Shown here: piece by piece, positions 1 through 51,911 of the stretch
How positions within the stretch are numbered: position 1 is the first letter of the stretch
Layout of the letters: each line of letters opens with the position of its first letter
From: Clostridia bacterium
GTDB lineage: Bacteria > Bacillota > Clostridia > Christensenellales > Aristaeellaceae
Direction: 5' to 3'
DNA: 51,911 nt
Assembly: GCA_017481825.1 (NCBI GenBank)
Contig: JAFUOR010000096.1
Location: 1-51,911, forward strand
Program-made: the position numbers and the translations under genes
Notes under the pieces: model-generated
Database searches by the model: none
What the model saw: only the letters and a program-made list of their open reading frames with translations
Told to the model about the DNA's origin: nothing

Positions 1-138
1 ACCAAGCGCCCTGTGGAAAAGCGCCACATCTGCCTGGTGCCCTGGGAGGAGCTGGACGCCCTGCCCCAGACAGAGCCGGGCATTCTGAAGCGGTACGATT
101 ATGAAAATATCCGGCAGCTGCTACAGCCGGAAGGGTGA
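1..138 (+). CDS. C-terminal end of an unidentified protein (5' truncated by window edge)
   Basis: An open frame runs from the first base to a TGA at 136-138 and encodes the last 45 residues of a protein, with an acidic WEELD stretch and a basic LKRYDYEN stretch. It is the only plus-strand chromosomal reading frame on the left side and converges on the cellulase gene; a strong bidirectional hairpin separates the two. Too little is present to name a family. Confidence 0.6.
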   Translation, partial: TKRPVEKRHICLVPWEELDALPQTEPGILKRYDYENIRQLLQPEG

Positions 139-148
139 TAACAAAAGA

Positions 149-177
149 GGAGCGGGACCGAGGCTCGGTCCCGCTCC
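149..177. terminator. Bidirectional rho-independent terminator
   Basis: Perfect inverted repeat GGAGCGGGACCG / CGGTCCCGCTCC (12 bp arms, 5-base loop). T-rich runs follow on the plus strand (TGTTCTGTTTTC) and on the minus strand (complement of AACAAAAG). It lies between two convergent genes and can serve both. Confidence 0.85.
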
Positions 178-191
178 TGTTCTGTTTTCGG

Positions 192-1565
192 TTACTTCTT
201 CAGGTGGTCGAAGCCGGTGAACACCCGCTTGCCGGTGTAGATCACGGCAAACATGCGCCCGCTGGCGTACCAGGAAGGATCGCTGGCCACCTGAATGTAG
301 GTGTAATCCCACTCCTTGGCGCTGGCAAGGCCCGTGGCGCTGCCCCAAAGGACAGTACCGTTCAGGGCGGACTTGATGGGTTCGGGCACATCGCGGCCCG
401 TACCCCACTCGATGGAGGCCGCGCCCGCCATCAGATTCTCCACCACCGTGGGGAACGGAATGGGCGTCTTCTGGCTGCGCAGCTTGGAGTTGATGCTGCG
501 GCGCACCCAGACGTGGCACTCGCCGCCGGAGACATTGTTATTGCCGTTATCCCACACGATGATCGGCACGCCATAGGCAGCGGCCTTGCTGCCCATGTAG
601 TAGGCCCAGCGCTCACGCGCCTCGGTATTGTTCTGAGTATTGGTGGCGCTGGTTTCGCCGATGATGACGGGGATACCCTTATCCAGAAAGAGCTCCTGCA
701 CATCGGAGAAAACATTGTCAATGCCCGTCACATGGGCCCTGACCGTGGGATCAAAATCAACCTGCTTGTCGCTCAGGCAGAAGTCATAGGGCGAATAGCA
801 GTGCACGGAAATGATGAGGTTCCGAGCCGTTTCGCCGTTCACGGTGGGCAGAGTGATGGCACGCATGGCCGTCTTGCCCGAGGAGGCCGCATAGCCGGGG
901 ATCATCAGGCAGCGCTCGCCGTTATGACCCTGCGCATCGGTGCGGATGGTCTCGACAAAGACCTGATTGAGGTAGTTCACCGCCGCATAGCCCGCCTGGT
1001 TGCCATTCCATTCGACGTTGGTACCAACCATGCGGGGCTCATTCATGCCCTCGAAGATGAGGTGCTGGTCATAGTCCGCGAAGACAGCGGCAATCTGCTT
1101 CCACATGGCCGCCAGCTGTACGCCCACCTGCTCATAATCCTTGTCGAGGGTGGCAATGTTGATCCACTCCTCATGGTGCATGTTCAGGATGACATACATA
1201 TCCTGCGCGTAGGCGTAGTCGACAACCTCCTTCACGCGGTTCAGGAAGTCGGGATTGATGGTATAGGTGCCATCCGTGGAAGTGTGGCGGTACCAGGTCA
1301 CAGGGATGCGGATGGTGGTGAAGCCTGCCTCCTTCACGCGCTGGACGAGGGCCTCATCCACAATGGGATTGCCCCAGGACTGCTCCTGGGCGTAGATATC
1401 CGCCGGATCACCGCCGGTGGCGTCAAAGGTGTTGCCCAGGTTCCAGCCGATGCCCATCTGGGCCACGATATCAAGCGCGGTCATACCCGTCAGCTCCTCC
1501 GCCGTCGCGCAGCAGCAGGATACAAGGATCAGCACCAGCGCGAGGATGATCATTTTCAGCTTCAT
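192..1565 (-). CDS. Secreted or lipid-anchored GH5 endoglucanase-type glycoside hydrolase
   Basis: 457-residue glycoside hydrolase family 5 (clan A TIM barrel), expected to cut beta-1,4-glucan or a related hemicellulose outside the cell. The N-terminus has a basic MKLK, a hydrophobic core and then LVSC, which fits a lipobox, although ATA-EE could also be a signal peptidase I site. Family marks seen: WNLGNTF near 41, HH at 130-131, general acid E176 in NEP, and nucleophile E304 in IIGETS. No carbohydrate-binding module or dockerin is visible. The start at 1565 was chosen because a GGAGGAAA site precedes it; longer frames upstream run into tex. It is the last gene of the tex operon, 16 bases after tex. 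Substrate is inferred from family only. Confidence 0.88.
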   Translation of the reverse strand: MKLKMIILALVLILVSCCCATAEELTGMTALDIVAQMGIGWNLGNTFDATGGDPADIYAQEQSWGNPIVDEALVQRVKEAGFTTIRIPVTWYRHTSTDGTYTINPDFLNRVKEVVDYAYAQDMYVILNMHHEEWINIATLDKDYEQVGVQLAAMWKQIAAVFADYDQHLIFEGMNEPRMVGTNVEWNGNQAGYAAVNYLNQVFVETIRTDAQGHNGERCLMIPGYAASSGKTAMRAITLPTVNGETARNLIISVHCYSPYDFCLSDKQVDFDPTVRAHVTGIDNVFSDVQELFLDKGIPVIIGETSATNTQNNTEARERWAYYMGSKAAAYGVPIIVWDNGNNNVSGGECHVWVRRSINSKLRSQKTPIPFPTVVENLMAGAASIEWGTGRDVPEPIKSALNGTVLWGSATGLASAKEWDYTYIQVASDPSWYASGRMFAVIYTGKRVFTGFDHLKK

Positions 1566-1581
1566 GAGTGTTTCCTCCTTG

Positions 1582-3747
1582 TCATTTCTGGGCGGGCCGA
1601 CGCATGGTGAGGCTGATGCGCTTGCGCTGCATATCAACCTCCAGGACCCACACAGTCACGATATCGCCCACGCGCACGATCTCGCTGGGATGGTTGACGC
1701 GCCTGCCGCTGCTCAGCTGGCTGATGTGCACCAATCCATCCTGATGCACGCCGATATCCACAAAGGCGCCAAAGTCCGTCACGTTGCGGACGGTGCCCTT
1801 GAGCTCCATGCCGGGCTTGAGATCCTTCATGTCCATCACGTCACTGCGCAGAATGGGCGGCGGAAGTTCATCGCGGGGGTCACGGCCAGGCTTGGACAGC
1901 TCGGCAGCGATATCCCGCAGGGTGGGCTCGCCAACCCCCAGCTCGGCGGCAAGGGCCGCAAAGCCGACTTCCTCAGCCATTTGGTACAGCGTGCCGACAG
2001 CCTTGGCGGGCGTGAGATCAAAGCGCTTGAGGAGCGCCTTGGCCGCCGCGTAACTCTCCGGATGCACGCCGGTGTTCTCGATGATATCCTTGCCACCGGG
2101 GATGCGCAGGAAGCCCGCGCACTGCTCGAAGGCCTTCGGGCCCAGACGCGGCACCTTTTTCAGCTGTGCGCGGCTGGTGAAGGCACCGTTCTCCTCGCGG
2201 TAAGCCACGATATTCTTCGCCACAGAGGCATTGATACCTGCCACATGGCTGAGCAGGGACACGCTGGCGGTATTCACATCCACGCCCACAGCATTGACGC
2301 AGTCCTCGACCACGCCATCCAGGGCCGCATCCAGTTCCGCGGGCTTCAGGTCATGCTGATACTGGCCCACGCCAATGGCCTTGGGATCGATCTTGACCAG
2401 CTCCGCCAGAGGATCCTGCAGACGGCGGGCAATCGATACCGCCGAGCGCAGATTGGTATCGAACTGTGGGAACTCCTCCGCCGCCAGCTTCGAGGCGGAA
2501 TACACCGATGCGCCCGCCTCGCTGACGACCATGTAGCCCAGCTGATCGCCCAGATCCATCTCGCGCATGACCTCGACAAAGAACTGCTCCGTCTCGCGGC
2601 CTGCCGTGCCGTTGCCGATGGCAGCGATGGAGACGCCATGCCTGCTGATCAGGCGCTTCACGGTGTCCTTGGCGGTCTGCACCGCGCCCGCGCCGCGGCC
2701 CACAGGATAGATGACCGCCGTATCCAGCACGCGGCCCGTCTCATCCACCACGGCAACCTTGCAGCCGTGGGCATAGCCCGGGTCAAGGCCGATGGCGACG
2801 CAGCCTCTGACGGGCGGGGCCATGAGCAGGGGCTTCAAATTCATCGCAAACACGCGAATAGCGGCGGTTTGCGCCCTGTCGGTCAGCTCGCCGCGCAGCT
2901 CCGTATCCAGAGAGGGCGCGATGAGGCGCGTGTAGGCGTCGTCGCAGGCGCGGGCCACATACTCGCTGGCGGTGCTGCCGTTTTGCAGCACATAGCGGTT
3001 ACGGATGAGGCGCTGGGCCGTCTGCTCGTTGACCTCCAGGGATACCTTGATCGCCCCTTCCTTTTCGCCGCGGTTCATGGCCAGCACGCGGTGGCCCGGC
3101 ATGGCGCGCAGGGGCTCGCGGTGGTCGTTGTACATGGCGTAGGTGCCTGTTGCGGCCTCCTCGCTGGCGGCTTTGGTAGATACGGCGCAAAAGCTGTGAT
3201 AGAAGGCCTTCAGATCAGCGCGCACGGCAGCGTCGTCGCTGACGGTCTCAGCGATGATATCCATCGCGCCCTGGAGCGCGTCATCGGCAGTGGGCACACC
3301 CTTTTCTTCATCTACATACTTGGCCGCCATCTCCTGGGGGCTCGCCATCTTCGGCGGCTGCATCATCAGGAGATTGGCCAGGGGCTCCAGTCCGCGCTCC
3401 TTGGCGATGGACGCGCGGGTGCGGCGCTTGGGCCGGTAAGGGCGGTAGATGTCCTCCAGCTGCGCCATGGTGGCAGCCTTGTCGATGGCTCCTTGCAGCT
3501 CCTCCGTCCAGACCTCCAGCTTCTTCAGGGATTCGCTGATTTCGTTGCGGCGCGTCTCGATATTGCGAAGGGCGGTCAGGCGCTCGCTGATCTCGCGCAG
3601 CTGCTGATCGCTCAGGGAGCCATGCTGCTCCTTGCGGTAGCGGGCGATGAAGGGCAGCGTCGCCCCCTCGTCCAGCAGGGCGATCACCGCCTCCGCCTGC
3701 CAGGGCTGGATGGAAAATTCCTTGCATAAGGTTTCGATGATGGTCAA
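1582..3747 (-). CDS. tex: Tex family RNA-binding transcription accessory protein
   Basis: 721 residues, the usual Tex length. Order of domains: N-terminal helical Tex region (ARYRKE motif near 36), a YqgF-like RNase H fold near 325-430 beginning IGLDPGYAHG, a helix-hairpin-helix region near 490-560, and a C-terminal S1 RNA-binding domain near 645-710 (GTVRNVTDFGAFVDIG). Tex acts in the cytoplasm on transcription and RNA processing. The start codon is TTG at 3747, which overlaps the TGA of the upstream gene as TTGA, with GGGAGGAA 9 bases ahead, indicating translational coupling. Confidence 0.95.
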   Translation of the reverse strand: MTIIETLCKEFSIQPWQAEAVIALLDEGATLPFIARYRKEQHGSLSDQQLREISERLTALRNIETRRNEISESLKKLEVWTEELQGAIDKAATMAQLEDIYRPYRPKRRTRASIAKERGLEPLANLLMMQPPKMASPQEMAAKYVDEEKGVPTADDALQGAMDIIAETVSDDAAVRADLKAFYHSFCAVSTKAASEEAATGTYAMYNDHREPLRAMPGHRVLAMNRGEKEGAIKVSLEVNEQTAQRLIRNRYVLQNGSTASEYVARACDDAYTRLIAPSLDTELRGELTDRAQTAAIRVFAMNLKPLLMAPPVRGCVAIGLDPGYAHGCKVAVVDETGRVLDTAVIYPVGRGAGAVQTAKDTVKRLISRHGVSIAAIGNGTAGRETEQFFVEVMREMDLGDQLGYMVVSEAGASVYSASKLAAEEFPQFDTNLRSAVSIARRLQDPLAELVKIDPKAIGVGQYQHDLKPAELDAALDGVVEDCVNAVGVDVNTASVSLLSHVAGINASVAKNIVAYREENGAFTSRAQLKKVPRLGPKAFEQCAGFLRIPGGKDIIENTGVHPESYAAAKALLKRFDLTPAKAVGTLYQMAEEVGFAALAAELGVGEPTLRDIAAELSKPGRDPRDELPPPILRSDVMDMKDLKPGMELKGTVRNVTDFGAFVDIGVHQDGLVHISQLSSGRRVNHPSEIVRVGDIVTVWVLEVDMQRKRISLTMRRPAQK

Positions 3748-4220
3748 ATCGCCGTTCCTCCCGATTCTTGTGTAGCGAGGATGATCAGGGCCTCAAAGGC
3801 CTGCTTGAAGCGCAGCCTGTCTTCATCCGTAAACTTCGACGGACCGCGCAGGTGATGCTTGCCGGACGCCCGCCGCGCTTTGCGGGCCAGGTGGCGCTCC
3901 ATGAGCATCAGCTCGATGTTATCGTCGGTATAGCGCTTGCCGGTATGGTGGATAGCATAGGCCCTCTTCCCCAGGGCCATGGCTGCCACCCCGTAATCCT
4001 GCGTCACCACGATATCTCCGGGGCGGCACAGGTTCATCAGGGCGATATCCACCGCGTCCGCACCGGCGGAGACACAGCGCACCTGCGCATAATCGCTGTG
4101 CAGCACATGATTGGTATCACAAAGGAGCGTCACGGGGATGCCCGCTTTTTGGGCGGACGCTTCCACCTGACGCACCACGGGGCAGGCGTCTGCATCGACA
4201 AGGATGCTGATGCCGCTCAT
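3744..4220 (-). CDS. UPF0178 (YaiI/YqxD) family protein
   Basis: 158 residues matching the UPF0178 family: it starts with ILVDADACPVV and carries VVTQDYGVAAMAL and the RGPSKFT motif toward the C-terminus. The fold is PIN-like and the biochemical role of the family is not settled; a nuclease role is an inference only. The ATG at 4220 overlaps the deformylase stop as ATGA, with GGAG seven bases ahead; a longer in-frame start lies inside the upstream gene and is not preferred. Confidence 0.88.
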   Translation of the reverse strand: MSGISILVDADACPVVRQVEASAQKAGIPVTLLCDTNHVLHSDYAQVRCVSAGADAVDIALMNLCRPGDIVVTQDYGVAAMALGKRAYAIHHTGKRYTDDNIELMLMERHLARKARRASGKHHLRGPSKFTDEDRLRFKQAFEALIILATQESGGTAI

Positions 4221-4627
4221 ATGATCACTCCGTTGCAATGGTCAATCTCATGCTGGATGATCTGAGCAATCCAACCGGAATAGGTCTGCCTGCGGGGCAT
4301 GAAGCGTTCATCCAGATAGCGCACGGTGATCTCCTGAAAGCGCTTGCACCTGCGCACGCCGCTCAGGGACAAACACCCCTCCTCCGCTTCATAAGGAGAG
4401 GCGGAGGCGACGATTTCCGGGTTTACCATCGGCACGCAGACCGGTCCCATACGCACCGCAATGATGCGCTTGCGCACGCCGATCATGTTCGCCGCCATGC
4501 CCACGCAGTCATCCAGGTGGGCATGAAGCGTATCCAGCAGATCGGTGATGACCTGCCTGTCCGCCGGGGACGCTGCTTCACTGGTCTGGGCCAGGAAGAG
4601 CATATCGCGCATGATGGGACGAATCAC
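4217..4627 (-). CDS. Peptide deformylase-like protein with altered motif I
   Basis: 136-residue polypeptide deformylase family protein. Motif II EGCLS supplies the metal-binding Cys, and motif III QHEIDH supplies two His ligands and the catalytic Glu. Motif I, normally GxGLAAxQ, reads GMAANM, so the oxyanion-stabilising Gln is replaced by Met. This variant is familiar from secondary deformylases of Clostridia; activity on formyl-Met is therefore uncertain. The GTG start at 4627 overlaps the preceding gene's TGA as GTGA; the upstream ATG belongs to an unlikely extension. It is coupled on both sides by 4-base overlaps. Confidence 0.85.
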   Translation of the reverse strand: MIRPIMRDMLFLAQTSEAASPADRQVITDLLDTLHAHLDDCVGMAANMIGVRKRIIAVRMGPVCVPMVNPEIVASASPYEAEEGCLSLSGVRRCKRFQEITVRYLDERFMPRRQTYSGWIAQIIQHEIDHCNGVII

Positions 4628-5283
4628 TTCTTCGCCACCACAACGCCGTTGGTCTTCCAAATGCTGCGCTCGGGAATCACACCGCGCACGCAGCTGGTGG
4701 GATACACATTGCTGTTCTTGCCAATGACCGTGCCAGGATTGAGCACGCTGTTGCAGCCCACCTCGACATAATCGCCCAGCATCGCGCCCATCTTCTTCAA
4801 TCCGGTCTCGATCTTCTCATCGGCAGACTTCACCACCACGAGGGTTTTGTCGCTCTTGACATTGGAGGTGATGGAACCGGCGCCCATGTGGCTCTTGTAG
4901 CCCAGGATGCTGTCGCCGACATAGTTGTAATGAGGCACCTGCACGCTGTCAAAGATGATGACATTCTTGAGCTCCACGGAATTGCCCACCACGCAGCCCT
5001 CGCCTACCAGCGCGCTGCCGCGGACAAAGGCGCCATGACGTACCTCAGTCTTCGCGCCGATGATGCAGGGTGCACCCAGATAGGCTGTGGGCGCGACAGT
5101 GGCGGTGTTGTGCACCCACACCTGCGGGGCAACCTCGGTGTACTCCGCCTTGTCACGGCTCTCGCCCAGACGGATGATCTCCGACTTGATGCCCGCCAGT
5201 GCTTCCCAGGGGTAGGTATACTGGCGCAGATAATCCGCAGCCTGGGTGTGTTCAAGGGAATAAAGATCGTTGATCGTATACAT
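4624..5283 (-). CDS. Left-handed beta-helix (hexapeptide repeat) protein related to UDP-GlcNAc pyrophosphorylases
   Basis: 219 residues. After about 60 N-terminal helical residues come consecutive hexapeptide turns (ATVAPTAYLG, GAPCIIGAKT, GAFVRGSALV, GEGCVVGNSV and more to 205), the left-handed beta-helix seen in sugar nucleotidyl- and acyltransferases. The Rossmann-like pyrophosphorylase domain with its LAGGxGTR loop is absent, so this is an isolated beta-helix, often auto-annotated as UDP-N-acetylglucosamine pyrophosphorylase. Acyltransferase or scaffolding activity is possible. The ATG at 5283 follows GGAGGAATCC. It opens a five-gene operon; no clear promoter was found in the 80 bases upstream. 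Confidence 0.75.
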   Translation of the reverse strand: MYTINDLYSLEHTQAADYLRQYTYPWEALAGIKSEIIRLGESRDKAEYTEVAPQVWVHNTATVAPTAYLGAPCIIGAKTEVRHGAFVRGSALVGEGCVVGNSVELKNVIIFDSVQVPHYNYVGDSILGYKSHMGAGSITSNVKSDKTLVVVKSADEKIETGLKKMGAMLGDYVEVGCNSVLNPGTVIGKNSNVYPTSCVRGVIPERSIWKTNGVVVAKK

Positions 5284-5365
5284 GGATGGATTCCTCCTCA
5301 CAAATTGCTTAAGGGAAACATATAGTAATTCGCGGCGGTTTTTCCTTTTCCTGCTGCTGGCATAC

Positions 5366-5397
5366 AAAAAGAGCTGCCCGGGAATTTCGGACAGCTC
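5366..5397 (-). terminator. Rho-independent terminator after uxuB
   Basis: On the minus strand GAGCTGTCCG and CGGGCAGCTC pair around AAATTC and are followed by TTTTTG. The hairpin lies 13 bases after the uxuB stop and separates the uxu operon from the following operon. Confidence 0.85.
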
Positions 5398-5409
5398 AGT
5401 ATGCGTCAA

Positions 5410-7023
5410 TTATGCCAGGTGCTTCTGCAGCGTTGCGCGCACCGCGCCGGGGCCCGCGAGCATTTCCTTGAGGAAGCTCTCGATCTTGCCAGCCAGCTTG
5501 GCCTCGTACAAATCAACACCGAAGACAGAAGCGTTGGACAGGATGTCCGCCAGCTTGCCGTTCACAGACTCGGGATCGCCCAGGGTCACGCCGGAGAGCT
5601 TCTCCTGCATGGTGGCCAGCATGGGATCGGAGGACACGGGCATGGTCTTGCCCTCGTCGTCCACAGCGATCACATAGCGCAGCCAGCCAGCCAGAGCCAG
5701 CGGGATGGCGGTCAGGTTCTGCACATCCAGCACATTGGAAGCCAGGTAGGATTTGATGGTCTCTCCAAAGCGAATGCCGACCTTCTGGGAGGTATCGGTA
5801 GCAATGCGCTGGGGGGTATCGGGAATGAAGGGATTGGGCAGGCGCTGACCCACGACCTCGTCGATAAAGGCCTTGGGGCTGATGATACCGGGGTCGGTCA
5901 CAACAGGCAGGCCCTCGACATAACCGATGGTCTTGACCAGCTTGACCAGCTCCGCATCCTGCATCTCGGCAGCAATGGAGTCATAGCCCAGCAGGCAGCC
6001 GTACACCGCCAGGGCGGTATGCAGGGGATTCAGGCAGGTGGTGACCTTCATGCGCTCGGTCATGTTGACGGTATCGCGGTCGCACAGGTACACGCCAGCC
6101 TTCTCCAGCGCGGGGCGGCCATTGGGGAAGCGATCCTCCACCACCAGATACTGGGGCACCTCGGCATTGACAAAGGGCGCAATGTAGGTGTTGCGGCTGG
6201 TGATGACGGGGGCCATATCCTCAAAGCCCTGCTCGGCCAGCTGGTCGCGAATCACGTCAGCCGGACGGGGGGTGATCTTATCGATCATGCTCCAGGGGAA
6301 GGAAACGCGCGCCTCATCCTTCACATACTCCGCAAAGGCGGCAGGCACAAAGCCGTTCTTCACCCAGCCATCGACAATGGTCAGCACGGAGGTACGCAGC
6401 TTCTCGCCATTGTGGGAGCAGTTGTCCATGGACACCATGGCGATGGGAGCAGCGCCAGCCTCATAGCGGGCATAGAGCATCGCCGCCACAACGGACATGG
6501 CATGACGGGCCTTGTCGGGGCCGCCCGCGATATCGCCGACCACCACGGGCATCAGTTCGCCCGCCATGTTGGTGAGAGCATAGCCCTTCTCGGTGATGGT
6601 GAAGGAGGCAAACTGCAGGGAGGGATTGACGAAAGCAGCCTTCAGGGCAGCCCAGTCGCTCTCGTTGGTGCAGTCGGCCTTCAGGCCCTTGGCGATGGAC
6701 GCAATGACCTCCTTGTCCGTGGAGCCGTCGGGCTTGAGGGACACCATGAGGGTCATCGAATCATGCGGGATGTAAATCTTGTCGATGATATCGTAGTCGA
6801 AGGTCTCGGCAGCGATGATGCCGGTATCAGTGTCCCCCGCGTCCAGCAGACGCTGCTGCAGCGCCGCGATGAAGCCGCGGAAGATGTTGCCCGCGCCAAA
6901 GTGCACCCAGGCGGGGTTCTTTTCGGTCACGGCGGCCATCTTCTGCCAGTCATATTCCGGCAGCTTGACGCCCGCAGCAGTGTAGCCGGCAACGTCCTGA
7001 ATGCCCTGATAAGAGAGCTTCAT
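5410..7023 (-). CDS. uxuB: D-mannonate oxidoreductase (fructuronate reductase)
   Basis: 537-residue polyol-specific long-chain dehydrogenase of the mannitol dehydrogenase family. It has the N-terminal Rossmann segment HFGAGNIFRGF near 41-51 and the C-terminal catalytic block KVTTCLNPLHTALAVYG near 330 with the family's Lys, Asn and His. It interconverts D-fructuronate and D-mannonate with NAD(H) in the glucuronate branch of hexuronate catabolism. It begins 18 bases after uxuA, with AAAGGAG ahead of its ATG, and ends at a terminator. The adjacent mannonate dehydratase makes this assignment stronger than mannitol or tagaturonate dehydrogenase. Confidence 0.9.
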   Translation of the reverse strand: MKLSYQGIQDVAGYTAAGVKLPEYDWQKMAAVTEKNPAWVHFGAGNIFRGFIAALQQRLLDAGDTDTGIIAAETFDYDIIDKIYIPHDSMTLMVSLKPDGSTDKEVIASIAKGLKADCTNESDWAALKAAFVNPSLQFASFTITEKGYALTNMAGELMPVVVGDIAGGPDKARHAMSVVAAMLYARYEAGAAPIAMVSMDNCSHNGEKLRTSVLTIVDGWVKNGFVPAAFAEYVKDEARVSFPWSMIDKITPRPADVIRDQLAEQGFEDMAPVITSRNTYIAPFVNAEVPQYLVVEDRFPNGRPALEKAGVYLCDRDTVNMTERMKVTTCLNPLHTALAVYGCLLGYDSIAAEMQDAELVKLVKTIGYVEGLPVVTDPGIISPKAFIDEVVGQRLPNPFIPDTPQRIATDTSQKVGIRFGETIKSYLASNVLDVQNLTAIPLALAGWLRYVIAVDDEGKTMPVSSDPMLATMQEKLSGVTLGDPESVNGKLADILSNASVFGVDLYEAKLAGKIESFLKEMLAGPGAVRATLQKHLA

Positions 7024-7041
7024 GAGTCTTCACTCCTTTGA

Positions 7042-8121
7042 TTACTTGTTGCCCTTCATCCGGCACAGGGCTTCCCAGATGCCGTTGAGGTAGGTTGCGC
7101 CCAGCGCGCGATCATACAGGCCATATCCCGGGCGACCCTGCTCATCCCAGATCATGCGGCCATGGTCGGGACGGATATAGGTATCGGGGCATGTGTCGTA
7201 GATGGCCTCCATGATATCGAACATGTCCAGATCGCCAGTGGAGGACAGATGGGCCGCCTCGCGGAAATGGCGGTAGCCCAGGTATTTCACGTTGCGGACA
7301 TGCATCGCGCCGATGCGGTTCATCTCGCCAAAGTGACGGATGATGGCAGGAATGTCATTGTCAGGATTGGAACCCAGGGAGCCGGTGCACAGGCACAGGG
7401 TGTTGGCAGGGCTGTCGTAGAGCTTGACGATCTTGTCATAATCCTCCTGGCTGTGGGCGATGCGGGGCAGGCCGAAGATGGGCCAGGCAGGATCATCGGG
7501 ATGGCAGGCCAACTTCACGCCAACTTCCTCACACACAGGGCAGACGCGCTCCAGGAAGTACTTGTAGTTCTCGCGCAGCATATCAGGGGTGATGCCCTCG
7601 TACTGCTTGAGGGTAGTCTCCAGCAGGGCCAGGCGCTCGGGCTCCCAGCCGGGCAGGGTGAAGCCCTTCGAATCCTCGGCGGTACGGCGCACGATCTCCA
7701 TCGGGCCCATTTCGCCCAGGTCTTCCTCGTTGAAGTACAGGGAGTTGGAGCCGTCCTCCTCGATCACGCGGGCCAGGTCGGTGCGCAGCCAGTCGAAAAC
7801 GGGCATGAAGTTGTACACGATGACCTTCACGCCATACTTGGCCAGGGTGCGGACGGTGGAGCAGTAGTTCTTGATGTACTCATCGCGGGTGGGCAGGCCC
7901 ATCTTGATGTCCTCATGGACGTTGACGGACTCGATCACTTCCAGCGCCAGGCCATGCGCGTGGACGTATTCCACCAGCTCCTTGACCTCCTCCTCGGGCC
8001 AGTCAACACCGGCGGGCTTGTCCAGCAGACCCATCAGGCCGCTCATGCCGGGAATCTGCTTGACGTACTGAAGCTTGATCGGATCGGATTCCTTGCCATA
8101 CCAGCGGAATGTCATTTTCAT
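7042..8121 (-). CDS. uxuA: Mannonate dehydratase
   Basis: 359 residues of the UxuA family (metal-dependent TIM barrel), which dehydrates D-mannonate to 2-keto-3-deoxygluconate. Diagnostic segments are present: MTFRWYG at the start, [38 protein letters not shown] and RPDHGR. The start at 8121 (MKMTFRWYG) is fixed by AGGAGGAAG nine bases ahead; a longer frame would run through the promoter. First gene of a two-gene operon with uxuB. No kdgK or kdgA lies nearby, so the rest of the pathway is elsewhere. Confidence 0.95.
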
Positions 8122-8176
8122 AGGATGCTTCCTCCTGTGCTGTACAGTTTCATCATGGCATAAAGCCGTTGATATC

Positions 8177-8205
8177 ATTATAATCCCCCACAAAAGCAAA
8201 GTCAA
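8177..8205 (-). promoter_or_regulatory. Sigma-A promoter of uxuAB
   Basis: TTGACT (8200-8205) and TATAAT (8177-8182) on the minus strand are separated by exactly 17 bases, near the vegetative consensus. It lies 56 bases upstream of the uxuA start, with an inverted repeat across its -35 and spacer. Confidence 0.85.
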
Positions 8206-8220
8206 CGACACTTTTTGGGG
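8186..8220. repeat. Inverted repeat over the uxuAB promoter, candidate operator
   Basis: CCCCACAAAAG (8186-8196) and CTTTTTGGGG (8211-8220) form an imperfect inverted repeat enclosing the -35 hexamer. A second pair CGTTGA (8168-8173) / TCAACG (8202-8207) also straddles the promoter. Either may bind a hexuronate-responsive repressor; no regulator gene is adjacent. Confidence 0.45.
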
Positions 8221-8235
8221 TAAATCGTACACATT

Positions 8236-8559
8236 TCACCAGCGATGCATATTGCGCTCATGCTTGGCGCGGTAGATGACCTCGACCTCCTCAGGCGTGA
8301 TGCCATAGCACAGGCACACATCGTTCAGGTACATCATCACATCGCAGAGCTCCTCAATGAAGTCATGGCGAACCTCCGGCGTTTGCATGATGCTCCCGTC
8401 GCCCTTCTTCTTGATGATCTGCGTAACCTCACCGATCTCCGCCAACATCCAAAGCAGCTTGTTGCGCCCATGAGCGGGATCGACCGGTTCCCACTTGTCT
8501 CTGTATTTCTCCTGCAGCTCGCGCTGGATAGATTGCATCTCATGAAAATCAAGGGACAC
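8236..8559 (-). CDS. MazG-like nucleotide pyrophosphohydrolase family protein
   Basis: 107 residues, all helical by appearance, with the MazG-type signature: EIGEV (41-45) followed by EELCDVMMYL (69-78), whose acidic residues bind magnesium. Such small proteins hydrolyse (d)NTPs to monophosphates in the cytoplasm. The GTG start at 8559 is preceded by GGGGAGGAAT, which overlaps the end of the GNAT gene; only four bases separate the two frames, so translation is probably coupled. Confidence 0.8.
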   Translation of the reverse strand: MSLDFHEMQSIQRELQEKYRDKWEPVDPAHGRNKLLWMLAEIGEVTQIIKKKGDGSIMQTPEVRHDFIEELCDVMMYLNDVCLCYGITPEEVEVIYRAKHERNMHRW

Positions 8560-8563
8560 GCCT

Positions 8564-9088
8564 TCATTCCTCCCCTTTTGTCAGATCGCTTTTCACTATG
8601 CCGTAGATGCGCACATCATCGTATCCGCCATCCTGACGGGCGTAGTGCTGGCGCATGGTGCCCTCGTGCGTCATACCGGCCTTCTCGCAGACGCGGCAGG
8701 ATGCAGTGTTGTTCTCCCGCACGGAGCAGTAAACGCGGTTGGCCTCCGCCTGCTCCAGCAGATAGCGGATCACGGCGCTTACCGCTTCGGTCATGTAGCC
8801 CTTGCAGCGGTAGTCCGGGCCGATGTCATAGCCCAGCTGGATGTAGCCGTTATAGGGATTGACCTCCCAGCCCTTTATCCGGCCGATGGCATGGCCCTCC
8901 AGGGTGATCGTCCAATGGAAGGCAAAGGGCTTGCTGCCCTCCTCGATCATGGCGGCCACGGTACGCTTGGCCTCATCGACCGTCATGGCAAGGGAATGTG
9001 CCGCAACCAGCTCCCCGGCGTCCGATGGCTGCTGGGGACGCAGGAGCAGCCGCTGCGTGGCGATGGGCTTTGTTCCGATGGGCTTCAT
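8564..9088 (-). CDS. GNAT family N-acetyltransferase (RimJ/RimL-like)
   Basis: 174 residues starting MKPIGTKPIATQRLLLRPQ, the typical opening of RimJ/RimL-type acetyltransferases. The acetyl-CoA pyrophosphate loop reads RCKGYMTEA near 108, and the late block NTASCRVCEKAGM is characteristic of the family. The substrate, whether a protein N-terminus or a small molecule, cannot be inferred. The ATG at 9088 follows AAAGGAGG. It lies 16 bases after the HTH-GpsA fusion and shares its promoter. Confidence 0.85.
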   Translation of the reverse strand: MKPIGTKPIATQRLLLRPQQPSDAGELVAAHSLAMTVDEAKRTVAAMIEEGSKPFAFHWTITLEGHAIGRIKGWEVNPYNGYIQLGYDIGPDYRCKGYMTEAVSAVIRYLLEQAEANRVYCSVRENNTASCRVCEKAGMTHEGTMRQHYARQDGGYDDVRIYGIVKSDLTKGEE

Positions 9089-9104
9089 GACGAGGCCTCC
9101 TTTG

Positions 9105-10325
9105 TCAGAATTCATCCTTTTGGCTGCGGGCAAAGAGCTGCTCAAGGACGCTGCAGGGCGCAACGCCCTCGTAAAGAATGCGGTACACCGCCTCGCAGAT
9201 GGGCAGCTCGACGCCGTAACTCTTGCCGAGATTGCGCAGCGCCCTGACTGTCGCATGGCCCTCCGCCAGCTTCGTGTACGGCAATCCGCGCACGACGCTC
9301 TCTCCATAGGCGCGGTTATGGCTGTGGCACGAAAAGAGCGTCGCCTCGTAATCGCCCAGGTGGCACAGTCCATAAGCAGAGGCTGCGTCGCCGCCCATGG
9401 CTGCAATCAGGCGCGCAATTTCCGCTGTGCCGCGAGCCATCAGCGCCCCCTTGAGACTGGACATATCAACGCCGTCCAGCATGCCCGCTGCAATGCCGAT
9501 AACGTTCTTCGCCGCCGCGCCGATCTCGCTGCCCACAAGGTCACGCCCGTAATAAAACCGGATCAGATCGCTGGAAAAGGCGCGGATCAGCTCCGTCTTG
9601 GTCAGCTCGCTGCCGGAGTCAATCACCATACAGTTCGGCACGCCGCGGGTAAATTCCTCCACATGACCGGGGCCAACCCACACGGCCAGCTGATTGCTGT
9701 GGTCGATCACATCCGACATGACCTGGGAAAGGCGGCGGCCCGTGGCGGCTTCCACGCCCTTCATGCACAGGACGATGGTGCGTCCCCGAAGGGACAGCGC
9801 CTGCATGCGCTCAGCAAGGCTGGACAGGCTCTGGGCCGGGATGGCCACGACGATGATCTCCGCATCCAGCACTGCGGTATCATCCGTGGTGAGAGCGATG
9901 CTTTCCGGCAGGGCGGCGTACTCATTGCTGCGCAGAATCTGCAAAGCGCGGAAGGCCTCGCTGCCTTCCCGGCCAATAAGCGTCACCCGGTGGCCTATGC
10001 GATCCAGATACCAGGCCAGAAAGGTCCCCCAGCGTCCGCCGCCGATAACGGCGATGCGGCGTTCATGCTTGTCCTTTTCCGGACGCACGATCTCCTTGTG
10101 AGCGCGGATGGCGCTCATGTCGGCGCGGAGGATGTCGTTCACCGTCACGCCGTAGAGCTCGCTGAGCTTGAGCAGCTGCTCAATGTCCGGCACCGACGTG
10201 CCCGTTTCCCATTTGCTCACCGCCTGCCGTGAGACGGCCAGCCGTGTCGCCAGCTCATCCTGTGTGATGCGGTAGGCGCGGCGCATTTCCGCCAGAAATC
10301 TGCCAATGGCCTGTTGATCCATCAT
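9105..10325 (-). CDS. Fusion of XRE-type HTH domain with NAD(P)-dependent glycerol-3-phosphate dehydrogenase (GpsA)
   Basis: 406 residues. Residues 6-65 are a Cro/CI-type helix-turn-helix (ITQDELATRLAVSRQAVSKW, then PDIEQLLKLSELYGV). Residues 90-406 are a full GpsA-type dehydrogenase: nucleotide loop GGGRWG at 95-100, CMKGVE with Lys189, GPGHVEE, catalytic Lys273 in AAKNVIGIAAG, GDYEATLFS and SHNRAYG. The catalytic residues appear intact. GpsA makes sn-glycerol-3-phosphate for phospholipids; the DNA-binding half suggests an enzyme that also senses NAD(P)H or glycerol phosphate to regulate genes. GAGGTGA precedes the double ATG (10325 or 10322). It heads an operon with a GNAT and a MazG-like gene. 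Function of the fusion is inference. Confidence 0.88.
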   Translation of the reverse strand: MMDQQAIGRFLAEMRRAYRITQDELATRLAVSRQAVSKWETGTSVPDIEQLLKLSELYGVTVNDILRADMSAIRAHKEIVRPEKDKHERRIAVIGGGRWGTFLAWYLDRIGHRVTLIGREGSEAFRALQILRSNEYAALPESIALTTDDTAVLDAEIIVVAIPAQSLSSLAERMQALSLRGRTIVLCMKGVEAATGRRLSQVMSDVIDHSNQLAVWVGPGHVEEFTRGVPNCMVIDSGSELTKTELIRAFSSDLIRFYYGRDLVGSEIGAAAKNVIGIAAGMLDGVDMSSLKGALMARGTAEIARLIAAMGGDAASAYGLCHLGDYEATLFSCHSHNRAYGESVVRGLPYTKLAEGHATVRALRNLGKSYGVELPICEAVYRILYEGVAPCSVLEQLFARSQKDEF

Positions 10326-10344
10326 GTGCTTCACCTCGGTGACT

Positions 10345-10373
10345 ATGATACCATTGACCCGAAAGGAGGGCAA
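10345..10373 (-). promoter_or_regulatory. Promoter of the HTH-GpsA operon
   Basis: TTGCCC (10368-10373) and TATCAT (10345-10350) on the minus strand with a 17-base spacer. The same two hexamers with the same spacing occur ahead of the TetM-like gene. Just upstream is the 8-base palindrome TTGCGCAA (10400-10407), a possible autoregulatory site for the HTH domain. Confidence 0.7.
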
Positions 10374-10418
10374 GCGTTCCTGCGTTGCATCCAGCGCTTT
10401 TGCGCAACCGGGGATAGC

Positions 10419-10446
10419 GAAAACGCCTCCCGGAATCGAGAGGCGT
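10419..10446 (-). terminator. Rho-independent terminator
   Basis: ACGCCTC (10423-10429) pairs with GAGGCGT (10440-10446); on the minus strand the stem is followed by TTTTCGC. It closes the long transcription unit that ends with the broken GNAT gene and insulates the HTH-GpsA promoter. Confidence 0.75.
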
Positions 10447-10460
10447 GAGGCATAAGCGTC

Positions 10461-10997
10461 CTAAAGGCGGGCTTCATATTCTGCCTTGGTGAGCTTCAAT
10501 TCCAGGATGCGCCACGTTTCTGCACACACCTGGCAGAATTCGTCTTCCTCCAGCTCCACATCCCTGAAACCCGCCGCCTTGTAGCAGTGATAGGCCGGCA
10601 TGTTGTTGTCAAACACGCCCAGCGTGACCTCCTGCGCCTGCATAACCTCAAACGCACACCGGAGTGCCAAACGGAGCATGGCCTTTCCGTATCCCATCCC
10701 CCGTTTTGTATCGTCAACAATGACAAAGCCAAAGCGCAGCGTCTTTTTCTGCGCATCTGTGAAACGCATGATCAGATGACCGACAACGCCGTCCTCATCG
10801 AAGGCTGTCATGGGATAGAAGTTATCCGGCTCAGCACAGTCGCCATTGCAGTCCATGTACTTTCTGTTCATGTCAGCTGCGGTGATCGGAAAGGCGTCGT
10901 ATCGGTCAGGGGTCCAGCGCCTGAAGCTTTCCTCATCCCTTCACCAGGTAACAATGGTCTTGGCGTCACAGGGTTTGTATGGCCTGAGTCTGAGCAT
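10461..10997 (-). pseudogene. GNAT acetyltransferase interrupted by an in-frame TGA
   Basis: A GGAGGGAAT site and ATG at 10997 open a frame reading MLRLRPYKPCDAKTIVTW, then TGA (10941-10943), then RDEESFRRWTPDRYDAFPIT and on, in the same frame, to a normal stop. The continuous product would be 178 codons, standard for a GNAT, with acetyl-CoA loop RGMGYGKAML. The next internal ATG at 10871 has no ribosome site and lacks the first strand and helix of the fold. A single substitution is the simplest cause; sequencing error is possible. UGA recoding is unlikely because neighbouring genes end in TGA. Confidence 0.8.
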
Positions 10998-11024
10998 ATT
11001 CCCTCCTGTATTCCGCAGGCAATG

Positions 11025-12440
11025 TCATTGTTCCTCCAGCGAGAAAATGCGGCTGCCGCAGCGCACGCCCCAGGCATGACCGTTACGGGTGAAGAACTCC
11101 AGGCGGGAGCGCACACGCTGGGGATCCACGGGATCCATGCCAAGGAAGCGCAGCCCGCCGCAGTAGACCAGGCGAAGATCGCGCTTGTTGACGATGGCTC
11201 GAAGGGCGCCCTCCTCCACGCGAACCTGCACGATGGCGGGCACGCCCTCATGGCCCACATAGCGGCCCAGCAGCATCTGCGGATCGGCAAAATCCCGGCC
11301 CACCGGCACAAACCAGCGATGGCAGGTGTCCAGCGGCAGGCCCATCACGGCGTTGTAGAGCGTCCACATGATGTCATCCATGTCCTCGTCGCCGCAGTTG
11401 CACAAAACCGCAAAGCCATAGCCCTTATCCAGCAGCAATCCGCCCTTGGTGGACACACCGTGGAGGCCGCCGGAATGCTCGCAGATGGTGTAGCCGCACT
11501 TGACGCGCTTGTACAGCCCCAATCCGTAGCAGGCGATTTCCTGCGCGGGAATGCCGGGGCCGATCATGGCCTCCACCGCCGCGCGGGGCAGCACCTGCCT
11601 GCCCTCGTGCATGCCGAAATTGGACAGGCAGCGGTAATAGGCCGCCATATCCCGGGCAGTGGACTTCACCATTGCGCAGCCGCGAAATGGCGGCAGGACG
11701 CTCCAGTTGTCATCGCAGATCAGCTCGCCCCCCTCGCGCTCAAACAGGGACGTGATGTTGCCTCCGGAGAGTGCCCGGGCACAGGCGCAGTCGTCATCCA
11801 TGATGGTGCGCGTCATACCGATGGGCTGGAAGATGCGCTCCATGCAGAACTGCTCCAGGGGCATGCCTGCCGCCTGATCCGCCACGTAGGACAATATGGC
11901 ATAACCCTCGTTGGAGTAGGACATGTTCTCGCCCGGCGCGCCTACGGTGGGATACTCGCAATGAGCAATGTAATCGATGATCTGATCGATGGTCGCCATG
12001 GGATTGGGGGCGCTTGCCCGCATGGCGTCAATCCATTCGCCGGAGCGGTTGATGCTGTTGACGGCAATCGACCACTCCAGAGGCTCCATGGGCGGGATGC
12101 CGCTGGTGTGCTGGGCCAGGGTGCGCAGCGTCACGGTATCACGGGGCGCACCCGGCACGGAAAAGGCCGGGAAATATTTGCACACCGGATCATCGTAACT
12201 CAGCCTGCCCTCGCTTTGAAGGATGGCCAGCGCCAGACAGGTGATGGACTTGGACATGGAGGCAATGCCGAACATGGTGTCCATGTCCGTGGGCGTGGAC
12301 AGCGCCGCGTCACGGTAGCCGTAGGCCTTCTCGAAGACCGTGCCTTCCGGCCCTTTCACGCACACCGTCACGCCGGGCAGGCGCTCCTTCCGGATCAGGT
12401 ATTGCACGCGTTCGTCAAGTGCTTTGGTATCAAGCAGCAT
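11025..12440 (-). CDS. Serine hydrolase of the class C beta-lactamase / penicillin-binding-protein-like family
   Basis: 471 residues with no signal peptide, so probably cytoplasmic. It has the three active-site elements of the family: SMSK at 61-64 (nucleophile S61 and K64), YSN at 175-177 and HSG at 322-324. A domain of about 110 residues follows the catalytic core. Relatives include D-aminopeptidases, DD-peptidases and esterases. Next to an LD-carboxypeptidase and a D-aminopeptidase, a D-amino-acid amidase or peptidase role is more likely than antibiotic hydrolysis. It starts 12 bases after ldcA, with GGAGA ahead of the ATG. Confidence 0.85.
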   Translation of the reverse strand: MLLDTKALDERVQYLIRKERLPGVTVCVKGPEGTVFEKAYGYRDAALSTPTDMDTMFGIASMSKSITCLALAILQSEGRLSYDDPVCKYFPAFSVPGAPRDTVTLRTLAQHTSGIPPMEPLEWSIAVNSINRSGEWIDAMRASAPNPMATIDQIIDYIAHCEYPTVGAPGENMSYSNEGYAILSYVADQAAGMPLEQFCMERIFQPIGMTRTIMDDDCACARALSGGNITSLFEREGGELICDDNWSVLPPFRGCAMVKSTARDMAAYYRCLSNFGMHEGRQVLPRAAVEAMIGPGIPAQEIACYGLGLYKRVKCGYTICEHSGGLHGVSTKGGLLLDKGYGFAVLCNCGDEDMDDIMWTLYNAVMGLPLDTCHRWFVPVGRDFADPQMLLGRYVGHEGVPAIVQVRVEEGALRAIVNKRDLRLVYCGGLRFLGMDPVDPQRVRSRLEFFTRNGHAWGVRCGSRIFSLEEQ

Positions 12441-12452
12441 GTGTATGTCTCC

Positions 12453-13391
12453 TTACTCCGTCACGGCACTTTCCAGCACGGTGAGGGTGCAGTTATCCGC
12501 ATCCATGCGGCACCTGACGCCAAAGGGCAGCGTCAGTTTAGGTGAGCAGTGTCCGCAGCGCAGACCCGTGAAGATGGGCTTGCCGCAAGGCTTGACCACA
12601 TCGTTGATGATCTCCTCCAGCGTACAGCCGAATTCCGGGTATTCGATGGGGCAATCGGCAAAATCGCCGAAGACCACGCCGGCGCACCTGTCAAACATGC
12701 CCGCCAGGCGCATTTGGGTCAGCATACGATCCAGGCAATAGGTGCGCTCGCCGATATCCTCGATGAAAATGATGCGGTCTGTGGTATCCAACTCCCAGGG
12801 CGTGCCCAGAGACGCAGCGATCAGCGTCAGATTGCCGCCAACCAGCTGGCCCTCCGCCTGACCGGGATTGACCGTAGCCTTGGAATATTCCGGCGGGTTG
12901 AGGAGTTCCCCTACCGGCTCGGCATGCATGAGGGCGCGGTACATGGATGTGCGTGAGAAATCATCCAGGGGCTTGTCCGACCAGTTAGAGGCCGCCATGG
13001 GGCCATGGAAGGTGACCAGATTGCACCGCTGCAGCATGGCGATGTGCATGGCGGTGATGTCCGAAAAGCCCACGAAGATTTTGGGGTGCGCCGCAATGGC
13101 CCCATAATCGAGCTGATCGAGAATGCGCATGGTGCCATAGCCGCCGCGCAGGCAAATGATGGCGTCCACCTCATCATCCAGGAACATGGTGTTGACATCC
13201 CGGGCACGGATTTCATCCGAGCCGGACAGATAGCCATAGCGTGCGCCGCAGCTCTCGCCCAGCTTCACCTTGAAGCCCATGCGTTCTGTCTCCGCCACAG
13301 CGCGTTCAATCGCGCCCGGCGTGCGGACAGCCCCGGAGGGCGCGATCAGGCCGACGGTATCGCCGAATTTCAGTTTCTTTCCATACAGCAT
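12453..13391 (-). CDS. ldcA: LD-carboxypeptidase (muramoyltetrapeptide carboxypeptidase), family S66
   Basis: 312 residues, typical length. The catalytic triad is visible: Ser110 in GFSDIT, Glu211 in IEDIGE and His281 in CGHCSPK; IICLRGGYGTMRI is also diagnostic. The enzyme removes the terminal D-Ala from murein tetrapeptides in the cytoplasm during cell-wall recycling. It lies in a run of five genes separated by 12-16 bases, all concerned with D-amino-acid or peptide hydrolysis; its Bacillus counterpart YkfA also sits in a dpp operon. Confidence 0.93.
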   Translation of the reverse strand: MLYGKKLKFGDTVGLIAPSGAVRTPGAIERAVAETERMGFKVKLGESCGARYGYLSGSDEIRARDVNTMFLDDEVDAIICLRGGYGTMRILDQLDYGAIAAHPKIFVGFSDITAMHIAMLQRCNLVTFHGPMAASNWSDKPLDDFSRTSMYRALMHAEPVGELLNPPEYSKATVNPGQAEGQLVGGNLTLIAASLGTPWELDTTDRIIFIEDIGERTYCLDRMLTQMRLAGMFDRCAGVVFGDFADCPIEYPEFGCTLEEIINDVVKPCGKPIFTGLRCGHCSPKLTLPFGVRCRMDADNCTLTVLESAVTE

Positions 13392-13404
13392 CGGATTTCT
13401 CTCC

Positions 13405-14205
13405 TTACAGCACCCAGTGGAAGAACTTCAGGCAGTCCATCCAGTCGTCGGAATCATAGGCGACAGTCTTTTCGTCTACCTGAGTCGCACCGGGATAGAA
13501 GCCTCCGTCGTAGGCGCGATAGTGCTCACGGAAGTTGATCTCCACATGGAAGTGCTCCGGCAGGGGGAACATGCACTGCGCTCCGTCCTTTTGCACAGCC
13601 TTTTCAACCGTCTGACGAATGCGGCGCACCGCTACGTCGGGATGGATGGACATGGAGCCGTTGCCCGTGCCTTCGCTGACAGGGACAGTCTCAATGTTGG
13701 GGTTGACGGACTGAATCCACTCGCACAGCCCGCGATCACCGCACACGCAGTACACCGGAACACCGACATAGGCCGCGGTGAGGCAGTTCATCATCAGCTC
13801 GGAGGCGATGGTGCCGTTAATCTTGACGAAGTTGTTCTGGCGGTTCATGGTGTGGGACAGCGGATTACAGTTGGTGCCCGCCGCACTGTGATAACCGGTG
13901 AACACCACGCCGGAGAAAGTTTGGTCCAGGCCGAACATCATCGAATAGGGATGGCGGGACCAGGCACGGAAGATGCGCGCTTGCTCCGGAAGCATAGTGG
14001 GGTCGATGTTGCGGCCAGAATCATGCGCATCCTTGACCAGCACGTCCTCATAGCCGGCATTCAGCGCACCCTCGCAGGCTGCGGCGACCTCGCGGGTCAT
14101 CTGGCGCGCAAAGTGGGGGTAAAGGGTCTTGCCCTGTTCGGTTTCATCCCAGTGGGTCACGCCGGTGGTGCCTTCCAGATCGGCGGAAATAAACAGCTTC
14201 TTCAT
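13405..14205 (-). CDS. dppA: D-aminopeptidase DppA family (M55)
   Basis: 266 residues. Zinc-binding positions of the family are recognisable: D9 and E11 in SADLEG, H61 in KDAHDSGRN and H106 in TGYHSAAGT, with candidate catalytic H118 in PLSHTMN. The family forms a cytoplasmic decamer that removes N-terminal D-Ala or D-amino acids from peptides. It sits between the M20 amidohydrolase and ldcA, as part of an apparent D-peptide degradation operon. Confidence 0.92.
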   Translation of the reverse strand: MKKLFISADLEGTTGVTHWDETEQGKTLYPHFARQMTREVAAACEGALNAGYEDVLVKDAHDSGRNIDPTMLPEQARIFRAWSRHPYSMMFGLDQTFSGVVFTGYHSAAGTNCNPLSHTMNRQNNFVKINGTIASELMMNCLTAAYVGVPVYCVCGDRGLCEWIQSVNPNIETVPVSEGTGNGSMSIHPDVAVRRIRQTVEKAVQKDGAQCMFPLPEHFHVEINFREHYRAYDGGFYPGATQVDEKTVAYDSDDWMDCLKFFHWVL

Positions 14206-14221
14206 GGGGATACCTCCTGTA

Positions 14222-15391
14222 TCATTGATCCAGCACCAGCGCGACGTGCATCAGTGCGCCGATGGTCAGACAACTTTCGTCAATGCGGAAATCCCTGCTG
14301 TGCAGGGGCGGCGCGGGCATCCATTCCGGCGCAACGCAGCCGATGTGGAAAAACGCACCCGGCGCGCAGTCGCTGAAAAAGGAGAAGTCCTCACCACCCA
14401 TGCTGGGCGCAGGCTTATCCACAACATGATCCGCCCCCAAGAGGCGGCCAGCCACGCGCTTGATACGGGCTGCTTCGCCCTCATCGTTGACCAGCGCCGC
14501 ATAACCGGGGGTGATGTTTACCTCCGCCATGCAGCCCATGGCCGAGGCAACACCCGAGGCGATCTCAGCGATGCGCAGCTTCATCATCGCACGCAGCTCG
14601 GCGTTGGCCGTGCGGAGCGTACCGCGCATGCGCACCTCGTCGCAGATGATGTTCTGCGCCGTTCCGCCCTCGATTTTGCCGATGGTCAGCACCGCGCTCT
14701 GCAGGGGCGACACATTGCGGGAAACAAGGCTCTGCAGGGCGGAAATCACCTGCGCCGCGCAGACGATGGCATCCGTCCCCTGCTCGGGATACGCGCCATG
14801 ACCGGACTTGCCTCGGATGGTCAGCTGCACCGTATCCGTCGAGGCGTTGAGCGTACCGGCACGGGTCTCCACCATGCCCACGGGCAGATGGGGCATCACA
14901 TGCAGGCCATAGACGCGGTCAACATGCGGATTCTCCATCGCACCGGATTGCACCATGGGCTGCGCGCCGCCGTCGGTCTCCTCGGCAGGCTGGAAGAGGA
15001 GCTTCACTCTGCCGTGAAGCTGATCGCGCAATCCCCAGAGCACCTTGGCTGCGCCCAGGGCCATGGCCGTATGCGCATCATGACCGCAGGCGTGCATCAT
15101 ACCCTCATGCTCCGAGCGGAAGGGGCAGCCCTCCGGCTCCACCAGAGGCAGCGCGTCCATATCGGCACGAAGGGCGACGGTTTCGCCGGGGTGTGCTCCC
15201 TCGATCAGGCCAATGACCCAGGTGCGTTCCGTGGTATAGGGAATGCCGATCTCCTTCAGCGCATCCATAACGGCCCGTTGGGTCTTGAACTCCTGAAAGC
15301 CGCCCTCCGGGATGCGGTGAAGCCTGCGGCGCATGGCGATGATCCAGTCCTTTTCGGCCTCTACCAGCGCTTTGAGCTGTTGATCGTCCAT
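14222..15391 (-). CDS. M20 family amidohydrolase (N-acyl-amino-acid amidohydrolase / aminoacylase-like)
   Basis: 389 residues of the M20D group. Metal-binding landmarks include RADMDALP, MMHACGHDAHTAM, the QPAEE motif and a late PSMGGEDFSFF. A bacterial exopeptidase dimerisation domain occupies roughly 185-295. Such enzymes cleave N-acyl, N-acetyl or short peptide bonds in the cytoplasm. Context with racemase and D-peptidases suggests processing of imported peptides or acetylated amino acids; hippurate or N-acetyl-diaminopimelate hydrolysis cannot be excluded. Confidence 0.88.
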   Translation of the reverse strand: MDDQQLKALVEAEKDWIIAMRRRLHRIPEGGFQEFKTQRAVMDALKEIGIPYTTERTWVIGLIEGAHPGETVALRADMDALPLVEPEGCPFRSEHEGMMHACGHDAHTAMALGAAKVLWGLRDQLHGRVKLLFQPAEETDGGAQPMVQSGAMENPHVDRVYGLHVMPHLPVGMVETRAGTLNASTDTVQLTIRGKSGHGAYPEQGTDAIVCAAQVISALQSLVSRNVSPLQSAVLTIGKIEGGTAQNIICDEVRMRGTLRTANAELRAMMKLRIAEIASGVASAMGCMAEVNITPGYAALVNDEGEAARIKRVAGRLLGADHVVDKPAPSMGGEDFSFFSDCAPGAFFHIGCVAPEWMPAPPLHSRDFRIDESCLTIGALMHVALVLDQ

Positions 15392-15405
15392 GACAGCACC
15401 TCCTG

Positions 15406-16548
15406 TCAGTCCAGACCGTCGATAATCTCGACGACCTGTCCGTTTTCAATGTAGACCCTCGGCACACGCTTGCCCGTGCGCGCAAGGGATTCGTTTCGGT
15501 TGAGATTGGCCCAGGCAGCGTATTCATCCACGCCAATGCCGCCGCCCAGCAGGATGACCTCGTCGCCCTCCTGTGCCTCAGGGATGTCGGTTACGTCCAC
15601 CATCATCTGATCCATGCAGACAAGACCGGCCACCGGAGCGCGCTTGCCGCGAATCTCGACCTCGCCCACGCTGTTCTGACGCGGATATCCGTCGATGTAC
15701 CCGGCGGAAAGCGTAGCGATCACGCTGTCGCGGGCAATGGGATGGGTTTCGTCATAGCCCAGGCATTCCCCGGCGGATACGCGGTGCAGCTGGGCGATGC
15801 GGGTCTTGACCGTCAAGGCCAGCTGACTCTCCTCCGGATGGGCGTAGCCGCGCGGATACACGCCGTAGAGCCATGCACCCGTACGCACCGCATCCATGTG
15901 AGCCTCAGGATAGCGCACCATGCCGATGCTGTCCGCCGCATGCACCATGGGAATGGCGATGCCGCGGGCCTTCAACGCCTTTTGGCAGCCTGTCAGGAGG
16001 GCGATCTGCTGCTGGTCGGCTTCCCTGCAGCGCAGGGCCAGGTGGGTGAAGAGACCCTCCAGCGCCACATGGCCGCTATTCTGGATGCGCGCGATCTCAC
16101 CGGCGGCTTCCTCCGGCTCAAAGCCGATGCGGTTGAGTCCGGTTTCCAGCTTGATATGCACACGAGCCATGCATCCGGCAGCCTGCGCAGCGCAAACCAC
16201 CATATCGGCATAGCGCCGTGAAAACACGGTGAGCAGCATCCCCTCGCGGATGGCACTGACCAGCTGCTTTTCGCCGCACAGGCCGAGGATGAGCACCTGA
16301 CACGCAGGCAGCACACGGCGAATCTGCGCCGCCTCATTGTAGGATGCGACGGCAAAGAACTGTGCGCCTTCCTGCCACAGGCGCATGGCGACCATCGGTG
16401 CACCAAGGCCGTATGCATCGGCCTTCAGGACGCAGATCAGCTGCGTGCTGCCTGATAGATGGGCGCGGGCAGTGCGGTAATTCGCCGCCAGGCGGGACAG
16501 ATCAACCTCCGCCCAGCAGCGGGAAACCGCTTCTTCATAGGAGACCAT
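15406..16548 (-). CDS. alr: Alanine racemase
   Basis: 380 residues. The PLP lysine is K42 in VLKADAYGLG and the second catalytic base is Y265 in CLGYDETH, the same number as in the Geobacillus enzyme. It interconverts L- and D-alanine; here it can return D-Ala released from wall peptides to metabolism or supply wall synthesis. The start at 16548 follows GGGGAGCG; the longer frame overlaps a hairpin. Only 29 bases separate the start from that hairpin, too few for a private promoter downstream of it. Confidence 0.93.
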   Translation of the reverse strand: MVSYEEAVSRCWAEVDLSRLAANYRTARAHLSGSTQLICVLKADAYGLGAPMVAMRLWQEGAQFFAVASYNEAAQIRRVLPACQVLILGLCGEKQLVSAIREGMLLTVFSRRYADMVVCAAQAAGCMARVHIKLETGLNRIGFEPEEAAGEIARIQNSGHVALEGLFTHLALRCREADQQQIALLTGCQKALKARGIAIPMVHAADSIGMVRYPEAHMDAVRTGAWLYGVYPRGYAHPEESQLALTVKTRIAQLHRVSAGECLGYDETHPIARDSVIATLSAGYIDGYPRQNSVGEVEIRGKRAPVAGLVCMDQMMVDVTDIPEAQEGDEVILLGGGIGVDEYAAWANLNRNESLARTGKRVPRVYIENGQVVEIIDGLD

Positions 16549-16577
16549 ACGCTCCCCTTCTTTCCATGCATGCAGAA

Positions 16578-16610
16578 GGGATCGCCAGGGCGTGAACCCA
16601 TGGCGATCCC
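16578..16610 (-). terminator. Strong hairpin between opp genes and alr (terminator or attenuator)
   Basis: GGGATCGCCA (16578-16587) pairs with TGGCGATCCC (16601-16610), extended inside by GGG/CCC with one bulged base. No convincing T-run follows on either strand (minus: TTCTGCATG). It may reduce read-through from the transporter operon into alr or stabilise an mRNA end rather than fully terminate. Confidence 0.6.
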
Positions 16611-16639
16611 TCATGCGCAATCAAATTTCAGGTACCAGA

Positions 16640-17575
16640 TCACGCGTTGAGGATCTTGCGGTACTGATCGATTTCCTTCGTGTTGCCCCAGACCATGTGG
16701 CCTTCCTCGACCTCAATCCACTGGGGCTTGTCGGTGGTATAATCGTGCTGGTCAGGGTCGTAGACCTCAAGCCGCTTGTTCTTTTCCCGGGCCGGATCAG
16801 GCAGCGGGATGGCAGAGAGCAGCGCCCGCGTGTAGGGGTGCAGCGGATGGGCAAAGAGCTTCTCCGTTTCCGCCAGCTCCACCAGAACGCCCTTGTGAAT
16901 AACAGCGATGCGGTCGCAGATGAAACGCATGACCGACAAATCGTGGGAGATGAACAGGTAGGTCAGGGCACGCTCCTTCTGCAGCTCGCTGAGCAGGTTG
17001 AGCACCTGCGCGCGGATAGACACATCCAGGGCGGAGATGGGCTCGTCGGCGATGATGAATTCCGGCTGCATAATCAGCGCGCGGGCCACGCCGATGCGCT
17101 GGCGCTGTCCGCCGGAGAATTCATGGGGGAAGCGGCTGGCGAATTCCGGCAGCAAACCGACCTCCATCAGCGCCTTCTCCACCCTGCGCTTGCGTTCCTC
17201 CTCCGTTACATGGCCGCCGCTGTACAGGCCTTCGGAGACGATGTAGTCCACCTTGGCGCGCTCATTCAGGGAAGCCATGGGATCCTGGAAGATCATCTGA
17301 ATCTGGCGCGTGACCTGACGATCCAGCTGCTTGCTGATCTTGCCGTTGATCCTTTCGCCCTTAAAGATGACCTCACCTGCCGTGGTGGGATTGATGCGGG
17401 CAATCGCACGGCCGATGGTAGTCTTGCCGGAGCCGCTCTCGCCCACCAGACCAAAGGTTTCACCCTTGTAGATATCAAAACTGACGTTGTTGACGGCCTT
17501 GAAACGGTTGCTGCGCTTGCCAAAGCAAACGTCCATGTTCTTGACCGACAGAAGGATCTCCTTGTGATCAGTCAT
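16640..17575 (-). CDS. oppF: Oligopeptide ABC transporter ATP-binding protein (OppF/DppF type)
   Basis: 311-residue ABC ATPase: Walker [10 protein letters not shown] near 46, Q-loop in [11 protein letters not shown], signature FSGGQRQR, Walker B FIIADEP, H-loop ISHDLS, and the C-terminal peptide-transporter extension ([16 protein letters not shown]). It energises peptide import together with OppD at the cytoplasmic face. Its ATG overlaps the last eight bases of oppD. Peptide rather than nickel specificity is inferred from neighbours. Confidence 0.92.
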
Positions 17576-18611
17576 AGCCCTTCACTCCTTCCGTCGCCAG
17601 CTTGATCACGGCCTCGGGGGGATCGATCTTGGGCGCGCGTGGATCAAGCAGCCATGTGCGCGCCTTGTGCGTCGGGGACACCTCAAAGTAGGGCGGACGC
17701 TTCTCGAAATCGATCTTGAGGGCCTTGGGATTGCGGGGGGCAAAGGCATCGCCCTTGACCTCCTGGAAGAGGTTCGGAGGCGTGCCGTGGATGGAATAGA
17801 GGGGCTCGCCCTTCACGCCCATCTGCGGCAGAGAGGACAACAGCGCCCAGGTATATGGGTGCTTGGGCTGATAGAAGACCTCCTCGCACAGTCCGATCTC
17901 AATGATGTCGCCCGCGTACATAACCGCGATGCGATCCGCCACGTTGGCCACCACGCCCAGGTCATGGGTGATGTACACCGTGGTCAGCTCGTACTTCTCC
18001 TTCAAATTGCGGATAAGTCTGAGAATCTGCGCCTGGATGGTCACGTCCAGGGCGGTGGTGGGCTCGTCGCAGATGAGGATTTGGGGCCGACACGCCACGG
18101 CGATGGCGATAACCACGCGCTGGCGCATACCACCGGAGAATTCATGGGGATACTGCCTGGCGCGGCGCTCAGGCTCGGAGATACCCACGTCGGTCAGGAT
18201 GGAGAGCATCTCCTTGCGGGCCTGCTCGCCATGCATATCCTGATGGAGCTCGATGGCCTCAATGATCTGCGCACCGATGGTCTTGAGGGGATTCAGGCTG
18301 GTCATGGGATCCTGCAGAACCATGGCGATTTCCCGCCCGCGCACCTTGAGCCACTGCTTCTCGGTGGTGAACTTCGTCAGATCATCGCCCTTGTAGGTGA
18401 TGGAGCCGCCGTCAATCCAGCCATTAGCGTCCAGCAGGCCCATGAAGGTCTTCACGAACACCGACTTGCCGGAGCCGCTCTCGCCCACGATGGCAAGGCT
18501 TTCGCCCTTATACAGATCAAGGGATACGCCGCGGATGGCGTGCAGCTGACGGCCGCGCAGGTTGAACTTCACGTCCAGATCGCGCACCGAAAGGATGGTT
18601 TCTCTTTCCAC
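17568..18611 (-). CDS. oppD: Oligopeptide ABC transporter ATP-binding protein (OppD/DppD type)
   Basis: 347 residues with Walker A GESGSGKS near 45, Q-loop [13 protein letters not shown], signature FSGGMRQRV, Walker B ILICDEP and switch ITHDLGVV; the C-terminal extension contains the oligopeptide-type [12 protein letters not shown] segment, with a longer than usual tail rich in basic residues. The start is GTG at 18611, with GGGAGGTTG ahead. Partner ATPase of OppF. Confidence 0.92.
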
Positions 18612-18627
18612 GTCCGTTCAACCTCCC

Positions 18628-20052
18628 TTACACATGATTCTTGGGATCAGCGGCGTCAGCGAAGGCATTGCCGATGATGTAGAAGGACACCGTCACGATG
18701 GACAGGACGATGGCCGGGAAGATCAGCTGATAGCGCAGCGCCGCAGAGGTGATGAGCTTGCGGCCCTCGTTGATCAGATTGCCCAGAGAGGGCGTATCCA
18801 CCGGCAGACCCAGGCCGATGTAGGTGATGAACACCTCGCTGCCGATGGCGCCGGGGATGGACAGGGCCATGCGCAGTGTGATGACGGACACCAGATAGGG
18901 CAGCAGATTCTTGAGGATGATGCGCCAAGTGCTGGTGCCCAGACAGCGGGAGGCCAGGTTGTAGTCACGATCACGGATGATGACGATCTGATTGCGGATG
19001 AAGCGGGCCATGCCCAGCCATCCGGTGAGGCACATGGCGAAGATCAGCGTCTGCAGGCTGGGCTTCATGATGTAGGATATCAGGATCAGGATGATCGTGT
19101 TGGGGATGTTGTCAATGACGTTGTAGACCTCGGTAAGGATGCGGTCCAGCTTGCGCACATAGCCCCACAGCACGCCCACGAGGATACCTACCAGCGCCTC
19201 GACCAGGGCCACGGAGAAGCCGATGAACAGGCTGGTGCGGGTGCCGCTCCAGACGCGGGACCACAGATCCTGGCCGATGTTGTTCGTGCCGAACCAGAAG
19301 GCATGCTCGGAGGGCAGGATGCGCAGGGATACTTCCTCATTGGCAGTGGCGATTCCATCTTCATTGAGGGTAAATGCAGAGGCCGCCGCATACAGCGCGT
19401 CGCCGCCGTTGGTGTAATCCACCGGGGACATGTACATGTCGATCTGGAAGTTGGAGCGGCTCTCGTAGGGAACGGCAGTGGGATCCTCCGGCAGCTTCAG
19501 CTTGGTCTGGAAGTTGTTCTTCACATAGCCGGTCATGCCGTCGTATTCGATCTTACACCATTCCTCGCCGTATTCCACAAGGGTAAACTTCGTGCGGGCG
19601 TCGAGGCTGGCCAGCACGTTATCCACAGCATACCAGCCCTCGTACTCCTCGACCTCAGCGACATTGAAGACCGCGCCGGCGGAAGCCGTGAGCAGCTCGG
19701 TGGTCAGACTTGGCGAAAGGTTGGAGAGCTGCTGGCCCGTCTGGGGATGATTGTTGATGAGGTTGGCGGGGTACTGGCCGGGCAGATAGGGCTGCAGGAA
19801 GGTGAAGAGCAGCAGCGCCAGCAGCACAAAGAGCAGGCACACCGCCACCTTGTTCTTGAAGAACACCTGCAGGGTGCTCTGCCAGTAGGAATAGTTGGAA
19901 TAGCCGCTCTTTTCAGCAGCCGTGTCGTCATATTCAGCCAGAACGAAGAGCTCGTCCTCATTCACGTTCGCCGCCTGCTCAAGCTCCTTGTCCAGCTTGT
20001 CGGAGAGCGCCTTTTCGAGCTTCTGGCTCTTGCTATCCTTGATACTCAGCAT
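18628..20052 (-). CDS. oppC: Oligopeptide ABC transporter permease (OppC type) with large extracytoplasmic SH3b-like insertion
   Basis: 474 residues, about 170 more than usual. Residues 1-55 are charged and cytoplasmic; TM1 is near 69-88; the conserved OppC core resumes at HAFWFGTNNIGQDLWSRVWSG (250-270) with five further TM segments and the ATPase-coupling loop. Between TM1 and the core is an extracytoplasmic loop of about 160 residues. Residues 126-187 resemble a bacterial SH3 domain, ending EEWCKIEYDGMTGYVKNNF. SH3b domains bind cell-wall peptides, so the loop may contact murein. The start is the ATG one base after the oppB stop. Confidence 0.88.
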   Translation of the reverse strand: MLSIKDSKSQKLEKALSDKLDKELEQAANVNEDELFVLAEYDDTAAEKSGYSNYSYWQSTLQVFFKNKVAVCLLFVLLALLLFTFLQPYLPGQYPANLINNHPQTGQQLSNLSPSLTTELLTASAGAVFNVAEVEEYEGWYAVDNVLASLDARTKFTLVEYGEEWCKIEYDGMTGYVKNNFQTKLKLPEDPTAVPYESRSNFQIDMYMSPVDYTNGGDALYAAASAFTLNEDGIATANEEVSLRILPSEHAFWFGTNNIGQDLWSRVWSGTRTSLFIGFSVALVEALVGILVGVLWGYVRKLDRILTEVYNVIDNIPNTIILILISYIMKPSLQTLIFAMCLTGWLGMARFIRNQIVIIRDRDYNLASRCLGTSTWRIILKNLLPYLVSVITLRMALSIPGAIGSEVFITYIGLGLPVDTPSLGNLINEGRKLITSAALRYQLIFPAIVLSIVTVSFYIIGNAFADAADPKNHV

Positions 20053-20053
20053 A

Positions 20054-20995
20054 TCAGCGCGCACCCTCCTTCTTGACAAAGCTGATTCGGGGATCGATCA
20101 GGCCCATGAGCAGATCGCCCAGCAGCAGGCCCACAATGCCGATACAGCTGTAAATCATGACGATGGCCTGAACCATCGGGTTGTCCTGACGACCGATGAC
20201 GTCCACCAGGAGACCGCCCATGCCAGGGATGGAATAGAGGGATTCGATGTAGATCGAGCCGCTGATGGTGTAGAGGAGCGAGGTGGGGATGTACTGGATC
20301 ATGGGCACGAAGGCATTGCGGAAGACATGCTTCATCATGATCTTCTTATCCGCCACGCCCTTGGCACGGGCCAGGCGGACATAATCCTTATTCATCTCGT
20401 CCACCATGTAGCGGCGCAGCCACATGGCATAAGAAGCCGTGCTGCCCAGTGACATCGAGAAGACCGGCAGAATCCACGTAAGCAGATTCTTCTCGTCAAA
20501 AAGCATCGGAATGTTCAGGGCGCCGGTACCGTACATCTGGATGAAGATGTAATAAACAGCCGCGGGTACCGCATTGATGAGCACGATATATACCGTGCCG
20601 ATTTTATCCCAGAACTTGCCCTTGCTACGGGCCATGGCCGTACCCAGAGGGATGCCCATCAGCAGGGAGAGCGCCATGGACATGACGCCCAGTTTGATGG
20701 AGACCGGAGCCTTCCTGGCGATGATCTCCGCAATGGACGCGCCCGCACTGTAACGCGCAGAGGTGCCCAGATCGCCATGGAACAGACCCACAAAGAAGTT
20801 CCACAGCTGCACGGGGATGGGATCGTTCAGACCCAGCTGATTGAGCTTGGCCTGAATAGTGGCTGCATCCGCCTTTTCAAAATTGTCAAAATAACCCTCG
20901 ATGGGCATCTGACGCAGCAGCACAAACACCACCGTCACGATGATGCACAGGGTGATCAGCGACGAAGCCAGTCGCTTGAAGGAGTACTTCAGCAT
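20054..20995 (-). CDS. oppB: Oligopeptide ABC transporter permease (OppB type)
   Basis: 313 residues with six predicted membrane segments. It opens with the usual LKYSFKRLASSLITL and has the family segment FHGDLGTSARY. The EAA-type coupling loop DYVRLARAKGVADKKIMMKH is near 200-220 and binds the ATPases. It forms the membrane channel with OppC. It is separated from the binding-protein gene by about 150 bases containing a hairpin, an arrangement that commonly gives less permease than binding protein. Confidence 0.92.
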   Translation of the reverse strand: MLKYSFKRLASSLITLCIIVTVVFVLLRQMPIEGYFDNFEKADAATIQAKLNQLGLNDPIPVQLWNFFVGLFHGDLGTSARYSAGASIAEIIARKAPVSIKLGVMSMALSLLMGIPLGTAMARSKGKFWDKIGTVYIVLINAVPAAVYYIFIQMYGTGALNIPMLFDEKNLLTWILPVFSMSLGSTASYAMWLRRYMVDEMNKDYVRLARAKGVADKKIMMKHVFRNAFVPMIQYIPTSLLYTISGSIYIESLYSIPGMGGLLVDVIGRQDNPMVQAIVMIYSCIGIVGLLLGDLLMGLIDPRISFVKKEGAR

Positions 20996-21092
20996 GAAAA
21001 TTCACAACCTTTATCGGGCGATACACGCCCGCTTTGGGGCATGTGGTAACCATATTTGCCAATAAGAGGGAACACCTGAAATGACACCGAGA

Positions 21093-21122
21093 GCCCGGAC
21101 GACGCGACTGCGCCGCCCGGGC
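21093..21122 (-). terminator. Hairpin between binding-protein and permease genes (partial terminator)
   Basis: GCCCGG (21093-21098) pairs with CCGGGC (21117-21122), and the GC-rich interior can pair further. There is only a weak U-rich stretch beyond it on the minus strand. It probably lets a fraction of transcripts continue into oppB. Confidence 0.5.
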
Positions 21123-21149
21123 AGTATGAATACCTGTTTTGTTTGTGCC

Positions 21150-23027
21150 TTACTCAGCAGCCTCGGCCAGCGCGGCGCGCTCCTTTTCCCACTGCTCATA
21201 GGCATCCCAGTACTGGTCGGTGCTCATGGGCGCGTCCAGCAGGGTCTGGCCCTTATAGCGCTCGTTGGAGATGCCGAAGGGCGCGAACTGAGCCTCGAAG
21301 GGATTCAGGCGGGAGGCGGTGTAGCCGCCATTGTCATAGCCGTAGGGAATGACAATGGCATTCTCGATCAGGAAGGCCTCGGCGGTGGCATAAGCCGCGT
21401 AGCGGGCCTGCAGATCATCAGTGATGGCGCGGGCGGCGTCAACCAGCTTGTAGTACTCACTCACACCGTTCTCATCCAGGTACTCCGTGGCCAGTTCGGG
21501 CCAGTTGTAGGTACCATTGTAGAAGGGATCGGTGTAGGTGTTGGGATCGGCGTAGTCAGGACCCCAGTTGCACTTCATCAGCGCGTACTTGCCGGAGCGG
21601 CGGACGTCCTTGAGGAAGCCGGAGGAAGGACGAGGCTCAACGAGGATGTCAATATAATCGGCACCCAGGAGCTTCTCCAGCTGCTGCTCGACAACGGTGC
21701 ACTCCTCAGCCCAGGAAGAGCTGCTGGAGTTGTAGGGCATGAGGATCTTGACGGGCAGCGTCGCACCGGCAGCAAGCAGCTCAGCCTTGGCGGCCTCGGC
21801 ATACTCCTTGGCCTTCTCTTCGTTGAAGGTAGCGGTGCCAAGGGCAGTGATCGCATCCAGAGCGCCCATCTTGGTGTAGTCCACGCCGTCGATGGAGACG
21901 AACTCGGGCGGGGTCACGGTATTGAACAGAATGGACTCGGGGTTATCGGGCTCCATGACCTTCTTCGAACTGACGCGGTTCAGGCCCCAGTACAGGGACT
22001 GGCGGAAGTTCTCGTTGTTCACGGCGATCTTCCAGTTCTCAGGCTCGTACTCAGCCTCGAACTGAGGATCGAAGTTGAAGGCCCAGAAGTAGGTGTAGAA
22101 GCCGCTCTGACGCACGGGGCGGATCAGGTTGGCCGTCTCCTCAGATTTCAGCCAATCAGAGGCGATGGTAGAGGTGATGGAAGCATCGTCCACCTCACCG
22201 CGGCGGAACATCTCAGGAGAAACCGTGCTGGCTTCCTTGTTGTACTCCTGCTCGATGCGGTCGATGAAGACGTTCTTGGCATCCCAGTTGCTCTCATTCT
22301 TGGCGTAGACGCGCATCTCCTGGGGCTTGAAGGTCTCCAGAATGTAGGCGCCGCAGTAGAGCAGATTCTCGTTGCTGGTGGCAACGCCGAAGTCAGCGCC
22401 CTTCTCCGCCAGGAAATCGCCATTCACGGGCATGAAGCACACGTAGGTCAGCATGGAGAGGAAGTAGGGCACGGGCTCCACCAGGGTGTACTGCAGGGTA
22501 TAATCGTCCAGCGCCTTGACGCCAACGGTTTCAAAGTCCATCACGGGATAGGGCTCGGCGCCCTCCTCGGGAGTGCTGGTGCCCAGGTAATAATCCTCAG
22601 CGCCGGCGATGACGGAGTAGAAGATGTTGGCGGTAGAGGAAGCATTCTTTGCATCCAGAATGTACTTGGCAGCGGAGACAAAGTCATGCGCGGTGACCTT
22701 GGCATAGAAGCTGCCATCAGCCTTCACCCAGGTTGCATCCTGACGGAGCTTGAAGGTGTAGGTCAGATTCTCGGCGTCATACACCCAGCTCTCAGCCAGG
22801 GAGGGCTGAACCTCGCCGTACTTGTTGTACTCCACCAGCGTATCAATCACGTTGGCAGCCATCGCGAACTCATTGGTAGTCGCGGTGGTCAGGTAGTTCA
22901 GGGAAGTGACCTCGCCGGAATACAGCGTGCGGTAGGCCGTCTGCTCTTTTTCCGCCTCGTTCTCAGGCTTGCTGCATGCAGTCAGCACAAGCACCAGACA
23001 CAGCAGCATGGCAATGATTCTCTTCAT
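21150..23027 (-). CDS. oppA: Oligopeptide-binding lipoprotein (solute-binding protein family 5)
   Basis: 625 residues. The N-terminus is a lipoprotein signal with lipobox LTAC (Cys18), so the protein is anchored on the outer face of the membrane. The rest is an SBP_bac_5 domain: LYSGEVTSLNYL opening, AESW..TYTFKLRQDATW, and TAHDFVSAAKYILD. It captures peptides and delivers them to OppBCDF. The start at 23027 follows GGAGGGAAAAG; the longer frame runs through the promoter. Peptide class is not readable from sequence; the downstream genes suggest D-amino-acid-containing peptides. Confidence 0.92.
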   Translation of the reverse strand: MKRIIAMLLCLVLVLTACSKPENEAEKEQTAYRTLYSGEVTSLNYLTTATTNEFAMAANVIDTLVEYNKYGEVQPSLAESWVYDAENLTYTFKLRQDATWVKADGSFYAKVTAHDFVSAAKYILDAKNASSTANIFYSVIAGAEDYYLGTSTPEEGAEPYPVMDFETVGVKALDDYTLQYTLVEPVPYFLSMLTYVCFMPVNGDFLAEKGADFGVATSNENLLYCGAYILETFKPQEMRVYAKNESNWDAKNVFIDRIEQEYNKEASTVSPEMFRRGEVDDASITSTIASDWLKSEETANLIRPVRQSGFYTYFWAFNFDPQFEAEYEPENWKIAVNNENFRQSLYWGLNRVSSKKVMEPDNPESILFNTVTPPEFVSIDGVDYTKMGALDAITALGTATFNEEKAKEYAEAAKAELLAAGATLPVKILMPYNSSSSSWAEECTVVEQQLEKLLGADYIDILVEPRPSSGFLKDVRRSGKYALMKCNWGPDYADPNTYTDPFYNGTYNWPELATEYLDENGVSEYYKLVDAARAITDDLQARYAAYATAEAFLIENAIVIPYGYDNGGYTASRLNPFEAQFAPFGISNERYKGQTLLDAPMSTDQYWDAYEQWEKERAALAEAAE

Positions 23028-23056
23028 TATCTTTTCCCTCCTGCTTCTCAATATAG

Positions 23057-23072
23057 CGGACACCTTTGTCCG
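23057..23072. promoter_or_regulatory. Perfect inverted repeat in the oppA leader
   Basis: CGGACA-CCTT-TGTCCG lies just downstream of the -10 element, in the transcribed leader, with partly symmetric AT flanks. It could be an operator or a 5' mRNA hairpin. Confidence 0.5.
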
Positions 23073-23081
23073 ATATGCGGT

Positions 23082-23110
23082 ATCATACCATAGTTCTGAT
23101 GCAATTGCAA
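23082..23110 (-). promoter_or_regulatory. Promoter of the opp operon
   Basis: On the minus strand TTGCAA (23105-23110) and TATGAT (23082-23087) are 17 bases apart. It lies 55 bases upstream of the oppA start and below a cluster of ATGCAAAT octamers. Confidence 0.72.
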
Positions 23111-23126
23111 TCTTTGTACACAAAAA

Positions 23127-23208
23127 ATGCAAATTCAGGCACCATTTGATGCGGGAAATGCCATCCCTTCGTTTGCATTTGCATCCGAACGGAATATCCA
23201 ATGCAAAT
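23127..23208. repeat. Cluster of ATGCAAAT octamers upstream of the opp promoter
   Basis: ATGCAAAT occurs at 23127-23134 and 23201-23208, its complement ATTTGCAT at 23177-23184, with an overlapping TTTGCATT at 23172-23179. The spacer is AT-rich compared with the surrounding genes. The position upstream of the -35 suggests binding sites for an activator or nutritional repressor. Confidence 0.5.
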
Positions 23209-23229
23209 TTCCGGCCCATTTGACCCTTT

Positions 23230-24606
23230 TCAGAGCGTTTCGCAGCTGATCATGGCAGCGCGTCCGTTCAGCTGGCGCATGGTGAAGGGCAGCTCCGCGC
23301 CGATGCGCTCCAGCTCGCCGGACTGATTATCGTAGGGATCGACCCGCAGTGCGTGCATCTCAGGGGTGAGCTCCGCCTGGAACTCGCGATTGGCAGCCAT
23401 GCGCATGGGATCGATGTTGCCGAAGTAGAAGCGGTGGCGCTCGGCATTGCCATAGCGATAGGCGCTGCCACCGTAGCTGCAATCGGCAAAGAGCCAGCCC
23501 CAGCCCTCAAGGTAGAACTGTGCCCAGTCATGGCTGCCGGTGTAGCCGGGCTCCACCGCCATGCCGCTCTGCCAGCGGGCAGGAATACCCAGTATGCGGC
23601 AGAGGTTGATGAACAGCAGCGCCTGCAAGCCGCAGTCTCCCTTGAGGTTCACGGCGCAGTAATCGCCCAGGTCATCCACCTGGAAATAGTCGCGCATGAA
23701 GCTGTACTCGACCTTGGTGGTCACAAATTCGTAAACCTTCCACGCCAGCCTGGCAGGGGCGGTCTCCTCCCCTGCGATTTCCCTGGCCAGCGACCTCAAA
23801 TAGGGCGTGAAGCGGATGAACGCGCCGCTCTGGGCCAGGTCATCCGCGCAGACAGGGGCAGCGGCGGGATACAGGGGCGCATCCGGCACAGGGGCATTCA
23901 GTGGATCGGCGTAGCGGATGGTGCTGACGTAGCGGTAACGGAGGCGGAACTCCCGCCACTCACCGAGGCTCTGCTGCCAGTGGGCCGTGCGGGCGGGGGC
24001 GTCTTCGGCGGCGATGCCGTCCGGGTCGCCGTCAAGCAGGACGATCTCACTCTGCTGGGCACAGGCTGCCGGGAAGGGCAGGTGTGCAAGGTATTGACCG
24101 GGCACGAAGTCCTCCTTATCCACATAGAGGCTGGTTTCCAGCGTGATGCGGCGGGAGAGACTCCCCTTCTCCTTGATCTCATGCATCATGGGATCAAGCC
24201 ACTCACTGACCGGGCTGACCTCCTTGCCCGCCTTGCGCATCAGCTCGGGATACTTGGCGATGCTCCGGTGGAAGCGCACGAAATAGCGCTTCTGGCCGCC
24301 TATATAAATGAAGTCAATGCGCCCTGCCAGCTCCCACTCGTCGAATTCCTCCGCCGTCATGGCAGGAACGAGCTCCTGCAATTTGGCAATAGCCTGCTCG
24401 CGGTTCCAGGGGTACTGGGTCGGCAGACGGCGGATGCGCTCCCGCTCGCACATCAGACGTGCGCGGAGCAGCTCCGGCAGCTCCTGCGTCAGGCGCAGGT
24501 CAATTGCCCGGATCGCCCCCTCCAGATCGCCTGCCCACTTGCGCTTGAGAATATCCTCCGGCAGCGGCATCGAAAGCGAATCAACACATTGCTTGATGTT
24601 CATCAT
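23230..24606 (-). CDS. Transglutaminase-like (papain-fold) protein
   Basis: 458 residues without signal peptide or membrane segment. The C-terminal half is a transglutaminase-like core with a complete catalytic triad: Cys325 (LKGDCGLQALL), His359 (TGSHDWAQF) and Asp375 (FADCSYGG). The N-terminal 200 residues are helical and then beta-rich and unfamiliar. Bacterial members are mostly peptidases or amidases. Upstream of a peptide importer, and given no export signal, processing of imported peptides is conceivable. Two consecutive ATG codons (24606, 24603) follow AGGAGG; either may be used. Confidence 0.82.
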   Translation of the reverse strand: MMNIKQCVDSLSMPLPEDILKRKWAGDLEGAIRAIDLRLTQELPELLRARLMCERERIRRLPTQYPWNREQAIAKLQELVPAMTAEEFDEWELAGRIDFIYIGGQKRYFVRFHRSIAKYPELMRKAGKEVSPVSEWLDPMMHEIKEKGSLSRRITLETSLYVDKEDFVPGQYLAHLPFPAACAQQSEIVLLDGDPDGIAAEDAPARTAHWQQSLGEWREFRLRYRYVSTIRYADPLNAPVPDAPLYPAAAPVCADDLAQSGAFIRFTPYLRSLAREIAGEETAPARLAWKVYEFVTTKVEYSFMRDYFQVDDLGDYCAVNLKGDCGLQALLFINLCRILGIPARWQSGMAVEPGYTGSHDWAQFYLEGWGWLFADCSYGGSAYRYGNAERHRFYFGNIDPMRMAANREFQAELTPEMHALRVDPYDNQSGELERIGAELPFTMRQLNGRAAMISCETL

Positions 24607-24632
24607 CCCAGCCTCCTGAACGTGATGAAGCT

Positions 24633-24641
24633 ATTGTAGCA
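24633..24641 (-). promoter_or_regulatory. Extended -10 promoter candidate for the transglutaminase-like gene
   Basis: The minus strand reads TGCTACAAT, a TGn-extended -10, about 27 bases upstream of the start codon. No good -35 hexamer is present at the expected distance. Confidence 0.45.
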
Positions 24642-24688
24642 CATTTCGCAGTGTCCTGGCTGGAAAATGCACGGAAAGAACAATCGGC

Positions 24689-25249
24689 TCAGTCCACCCA
24701 GGCACTATAATCGAAGGAGCCGTTGTATTCGACGGTCTCTGGCGCCGCATAGTGGACGATCCCCTTGCCTGTCAGGCGGCGGATGACGCCTCCGTGGGCC
24801 ACCACGGCGATGCGCTCATAGCCGTGGTCGTAATACTTGCGATAGACGGGGTCCGTGCGCCTGATGATGTCATCAACAGACTCCCACCTGCGCGTTTCGC
24901 CGGGAGGATAAACGCCCTTGCAGGCCCAGAAGTCCTGATGCAGCGCAAAGGACTCCTCGCTGGTTTTGTACTGGTAGGTCAGATCGGGTTCCCATTCGCG
25001 CAGATCGATTTCGACGGTGAGGGGAATCCCCGTTTTCCGGGAAATGATAGCCGCTGTTTGCAGCGCGCGGGTCAGGGGCGATGCCACGATGAGCTGCACA
25101 CCTTGCATTTCAGGACTGTCCGCGGCAGCTTCTGCCTGACGGACGCCCTCCTCCGTCAGCGGCGCAAGGGAACGTCCGTGGCCGATGAAGCCGCGCTCAT
25201 CAACAGGGGTGTAGTCGGGCTTTCCGTGGCGGATGAGAACGATTTGCAT
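24689..25249 (-). CDS. Histidine phosphatase superfamily protein (phosphoglycerate mutase-like)
   Basis: 186 residues with the RHG motif at the start (VLIRHGKPDY; phosphorylated His near residue 8), SPLTRALQTA with the family arginine, a central acid and the second His in VVAHGGVIR. The branch contains small-molecule phosphatases and cofactor-dependent mutases; the substrate is unknown. AAGGAGG precedes the ATG at 25249, and a longer frame in the promoter is rejected. It is divergent from the GTPase gene. Confidence 0.88.
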   Translation of the reverse strand: MQIVLIRHGKPDYTPVDERGFIGHGRSLAPLTEEGVRQAEAAADSPEMQGVQLIVASPLTRALQTAAIISRKTGIPLTVEIDLREWEPDLTYQYKTSEESFALHQDFWACKGVYPPGETRRWESVDDIIRRTDPVYRKYYDHGYERIAVVAHGGVIRRLTGKGIVHYAAPETVEYNGSFDYSAWVD

Positions 25250-25283
25250 GGCGGAAGCCTCCTTCTTTGGCAGAATATCAGCC

Positions 25284-25313
25284 ATTGTATCACACTCTTG
25301 CCCAGGAACGCAA
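25284..25313 (-). promoter_or_regulatory. Promoter of the histidine phosphatase gene
   Basis: On the minus strand TTGCGT (25308-25313), an 18-base spacer and TGATACAAT, an extended -10. It overlaps the oppositely directed promoter of the GTPase gene, so the two may interfere. Confidence 0.65.
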
Positions 25314-25326
25314 GGTGTGGTATCAT
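25298..25326 (+). promoter_or_regulatory. Promoter of the TetM-like GTPase gene
   Basis: TTGCCC (25298-25303) and TATCAT (25321-25326) with a 17-base spacer, 31 bases ahead of the start codon. No attenuator leader peptide of the tet(M) kind fits in this short leader. Confidence 0.65.
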
Positions 25327-25357
25327 CTTAGCAGACGAAAGCAAAGGAGCAACCCTC

Positions 25358-27292
25358 ATGCGCAAGACCATCGGCATCCTCGCCCATGTGGACGCAGGCA
25401 AAACCACCTTTTCCGAGCGCGTGCTGTATCTGACGCAGGCCATCCGGCGGCTCGGGCGCGTGGATCACCAGGATGCGTTTCTGGATGCGCATCCGCTGGA
25501 AAAGCAGCGGGGCATAACCATCTTTTCCGGCCTGGCGAATTTCGAGATGGGCGGCGATACATACTACTGGCTCGACACGCCGGGCCACGTCGATTTTTCT
25601 ACGGAGATGGAGCGCGCCGTGTCGGTGATGGACTACGCGGTGCTCATCGTCTCCTGTGCAGAGGGCGTGCAGAGCCATACAGAAACCGTATGGCAGCTGC
25701 TGCGGCAGTACCGCGTACCCGTGCTGGTGTTCCTGAACAAGCTTGACCGCGTGGGCGCAGATGCAGAGCGCGTCATCGCCCAGATGCGCAGGCGCCTCTC
25801 GCCGAACATGCTGGACATGCGCTCCCTGCAATCCAGCGCGATGGATGAATCGCTCATCGAAGCCATCGCCGAGAAGGACGAAAAGCTGCTGGAGCGCCTC
25901 TTTGACAGCGGCTATGACGAAGCGGCATGGATGGCCTCCCTGCGCCATCAGCTGCGGCACAGGCAGTGCTTCCCCGTGTGTGCGGGCGCGGCACTGGAGG
26001 GCAAGGGTGTGGCGGAGTTCCTTCATCTTTTGAGCACGCTGACCGTAACGGCATACGATGACAGCGCTCCCCTCTCCGCCCGCTGCTATCAGGTGCGCCA
26101 CGACGCCCAGGGGCAGCGGCTGTGCTTCCTCAAGCTGCTCAGCGGTAAGATCCGCGTGAAGGACGAGCTCCCAGGCGGGCAGAAGTGCAACGAGCTGCGC
26201 GTGTATCACGGCGACAAATTTCGTCCGGTGGATACAGCCGTCGCGGGTGATATCATCGCTATTCCCGGGCTGGAGGGCATCCGCCCCGGCGATCTGATCG
26301 GCAGCGGCGAACATGCACCTTTCCGCACCGAGCCGATGATGGCCGCCGATGTGCTATGGGACGAAAAGTCCGTCCCCGCCTTCCGGATGCTGCAGGCCCT
26401 GCGTGTGCTGGAGGACGAGGAGCCCACCCTCACCGTGACCGAGCAATCAGGTCACATCGCTGTGCACGTCATGGGGCGCATTCAGCTGGAGGTACTCAGG
26501 GAGCAGATCGCCAGCCGTTTTGGACACGCAGTGGATTTCGGCCCGACCCATGTGCTCTACCGGGAGACTATCGCCGCCCCTGCCATCGGCGTGGGGCATT
26601 ACGAGCCGCTGCGCCACTACGCGGAATGCCATGTGCGCCTCGTACCGGGCAATCCGGGCAGCGGGATTACCTTCCGCAGCCGCTGCCATGTGGACACGCT
26701 GGCCCTGAACTGGCAGCGGCTCATCGAAACCCATGTTTTCGAGAAGACTCACAAGGGCGTGCTGACCGGCGCGCCGCTGACGGACGTATGCGTGGAGCTC
26801 CTCACCGGACGCGCACATCTCAAGCACACCGAGGGCGGCGATTTCCGCCAGGCGACCTACCGCGCCATCCGCAACGCGCTGATGCACGCCAAATCAGTGC
26901 TGCTTGAACCCATCGCCGGCTTTTCCCTGCGCGCACCGTCGGAAATGTACGGCAGCCTCGCGGGCGCCCTGAGCCGGATGCAGGCAGAGACTGGGCTGCC
27001 GGAATACGAGGAAGACAGCGTCATCCTGCGAGGCGAGGCGCCCTACGCCATCTTCGCGCCCTGGCAGGAGGATTTCCTTTCCCTGACCCACGGGCGCGGC
27101 GCACTGCGCGTCTGGATGAGCCGCTACGCCCCCTGCCGGGAGCAGGAAGGCATCGTTGAAAAAGCAGGATATAACCCGCTGGCGGACGACACGCCGGACT
27201 CGGTGTTTTGCAGTCACGGAGCGGGATTCACCGTGCCGTGGGATGAGGTGCGGAATTATATGCATATGAGGCATGAGGAGTTTGAGGAGTAA
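25358..27292 (+). CDS. Translational GTPase of the TetM/EF-G-like ribosomal-protection family
   Basis: 644 residues. GTPase motifs: AHVDAGKT (9-16), RGITI, DTPGHVDF and NKLD; the five-domain EF-G-like layout matches ribosomal protection proteins in length (about 640). The early sequence differs clearly from Tet(M)/(O)/(W), with TQAIRRLGRVDHQDAFLDA between G1 and G2, so it is better regarded as a chromosomal paralogue often labelled TetM-like. It may remove ligands from, or rescue, ribosomes; tetracycline resistance is not shown. AAGGAGC precedes the ATG. Flanked by its own promoter and terminator. Confidence 0.85.
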   Translation: MRKTIGILAHVDAGKTTFSERVLYLTQAIRRLGRVDHQDAFLDAHPLEKQRGITIFSGLANFEMGGDTYYWLDTPGHVDFSTEMERAVSVMDYAVLIVSCAEGVQSHTETVWQLLRQYRVPVLVFLNKLDRVGADAERVIAQMRRRLSPNMLDMRSLQSSAMDESLIEAIAEKDEKLLERLFDSGYDEAAWMASLRHQLRHRQCFPVCAGAALEGKGVAEFLHLLSTLTVTAYDDSAPLSARCYQVRHDAQGQRLCFLKLLSGKIRVKDELPGGQKCNELRVYHGDKFRPVDTAVAGDIIAIPGLEGIRPGDLIGSGEHAPFRTEPMMAADVLWDEKSVPAFRMLQALRVLEDEEPTLTVTEQSGHIAVHVMGRIQLEVLREQIASRFGHAVDFGPTHVLYRETIAAPAIGVGHYEPLRHYAECHVRLVPGNPGSGITFRSRCHVDTLALNWQRLIETHVFEKTHKGVLTGAPLTDVCVELLTGRAHLKHTEGGDFRQATYRAIRNALMHAKSVLLEPIAGFSLRAPSEMYGSLAGALSRMQAETGLPEYEEDSVILRGEAPYAIFAPWQEDFLSLTHGRGALRVWMSRYAPCREQEGIVEKAGYNPLADDTPDSVFCSHGAGFTVPWDEVRNYMHMRHEEFEE

Positions 27293-27319
27293 GCATTCGT
27301 TCGGGATATAATGCAAAAC

Positions 27320-27356
27320 AAGCCTGTCGGAAGCGGTGAGAACATCCGACAGGCTT
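27320..27356 (+). terminator. Rho-independent terminator of the GTPase gene
   Basis: AAGCCTGTCGGA pairs perfectly with TCCGACAGGCTT (12 bp arms, 13-base loop), followed by GCTTATTTA. The upstream AAAACA also gives a short T-run on the minus strand, so it may act in both directions. Confidence 0.85.
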
Positions 27357-27629
27357 GCTTATTTATGGGCAATATTAGTACATTGCTTTGATCAGCCGCA
27401 GCGTTTCTTATTTTCATGCTCTCTTTTACTGTTTTGAGCGATGCAATCAGCACCACCTGCAAACTGATACATTCCTGTTCAAGCTGCTTATATCTTATGT
27501 CATCGATGTGCAATGGTTTGAGGAATGCCAGTTCTCGTAGCCCACCTATTCCTTCTCGTCATAATTTCTTCTCGATCATCTTCGTACTCAGCAGCTCATC
27601 GCACGACCAGCAGCCAGATCGTGCCACAT
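27357..27629. other. Chromosome/prophage transition region without a convincing gene
   Basis: AT-richer than the left chromosome. On the minus strand one frame can be read through a TGA at 27559-27561 and then continues REGIGGLRELAFLKPL and IRYKQLEQECISLQVVLIAS, helical and gene-like but with no ribosome site or start. It may be the decayed remainder of a gene disturbed by prophage insertion or rearrangement. No attachment site can be assigned without the right junction. Confidence 0.4.
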
Positions 27630-27779
27630 AAAACGAGCCGGAGGACTCGCACTCCTCCGGCAAATCGTTACACCATACATCTCATTGATGATCGAAGGTC
27701 TAATACCGGTCTTGCACGCAAGATCCGCCTGAGTCCGGCGAAGCTCGCCAAGCCTCATGGAGAATAAAATCCTAATCAT
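27588..27779 (-). pseudogene. Truncated XRE-type HTH regulator remnant
   Basis: AAAGGAG precedes an ATG at 27779 opening MIRILFSMRLGELRRTQADL and ACKTGIRPSIINEMY, a standard small Cro/CI-type HTH. After residue 35 the similarity stops and the frame runs through a terminator hairpin into low-quality sequence ending at 27588. A natural member would continue for about 30-35 more HTH-domain residues. It reads as an HTH gene cut off near 27,670, possibly a recombination junction. Confidence 0.55.
27630..27661 (-). terminator. Rho-independent terminator after the HTH remnant
   Basis: GCCGGAGGA (27637-27645) pairs with TCCTCCGGC (27653-27661), 9 bp arms and 7-base loop; on the minus strand it is followed by TCGTTTTATG. 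It lies inside the nominal reading frame of the HTH remnant, showing that this gene has lost its proper end. Confidence 0.75.
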
Positions 27780-27792
27780 AACCATTACTCCT

Positions 27793-29538
27793 TTACGCGG
27801 ATTCTAACAGATTTGTTAGAAAATAGGGCTTTCGGTTAGAGTAAAGGTAAAGCTGCAAAAGAATAACAAAAAGAGTCCTGCTTATCACAACAGGACTCTT
27901 TTTTGCTACCGCCTTGCAGCGGTGTAGGGGGCGATCAAAACAAACGGACCAACAACCATGTAAATGGTCGGGGTTCGTATAAGACCGCATTGGTGGAGCC
28001 AACTCCACCGCAGGCGACCCCTCCAGAGACGCCAAGTCAATACTGGATGTGTTATTTTGCGTGAGGTTATACATAATTTGCAGACGTCTCAGTGGTCTGT
28101 TGCTATCATTGTCTGAGGGCATATCGGTTATGGTGACAGAGTGCACAAGGGCATCGATCACCCGGCGACGATGTTCAGGATTGTTCACATCGCCGTCGCG
28201 GAAGGATTCCAGAAAATACTTGAGATGCTCCCGTGTGATGACAGGATGACTTGATTTCTGGACGGCGATCCTGGACGCAATATCGGTCTGCTGCTGTTCC
28301 AGCTCCTCCAGCCGTTTCTTGGTCGTAGGAGTGTAAAGGCCGTCCTCAATTGCCCGCATCAGATTCCGCAGCGAGGTTTCCACGGTCTTTTTCTCCGCCT
28401 CCAGCGTGCGCAGAATCGGATCCTCCAACGACTCTTTCTCCAAAATTGCCAGGGCGTGATCTATCAGCGACGATAGTACAGCAGGCTGCAGCACATGCTG
28501 GATCGTCTCTCTGACGACAGCGATCTCCAATGCCTCTTTACGCTCGTTTGACTTGTCACAGCTGTGTTCACGACGACGCGATGTGCAGGAATAATAGTAA
28601 TGGATAGTACCGGATTTACCGGTACCGCTGCATCCGATCATCGGTTTTCCACAGTGGCCGCAGATCAACTTGCCCGTGAGAAGAAACTCGATCACAGAAC
28701 GCGCCCTCCCTCCATTGCTGTACTTATTCTTATCAATTCGCGCATTTACACGGTAGAACAGATCATCCGGGATCAGCTGAGGAATGATATTCGGGATCAC
28801 GATATCGCGATATTGATACTCCCCCAGATACTTTCGATTGCGCCATATTGTCCGCAATGACGACTTATTGAACGGATTCCCCTTTGATGTTTTGAGTCCC
28901 AGTGCATTGAAGTATGCCAGGACATCTACCTGCATCCTGCCCTCATCAATCATCTGGAAGGCACGCAGCACATGGGGTCCCGTGTTGGGATCGATATCAT
29001 ACATGCGATTCTCATTGATCCTGAGGCCAATGGGCGCCGCATTCATCGCGATCCCCTTGAGGGCATTGCCCTCCTGGCCTCGCCGGATGTTTTTGGAGAG
29101 ATTTGCAGAATAGTACTCATCCATGCCCTCCATCAGGGCTTCCAGGATGATGCCTTCCGGGCCGTCCGGAATGGACATGGCAGCATAATGCACCGCAACG
29201 CCGGCCTTCTTCAGCCGATGTTTGTAGAGCGCAGCATCATATCGATTGCGCGCAAAGCGGCTGGTCTGGTACATGATGACGGCAGAGAACAGCCCCTTCT
29301 CCGCGTCAGCGATCATCTTCTGGAACTGAGGACGGTCATCGGTGCGGCCGCTGATAGCGTAGTCGCAGTATTCATCAACAACCTGGAAGCCGTGTGCCTC
29401 AGCCCATTGCCGGCACTCACGCAGCTGATCTTCGATGGATGCTTCTCGCTGAGAGTCAGAGGAATACCTGGCATAGATCACAGCCACCATGACAGGCATG
29501 CGGACGGCTTTGTCCTTTAATGCAGAAGTGCGCGGCAT
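27793..29538 (-). CDS. Large serine recombinase (phage integrase)
   Basis: 581 residues. An N-terminal resolvase domain includes VIYARYSSDSQREASIEDQL with the nucleophilic Ser and SRFARNRYD; a Recombinase domain follows at roughly 170-280; then a zinc ribbon (CGHCGKP ... CTSRRREHSC) and a coiled-coil segment near 385-420. It integrates the phage at attB. GGGGAGGAATC precedes the ATG at 29538. The last 30 residues lie beyond a terminator hairpin and look hydrophobic and non-family, suggesting that the original stop has been lost or that the tail derives from att-adjacent DNA. Confidence 0.92.
   Translation of the reverse strand: MPRTSALKDKAVRMPVMVAVIYARYSSDSQREASIEDQLRECRQWAEAHGFQVVDEYCDYAISGRTDDRPQFQKMIADAEKGLFSAVIMYQTSRFARNRYDAALYKHRLKKAGVAVHYAAMSIPDGPEGIILEALMEGMDEYYSANLSKNIRRGQEGNALKGIAMNAAPIGLRINENRMYDIDPNTGPHVLRAFQMIDEGRMQVDVLAYFNALGLKTSKGNPFNKSSLRTIWRNRKYLGEYQYRDIVIPNIIPQLIPDDLFYRVNARIDKNKYSNGGRARSVIEFLLTGKLICGHCGKPMIGCSGTGKSGTIHYYYSCTSRRREHSCDKSNERKEALEIAVVRETIQHVLQPAVLSSLIDHALAILEKESLEDPILRTLEAEKKTVETSLRNLMRAIEDGLYTPTTKKRLEELEQQQTDIASRIAVQKSSHPVITREHLKYFLESFRDGDVNNPEHRRRVIDALVHSVTITDMPSDNDSNRPLRRLQIMYNLTQNNTSSIDLASLEGSPAVELAPPMRSYTNPDHLHGCWSVCFDRPLHRCKAVAKKSPVVISRTLFVILLQLYLYSNRKPYFLTNLLESA
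27802..27821. repeat. Perfect palindrome at the 3' end of the integrase gene
   Basis: TTCTAACA-GATT-TGTTAGAA, 8-base arms with a 4-base spacer, lies in the final integrase codons and about 25 bases upstream of the HTH remnant start. It may be an operator for that regulator or part of the attachment-site region. Confidence 0.5.
27868..27904. terminator. Bidirectional terminator within the integrase 3' end
   Basis: AAGAGTCCTG (27871-27880) pairs with CAGGACTCTT (27891-27900) over a 10-base loop; six T follow on the plus strand and five T on the minus strand. On the minus strand it falls about 75 bases before the annotated stop of the integrase. Confidence 0.85.
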
Positions 29539-29564
29539 GCAGATTCCTCCCCTCTTTCACGATT

Positions 29565-29590
29565 GCCCCGGGTGTTGCCCGGGGCTTTTT
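29565..29590 (+). terminator. Plus-strand terminator between integrase and membrane-protein genes
   Basis: GCCCCGGG-TGTTG-CCCGGGGC followed by TTTTTG on the plus strand. Both flanking genes are on the minus strand, where no T-run follows the stem, so it appears to stop antisense rather than sense transcription. Confidence 0.7.
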
Positions 29591-29591
29591 G

Positions 29592-30347
29592 TCATTCATC
29601 AGAAATCATCTGATCCAGCTTCGCGTCAGCATAAGCAGCTGCATCAACGCACTGGACGCGAAGCGTTCCGCCAATCTTACTGGGCGTATAGGTCCAGATT
29701 GCATCGCCGACAGTGATCGACCCTGTCTCTTTCCGATCCTGCTGCTGCTTGACCCACGACACGGTGGAATCCTGCTCTGCAAGCTCATGGGGCAGCGTCG
29801 CCGCCCATGGAAGGTAGGTCGCATCTGTGCCCGTCATCATAAACGTGGCGTCATATATCTCATACTCGCGGTTTGTCTCAAGATGGGCGACATATGACGT
29901 TCCGTCGATGATGCCGGAGATATACCAAACATAGCCGTCCTTCGTGGCAGTCTCCTGTCTCTTGCCAATGTTGAAGCCCATGTCTTCCAGCGTGACTGTG
30001 ATGTCGTATGCATTGGAACCGGAGATGCCGGGTTTTGTCATCTCAGGCATACACGTAGCCGTCGGAATAGGTGTTGCTGTCGGGTTTTGCGTTACTGTTA
30101 CCTTCGTACTCTCAGTCATGGCTGTAACGCGGGATGTGTTTGCAGATTGCTCATTCATGGATGACTTATCCTCTTTATCCCCAACCAACAGCACAAACAC
30201 AAAGAATGCAGCAATGCCTGCAAGAATTGCCCTACCAATACGCTTGAAACCACTTATTCCGGCAGCATGTCTTGCAGCTTTTTTCTTTTTCTGATGTTTT
30301 TCAGCGATAAACATCAGAATCACAACGCCAACTATGAGGTAAAGCAT
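29592..30347 (-). CDS. Prophage membrane protein of unknown function in the lysogeny module
   Basis: 251 residues. TM1 is at about 1-14, followed by a lysine-rich stretch (KHQKKKKAARH), TM2 at about 36-56 (ILAGIAAFFVFVLLVG), a Ser/Thr/Pro-rich linker (70-105) and a globular C-terminal domain of about 145 residues with EDMGFNIGKRQE and DGYVWYISGII. The domain probably lies outside the membrane. It starts 30 bases after the repressor stop and is therefore expressed in the lysogen. Such positions often hold superinfection-exclusion or lysogenic-conversion genes; the role here is unknown. Confidence 0.78.
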   Translation of the reverse strand: MLYLIVGVVILMFIAEKHQKKKKAARHAAGISGFKRIGRAILAGIAAFFVFVLLVGDKEDKSSMNEQSANTSRVTAMTESTKVTVTQNPTATPIPTATCMPEMTKPGISGSNAYDITVTLEDMGFNIGKRQETATKDGYVWYISGIIDGTSYVAHLETNREYEIYDATFMMTGTDATYLPWAATLPHELAEQDSTVSWVKQQQDRKETGSITVGDAIWTYTPSKIGGTLRVQCVDAAAYADAKLDQMISDE

Positions 30348-30377
30348 ATTCTCTGTCCCCCTGGTTTTGCTGAAGAA

Positions 30378-30995
30378 TTACAGCATCCTCTGATACGCCA
30401 CCGCCAGCCCCACGATCCGCAGCTCATCGCAGTTATTGCCTGTATACATCAGCGGACGATATACCGGGTTATCAGATACCAGCTGGACACCACCATCAAT
30501 GTGATAAACATGCTTGAGGGTCGCCTCGCCGTCAATGATCACAGCTGCGATCTGACCATCCTCAACGTCAGGCTGCTGACGAATATACACCAGATCGCCA
30601 TCCACCACGCGAGGTACCATGCTGTCACCCTTACAGCGCAGGACGAAGCTGCAGTTGATATCTGCAGGAGCATTAACGTACTCCTCGACGTTCTCTTCTG
30701 CCGCGATCGGCGTACCACAGGCTATTGAGCCCAACAGAGGAATACGGTTCATCTTCGGGAGAGGCTCGAGACCTGCAACAGGCTTCTCCATATCTACAGT
30801 ATTGAAACCAATGATTTCCCAACTGTCCACGCCGCAGACAGCAGCAATGTCTCGGATGACATCCAGTGAAGGGTTAGCCAGATCCAGCTCATACTTCTGC
30901 ACTGACGAATAACTCTTATTTATTCGGCGAGCCAGTTCTTTCTGTGTGATTCGGGCAGATTTACGAAATTTCTTGATATTCTCTCCAATACTCAT
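30378..30995 (-). CDS. CI/LexA-like prophage repressor with S24 autopeptidase domain
   Basis: 205 residues. The N-terminal HTH (ITQKELARRINKSYSSVQKY, 16-35) binds operators. The C-terminal S24 domain has the cleavage site Cys93-Gly94 (SIACGTP), nucleophile Ser125 (GDSM) and general base Lys161 (ATLKH). RecA-stimulated self-cleavage would induce the prophage after DNA damage. AAGGAGG precedes the ATG. It is transcribed leftward from its own promoter, opposite the early operon. Confidence 0.94.
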   Translation of the reverse strand: MSIGENIKKFRKSARITQKELARRINKSYSSVQKYELDLANPSLDVIRDIAAVCGVDSWEIIGFNTVDMEKPVAGLEPLPKMNRIPLLGSIACGTPIAAEENVEEYVNAPADINCSFVLRCKGDSMVPRVVDGDLVYIRQQPDVEDGQIAAVIIDGEATLKHVYHIDGGVQLVSDNPVYRPLMYTGNNCDELRIVGLAVAYQRML

Positions 30996-31021
30996 GAGCG
31001 CTCAACCTCCTTGTGAACTGG

Positions 31022-31050
31022 AGTATATCAGAACACGCAATATTTTTCAA
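31022..31050 (-). promoter_or_regulatory. Leftward repressor promoter
   Basis: On the minus strand TTGAAA (31045-31050) and TATACT (31022-31027) are 17 bases apart, about 27 bases upstream of the repressor start. One copy of the ACACGCAATAT repeat fills its spacer. Confidence 0.8.
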
Positions 31051-31085
31051 CCTTTTTGCAAAAAAACGCTTGACACACGCAATAT
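31033..31085. repeat. Paired ACACGCAATAT operators in the prophage switch
   Basis: The 11-mer ACACGCAATAT occurs at 31033-31043 and 31075-31085, 42 bases apart, about four helical turns. One copy lies in the spacer of the leftward promoter and the other across the -35 edge and spacer of the rightward promoter. A second shared word, CGCTCAA, occurs at 30999-31005 and 31108-31114. These are the likely CI/Cro binding sites. Confidence 0.7.
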
Positions 31086-31098
31086 ATTTGAGTATTAT
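31070..31098 (+). promoter_or_regulatory. Rightward early promoter
   Basis: TTGACA (31070-31075), 17-base spacer, TATTAT (31093-31098), within 50 bases of the first early gene. It should drive the early operon when repressor is cleaved. Confidence 0.87.
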
Positions 31099-31145
31099 AA
31101 TCCAGAACGCTCAATTTTATTAAGTTTTTTGAAAGGAGGTTTCAT

Positions 31146-31352
31146 GTGAAAAGGATGAGCGTTTTTCCCAATATCTATGTTGAGTGTGCACGGGAAAACA
31201 TTTCCCAGGAACAGCTTGCAGCACGCTTGGGCGTAAACGTCAAGACGCTGTACAACTGGCACACCGGCGCAACCCCCATCCCCTCCACGGCCGTTCTGGC
31301 TATGGCGAAGATGTGGAACGTATCCACTGACTACATTCTCAACCGTGTATAA
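31146..31352 (+). CDS. Cro-like HTH protein
   Basis: 68 residues with one helix-turn-helix (ISQEQLAARLGVNVKTLYNW) and the closing helix MAKMWNVSTDYIL. First gene right of the switch and therefore a likely Cro or early activator, antagonist of the leftward repressor. The start is GTG at 31146, six bases after AAGGAGG; the in-frame ATG at 31155 is too distant. Confidence 0.82.
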   Translation: MKRMSVFPNIYVECARENISQEQLAARLGVNVKTLYNWHTGATPIPSTAVLAMAKMWNVSTDYILNRV

Positions 31353-31366
31353 GAAGGAGGTATCCC

Positions 31367-31597
31367 ATGAACAACACCCGCCGCAAGCGCATCGACGCAG
31401 TCATGCAGAAGCTGGAAGAACTCTCCGAGGAACTGGACGCCATCAAAGAGGAAGAGGAAGAAGCCTACGACAACCTGCCCGAATCCCTCCAGGAATCCGA
31501 GCGCGGAGAAGCAATGCAGGAGGCTATCGACAACCTGGATGAGGCCATCAGCAACATCTCCGACGCTTTCGAGTACCTGCAGGAAGCATCCAACTGA
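31367..31597 (+). CDS. Small acidic coiled-coil phage protein
   Basis: 76 residues, almost entirely helical, rich in Glu (KEEEEEAYDN) with heptad-like spacing at LEELSEELDAI and IDNLDEAISNI. AAGGAGG precedes the ATG. Unknown function; a common type of early phage protein. Confidence 0.75.
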   Translation: MNNTRRKRIDAVMQKLEELSEELDAIKEEEEEAYDNLPESLQESERGEAMQEAIDNLDEAISNISDAFEYLQEASN

Positions 31598-31609
31598 AAG
31601 GAGGCCCCC

Positions 31610-31924
31610 ATGCCTGACACCATCCGCATCTGCATCAAGCGTCCTGACGTCGCTGTTGAGGCCATCGACGTGCCCAACACCATTGAGGCCCTTCAGGAAC
31701 TCGTGGGAGGCTATATCGAGGTCATCAGCCTGTTCCCCAATATCGTGGTTAGCGTCAACGAAGAAGGCACTCTCAAAGGGATGCCCTTCAACATGGTACT
31801 GGCCGGCCACTGGCTGCGCGGTCCGGTCCTGTTCGCGGGCGTCAAGGGCGAGGAGTTTACTCATGCCCCCTTCCACAATGTCAACCAAGTGGAGAGCTTC
31901 ATCCGCCGCTGCAATCGGCGGTGA
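31610..31924 (+). CDS. DUF3846 domain protein
   Basis: 104 residues. The pattern LQELVGGYIEVISL, a central VVSVNEEGTLKGMPFNMVL and a late VLFAGVKGEEF matches DUF3846, frequent in phages and conjugative elements and without known function. AAAGGAGG precedes the ATG. Confidence 0.78.
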   Translation: MPDTIRICIKRPDVAVEAIDVPNTIEALQELVGGYIEVISLFPNIVVSVNEEGTLKGMPFNMVLAGHWLRGPVLFAGVKGEEFTHAPFHNVNQVESFIRRCNRR

Positions 31925-32115
31925 CGAACATGATCAGCGCAGATACAACGCCAAAGCGCGTCAGCCCCGTCACTCCGGCTGACCTTCCTGAGTACGTCAA
32001 GGATAACCTCGCCCGCGCCCTCATCGACGCTGCACGACGCTTCTACAGCGACCCGGAGAACGTCCGCAAGTTCGAGGAATGGAAGGCCAGGAAGGCCGCT
32101 GAGGTGGCCCCATGA
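31921..32115 (+). CDS. Small hypothetical phage protein
   Basis: 64 residues from GTG at 31921 (overlapping the previous stop as GTGA) or 61 from ATG at 31930. Charged and helical, with PEYVKDNLARALIDAARRFY and a basic WKARKAA segment. No recognised domain. Confidence 0.6.
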   Translation: MTNMISADTTPKRVSPVTPADLPEYVKDNLARALIDAARRFYSDPENVRKFEEWKARKAAEVAP

Positions 32116-32198
32116 CAAACAAAGAAAAGGCCGCTGACAGCTCTCACCCCGTCAGCGACCAAAGCGAATCCCCTTGTAAAGATTCACCTATACAATAA
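32112..32198 (+). CDS. Very small ORF (28 codons)
   Basis: An ATG overlapping the previous stop as ATGA opens MTNKEKAADSSHPVSDQ and on to TAA. Low-complexity, polar, no independent ribosome site. It may only be produced by coupled translation, or may not be a gene. Confidence 0.3.
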   Translation: MTNKEKAADSSHPVSDQSESPCKDSPIQ

Positions 32199-32219
32199 CA
32201 TACTTCGGAGGAAAAATCA

Positions 32220-32519
32220 ATGCAGAACTACTCCATCGCCATCGCAAAGCATCCCAGCGTCATCCGCCGCACCGCCCGCGAGGCCTCCGGGGACATCGTC
32301 CTGGGCTTTGCCATCACCCGCACGCCGGAGGGCCCCTGTCAGGACCGCATCACCTGCGAGATGCTCAACGCCGGCAGCTTCTTCACCGATTCGACCCTCA
32401 AGGCCTGCCTGGACACCATGTGCCGCACCTGGGGCCATCAGAATGTCGAACGCGCCGTCCGTGCCTGGATCAACGAACGCTGCAGCGGGGAGGTGCCAAT
32501 GTGGGCGCGTACATTCTGA
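32220..32519 (+). CDS. Hypothetical phage protein
   Basis: 99 residues preceded by GGAGG. Segments IAKHPSVIRRTAREASGDIV and CLDTMCRTWGHQNVERAVRAW suggest a small alpha/beta protein; no family recognised. It overlaps the next gene's GTG start. Confidence 0.65.
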   Translation: MQNYSIAIAKHPSVIRRTAREASGDIVLGFAITRTPEGPCQDRITCEMLNAGSFFTDSTLKACLDTMCRTWGHQNVERAVRAWINERCSGEVPMWARTF

Positions 32520-32728
32520 TCACAGTGCTGCTCTTCTGGAGCACGGTAGCCTTCACTGTTGGAACCATCCTCGTGGAGGATGCTGTGGACGCCTACGCAG
32601 AGATCGACCCAGTGTACGGCAATCTCGCCCTTCATACGATCTGGCTGACAGCAGCCTGTCTGATTGCTCTGCCCCGCATCTGCTTCGATGCACTGACGCA
32701 CTACTTCACTGTCACACTGAGGAGGTAA
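32501..32728 (+). CDS. Small two-TM membrane protein
   Basis: 75 residues from GTG at 32501, with GGGGAGG ahead inside the previous gene. Two hydrophobic helices: YILITVLLFWSTVAFTVGTI and ALHTIWLTAACLIALP, separated by an acidic loop. Its early-gene location argues against a holin. Unknown function. Confidence 0.6.
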   Translation: MGAYILITVLLFWSTVAFTVGTILVEDAVDAYAEIDPVYGNLALHTIWLTAACLIALPRICFDALTHYFTVTLRR

Positions 32729-32731
32729 ATC

Positions 32732-32902
32732 ATGATTATCCATTTCGATCACATCCGCAGCACCAAGACCTGCGAAGTCTTCCAGCACGGTGAAAAACCT
32801 GACATGATCACCCTGTACCTGAAGAAATCCCAGCTGGCGGAGGATGGCATCCGTCCCGCTAATGGACTGACCGTTACGATTGAGGAGGCGCATCATGACT
32901 GA
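32732..32902 (+). CDS. Small hypothetical phage protein
   Basis: 56 residues, from ATG after GGAGG to a TGA overlapping the ATPase gene. It begins MIIHFDHIRSTKTCEVF and ends GLTVTIEEAHHD. The position immediately before the SbcC-like ATPase and the clear ribosome site support a real gene. Confidence 0.6.
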   Translation: MIIHFDHIRSTKTCEVFQHGEKPDMITLYLKKSQLAEDGIRPANGLTVTIEEAHHD

Positions 32903-34211
32903 TCCCATCAAAATCTCCGCACTGCAGTTGGAGAACGTCAAGCGCGTCCGCGCTGTCGCCCTGACGCCCACAGAGAACGGCCTGACCATCCTCGGCGGAC
33001 GCAACGGCCAGGGCAAGACCTCCGTGCTGGACGCCATCGCCTGGGCGCTGGGCGGCGACCGCTACAAGCCCACCGGCGCAGCCCGTGAAGGTTCCGTATT
33101 GCCGCCGGACATCCGCATCACCCTGTCCAACGGTCTGTTGGTGGAGCGCAAGGGCAAGAACTCTTCCCTGACCGTTACCGACCCGGAGGGCAAGCGCTAC
33201 GGCCAGAAGCTCCTGGACGCCTTCGTGGGTACCTTCGCCATCGACCTGCCCAGGTTCCTGCACGCCTCCGACAAGGAGAAGGCCGAGACGCTGCTCAGGG
33301 TCATCGGCGTGGGCGACCAACTGAAGGAGCTGGAGCACAAGTGCGAGGACGTGTACAGCCACCGCCACGCCGTCGGGCAGATCGTCACCCAGAAGGAAGC
33401 CCACGCGAAGGAGCTGCCCTTCCATGAGGGGCTGCCGGAGGAGCCTGTCAGCGCCTCCGACCTGATCCGCCGGCAGCAGGACATCCTCCTGCGCAACGCC
33501 GAGAACGCCCGCAAGCGCGCCCGTAAGGCAGAGCTGGAGCAGCGCCGAATTGATCTGGACAAGCAGATCGCACGCCTGATGAACGAAGCCAATCAGGTCG
33601 TCGCTGATCTGAAGGTCGCTGAAATGGATGCCCTCGACCTGTACGACGAGTCCACCGCCGAGCTGGAGCAGAACATCCGCGACGTGGACATGCTCAACGC
33701 GAAGATCCGCCAGAACCTCGACCGCCGCCGCGCAGATGCAGAAGCCAAGGCCGCCGCCGACCAGTACAACGACCTGACGAACCAGCTGGAGAAGCTCCGC
33801 GCAGACAAGCGTGCGCTGCTGGACGGCGCCGCCCTCCCCCTGCCCGGTCTGACCGTGGAGAACGGCTGCCTCACCTACAAGGGGCACCGCTGGGACTGCA
33901 TGTCCGGCGCGGAGCAGCTGATCGTCGGTACCGCCATCGCCCGGGCGCTGAACCCCAGCTGCGGCTTCGTTCTGCTGGACAAGCTGGAGCAGCTGGACGC
34001 ACATACGCTGAACATCTTCAATGGCTGGCTCATGCAGCACGGTCTGCAGGCGATCGCGACGCGGGTCTCCACCGGCAGCGAGTGCACCGTCATCATCGAA
34101 GACGGGGGACTTCGTCCCGATTTCCCGCCCATCACCGAGGGAAGCCAACAGGGCGCTCGCGCCCCTGAGCCGTCCACCCCCTTCAGAACATGGAAAGCAG
34201 GTGAATTCTAA
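32895..34211 (+). CDS. SbcC/Rad50-like AAA ATPase
   Basis: 438 residues. Walker A GGRNGQGKTS at 34-43, a coiled-coil centre near 150-310 interrupted by basic stretches, a signature-like MSGAEQLIVGTAIA and Walker B FVLLDKLEQLD near 355, where the usual catalytic Glu after the Asp is a Lys-Leu. Head-domain ATPases of this kind pair with nucleases or annealing proteins in phage recombination. GGAGG precedes the ATG at 32895. The stop overlaps the Sak4-like gene (TAATG). Confidence 0.85.
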   Translation: MTDPIKISALQLENVKRVRAVALTPTENGLTILGGRNGQGKTSVLDAIAWALGGDRYKPTGAAREGSVLPPDIRITLSNGLLVERKGKNSSLTVTDPEGKRYGQKLLDAFVGTFAIDLPRFLHASDKEKAETLLRVIGVGDQLKELEHKCEDVYSHRHAVGQIVTQKEAHAKELPFHEGLPEEPVSASDLIRRQQDILLRNAENARKRARKAELEQRRIDLDKQIARLMNEANQVVADLKVAEMDALDLYDESTAELEQNIRDVDMLNAKIRQNLDRRRADAEAKAAADQYNDLTNQLEKLRADKRALLDGAALPLPGLTVENGCLTYKGHRWDCMSGAEQLIVGTAIARALNPSCGFVLLDKLEQLDAHTLNIFNGWLMQHGLQAIATRVSTGSECTVIIEDGGLRPDFPPITEGSQQGARAPEPSTPFRTWKAGEF

Positions 34212-35308
34212 TGCAGCTTGAACACGGCAGAAAATCCGCCGCCCTGAAGGTCGTCGTGTACGGCCCCGAGGGCATTGGCAAAAGTACCTTTGCCAGCATG
34301 TTTCCCCGCCCGGTGTTCATCGACACCGAGGGTAGCACGACCCACATGGACGTGACCCGTACCCCTAAGCCCCTTTCCTGGACAGAGCTGACAATGCAGG
34401 TGCAGCACTTCATCCAGCACCCTGACATGCTGGCCACTCTGATCGTCGATACCGCCGACTGGGCCGAGAAACTCTGCGCAGAGCAGCTATGCAGCTCCAA
34501 GGGTGTGTCCGGCATCGAGGATTTCGGCTATGGCAAGGGTTATACCTATCTGAAAGAGGAATACGGCAAATTCCTCAACCAACTGGAGACGCTGAAAAAC
34601 CGCGGCGTGCATGTCGTCCTGACAGCCCACGCACAGATGCGTAAATTTGAACTTCCGGACGAAATGGGTTCCTATGACCGATGGGAGCTGAAGCTCTCAA
34701 AGCAAACCTTCCCGCTGGTGAAGGAATGGGCGGACATGATCCTCTTTGCGAACTACAAGACATTCGTCATCAATGTGGATGGCCAGGGTGCACAGAAGGG
34801 TAAAAACAAGGCAACCGGCGGCAAGCGGGTCATGTACGCCAACCATCATGTGTGCTGGGATGCAAAGAACCGCTTCGGCCTCCCGGATGAAATGCCCTTT
34901 GACTATGGGCAGATCAGCCATTTGATTACCGACCTGCAGCCGGCGCTGATCCCCGAGCCCATCCCGCAGGCAGTGCCGACGCCCGCCCCTGTACCCATCC
35001 CTACTGCACCGCCTGTGCCTGCGCCCATCCCCGCAGCACCCGTAGGGGCGAGCACTGCTCGCCCGTCCGCCCCCGACTCCGATTATTCCCTGCCCCCGGA
35101 CATTCCCCCTGCGCTCGCCGCCCTGATGGCGGTCAACAGGATTCAGCCCATCGAGGTGCAGGCGGTCGCTGCCCAGCGCGGATTCTTCCCGGCGGACATG
35201 CCCATCAGCAGCTATCCCGATGAATTCATCAACGGCTGGTGCATCGGCTTCTGGCCGCAGGTGGAAGCCGCTGTCCTCGCAAACCGCAGCGCCCCCACAC
35301 CCTTTTAA
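34211..35308 (+). CDS. Sak4-like RecA-fold ATPase (AAA_24 family)
   Basis: 365 residues. Walker A YGPEGIGKST (17-26), Walker B-like TLIVDTADW and the segment VVLTAHAQMRK are typical of phage nucleotide-binding Sak4-type proteins, which act in single-strand annealing recombination. After the core comes a proline-rich linker (about 245-285) and then a small C-terminal domain (DIPPALAALMAVNRIQP). The linker includes a palindromic DNA element read in frame as PVGASTARPSAP. Confidence 0.85.
   Translation: MQLEHGRKSAALKVVVYGPEGIGKSTFASMFPRPVFIDTEGSTTHMDVTRTPKPLSWTELTMQVQHFIQHPDMLATLIVDTADWAEKLCAEQLCSSKGVSGIEDFGYGKGYTYLKEEYGKFLNQLETLKNRGVHVVLTAHAQMRKFELPDEMGSYDRWELKLSKQTFPLVKEWADMILFANYKTFVINVDGQGAQKGKNKATGGKRVMYANHHVCWDAKNRFGLPDEMPFDYGQISHLITDLQPALIPEPIPQAVPTPAPVPIPTAPPVPAPIPAAPVGASTARPSAPDSDYSLPPDIPPALAALMAVNRIQPIEVQAVAAQRGFFPADMPISSYPDEFINGWCIGFWPQVEAAVLANRSAPTPF
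35042..35064. repeat. GTAGGGGCG palindromic element, copy 1 (inside coding sequence)
   Basis: GTAG followed by the perfect palindrome GGGCGAGCA-C-TGCTCGCCC (9-base arms). It is in frame within the Sak4-like gene and supplies linker residues. It shares its first nine bases with copies at 38663 and 49299. Confidence 0.8.
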
Positions 35309-35341
35309 AGATCGACACACAATAAGGAGGTACAATACCAC

Positions 35342-35932
35342 ATGTCTGAACTGTACAACAACCAACAGCCCCGCGAACTGAATTGGGACGACCCGATCGC
35401 CAACGAGGATATCGAGCTTCCCTTTCTGCCCGACGGCGACTATCCCTTCCAGGTCGTTTCCTTTGAGAAAGCCCGCCATAATCCCCGTGAGGGCGGCAAG
35501 CTCCCGCCCTGCAACAAGGCGATCCTGACCGTCCGCGTGACCGACCGCATGAGCGGACGCACGGCGGATATCCGACACAGCCTGTTCCTTCACACCTCGA
35601 TGGAGTGGCGTCTGTGCGAGTTTTTCTCCGCGATCGGACAGCGCCAGAAGGGCGAAACGCTGAAGATGGACTGGTCGCGGATCGTCGGCTCCAGCGGCTT
35701 GTGCAAGATCAAGAAGCAGGAGCGCCGCGACGGACGCGCCGCCAGCGAGATCGACCGATTCTACCCGACGTATGATCTGCCCGCCGGTGCTGTACCTGCC
35801 GCAGTTCCTGCAGCCTATCAGCAGCCCGCGCCTGCCTCCGCGCCTGCCTACACGCCTCCGGCATACAGCCAGCCTCAGCAGAGCTACGCAGCACCTCAGC
35901 AGCCTGCTGGCGGTACCTACAACCGCTTCTAA
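35342..35932 (+). CDS. DUF669 domain protein (phage single-strand-binding-like)
   Basis: 196 residues. LPDGDYPFQVVSFEKARH near 30-48, ILTVRVTDR, LHTSMEWRLCEFFSAIGQR and a late GLCKIKKQERRDGR follow the DUF669 pattern; the family is associated with phage recombination modules next to Sak4-type ATPases. The C-terminal 50 residues are Pro/Ala/Gln-rich and disordered, as in SSB tails. AAGGAGG precedes the ATG. Confidence 0.82.
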   Translation: MSELYNNQQPRELNWDDPIANEDIELPFLPDGDYPFQVVSFEKARHNPREGGKLPPCNKAILTVRVTDRMSGRTADIRHSLFLHTSMEWRLCEFFSAIGQRQKGETLKMDWSRIVGSSGLCKIKKQERRDGRAASEIDRFYPTYDLPAGAVPAAVPAAYQQPAPASAPAYTPPAYSQPQQSYAAPQQPAGGTYNRF

Positions 35933-35940
35933 GCCACATC

Positions 35941-35975
35941 ACGGCGGATGGGTCGTCCGTCCGCCGTCTTTCTTT
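35941..35975 (+). terminator. Terminator-like hairpin inside the early operon
   Basis: ACGGCGGA (35941-35948) pairs with TCCGCCGT (35960-35967), followed by CTTTCTTT. It lies between DUF669 and the helicase gene, so it would reduce downstream expression unless antiterminated. Confidence 0.55.
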
Positions 35976-35993
35976 GACGCATAAGGAGGCAAT

Positions 35994-37607
35994 ATGCCCA
36001 TTACATTACGTCCCTATCAGCAGGAAGCCCGCGAGGCCGTCCACCGGGAGTGGGAGGCGCGCCGTTCGACTCTGCTGGTCATCCCCACCGGCGGAGGCAA
36101 GACCATCATCTTCTCCGCCATCATCGAGGACTGCGTCCGCAAGGGTCAGCGCGTGCTGGTGCTCGCCCACCGCAGCGAGCTGCTGGATCAGGCCGCGGAC
36201 AAGCTGCACAAGTCCACCGGGCTGCAGTGTGCCGTGGAGAAGGCCGAGCAGAGCTGCATCGGCAGCTGGTTCCGGGTGGTGGTCGGCTCCGTGCAGACAT
36301 TGCAGCGCGAGAAGCGCCTCAACCAGTTCGACCCCGACTTCTTCGACGTGATCATCATCGACGAAGCCCACCACGCCCTCGCCGACGGCTACCGGGTTAT
36401 CCTCGACCACTTTACTCGCGCGAAGATCCTCGGCGTGACCGCCACGCCCGATCGCGGCGACATGAAGGATCTGGGTGCGGTGTTCGAGTCCCTGGCCTAC
36501 GAGTACACCCTGCCCCGCGCGGTCAACGAGGGATATCTGGCCCCGATCAAGGCCGTCACCATCCCCCTGAAGCTGGACATCTCCCAGGTGGGTGTGCAGC
36601 AGGGCGACTACAAGCCCGGCGAGCTGGGCACCGCCCTCGACCCGTACCTGGAGCAGATCGCCGAGGTCATCGCCCGGGAGTGCGCAGACCGCAAGACCGT
36701 GATCTTCCTGCCTCTGATCGCCACCGCACAGAAGATGCGCGACATCCTGAACCGTCACGCTATGCGCGCTGCCGAGGTCAACGGACAGAGCGCTGACCGG
36801 GCGGAAGTCCTGGCCGACTTTGACAACGATAAGTATAACGTCCTGTGCAACGCGATGCTGCTGACCGAGGGCTGGGACTGCCCCAGCGTGGACTGCATCG
36901 TCGTCCTGCGCCCCACGAAGCAACGCGGCCTCTACTGCCAAATGGTGGGCCGGGGAACGCGCCTCCACCCGGGCAAGGATCACCTGCTCCTGCTGGATTT
37001 CCTCTGGCACACCGAGCGCCACCAGCTTTGCCGTCCGGCGCACCTGATCGCCAAGACCGACGACGTCGCCCGCAAGATGGTGGAGACCATGGAGGGCGCT
37101 GCCGGCAGTGCCGCCGTTGACCTGATGGCTGCCGAAAGCAAGGCCACCCAGGACGTGGTCGCAGACCGCGAGGCGTCCCTGGCCAAGCAGCTGCACGAGA
37201 TGCGCACCCGCAAGCGCAAGCTGGTGGACCCTTTGCAGTTCGAGATGTCCATCAAGGCGGAGGATCTGTCCAGCTACATCCCGACCTTCGGGTGGGAATC
37301 CGAGCCGCCCACGGACAAGCAGCGCGAACGCCTCGAAAAACTGGGGCTGTTCCCGGACGAGATCGACAGCGCCGGCAAGGCCGCAAAGCTGCTGGAGCGC
37401 CTGGACGCGCGCATCCAGTCCGGCCTGAGCACGCCCAAGCAGATCCGCTTCCTAGAGGGCAAGGGCTTCCAGCACGTCGGCACCTGGTCCTTCGAGGCGG
37501 CACGGAAGATGATCGACAGGATCGCGGCCAACATGTGGAGGATTCCGTTTGGCGTCGTGCCGGCAGCGTACAAGCCCGAAGCCGTACAAGAGAGGATGAT
37601 CGTATGA
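35994..37607 (+). CDS. SF2 DEAD/DEAH-box helicase
   Basis: 537 residues. Q-tip LRPYQQEA, motif I PTGGGKT (31-37), motif II DEAH in IIIDEAHH, motif III TATPDRGD, and motif VI QMVGRGTRLHPGK. Unwinds DNA or remodels replication forks in phage replication. The C-terminal 100 residues carry a repeated small motif (PTDKQRERLEKLGL, STPKQIRFLEGKGF) seen in such phage helicases. AAGGAGG lies ahead of the ATG. The last codons overlap the next gene (ATGA). Confidence 0.92.
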   Translation: MPITLRPYQQEAREAVHREWEARRSTLLVIPTGGGKTIIFSAIIEDCVRKGQRVLVLAHRSELLDQAADKLHKSTGLQCAVEKAEQSCIGSWFRVVVGSVQTLQREKRLNQFDPDFFDVIIIDEAHHALADGYRVILDHFTRAKILGVTATPDRGDMKDLGAVFESLAYEYTLPRAVNEGYLAPIKAVTIPLKLDISQVGVQQGDYKPGELGTALDPYLEQIAEVIARECADRKTVIFLPLIATAQKMRDILNRHAMRAAEVNGQSADRAEVLADFDNDKYNVLCNAMLLTEGWDCPSVDCIVVLRPTKQRGLYCQMVGRGTRLHPGKDHLLLLDFLWHTERHQLCRPAHLIAKTDDVARKMVETMEGAAGSAAVDLMAAESKATQDVVADREASLAKQLHEMRTRKRKLVDPLQFEMSIKAEDLSSYIPTFGWESEPPTDKQRERLEKLGLFPDEIDSAGKAAKLLERLDARIQSGLSTPKQIRFLEGKGFQHVGTWSFEAARKMIDRIAANMWRIPFGVVPAAYKPEAVQERMIV

Positions 37608-37951
37608 ACCGTGAAATGCAAGCCAGGCTGGTCGCCGTCCTGCGGGACGCGATGAACGCCCAGGGCATCACCCAGAACGACCTTGCCCGGAAGATCGGCA
37701 CATCCTCCGGGATGATCTCCCAGGCCTTCTCCGGCAAGGCTCAGATGCGCGAGGAGCGCTGGCGCATGTGCTGCGAAATCTGCGGCGTGGACTTTGACCG
37801 CTTCGTGGAGACCCAGCAGCGGGAGGTCGGGCAACGCCCGACTAGCGAGAGCGATTGCTTGCAATCGCCGAGCGTAGCCAGCGCCGGGCCTGCCCCGGTG
37901 ATGGCCGAACCAGAGCAGAGCAGAGCAAACCGAGCCTGTGCAGGCTCATGA
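37604..37951 (+). CDS. XRE-type HTH protein with repeat-derived tail
   Basis: 115 residues. Residues 5-65 form an HTH (GITQNDLARKIGTSSGMISQ, then MCCEICGVDFDRF). From about residue 75 the sequence is encoded by a chain of palindromic repeats and is low in structure (RPTSESDCLQSPSVASAG). A natural end near residue 75 is likely, with later insertion of repeats extending the frame. Role unknown; it may regulate late gene expression. Confidence 0.72.
   Translation: MNREMQARLVAVLRDAMNAQGITQNDLARKIGTSSGMISQAFSGKAQMREERWRMCCEICGVDFDRFVETQQREVGQRPTSESDCLQSPSVASAGPAPVMAEPEQSRANRACAGS
37826..37868. repeat. Two adjacent palindromes within the HTH gene 3' end
   Basis: GTCGGGC-AAC-GCCCGAC (37826-37842) and GCGATTGC-TT-GCAATCGC (37851-37868), both perfect, 8 bases apart. 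A third weaker CCGGG/CCCGG pair follows near 37,885. Confidence 0.8.
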
Positions 37952-37967
37952 AGAGGAGGTACAACCC

Positions 37968-38168
37968 ATGCCCGTTGTGAAGAACACCGTTTCTGTTGAG
38001 TTGACCGCAACCCAATGCCTCATTCTGAAGAACTTTATTGAGGATGAACTCTTCCCCGTCATCCGCACCAATCACGAACTGGGCAGCTTCGCCTGGCTCA
38101 GCGACCTGGTGGATGCACATCACACCCTGGCGAAGGCGGTGGCCTGTCATGAAGAATGCTCTGCATGA
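37968..38168 (+). CDS. Small hypothetical phage protein
   Basis: 66 residues from the ATG after AGGAGG (MPVVKNTVSVELTATQ). Helical, with ILKNFIEDELFPVIRTN. It overlaps the next gene by 20 bases. No recognised domain. Confidence 0.65.
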   Translation: MPVVKNTVSVELTATQCLILKNFIEDELFPVIRTNHELGSFAWLSDLVDAHHTLAKAVACHEECSA

Positions 38169-38391
38169 TGTCTATCCCGCTTTTGTTAAACTCGAGTCCT
38201 GCACGCTTTTGAGCGACAACGATCTGATCGAACTTATACGCAGCCGCCTCGGAGATGACGTTGCGCTGGTGCTGGAGCATCGACTGGAGATCGCCAAACC
38301 GCCCGTCCCCGACTGGGAAGAACGGCTCGAAGATCTCTCCCATTACCTCGGACGCTGCTGCGACGTTCTGTCCGACTTAATCGACGAATGA
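38149..38391 (+). CDS. Small hypothetical phage protein
   Basis: 80 residues beginning MKNALHDVYPAFVKLESC, acidic and helical toward the end (LEDLSHYLGRCCDVLSDL). Overlap with the upstream gene suggests coupled translation. No family recognised. Confidence 0.6.
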   Translation: MKNALHDVYPAFVKLESCTLLSDNDLIELIRSRLGDDVALVLEHRLEIAKPPVPDWEERLEDLSHYLGRCCDVLSDLIDE

Positions 38392-38401
38392 GGTACACCC
38401 C

Positions 38402-40642
38402 ATGGACAAATACAACCCCCTCGACCTACTCACCCACATCGACCCGTCCCGCTGCACCTACCAGGAATGGCTGAACGTCGGCATGGCCCTGCACGCCGAA
38501 GGCTGCACCGCCGACGACTGGGACCGCTGGAGCCAGCAGGATCACAGCCGCTACCACCCCGGCGAATGCCACAAGAAATGGCGCGGCTTTGGCAGCGGCT
38601 CCGGTACCCACATCACCGGCGGCAGTCTGGTCGCGCTGGCCCGTCAGCAGGGAAACATGCCCGTAGGGGCGAGGCTTGCCCCGCCCGCCCCCGGGCGTGA
38701 ACTCAGCTGGGACGACACCATCCGCACCGACGACCTGGTTATCCTGGACAAGGACTTCATCCAGCCCCAGACCATTCATGAGCCCACGGACTGGAACCCC
38801 CGCCGCGAGCTGATCACCTACCTTGAAGCCCTCTTTGACTCCACCGACCGCGTCTCCTACGTCACCGAGACATGGGAAAAGGAAGGCAGGCACATGCCGA
38901 AAAAGGGCGCCTCCGACCGCACTGCCGGCGAACTGATCGCCGCCCTCCACCGCTGCACGGACATCTCCGACGTGATCGGCACCGTCAACGAGGAGGCTGG
39001 CGCGTGGATCCGCTTCAACCCCATGGACGGCAAGGACGTGCGCAACGACAACGTCACCGCCTTCAACTACGCGCTGGTAGAGTCCGACTCCCAGGACATC
39101 GAGAAGCAGTACGCCCTCATGCAGGAGCTGCAGCTGCCCATCAGAATTCTCGTGCACTCCGGCGGCAAATCCCTGCACGCCATCGTCCGCGTGGACGCAG
39201 GCAGCATCGAGGAATACCGCTCCCGGGTGGATTACCTGTACACCGTCTGCCGGAAGAACGGCCTGGAAATCGACGGCCAGAACAAGAACCCCAGCCGCCT
39301 CAGCCGCATGCCCGGCGTGATTCGCCGCGGCAAGAAGCAGTACATCGTTGCCCTGGACATGGGCCAGCCCTCCTTCACCGCGTGGAAGGAATACGTCGAA
39401 TCGGTCAACGATGATCTCCCGGACTTCGAGAGCATGGCGGACTACTTCGACGCGCCTCCCCCGCTGGCGGATGAGCTGATCGCCGGATGCCTGCGTCAGG
39501 GGCACAAGATGCTGCTCTCGGGTCCCAGCAAGGCGGGCAAATCCCTCGCGCTCATGGCGCTGACCATTGCCATCGCCGAGGGAATCCCGTGGATGGGCAT
39601 GCGCTGCCGTCAGGGACGCGTGCTCTACATCAACCTTGAGCTGGCCAGGGCAAGTTGCTGGCACCGCTTCAAGGGCATCTACGAGACACTGCACATCGCG
39701 CCGAAGGGACTGCGGAACCTCGATGTCTGGAACCTGCGCGGACACTCCCTGCCCATGGACAAGCTCACCCCGAAGCTCATCCGGCGCGCACTGAAGAACG
39801 ATTACACCGCTGTTATCATCGACCCGATCTATAAAATCATCACCGGCGATGAGAATTCCGCTGAGCAGATGATGCTGTTCTGCAACCAACTCGACCGCCT
39901 CTGCACCGAATTGGATACTGCCGTAATCTATTGTCACCATCACTCCAAGGGCGCGCAGGGCGGCAAACGAGCCATCGACCGCAGCTCCGGCAGCGGCGTC
40001 TTTGGCCGCGATCCAGACGCTCTCCTGGACATGATCGAGCTGGAGCTCTCCGAGGCGGCGCTGCGGCACCTGAAGGACCGCGCTGCGTGGGACGAGATCG
40101 TCCGCCAGCTGGACGTGCGCCTCCCCGACTGGCGGGACAGCTTTACCGCCGAGGATCAGCGCAGCCACATCGCTCTGAAGCTCGCCGCCCAGCTGAGGCT
40201 CCCTCCGCAGGATTATGCAGATCTGTGCGCCGGCATCGAGCGCGCCGAAATGCTCGCCGCCCAGAAGACCGCCTGGCGCATTGAGGCGACGCTGCGCGAG
40301 TTCCCCAAGTTCCCGCCCATTGACGTGTGGCTGGAATATCCCCTCCACCGGGTGGATGACACGGGGATCCTCGCGGATCTGGCGGCGGATGAGCAGCGCC
40401 CGGCATGGCAGAAGGCGACAAAGGCACGCAAGGCACATGCTGCTGCCAAGAAGGACGACGGCGCGGTGAGGTTCACAGAAGCGGTTAGCGCTGCCAATAT
40501 GGGCGAGCCGCCGACGCTGAAGGAACTCTCCGATTATCTGGGCATTTCAGAGCGTACATGCCGGGACAAGCTCAAGCAATACGGCTTCAAAATGGACAGC
40601 CGGACAAAGCTGATTATGAAAGCATCGACCTTACAAACATGA
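38402..40642 (+). CDS. Phage primase-helicase with PriCT-like, primase and RecA-fold ATPase domains
   Basis: 746 residues. Residues 1-80 resemble a PriCT-type domain (YQEWLNVGMALHAEG ... GGSLVALARQ). Residues 130-330 resemble an archaeo-eukaryotic-type primase core, with ESDSQD and SGGKSLHAIVRVD, and NPSRLSRMPG. Residues 355-580 are an AAA_25/RepA-like helicase with Walker A SGPSKAGKS (373-381), VIIDPIYK and YCHHHSKG. The C-terminus has an HTH (TLKELSDYLGISERTCRDKL). It probably primes and unwinds at the phage origin, for which a candidate follows immediately. A palindromic repeat is read in frame at residues 87-98. Confidence 0.85.
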   Translation: MDKYNPLDLLTHIDPSRCTYQEWLNVGMALHAEGCTADDWDRWSQQDHSRYHPGECHKKWRGFGSGSGTHITGGSLVALARQQGNMPVGARLAPPAPGRELSWDDTIRTDDLVILDKDFIQPQTIHEPTDWNPRRELITYLEALFDSTDRVSYVTETWEKEGRHMPKKGASDRTAGELIAALHRCTDISDVIGTVNEEAGAWIRFNPMDGKDVRNDNVTAFNYALVESDSQDIEKQYALMQELQLPIRILVHSGGKSLHAIVRVDAGSIEEYRSRVDYLYTVCRKNGLEIDGQNKNPSRLSRMPGVIRRGKKQYIVALDMGQPSFTAWKEYVESVNDDLPDFESMADYFDAPPPLADELIAGCLRQGHKMLLSGPSKAGKSLALMALTIAIAEGIPWMGMRCRQGRVLYINLELARASCWHRFKGIYETLHIAPKGLRNLDVWNLRGHSLPMDKLTPKLIRRALKNDYTAVIIDPIYKIITGDENSAEQMMLFCNQLDRLCTELDTAVIYCHHHSKGAQGGKRAIDRSSGSGVFGRDPDALLDMIELELSEAALRHLKDRAAWDEIVRQLDVRLPDWRDSFTAEDQRSHIALKLAAQLRLPPQDYADLCAGIERAEMLAAQKTAWRIEATLREFPKFPPIDVWLEYPLHRVDDTGILADLAADEQRPAWQKATKARKAHAAAKKDDGAVRFTEAVSAANMGEPPTLKELSDYLGISERTCRDKLKQYGFKMDSRTKLIMKASTLQT
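38663..38686. repeat. GTAGGGGCG palindromic element, copy 2 (inside coding sequence)
   Basis: GTAG then GGGCGAGGC-TT-GCCCCGCCC (8 of 9 positions pair). It lies between the PriCT-like and primase domains of the primase-helicase gene and encodes PVGARLAPPAPG, close to the peptide encoded by copy 1. Confidence 0.78.
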
Positions 40643-40703
40643 TCACCGCAAATTGTGGCGGCGACCATGAAAACATGATCACCACAAATTGTGGCGGCGA
40701 CCA
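40635..40703. repeat. Two 33-bp tandem repeats, candidate iterons
   Basis: Units at 40635-40667 and 40671-40703 differ at one position, with a period of 36 bases. Each contains GATCACC and an almost palindromic CCACAAATTGTGG core, then CGGCGACCA. The first unit overlaps the primase-helicase stop codon. Confidence 0.75.
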
Positions 40704-40704
40704 C

Positions 40705-40723
40705 TATATTACTTCGTAATATA
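40705..40723. repeat. AT-rich palindrome beside the tandem repeats
   Basis: TATATTAC-TTC-GTAATATA, perfect 8-base arms, directly after the second repeat, in an otherwise GC-rich region. It would be the easiest stretch to melt here, as expected for an origin unwinding element. Confidence 0.65.
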
Positions 40724-40746
40724 TCCTACGGTCTGACGTTGTCATC

Positions 40747-40797
40747 CCTTGAGAAGGGAAAGGGGCTCAGAGCATTGCCCCTTTTCCCCCTTCAAGG
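40747..40797. repeat. Long imperfect hairpin
   Basis: CCTTGA ... GGGAAAGGGGC pairs with GCCCCTTTTCCC ... TCAAGG around TCAGAGCATT. It resembles the CCTTCCCCTCAAGGGGAAGG class of interspersed hairpins, of which a clearer copy lies at 49,257. No T-run follows, so it is not a standard terminator. Confidence 0.6.
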
Positions 40798-40804
40798 AGA
40801 CGAC

Positions 40805-40846
40805 ATGACCCCTACCCCCTTGCGAAAGAAAGGAGCTCTCACATGA
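40805..40846 (+). CDS. Possible 13-codon leader ORF
   Basis: AAGGAG then ATG opens MTPTPLRKKGALT and its TGA overlaps the next gene's ATG as ATGA. Probably a translational coupler rather than a functional protein. Confidence 0.25.
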   Translation: MTPTPLRKKGALT

Positions 40847-41052
40847 ATACCCCCAAATGCAGCGAATGTCAATATCGGCTGCGTGAGCTTTACTTCGGCT
40901 ATCACAAGTACATCGAATTCTGCACAAATCCTGAATCAAAACCCCAAAATCGGGCGCACCGAGTAATCGGATGCGGGCGCACTTACGATGACAAGCCAGC
41001 CTCGGTCAAGACCTGTCCCCGCTGGTGTCCGCTGCGAAAGAAAGGTGATTGA
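40843..41052 (+). CDS. Small cysteine-rich phage protein
   Basis: 69 residues with CSEC near 6-9, and later Cys at EFCTNP, GCGRTY and TCPRWC, compatible with a small zinc-binding protein. AAAGGAG precedes the ATG. Function unknown. Confidence 0.68.
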   Translation: MNTPKCSECQYRLRELYFGYHKYIEFCTNPESKPQNRAHRVIGCGRTYDDKPASVKTCPRWCPLRKKGD

Positions 41053-41054
41053 GT

Positions 41055-41168
41055 ATGGCCAAACAATTCCGAATCCCCGCCAAGCAAATCATCCGCGGCT
41101 GCTCTGATTGCTGCCCGTACAGGGATGTGCAGATGGATATCGACGAAGAAACGGAGGACATCACATGA
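41055..41168 (+). CDS. Very small phage protein with CSDCC motif
   Basis: 37 residues, MAKQFRIPAKQIIRG then CSDCCPYRD and an acidic end. Preceded by AAAGGTGA and overlapping the next gene (ATGA). Similar small Cys-rich proteins are frequent in phage early regions. Confidence 0.5.
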   Translation: MAKQFRIPAKQIIRGCSDCCPYRDVQMDIDEETEDIT

Positions 41169-41512
41169 TCAGCAACGCTCTTAAGAACATGGTTGAATCA
41201 GCCGTCTGCACGGAGCATGCGGACATCAAACACATTCACGGCGAACGCTACGCCAGCGCCCATGAGGGCTACGGTGTCCTGATGGAGGAACTGCACGAAG
41301 CCACCGTTGAGCTGCGCGACCTGGACAGCCTCGTCCGGGAGCAGCTGATGGAGGATCTGCACGACAACGACCTGTCCGGCATGATCTGCTCCCTCACAGA
41401 TGTGGAGCTGTTCGCCCGGAAGCTCGCCTACGAGGCAATCCAGGTTGCCGCCGTGGCGCGGAAGATGGCGGACACGCTGGCGGAGATCAGGGAGGAGGCA
41501 GAAGGTGCATGA
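41165..41512 (+). CDS. MazG-like phage protein
   Basis: 115 residues. ASAHEGYGVLMEELHEATVE near 33-52 has the EExxE helix of all-alpha NTP pyrophosphohydrolases, and a second helix pair follows (LAYEAIQVAAVARKM). The second acidic motif of MazG is weak, so catalysis is uncertain. The start at 41165 overlaps the preceding stop. Confidence 0.65.
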   Translation: MISNALKNMVESAVCTEHADIKHIHGERYASAHEGYGVLMEELHEATVELRDLDSLVREQLMEDLHDNDLSGMICSLTDVELFARKLAYEAIQVAAVARKMADTLAEIREEAEGA

Positions 41513-41622
41513 AGACGATCATCTGCCTTCTGCTCTACACCGCAGCCTGCCTGTTCCTGATCCGCTTCATCGCGGTCTACACCCTGCACAACAGGAACGA
41601 TGACGGAGGTGCGGAAGGATGA
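41509..41622 (+). CDS. Very small single-TM protein
   Basis: 37 residues: MKTIICLLLYTAACLFLIRF and a polar tail HNRNDDGGAEG. 4-base overlaps with both neighbours support translation. Function unknown. Confidence 0.5.
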   Translation: MKTIICLLLYTAACLFLIRFIAVYTLHNRNDDGGAEG

Positions 41623-41807
41623 ATTACTGGCTTGAAGCTTTTCGGAATGAGACTACTGAGGATGGCAGGTTTCAAATCATCTGGAAGGTAGCACACCTTG
41701 AAACGCATAACAGCGTAAGCAAAGAGGCGCTGCTGGAAATGCTCCGGTTCATGGCAGATTACATGCTGGAGGAAGTGCCGCAGGGCGGAGGTGCTTCCCA
41801 TGGCTGA
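41619..41807 (+). CDS. Small hypothetical phage protein
   Basis: 62 residues, MNYWLEAFRNETTEDGRF with helical remainder (SKEALLEMLRFMADYML). Overlaps both neighbours. No domain recognised. Confidence 0.6.
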   Translation: MNYWLEAFRNETTEDGRFQIIWKVAHLETHNSVSKEALLEMLRFMADYMLEEVPQGGGASHG

Positions 41808-42126
41808 CCGCTGCACCCTCCACATCAAGCACCTTGACGCATTCGCCGGCTTTCTCTCCGCCCGGGGCTTCTACCCGCTGCCCCTGACCAACTGCTACGA
41901 AGTGCTGCGCATGCGCAACGGCAAGCAGCTGGTCGTGGTGTACAAGCGGGATTCCGCAACCCAGCACCTGACCGTGCAGGACAAGGCGTTTCCGCTGGTC
42001 AGAGCGTTCTACAGATCGCGGAAGGAGGATCCCCATGCCCCGACAAGCCAAACCGGCAAAGGATTACACTGTGCCCCGGTCCATTATGTCTCACGTCAAA
42101 GCAAAGACCTGCCCTGCCTGCGGTAA
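41800..42126 (+). CDS. Hypothetical phage protein with extended C-terminus
   Basis: 108 residues from ATG 41800. The core (HIKHLDAFAGFLSARGFYPL, EVLRMRNGKQLVVVYKRD, HLTVQDKAFPLVRAFY) is coherent to about residue 78; the last 30 residues overlap the following gene in another frame and look random (SQTGKGLHCAPVHYV). The original stop has probably been lost. Function unknown. Confidence 0.6.
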   Translation: MADRCTLHIKHLDAFAGFLSARGFYPLPLTNCYEVLRMRNGKQLVVVYKRDSATQHLTVQDKAFPLVRAFYRSRKEDPHAPTSQTGKGLHCAPVHYVSRQSKDLPCLR

Positions 42127-42256
42127 GAATTTCGACTGCATGCCAGACACCTGGCGCTTCATGTTCCGGGGCAAGCGCGGCAAATCGCGTTTTCTGCTGC
42201 ACATAGAGCTGTTACCGCAAGGCTACCGCATAAGCACAAAGGAGATGCAGAAATGA
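42035..42256 (+). CDS. Small zinc-ribbon-like protein, probably frameshifted at its end
   Basis: 73 residues with GGAGG ahead of ATG 42035. KTCPACGKNFDCMPDTWRF is a half zinc ribbon. The expected second Cys pair is absent in this frame, but another frame reads CCT-stop-SCYRKAT at the right distance, suggesting a frameshift near 42,190 that replaced the C-terminal half. The nominal stop overlaps rusA (ATGA). Confidence 0.55.
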   Translation: MPRQAKPAKDYTVPRSIMSHVKAKTCPACGKNFDCMPDTWRFMFRGKRGKSRFLLHIELLPQGYRISTKEMQK

Positions 42257-42690
42257 CCCTTCGTGAATTCTTCCTCCCCGCTCCCTATCCCGGCGCAGAC
42301 TGGCCGCCCACGACCACCGCCCAGACCCGCGAAATCGGCGTCAACAAAAAGACCGGCAAGCCCTACCTCTACAAACCCGACCAGCTGCTGCAAGCGGAGA
42401 TCAACATCCGCAACGCCCTGGCCCGGTTCCGTCCGGAGAAGCCGATCACCAACAAGCCCATCCGCCTGACGGCGAAGTGGCTCTACCCCATCACCGACCC
42501 GAAGAAGCACTTCCACGGTGAGTATAAGATCACCCGGCCGGACACCGACAACGTGGAGAAGCTCCTGAAAGACTGCATGACCGACCTTGGCTTTTGGGTG
42601 GATGACAGCCTGGTGTGCTCTGAGATCATCGAAAAGTTCTGGGCGGATACGCCAGGCATCTATGTCAAAATCGAGGTGCTGGACGGATGA
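42253..42690 (+). CDS. rusA: RusA-family Holliday junction resolvase
   Basis: 145 residues. The catalytic region RPDTDNVEKLLKDCMTDLGF and WVDDSLVCSEIIEKFW carries the family aspartates and Lys. It cleaves branched DNA made during phage recombination and replication before packaging. Coupled to both neighbours by 4-base overlaps. Confidence 0.9.
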   Translation: MTLREFFLPAPYPGADWPPTTTAQTREIGVNKKTGKPYLYKPDQLLQAEINIRNALARFRPEKPITNKPIRLTAKWLYPITDPKKHFHGEYKITRPDTDNVEKLLKDCMTDLGFWVDDSLVCSEIIEKFWADTPGIYVKIEVLDG

Positions 42691-42983
42691 CCATGCTCCC
42701 ACAACCTGTACATGATCCGCCCACCATCATCTGCTGTGACCTATGGCCCCGCAGCACCCTCACCCAGGCGAAAATGGACGCGTACAAGCGCCTGATCGAC
42801 CTGGGGGACATCAGGATCCGGCGTGTCGTGTATCACAAAGCCACCGGATACACCACCGTTGAATACTGGTCGAACCTGCCTCACGCCTGGACGCTGAACA
42901 AACTCCGTGAGCTGGCGGCAGTGCTCGACCAGGGAACACAAATCAGACTTGATGACATAAACAGGAGGATTTATACATGCTAA
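42687..42983 (+). CDS. Hypothetical phage protein
   Basis: 98 residues, starting with a proline-rich MTMLPQPVHDPPT. Later YKRLIDLGDIRIRRVVYHKA and ELAAVLDQGTQIRLDD. No family recognised. Overlaps rusA and the sigma-like gene. Confidence 0.6.
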   Translation: MTMLPQPVHDPPTIICCDLWPRSTLTQAKMDAYKRLIDLGDIRIRRVVYHKATGYTTVEYWSNLPHAWTLNKLRELAAVLDQGTQIRLDDINRRIYTC

Positions 42984-43372
42984 CCGTTGAACAGCTAAAG
43001 CGCTGTCGAAACTATGCCCTTGAGATCCGCGCACTGGAGCAGCAGCTGCAGCGCTGCCTGCCCACTGGCAAACCTGCACGGGTAAGGACTCAGCAGTACG
43101 ACGCTGATCCTCCCGGTACAAACGACCCGACTGCTGCCGCTTTGCAGCTCTATGAAGGTCTGCTCAAGCAGCGTGATGAACTGCAGGAAGCATTCAAGCC
43201 TTTATATCAGCGCTGCTTTGACGATATCACACAGCTGAAAGATCCCCGCGCAAGCGTCATTCTCTGCCGGTACTACCTCATGGGCGAGACGGACTATGAG
43301 ATTTCGCTCAATCAGGAGCTCTGCAGATCGCAAATCTGCGAGCTGCGTCGTCGGGCACTTAAACTGCTTTGA
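42977..43372 (+). CDS. Sigma-70 region 4-like / ArpU-type late regulator (DUF1492-like)
   Basis: 131 residues. An N-terminal helical part (EIRALEQQLQRCL) is followed by a C-terminal region resembling sigma region 4 (DPRASVILCRYYLMGETDYE then LCRSQICELRRRALKLL). In phages of Bacillota such proteins directly precede the terminase genes and activate late transcription. A promoter with TATAAT lies 65 bases downstream. Confidence 0.75.
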   Translation: MLTVEQLKRCRNYALEIRALEQQLQRCLPTGKPARVRTQQYDADPPGTNDPTAAALQLYEGLLKQRDELQEAFKPLYQRCFDDITQLKDPRASVILCRYYLMGETDYEISLNQELCRSQICELRRRALKLL

Positions 43373-43436
43373 CAGAATACACCGACTGCATTTCACATGT
43401 CCGGCACAGGTTGACACAGGCTGACACGGCCTTGTA

Positions 43437-43465
43437 TTGCACCGACGCGCAACCCGTGATATAAT
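43437..43465 (+). promoter_or_regulatory. Candidate late promoter
   Basis: TTGCAC (43437-43442), 17-base spacer, TATAAT (43460-43465), about 105 bases upstream of terS. Just before it, TGACAC occurs twice within 20 bases (in TTGACACAGGCTGACACGG), a possible activator site. Confidence 0.72.
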
Positions 43466-43512
43466 GCTATCATGAGATGCTGCGAAGAAAAATGAGTGCC
43501 TCCGCAGAATCC

Positions 43513-43540
43513 GGGGAGACGGTACGCCGCCTCCCCTTTT
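43513..43540 (+). terminator. Leader hairpin with T-run ahead of the terminase genes
   Basis: GGGGAG pairs with CTCCCC, with inner CGG/CCG pairing, followed by TTTTCG. It lies between the late promoter and terS, so transcripts must pass it to reach the head genes. Confidence 0.62.
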
Positions 43541-43571
43541 CGTTGCACAGAAAAGCAGGAACGGAGGGAAG

Positions 43572-44081
43572 GTGGACGGCATGGGCGCACAGGCTCGCGG
43601 ACGAAAAGGAAAATACGAAGCCTGGCTTGAGCCGGACAACCTGACCCGCCTCGAAGCGTGGGCGCGCGACGGGCTGACGCTGGAGCAGATCGCCCACAAC
43701 ATCGGCTGCAGCCTGTCCACCCTGCATGAGTGGCGCAACCGATTTCCGGAGATTTCGGACGCCCTAAAAAGGGGCGCTGAGGTCGTGGACATCCAGGTCG
43801 AAAACGCCCTCCTGCGCCGTGCTCTGGGTTACAGCTACAACGAGGTCACAAAGGAGCTGGAAACAGATCCGGAAACCGGTGAAAAGACGCTCCGGACAAC
43901 CAAGGTCGTAACCAAGCAGGTCGCCCCTGACACCACCGCTCAGATCTACTGGCTCAAAAACCGCCGCCCCGACAAGTGGCGTGACAAGCCCGTGGACGAA
44001 AGCGAGAGCGCGACCCTGTCCGCTGCCCGGGAGCTGCTGGGCGGCATCCCCTCCGTAATAAATGGAGGCCATAAGCCATGA
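43572..44081 (+). CDS. Phage terminase small subunit
   Basis: 169 residues from GTG 43572, or 166 from ATG 43581; GGAGGGA suits the former slightly better. An HTH (LTLEQIAHNIGCSLSTLHEW) for packaging-site recognition, then VENALLRRALGYSYNEV and the family's basic end IYWLKNRRPDKWRDK. It forms the oligomer that delivers phage DNA to the large subunit. Confidence 0.9.
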   Translation: MDGMGAQARGRKGKYEAWLEPDNLTRLEAWARDGLTLEQIAHNIGCSLSTLHEWRNRFPEISDALKRGAEVVDIQVENALLRRALGYSYNEVTKELETDPETGEKTLRTTKVVTKQVAPDTTAQIYWLKNRRPDKWRDKPVDESESATLSAARELLGGIPSVINGGHKP

Positions 44082-45352
44082 GCCTGACCGACAAGCAGCA
44101 GGAATACCTGCAGAGCTGCTTCCACCGCTGGAACCTCAAGATCGGTGCGACCGGCTCCGGCAAGACCTGGCTGGATCAGGCCGTCGTCATCCCCCAGCGC
44201 ATCCTCGCCATGAAGGGACAGGGCGCTGGCGTGCTGATCGGAAATTCTCAAACTTCACTGGAGCGCAATGTACTGACGCCCATGCGCGGCATCTGGGGCA
44301 AGTCCCTTGTGGGCGAGATCCGCAGCAAGGACAACACCGCCGTTCTTTTCGGCCGGCGGATGAACATCTTCGGCGCAGACAAGATCGACAGCGTGGAAAA
44401 GATACAGGGTATGACCATCGAATACGCCTACGGGGACGAAATGACGACCTGGGCGCAGCCGGTGTTCGAGATGCTCAAGAGCCGCCTGCGCTGCGTGGAC
44501 AGCCATTTCGACGGGACTGCAAACCCCTCTGATCCCAAGCATTGGCTGAAGAAGTTCATCGATGCGCCGGAAATCGACGTCTACGCTCAGACCTCCACCA
44601 TCTACGATAACCCCTTCCTGCCTGCGGATTTCGTCTCGGCGCTGGAAAAGGAATACGCCGGAACGGTCTACTTTGACCGCTTCATCCGGGGGCTGTGGGT
44701 ATCGGCGCAGGGCGTGATCTACCCCAAATTCGCCCATCACCCCAGGGCATTCCACCTGAAGGACGGGCAGCTGGCCACAATGAAGGCAGGGCGTGTCGAT
44801 GATCCATGGGGCATGCTGACCTGCTGCCAGATCGGCGTGGACTTCGGCGGCGATGGCTCCGCGCACGCCTTCTCCCTCGTGGGCTTCACCAAGGGTTTCA
44901 CGCAGATGGTGCTGCTGGAGGAGTACTACCGGCATGAGGTCATCGGTCCGGAGCAGCTGGAGGAGGACTTCATCGCCTTTGCGAGCATGTGTCAGAAGAA
45001 ATACGGTGCACAGCGGGTGGTCGCCTGCTTCGCTGACAGTGCAGAGCAGACCCTCATTCAGGGCCTGCGCGCGGCGATCCGCAAGGCACGCATCGCGCTG
45101 GATATCCAAAACGCCCGCAAGGGCCCCATCAACGACCGCATCCGCTTCCTCAACCGGCTTATCGGCAGGGAGCGGTTTTTCATTGCTCCCCACTGCGTCC
45201 ACACGGAGGACGCGCTGTGCTCCGCCGTCTGGGATGCCAAGTCCATCGGCAAGGACGTGCGCCTGGACGACGGGAAGCACAATATCGACTCCCTGGACGC
45301 GCTGGAGTACGCCTTCGAGCCGTTCATGGACGTGATGATTCAGCTCTCTTAA
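44078..45352 (+). CDS. Phage terminase large subunit
   Basis: 424 residues. ATPase part: Walker A GATGSGKT (23-30), Walker B-like YAYGDEMTTW. Nuclease part: GVDFGGDGSAHAFSL, ACFADSAEQTL and DDGKHNIDSLDALEYAF supply the acidic metal ligands of the RNase H-like fold. It translocates and cuts DNA into proheads; the form is of the PBSX/Terminase_3 type. Start overlaps terS (ATGA). Confidence 0.94.
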   Translation: MSLTDKQQEYLQSCFHRWNLKIGATGSGKTWLDQAVVIPQRILAMKGQGAGVLIGNSQTSLERNVLTPMRGIWGKSLVGEIRSKDNTAVLFGRRMNIFGADKIDSVEKIQGMTIEYAYGDEMTTWAQPVFEMLKSRLRCVDSHFDGTANPSDPKHWLKKFIDAPEIDVYAQTSTIYDNPFLPADFVSALEKEYAGTVYFDRFIRGLWVSAQGVIYPKFAHHPRAFHLKDGQLATMKAGRVDDPWGMLTCCQIGVDFGGDGSAHAFSLVGFTKGFTQMVLLEEYYRHEVIGPEQLEEDFIAFASMCQKKYGAQRVVACFADSAEQTLIQGLRAAIRKARIALDIQNARKGPINDRIRFLNRLIGRERFFIAPHCVHTEDALCSAVWDAKSIGKDVRLDDGKHNIDSLDALEYAFEPFMDVMIQLS

Positions 45353-45364
45353 CGGAGGTATTAC

Positions 45365-46729
45365 ATGATTCGTACCTGGCTGACCTCCAGCGGCTACATG
45401 CTGCCGGAGGACGACACCTACGCTGCCATGCAGACCTGGATGAGCTGGTACAGGGGCTATGTGGCGGACTTCCACCGCTACTGGGTCTACACCGGCGGCA
45501 GCAAGCGCCGCACCCGCCTGACCCGCGCGACGCTGAAGATGGCGAAGTCCGTCTGCGCGGAGCATGCCAAGCTCCTCATCAACGACCGGGTGCGCATCAC
45601 CTGCGAGGGCTTCAACGAGCTGGACGCGATCCTCGCCCGGACGGACTTCCGCGCACAGGCCAACCGGCTGATCGAGCTGGCCTTCGCCCTGGGTACCGGC
45701 GCCTTTGTGGAATACAAAGCCGCGGACGGCTCCCCCGTGATCGACTTCGTGCGCGGCGATATGGTATTCCCCCTTTGCTGGCGGGGCACAACCGTCACCA
45801 ACTGCGCCTTTGGCAGCCGCATCACGCTGCCCGACGGCAAACGCGGCTATTACATTCAGTTGCACGAGCAGCTGCCGGGCAAGGTCTACCGCATCCGCAA
45901 CGTGTACCTCAATCAGGAGGGCAAGCAGATCCCCGCGCCGGAGGACGTGCAGGCAGAGATCCTAACCGGCAGTACCTCGCCGCTGTTTCAGCTGATCCGC
46001 CCCGCCCGCGTCAACAGCGTGGATCTGGACAGCCCTCTGGGCATGTCTGTCTTCGGCGACGCCATCGATCAGCTGCGCGGCGTCGATCTAATCTATGACA
46101 GCTACCTCAACGAGTTCACCCTGGGCCGCAAGCGCTGCATGGTGCCCCAGACAATGGCCACGATGCTGCAGGAAAAGGACGGCATCGTCGCCCCGCGTTT
46201 CGACCCCAAGGACACCGTTTTCTATGTTTATGAGCAGTCCCTCGACGGCAAGCAGGACCTGCGCTTTATCGACCCGACGCTCCGGGTGGATGAGCACACG
46301 AAGGCCCTGCAGCAGATGCTGGATCTGTTGTCCTTCAAGTGCGACCTGGGCATTGGGCGCTTCCGCTTTGAGGGCGGCACGGTCAAGACCGCCAAGGAGG
46401 TCATTGCACAGAACAGCGACCTGTACCAGTCCATCAAGCGCAACGAGCAGGTGATCGAATCCGCCATTTTCGACATGATCCGCGCACTGGCTTTCCTGAG
46501 CGGTCACACGGCGGACTGCACCCCGGTCATCACCTTCGACGACAGCGTCTTTGAGGACGACGACGCCACCGCCACCCGCAACGTACTGCTGGTGAACGCT
46601 GGCCTGCGCACCCGCACGGACGCAATCATGTCCGTTGACCGGGTAGACGAAGCCATCGCCAAGCAGAAGGTTGCCGCGATCCTCAAGGAGGAGCGCGGCC
46701 AGTTGGATGACTTCCCTGAGGCTGATTGA
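45365..46729 (+). CDS. Phage portal protein (SPP1 gp6-like)
   Basis: 454 residues. Typical blocks include LKMAKSVCAEHAKLLINDRV, AFALGTGAFVEYK, SPLGMSVFGDAID and the late AKEVIAQNSDLYQSIKRNEQ crown/clip helix. It forms the dodecameric ring through which DNA enters. CGGAGG precedes the ATG. The TGA stop overlaps the alternative TTG start of the next gene. Confidence 0.9.
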   Translation: MIRTWLTSSGYMLPEDDTYAAMQTWMSWYRGYVADFHRYWVYTGGSKRRTRLTRATLKMAKSVCAEHAKLLINDRVRITCEGFNELDAILARTDFRAQANRLIELAFALGTGAFVEYKAADGSPVIDFVRGDMVFPLCWRGTTVTNCAFGSRITLPDGKRGYYIQLHEQLPGKVYRIRNVYLNQEGKQIPAPEDVQAEILTGSTSPLFQLIRPARVNSVDLDSPLGMSVFGDAIDQLRGVDLIYDSYLNEFTLGRKRCMVPQTMATMLQEKDGIVAPRFDPKDTVFYVYEQSLDGKQDLRFIDPTLRVDEHTKALQQMLDLLSFKCDLGIGRFRFEGGTVKTAKEVIAQNSDLYQSIKRNEQVIESAIFDMIRALAFLSGHTADCTPVITFDDSVFEDDDATATRNVLLVNAGLRTRTDAIMSVDRVDEAIAKQKVAAILKEERGQLDDFPEAD

Positions 46730-46731
46730 CA

Positions 46732-48294
46732 ATGATCGACTATTCTGACCCCATCCGGGCGGTCTACGTAGCCTGCGTGGATGAGTGCATGACCGCCCTT
46801 TGCAGGCACTTCAACGCCAAAGCAACCGGTTACGACGGCACCTTCGCCTATCAGACGGCGATGTTGACCGAGCTGGGAGCCGTCCGGCGCGAGGTGGCAG
46901 ACATCATTGCCCGGCACACCTACGGCGTGGACGGCATGGTGTCCGAGGCGGTGCGCACCGCCATGCTGAAAGCCGTCAATGAGGTGGAGCCCTCCCTGCT
47001 GGCAGCCGTCAAGGCGGGCGTGGTGGACGGCACCGACGTGCCCATCAGCGACAGCATCGAGATGGCTCTGAGCAGCTACAGCCGCCAGGCGGTGGAGCAG
47101 CTCAACCTGGTCAACACCGTCATGCTGGAAAGCTGCCTGAACAACTACCGAGCCCTGGTCTCCAACACCGCCTCCTACGAGGCCCAGCTGAACGAGGCGC
47201 AGCGGATCCTGAACGCAGAGACGGGCAAGGTCGTCACCGGCGTGAGCAGCCACCAGCAGGCCGTCCGCCAGGCGGTGCAGCAGTTCGCCCGCACCGGGCT
47301 GACCGTGTTCACCGACAAAGCCGGACACCGCTGGAGCCCCGAAGCCTACGCCGCCATGGACATCCGCACGACGGTCAACAACGCCGCCCGGCAGGCCGTG
47401 ATGGACCGCAACGAGGACTACGGCAACGACCTGGTCAGCGTGCCGATCAACGCCACTGCGCGTCCTAAATGCTCCCCCTGGCAGGGCAAGGTCATTTCGA
47501 CGGCCAACGAGGCCCGCACGGTGACCGATCTGCACGATCGGCCCGTGCGGGCCTACGCCCTGAGCGAAACCACCTACGGCGAGCCCGACGGTCTGTGGGG
47601 CATCAACTGTCATCACCAGCCGAGCCCCTTCTTTGCTGGGCTCTCCGTGCTGCGGGGCGAGGTACCGGACAAGGAAGACAACGATGAGCTGTACGCCCTC
47701 ACCCAGCAGCAACGACGCCTGGAGCGTGACGTGCGCAACCTCAAGCGCGAGGCGGTCATGCTGGATGCTGCCGGGGATGCGGAGGGCTTTGCCGCAGCCG
47801 CCCGGAAGGTCAAAGCCGCCCAAAGCCGCCTGCGGGAACACTGCGAGCAGAATTCCCTGCCGATGCGTAGTGACAGGACGCAGGTTTTGGGGTATAATAG
47901 ATCTGTCAGCGGAAAGGCAAAGGCGGCGGTTCCGACCAGCTACCGCCATCATAAGGACGGCACCATCGTCGTGACGCACGACTGGAAAGCCAAGGGGAAA
48001 GTGTCTGCACCCTCGAAGCTCGCACCTTTTGCAGTCCTCGAAACACTGTCCGGCAAGCATCAACAGGTAGATCGCACCCTGTATGGTGCAGATGCCCGCA
48101 TGTGTAAGCAAATTCACTCCCGCGCTCATCTGAAACATCTGAATCCCGATTATGATAACGGCGGCGCACATGCGCACGACTTCATCGACGGAAAACGTAT
48201 TCTTCGTTATGAATCCACCGGCCTGGATGGCCGGAATCTGACAGAACAGGAGGTGCTCGAACATGGAGACATCATTGACCGTACAAGGCCTTAA
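46732..48294 (+). CDS. Phage minor capsid protein with distinct C-terminal domain
   Basis: 520 residues from ATG 46732 (TTG at 46726 is an alternative). Residues 1-390 fit phage minor capsid protein 2 / SPP1 gp7-type proteins, with a helical body and the capsid-motif region MDIRTTVNNAARQ, ARPKCSPWQGKV and GEPDGLWGINCHHQ. From about residue 400 a separate domain begins (PTSYRHHKDGTIVVTHDW) with HSRAHLKHLNPDYDNGGAHAHD near the end. The DNA for this part is less GC-rich, a promoter-like site lies at the junction, and a small ORF overlaps the end. The domain looks like an added effector; its activity is unknown. Confidence 0.85.
   Translation: MIDYSDPIRAVYVACVDECMTALCRHFNAKATGYDGTFAYQTAMLTELGAVRREVADIIARHTYGVDGMVSEAVRTAMLKAVNEVEPSLLAAVKAGVVDGTDVPISDSIEMALSSYSRQAVEQLNLVNTVMLESCLNNYRALVSNTASYEAQLNEAQRILNAETGKVVTGVSSHQQAVRQAVQQFARTGLTVFTDKAGHRWSPEAYAAMDIRTTVNNAARQAVMDRNEDYGNDLVSVPINATARPKCSPWQGKVISTANEARTVTDLHDRPVRAYALSETTYGEPDGLWGINCHHQPSPFFAGLSVLRGEVPDKEDNDELYALTQQQRRLERDVRNLKREAVMLDAAGDAEGFAAAARKVKAAQSRLREHCEQNSLPMRSDRTQVLGYNRSVSGKAKAAVPTSYRHHKDGTIVVTHDWKAKGKVSAPSKLAPFAVLETLSGKHQQVDRTLYGADARMCKQIHSRAHLKHLNPDYDNGGAHAHDFIDGKRILRYESTGLDGRNLTEQEVLEHGDIIDRTRP
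47870..47898 (+). promoter_or_regulatory. Internal promoter at the junction to the C-terminal domain
   Basis: GTGACA (47870-47875), 17-base spacer, TATAAT (47893-47898), inside the minor capsid gene exactly where the capsid part ends. It could express the downstream small ORF at 48263 outside the late programme. Confidence 0.6.
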
Positions 48295-48496
48295 AGAGAT
48301 ACTCTTGAAAGCCCGCACAGACATCGTTGCAGACCTTGGAGAGCACGAACTGCTCTTCTACCACGATGAAGGCGGCGTCAATGTCACCACAGATCGCCTC
48401 TATACGTTCCACACCTGGGACGAAATGCTCGCGCAGCCCATCTTCTGGGGCAAGCGGCTTGAAGAAGTCGTTGCGCAGTTCATCGTCTACTGGTAA
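48263..48496 (+). CDS. Small acidic protein overlapping the capsid effector-like domain
   Basis: 77 residues, with AGGAGG eight bases ahead of the ATG, inside the last codons of the minor capsid gene (32-base overlap). Acidic and aromatic-rich (LGEHELLFYHDEGGVNV, FHTWDEMLAQPIFW, VAQFIVYW). The size, charge and position match what is seen for immunity proteins, but no family is recognised. It is followed immediately by a strong terminator. Confidence 0.7.
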   Translation: METSLTVQGLKEILLKARTDIVADLGEHELLFYHDEGGVNVTTDRLYTFHTWDEMLAQPIFWGKRLEEVVAQFIVYW

Positions 48497-48513
48497 TCTT
48501 CATTTCGCCATCA

Positions 48514-48545
48514 AGCGCCCAGCCATCACGGCTGCGGCGCTTTTT
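48514..48545 (+). terminator. Rho-independent terminator after the small acidic gene
   Basis: AGCGCC-CAGCC-ATCA-CGGCTG-C-GGCGCT then TTTTTG. Strong stem of 11 pairs with one bulge. It lies in the middle of the head operon, between the minor capsid and scaffold genes. Confidence 0.85.
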
Positions 48546-48618
48546 GTGTGCCCCAAATGCCGACGGGCAATAAACGGAATCAACGGCCTACCAGGCCTTA
48601 AACGGGAGGTATTTCGCC

Positions 48619-49212
48619 ATGGCTGAACAGAATCCCAATCCCACCACCCCCACTCCCCCGACCAATCCCCCCGCGAATCCCCTTGCTGCACCGCAGCCTG
48701 CTCCTGGCTCCGGCGATCCCGATGCCATCGTCAGCGCCCTGATGAAGGCGCTGGAAGGCCGCCAGCAGCGCGTGGAACGCAGCGTCACCCGGGACATGGC
48801 CGCCCAGTACGGCATGACCGAGGATGAGCTGACCACACTGCTGAACAACCACCGGGCCGAGAAAGCCAAGCAGCTCTCCCCCGAGGCACAGCAGCAGCTG
48901 AACGCCGCCAACGCCCGCGTGCAGGCCCTTTTGCTGCAGAACGAGGTGACCAAGCTCGGCGCTGCCATGGGCCTGGTCGATGCGGACGCTGCCATCGCCC
49001 TGATGGACCGCACCAAGGTAAAGACCGAGGGCGAGACCATCACCGGCGTGCAGGAAGCACTGGACGCGCTCAAGACCGGCAAGCCCTACCTGTTCGGTAC
49101 CGCCGCGCAGCAGCAGATTGCGCAGGCATGGGGCCAGCAGCATGGCTCCGGCGGCGGTGACGACGGCGAGGCCGCCTTCCGTAAGGCGCTGGGGCTGGAT
49201 GTCAAGAAGTAA
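48619..49212 (+). CDS. Phage scaffolding protein (DUF4355-like)
   Basis: 197 residues. A Pro/Asn-rich start (1-32), a long charged coiled-coil centre (VERSVTRDMAAQYGMTEDEL ... EAQQQLNAANARVQALLLQ) and a Gly-rich end are typical of scaffolds placed just before the major capsid gene. GGGAGG precedes the ATG. Confidence 0.85.
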   Translation: MAEQNPNPTTPTPPTNPPANPLAAPQPAPGSGDPDAIVSALMKALEGRQQRVERSVTRDMAAQYGMTEDELTTLLNNHRAEKAKQLSPEAQQQLNAANARVQALLLQNEVTKLGAAMGLVDADAAIALMDRTKVKTEGETITGVQEALDALKTGKPYLFGTAAQQQIAQAWGQQHGSGGGDDGEAAFRKALGLDVKK

Positions 49213-49224
49213 GGCAGACGGCAG

Positions 49225-49277
49225 GCACACCTCATCCGTCAGCCTGACTGCTGCCACCTTCCCCTCAAGGGGAAGGC
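49225..49277. repeat. Interspersed hairpin element (CACCTCATCCGTC ... CCTTCCCC-TCAA-GGGGAAGG)
   Basis: CACCTCATCCGTC followed by a short variable part and the perfect hairpin CCTTCCCC-TCAA-GGGGAAGG (49257-49276). I recognise this arrangement as a common interspersed repeat of gut Clostridia (from memory, not searched). It sits directly after the scaffold stop. Confidence 0.7.
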
Positions 49278-49298
49278 ATGGGTACACACTCACAAAAT

Positions 49299-49322
49299 GT
49301 AGGGGCGGCAATCTGCCGCCCG
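49299..49322. repeat. GTAGGGGCG palindromic element, copy 3 (intergenic)
   Basis: GTAG then GGGCGGCA-ATC-TGCCGCCC (8-base perfect arms). It lies 20 bases before the major capsid gene, abutting the preceding hairpin element and just ahead of the CGGAGG ribosome site. Confidence 0.82.
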
Positions 49323-49342
49323 CAAAACGGAGGTAACACACA

Positions 49343-50266
49343 ATGCCCAACACCATTGAAAAGTTCCGCAAGTATACCACCATGCTGGATGAGGCGCTGA
49401 CCATGTCCGCTCTGACCGGCGTGCTGGACTCCGACCCCTCCCTGGCTGAGCTGGGCCGCAACGCCGGCGAGATCGTCATCCCCAAGATGGACATGGACGG
49501 CCTGGGCAACTATGACCGCAACAACGGCTATCCCGCCGGCTCCGTCACCCTGGAGATGGAGACCCGCAAGTGCGACTACGAGCGCGGCCGCATGTTCACC
49601 ATCGACGCGATGGACAACGAGGAGTCCGCTGGCCTGGCCTATGGCCGTCTGGCGGGCGAGTTCATCCGCATGAAGGTGGCCCCTGAGATGGACGCGGTGC
49701 GTCTGGCCAAGTATGCCAGCCTGTCCCCTGCGGCCAACCGCGCCGTGCACGCCACCTTCGCCGACGGCAAGGCGGTGGTGAAGGCGATTTCCGACGGCTT
49801 CACCAAGATGACCGACGAAGGCGTGCCTGAGAGCGGCCGCGTGCTGTTCATCACCGCGACCCTGCGCGGCATGATCGACAACATGGACACCTACCAGTCC
49901 AAGACGCTGCTGGAGAAGTTCTCCAAGATCGTGACCGTGCCCTCCGACCGCTTCTACAGCGCCGTCACCCTGCTGTCCGGCGGCGAAGGCCAGACCGCCG
50001 GCGGCTACAAGAAGGCGGACGATGCCGTTTCTCTGAACTTCGAGATCGTCTACAAGCCCGGCCTGCTGCAGTTCGTGAAGCACGCCGCGCCCAAGATCAT
50101 CACCCCCGAGGCGAATCAGGATGCCGATGCCTGGAAGTTCGGCTACCGTGTCCTGGGCCTGAACGACGTAAAGGACAACGCCCTGAAGGGCCTGTACGTT
50201 TCTTCCGCCGCCGCGATCCCTACGGCTGCCGCTGCGAACGCTGAACCCACTGGCGGTGACGCCTGA
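49343..50266 (+). CDS. Phage major capsid protein
   Basis: 307 residues, HK97-fold type judging by length and context: an N-terminal arm (MPNTIEKFRKYTTMLDEAL), GEIVIPKMDMDGLGNY, a long-helix region RLAGEFIRMKVAPEMDA, and the A-domain block ESGRVLFITATLRGMIDN. The last 20 residues are Ala-rich. CGGAGG precedes the ATG. The stop overlaps the next start (TGATG). Confidence 0.92.
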   Translation: MPNTIEKFRKYTTMLDEALTMSALTGVLDSDPSLAELGRNAGEIVIPKMDMDGLGNYDRNNGYPAGSVTLEMETRKCDYERGRMFTIDAMDNEESAGLAYGRLAGEFIRMKVAPEMDAVRLAKYASLSPAANRAVHATFADGKAVVKAISDGFTKMTDEGVPESGRVLFITATLRGMIDNMDTYQSKTLLEKFSKIVTVPSDRFYSAVTLLSGGEGQTAGGYKKADDAVSLNFEIVYKPGLLQFVKHAAPKIITPEANQDADAWKFGYRVLGLNDVKDNALKGLYVSSAAAIPTAAAANAEPTGGDA

Positions 50267-50649
50267 TGATCACCGCTGAGGATTACACTGCGCTGACGTA
50301 CCTGGAAGCCCCTGAGGCCTTCTCGGCAATCCTGCCCATGGCTGAGGAGCTGCTGCACGCGCGGACGCTCCAGCAGTACCGCCGGGAAGACATACCCGAG
50401 GTACCGCTGACCATCTTCAAGCAGGCCCTTGCCCTGCAGGTGGCCTTCATGGACAGCCGCGGCATCGAAGGCTGGGCAGACCCCGCCATGATGACCGCCG
50501 GTGTGACGCTGGGGCGCTTCTCCGTGCACAGCGGCGGCGGATCCTCAGTGCAGGGCGCAGCCATGGAGCTGCTGGCCCCGGCTGCTGCAGCGCTGCTGCC
50601 CACGCTCATGGCATACGCCCGGGCATGGATGGGCGGTGAATGTCCGTGA
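50266..50649 (+). CDS. Head-tail connector (gp6-like) protein
   Basis: 127 residues, mostly helical (MITAEDYTALTYLEAPEAF; LTIFKQALALQVAFMDSRG) with a Gly/Ser-rich segment SVHSGGGSSVQG, as in phage head-tail adaptors located after the major capsid gene. Confidence 0.78.
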   Translation: MITAEDYTALTYLEAPEAFSAILPMAEELLHARTLQQYRREDIPEVPLTIFKQALALQVAFMDSRGIEGWADPAMMTAGVTLGRFSVHSGGGSSVQGAAMELLAPAAAALLPTLMAYARAWMGGECP

Positions 50650-50987
50650 AGCGTCCGCCCATCCCGCGCGGGATCCTGCCGCACAAGGCGCAGCTGCAGA
50701 CGGAAACCAAAGACGCCTGGCAGCACACCACTGTCACGGACAGTCACGACCTCAAATACATCCGCATCGATGCGGATCTGACCCGCCGGGCAAGCGAAAA
50801 GGACACCGTCCACGCTGCCCGGTGGTTGCTGTTCTACGACTGCCGCAACTCCCTTCCCCGGGATGTGACCTTTTCTCTCGGCCAGGTGATCGTCTGGAAC
50901 GACCTGCGCCTGACCGTCAAGGAGGTCACGCCCGTCTGGGAGGATCAGGCGATCCATCACTACGAAGTGGAGCTGGAGGGCGGCTGA
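50640..50987 (+). CDS. Phage minor capsid / head-closure protein
   Basis: 115 residues, beta-rich (YIRIDADLTRRASEKD, ARWLLFYDC, FSLGQVIVWNDLRLTVKEV). The position between connector and gp10-like protein and the NDLRLTVKEVTPVW segment fit a putative minor capsid protein 1 / head-completion protein. Overlaps its upstream neighbour by ten bases. Confidence 0.75.
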   Translation: MSVKRPPIPRGILPHKAQLQTETKDAWQHTTVTDSHDLKYIRIDADLTRRASEKDTVHAARWLLFYDCRNSLPRDVTFSLGQVIVWNDLRLTVKEVTPVWEDQAIHHYEVELEGG

Positions 50988-50988
50988 C

Positions 50989-51333
50989 ATGGGTGTGCGC
51001 ATTGAGTTCAACCGGGCCGCTGCAAAGCAGAAGATCGCTGATCGCTGGGACGGCAGGGTGCTGGCCCCGCTGAGCGAGCAGATTCTGAAGGACTGCAACC
51101 AGTACTGCAAGGAGGACACCGGCGCGCTGATCGCCTCCAGCCAGGCTCATTCCCGCCCCAGGGAGGGCAAGCTGATCTGGCGCACGCCCTACGCCCGCAA
51201 ACAGTACTACGTCATCCGCACCGCCAGCGCCGTCATCAACCCCGGAGCCCGCTGGCGCTGGGCACACCATGCCAAGTCCGTGCATCTCAAGGACTGGCAG
51301 AAACTCGCCCAGAAGCTCTACAACGGAGGTTAA
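50989..51333 (+). CDS. Phage minor capsid protein 2 / gp10-like head-tail joining protein
   Basis: 114 residues: VRIEFNRAAAKQKIADRW, KEDTGALIASSQ, LIWRTPYARKQYYV and PGARWRWAHHAKS follow the short minor capsid 2/HK97 gp10 type. It joins the neck to the tail. Starts one base after the previous stop. Confidence 0.78.
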   Translation: MGVRIEFNRAAAKQKIADRWDGRVLAPLSEQILKDCNQYCKEDTGALIASSQAHSRPREGKLIWRTPYARKQYYVIRTASAVINPGARWRWAHHAKSVHLKDWQKLAQKLYNGG

Positions 51334-51336
51334 TCC

Positions 51337-51729
51337 ATGACCGACAGCATCATCAATCAGGCCATATCCGCCGTGATGGGCATGGCGGAGGAAACCGGCC
51401 TGTTTGCACCCATCACACGGGGGCCGCTGGGAGCGGACGCGGGCGTCCGCATGGAGCTCTCCCCGGGCAGTCCGCCCACCTGCCACCTGGACAGGCGCTG
51501 CGAGGTGCAGCTGTCCCTGGTGATCAACGCCAAGCACCGGGATATGCAGCTTGTATCGAACACCCTGCATCGCATCCACGATGCCCTCACCCGCGCGCCC
51601 GCCTACCCCCACGGGGACGCATGGCAGATCACCCACATCCAGACGGAATCCCTGCCCGAATTGATCGAGCGGGAGCCGGGCGACCTGTGGCTGTTTGCAT
51701 CCGCCCTGACCGTGACGCTCTACTACTGA
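51337..51729 (+). CDS. Phage minor capsid protein 3 / tail terminator-like
   Basis: 130 residues with helix then beta sandwich (RRCEVQLSLVINAKHRDMQL, LWLFASALTVTLYY), in the usual slot for a tail-terminator or minor capsid protein. CGGAGG precedes the ATG. Confidence 0.74.
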   Translation: MTDSIINQAISAVMGMAEETGLFAPITRGPLGADAGVRMELSPGSPPTCHLDRRCEVQLSLVINAKHRDMQLVSNTLHRIHDALTRAPAYPHGDAWQITHIQTESLPELIEREPGDLWLFASALTVTLYY

Positions 51730-51744
51730 CAAGGAGGATCCCCC

Positions 51745-51906
51745 ATGAACGAAGTGGACAAGATCATCAACCAGCTTTCCGCCATGACCGGCTGGCTGCG
51801 TGCCGGCAAGGACAACGAGAACATCCGCAGCGAGATGTACACCGCTGCTGCCAAGACCTGCCGCGACCTGTGCGAGCGCATCGAGAAGCTCCAGCAGGAC
51901 GGCTGA
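51745..51906 (+). CDS. Small helical phage protein
   Basis: 53 residues, MNEVDKIINQLSAMTGWL and a basic helical remainder ending KLQQDG. AAGGAGG precedes the ATG. It lies between the tail-terminator slot and the expected tail-tube gene beyond the window. Function unknown. Confidence 0.65.
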   Translation: MNEVDKIINQLSAMTGWLRAGKDNENIRSEMYTAAAKTCRDLCERIEKLQQDG

Positions 51907-51911
51907 TCCCC

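What the first reader, a model, noticed from the sequence alone, without database searches (positions are those of the whole stretch)
47870..48545. Effector-like domain, private promoter, partner-like small ORF and terminator embedded in the head operon
The last ~120 residues of the minor capsid protein form a separate block rich in His/Asp (HSRAH, GGAHAHD). Its DNA uses visibly more A/T at third positions than the capsid part. GTGACA-N17-TATAAT sits at the junction, a strong RBS and an acidic 77-residue ORF overlap the end, and a terminator closes the unit within an otherwise continuous head operon. This is the layout of a morphogenesis-borne cargo module: a virion-delivered effector plus a protective partner. 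A minor capsid carrier would place the domain inside or on the virion.
Basis: partly seen in the sequence, partly recalled or inferred. Interest (0 to 1): 0.72.

Follow-up and report, generated by a model that had tools for sequence, protein, structure and literature searches.

The report
Swappable toxin on phage head protein
A bacterial virus carries a probable antibacterial toxin fused to one of its head proteins, with a small, probably protective protein encoded right behind it and what looks like a promoter hidden inside the toxin gene that could keep the protector on while the virus sleeps in its host.

Summary
The carrier (46732-48294) is a Phage_min_cap2 (MuF2) protein behind the portal gene of a temperate prophage. 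Its last 119 residues are a separate domain that also sits on other MuF-type carriers and on a secreted-looking protein, with a small acidic ORF behind it wherever an intact toxin gene and the sequence downstream could be read. Close carriers (cores 93-98% identical) bear tails only 26-32% identical; the reverse also occurs. This is the published MuF toxin-immunity layout with a domain that Pfam, PHROG and NCBIfam do not recognise in the window, distantly Ntox24-like. Least expected is the internal promoter: 51 nt around it are identical, third positions included, in a relative whose toxin and partner have diverged, and the same site precedes an unrelated tail. Consensus promoters occur at the junction of 14 of 28 long-tailed MuF2 clusters against 1 of 20 short ones. 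I propose that a fixed promoter and terminator bracket exchangeable cassettes, so that lysogens make immunity without the late operon. Toxicity, neutralisation, delivery and transcription are inferred, not shown.

The parts
46732..48294 (+). Carrier gene: MuF2 (Phage_min_cap2) minor capsid protein with C-terminal toxin-like domain, 520 aa
   Evidence: ORF; Pfam PF06152 264.3 bits, PHROG 581 minor head protein 334.5 bits; directly behind the SPP1-type portal gene 45365-46729
46744..47847 (+). MuF2 core domain (residues 5-372)
   Evidence: Pfam match coordinates; 92% identical in L056 (same contig as L009), 57% in L071
47857..47907 (+). Conserved linker with embedded promoter; 51 nt identical between window and L009
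   Evidence: Alignment A8; synonymous-codon null p=0.001 in window and in L009
47870..47875 (+). -35 element GTGACA
   Evidence: same in L009/L056 and L071/L074
47893..47898 (+). -10 element TATAAT
   Evidence: same in L009/L056, L071/L074, L073, L081
47935..48291 (+). Toxin-like domain (119 aa, residues 402-520); H65 and H79 of the domain invariant, V34, R47 and H81 at least 90% conserved in 26 sequences
   Evidence: A3, A4, A6; hhalign to the diverged set that includes L046 98.7%, E 4.5e-16
48248..48253 (+). Ribosome-binding site AGGAGG of the small ORF
   Evidence: Sequence; anti-SD duplex -11.6 kcal/mol
48263..48496 (+). Putative immunity protein, 77 aa, net charge -7, overlapping the toxin gene by 32 nt
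   Evidence: 28 of 28 small ORFs listed are acidic, -4 to -13
48513..48545 (+). Intrinsic terminator closing the promoter-immunity unit
   Evidence: Fold; hairpin with one substitution in L009; similar ATCAAGCG...GCGCTTTTT terminator behind different tails and small ORFs in L071/L074 and L072/L079

Best explanation
It is a MuF-type polymorphic toxin-immunity module of a temperate phage. The MuF2 core would put one or a few copies of the protein into the phage head (inferred from SPP1 gp7, as described in PMC5576092). The C-terminal domain, a distant relative of Ntox24 and so perhaps a metal-independent RNase (inferred), would enter the next cell with the DNA and arrest cells lacking the partner. 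The 77-aa acidic protein would bind and block the toxin in the producing cell and in lysogens. The internal sigma-70-type promoter and the terminator would make a separate immunity transcript, so a lysogen whose late operon is silent stays protected. Promoter and terminator lie at the edges of an exchangeable cassette, so a newly recombined pair could inherit immunity expression. Shown here by sequence: homology, linkage, cassette exchange, conservation of promoter and terminator, lysogeny genes. Inferred: toxicity, neutralisation, delivery, transcription, RNase activity.
For: MuF2 core behind the portal. Same tail and partner on a carrier with only a weak Mu_F match in a MAG of the same family (tail 56% identical; small-protein score 131 against a shuffle maximum of 44). 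Relatives on MuF- or SPP1 gp7-like, portal-fused and secreted-looking carriers (assigned by eye). At E<=1, 10 of 26 members match a PHROG named toxin and 3 of 26 match Ntox24. Swaps in both directions. Promoter: 22 of 24 loci have a site of 10 or more of 12, spacer 17, at -299 to -403 from the partner start; 51-nt identity; long tails 14 of 28 against short 1 of 20, Fisher p 0.0012; tail region 15 of 33 against 1 of 33 in the core stretch just upstream, 3.2 expected. Terminator 19 of 25 against 6 of 20, p 0.003. Serine recombinase and S24/HTH repressor on the minus strand. The published MuF toxins Bxa and Apk2 are antibacterial and neutralised by neighbours (PMC11699363, PMC12226406; passages).
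Against: No model recognises the window's own tail, and Ntox24 stays just below its cut-off in the best relative (23.2 against 24 bits). No structure or complex could be predicted. In much of the family the peptide itself (Y-N or Y-H before DGTIVV) predisposes to a TATAAT-like hexamer: 15 of 24 loci had a synonymous-null p above 0.1 (two of them have no site, and in two the best site lay outside the stretch tested). AT-rich loci are expected to hold about one site of 9 or more by chance. L042, L045 and L072/L079 lack a 10-of-12 promoter, and so do 14 of 28 long-tailed clusters. Six of 20 short carriers also have a terminator. Clusters are not phylogenetically independent.
Confidence: 0.75

Rival explanations
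1. The internal promoter drives both the toxin tail (from an internal start) and the small protein: an addiction-type toxin-antitoxin module inside a head gene, as proposed for Rhs elements.
For: [quoted passage not shown] In-frame GTG codons with a moderate Shine-Dalgarno exist in the window (-292, -7.5 kcal/mol), L003, L009 and L013. L049 has a toxin fragment and partner without a carrier. In L005 and L006 the same scan gives the partner start almost no site.
Against: In the window the GTG lies inside the conserved GTIVVT block and would cut it; no strong in-frame start at one place recurs across the 22 loci examined. In the window the partner start has the stronger site (-11.6 kcal/mol).
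Confidence: 0.15
2. The tail is a structural or DNA-packaging accessory domain and the small ORF a chaperone or assembly factor.
For: It sits on a capsid protein between head genes; many MuF2 relatives have tails whose role I did not determine.
Against: Carriers with almost identical cores have no long tail or a different one (L076/L080, L077/L078); the domain also occurs on a secreted-looking, non-capsid protein with a small acidic ORF behind it (L046), and relatives match families named toxin.
Confidence: 0.06
3. Ordinary MuF toxin-immunity pair, but the promoter-like site is a by-product of codon use and peptide constraint in an AT-richer imported cassette.
For: GC falls in the tail; peptide constraint explains many relatives; the 9-of-12 scan is at chance for the region.
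Against: In the window the site lies before the AT-rich tail domain, in the carrier linker; synonymous null p=0.001; 51 nt identical including third positions; the same site precedes an unrelated tail in L071/L074; 1 of 33 in the core stretches just upstream.
Confidence: 0.2

Closest known systems
MuF polymorphic toxins (Jamet et al. 2017, PMC5576092)
   Same: MuF2 (PF06152) N-terminus, position behind the portal, C-terminal extension, small ORF downstream, temperate phage
   Different: Tail domain not recognised by Pfam, PHROG or NCBIfam in the window; embedded promoter and terminator, which the main text does not mention (no hit for promoter, transcri, terminator, recombination)
Ntox24 toxin domain (PF15529; Zhang et al. 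2012, PMC3482391, passages)
   Same: Y, H, H signature by eye; MuF listed among its delivery routes; one relative scores 23.2 bits
   Different: Window tail has no match at E<=1; neither Imm50 nor Imm53 appears in the Pfam scan of the small proteins
Bxa/Bsi-BAH and Apk2/IapK-Aph1 (PMC11699363, PMC12226406, passages)
   Same: MuF-fused antibacterial enzyme with neutralising neighbours
   Different: Different catalytic domains; two immunity proteins each; the word promoter occurs there only for cloning vectors
Type VI secretion immunity genes tsiV1-3 of Vibrio cholerae (PMC3857813, passages)
   Same: Internal promoter inside the effector gene that expresses immunity when the effector operon is silent
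   Different: Bacterial secretion system, not a phage head gene; no promoter-terminator bracket around exchangeable cassettes in the passages seen

Membership tests
MuF polymorphic toxin family | N-terminal MuF domain (MuF1-4; MuF2 = PF06152) | tested here: met
   264.3 bits, cut-off 26.3, residues 5-372
MuF polymorphic toxin family | Gene immediately downstream of the portal gene | tested here: met
   SPP1_portal match in 45365-46729; carrier starts at 46732
MuF polymorphic toxin family | C-terminal extension that is a toxin domain, usually with homologs in other polymorphic toxin families | tested here: inconclusive
   Extension present; homologs on the secreted-looking L046 (by eye) and, through L046, on Paenibacillus phage proteins annotated toxin; no model matches the window tail itself and toxicity is untested
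MuF polymorphic toxin family | Small downstream ORF under 150 aa | tested here: met
   77 aa; 19 of 19 loci also have one
MuF polymorphic toxin family | Temperate phage | tested here: met
   Serine recombinase 27796-29538 and S24/HTH repressor 30381-30995, minus strand
MuF polymorphic toxin family | Toxicity neutralised by the neighbour; delivery with the virion | not testable with these tools
   Needs bench work
Ntox24 | Score over the PF15529 cut-off (24 bits) | tested here: not met
   Window: no match at E<=1; best relative L046 23.2 bits, E 8.8e-5
Ntox24 | Conserved Y, H, H (PMC3482391) | tested here: inconclusive
   Y50 (Y or F by eye), H65 and H79 in A6; register against Ntox24 itself not checked
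Imm50 / Imm53 | Match to the Pfam immunity models | tested here: not met
   Neither is among the 14 families listed for 26 small proteins at E<=1
Type II toxin-antitoxin | Toxin translated on its own from the internal transcript | tested here: inconclusive
   Possible in-frame GTG in a few of 22 loci, in the window within the conserved block

The most novel reading that the evidence does not exclude
Many MuF phages keep a cassette dock inside the head operon: a promoter written into the last codons of the capsid-domain linker and a terminator before the scaffold gene. Any toxin-immunity pair that recombines between these fixed ends is at once expressed as head-borne cargo in the lytic phase (through the late operon) and as immunity alone in the lysogen (through the dock promoter). 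The dock would solve how a prophage can change weapons without a moment of self-poisoning.
Probability: 0.5. Interest if true: 0.78.

Novelty: new variant of a known kind. Interest (0 to 1): 0.6.

Why it matters
PMC11699363 calls the biological role of MuF toxins unknown (passage). How lysogens stay immune while the late operon is off is a gap that I found no mention of in the passages seen. A conserved internal promoter gives a testable answer and a DNA signature for spotting MuF toxin cassettes of unknown sequence. It parallels T6SS immunity genes with internal promoters (PMC3857813), which would make silent-weapon, constant-shield wiring a shared solution. The domain and its partner also add a toxin-immunity family that the model libraries searched do not name, seen here in genomes titled Clostridia, Oscillospiraceae, Anaeromassilibacillus, Butyricicoccus and Gemmiger and in viral contigs.

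Tried and rejected
tblastn of the window tail finds nothing in 50,697 phage records at E<=1 and only weak hits in three Lichenicola plasmids (two under istA, E 0.04-0.1), which I treat as chance. The single-protein viral scan found no relative; the two-row alignment found 13 loci; the 15-row alignment brought the same 13 contigs again. A family search for Ntox24 in 249 genomes gave 2 matches below cut-off, both in genomes whose matches were already in this family, and 0 in 14 control genomes, so I had no true Ntox24 alignment for a profile-profile test. PDB profile searches gave nothing, one hit at E 6.6 and 17 at E 0.04 or worse. No Rfam match in 40000-51911. No tRNA in the window.

Considered and dropped: a metal-binding reading of the HxH motifs (no support); the idea that the terminator scan disproves the terminator (it missed a hairpin with a bulge); a TA-only reading (kept as a rival).

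Rows dropped before counts: L010, L016 and L019-L021 as near-copies, and L047-L049 (frame-broken, no sequence downstream, fragment) were left out of the 25-locus set, which was chosen so that both genes could be read; L050 and L051 are remnants; L081, found later, and the phage records L052-L054 were not added. Of one search's 80 loci (the best 80 of 260), 43 had intact long tails (33 clusters; 5 with locus GC above 0.68 left out, leaving 28), 30 short tails (20 clusters), 6 were cut by contig ends and 1 short one (L076) lay too near its end. Counting the 5 GC-rich clusters the promoter count is 14 of 33. Long clusters were made by tail similarity and short ones by core similarity. In one search some core stretches were shorter than the tail because the contig began. 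In one search three of the 28 had less than 300 nt downstream and were skipped. The first 40 tail residues were left out of the tail identities. Thresholds (10 of 12) were chosen after seeing the window. The terminator count has no shuffle control.

Full report
WHAT IS THERE. The window is contig C68 of an incomplete genome of 163 contigs. The carrier gene 46732-48294 lies directly behind an SPP1-type portal gene, itself behind a terminase gene. Its residues 5-372 are a Phage_min_cap2 domain (264.3 bits). Residues 402-520 form a separate block that no Pfam, PHROG or NCBIfam model recognises at E<=1. Third-position GC drops from 0.85 to 0.56 there, and is 0.75-0.88 in the nine other head-region ORFs measured. 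A promoter-like site (47870-47898), AGGAGG (48248-48253), a 77-aa acidic ORF (48263-48496) and a hairpin terminator (48513-48545, z -5.1) are all present. A serine recombinase and an S24/HTH repressor on the minus strand make the element a temperate prophage.

THE TAIL IS A MOBILE DOMAIN WITH A LINKED PARTNER. Of 150 related genomes, the window's own and one other match. In the other the tail (56% identical) and the small protein occur together behind a carrier with only a weak Mu_F match (E 0.021); the match of the two small proteins (score 131) exceeded all 1000 shuffles (maximum 44). That contig has the same length as JAUMVT010000047.1, a Clostridia MAG, so the window's host family is probably clostridial (inferred). 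Scans gave 6 loci in genome contigs and 13 in viral contigs. Wider genome searches gave 1 of 396 (order), 6 of 391 (class) and 11 of 398 (phylum), the window's own genome included each time. Carriers are MuF2 proteins of several clades, MuF- or SPP1 gp7-like proteins (L003, L013, L037, L040, L043), a portal-MuF fusion (L045) and a secreted-looking protein with a peptidoglycan-binding-like stretch (L046); these assignments are by eye except the weak Pfam match in L003. A small ORF overlaps or closely follows the toxin in 19 of 19 loci, 5 of 5 further loci and 8 of 10; of the other two, L048 ends at the contig edge and L051 is broken. All 28 small proteins listed have charge -4 to -13. In the 25 loci where both genes were read, toxin and partner similarities correlate (Mantel r 0.57, p 0.0002). 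Profile-profile comparison links the window-like tails to the diverged set that includes L046 (98.7%, E 4.5e-16) and the window-like partners to eleven others (82.7%, E 9.5e-6); two unrelated controls gave 0.2%. The diverged form of the domain is also found in phage records: a Paenibacillus phage protein annotated toxin, and minor capsid proteins of Streptococcus phage Javan316 and Clostridioides phage phiCDKH02, each followed by a small hypothetical protein that I did not compare.

THE TAIL SWAPS. L071 and L072 have cores 93% identical and tails 26% identical; L077 and L078 have 98% and 32%; L076 and L080 have 91% with tails of 47 and 309 aa. Conversely L014 and L016 share only 35% over their first 300 residues but 99.5% over the last 190. 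Relatives of the window's core in other genomes (12 of 120, own included) carry other tails, several with other small ORFs, or no long tail (L059, L065).

THE PROMOTER AND TERMINATOR BRACKET THE CASSETTE. Between the window and L009 (core 92% identical) 51 consecutive nucleotides around the promoter are identical, third positions included, and the terminator hairpin differs at one position, while toxin (56-57%) and partner (39%) have diverged. L071/L074 keep GTGACA-17-TATAAT at the same place before an unrelated tail, L081 has TGGACA-17-TATAAT before a member of this toxin family, and L073 has TGGACA-17-TATAAT before yet another tail. L071/L074 and L072/L079 have the same type of terminator behind two other pairs of tail and small ORF. 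In L072/L079 the -10 is lost. In 22 of 24 family loci a site with 10 or more of 12, spacer 17, lies 299-403 nt upstream of the partner; sites of 9 or more number 34 against 11.3 expected in shuffles, most of the expectation coming from AT-rich loci. A hairpin terminator within about 170 nt after the partner was found in 21 of 24, without a shuffle control. Recoding the stretch synonymously with each gene's own codon use reproduces such a site in none of 1000 trials for the window and for L009 (p 0.001 each); combined over 24 loci p = 2e-7, but the loci are related, and for 15 of 24 the single p is above 0.1, mostly because the peptide itself favours the motif.

GENERALITY. From 80 MuF2 loci (best 80 of 260), promoters of 10 or more of 12 occur in the junction or tail of 15 of 33 long-tail clusters, against 1 of 33 in the core stretch just upstream and 3.2 expected from shuffles. 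In an equal window, 14 of 28 long-tail clusters (GC-rich ones left out) against 1 of 20 short ones have one (Fisher p 0.0012; 12 of 26 without this toxin family, p 0.0026). Terminators within 450 nt: 19 of 25 against 6 of 20 (p 0.003). These are consensus scores, not measured promoters, and the clusters are not independent.

WHAT IT DOES. PMC5576092 (abstract, sections 5 and 13, passages) defines MuF toxins, with PF06152 as MuF2, position behind the portal, a C-terminal toxin and a small ORF, and proposes delivery with the DNA. PMC11699363 and PMC12226406 (passages) report antibacterial activity and neutralising neighbours for two kinds of such proteins. PMC3482391 (passages) describes Ntox24 as all-beta with Y, H, H, conceivably a metal-independent RNase, with MuF among its delivery routes. 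The relative L046 matches Ntox24 at 23.2 bits (cut-off 24), and 10 of 26 members match a PHROG named toxin at E<=1. So the most likely reading is a MuF2 toxin with an Ntox24-like domain and a cognate immunity protein. Toxicity, RNase activity and delivery are inferred.

WHAT IS NEW. The kind is known. New, as far as my searches go, are this toxin-immunity family and the conserved embedded promoter. Word searches in three MuF papers found no internal promoter, a search for 'minor capsid protein' with 'internal promoter', phage and toxin found 0 papers, and the listing for MuF with immunity, promoter, prophage and lysogen (21 papers, 12 listed, titles and abstract starts seen) shows none on the subject. 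T6SS immunity genes with internal promoters are a published precedent (PMC3857813, passages), as are Rhs internal promoters (PMC7043789, passages). Only open-licence papers were searched, and no supplements.

Noticed in passing
window 31050-31123: Three of the seven strongest consensus promoters of the window sit just upstream of the minus-strand S24/HTH repressor gene (30381-30995), in both directions, as expected for a lysogeny switch.
   Followed up: partly
L003 4648-5234 (and L002 2187-2773): Behind the partner lie an 81-aa protein weakly similar to it (score 49, shuffle maximum 45) and a Cys_rich_CPCC protein (Pfam E 2e-16): it looks like a small array of immunity genes.
   Followed up: partly
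L049 1519-1967: A toxin fragment and an intact partner stand alone downstream of a different toxin-like gene and before a transposase-like ORF (by eye): an orphan cassette.
   Followed up: no
L045: Portal-like sequence, MuF and the toxin domain appear fused in one open frame (755 aa; assigned by eye), with the partner behind.
   Followed up: no
L050 915-1169 (reverse complement): An intact partner-like ORF lies beside a toxin remnant with stop codons, which could be immunity kept after toxin loss.
   Followed up: no
L014 and L016: Almost identical toxin and partner on carriers only 35% identical over the first 300 residues, with the change of similarity inside the carrier: probably a recent recombination.
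   Followed up: partly
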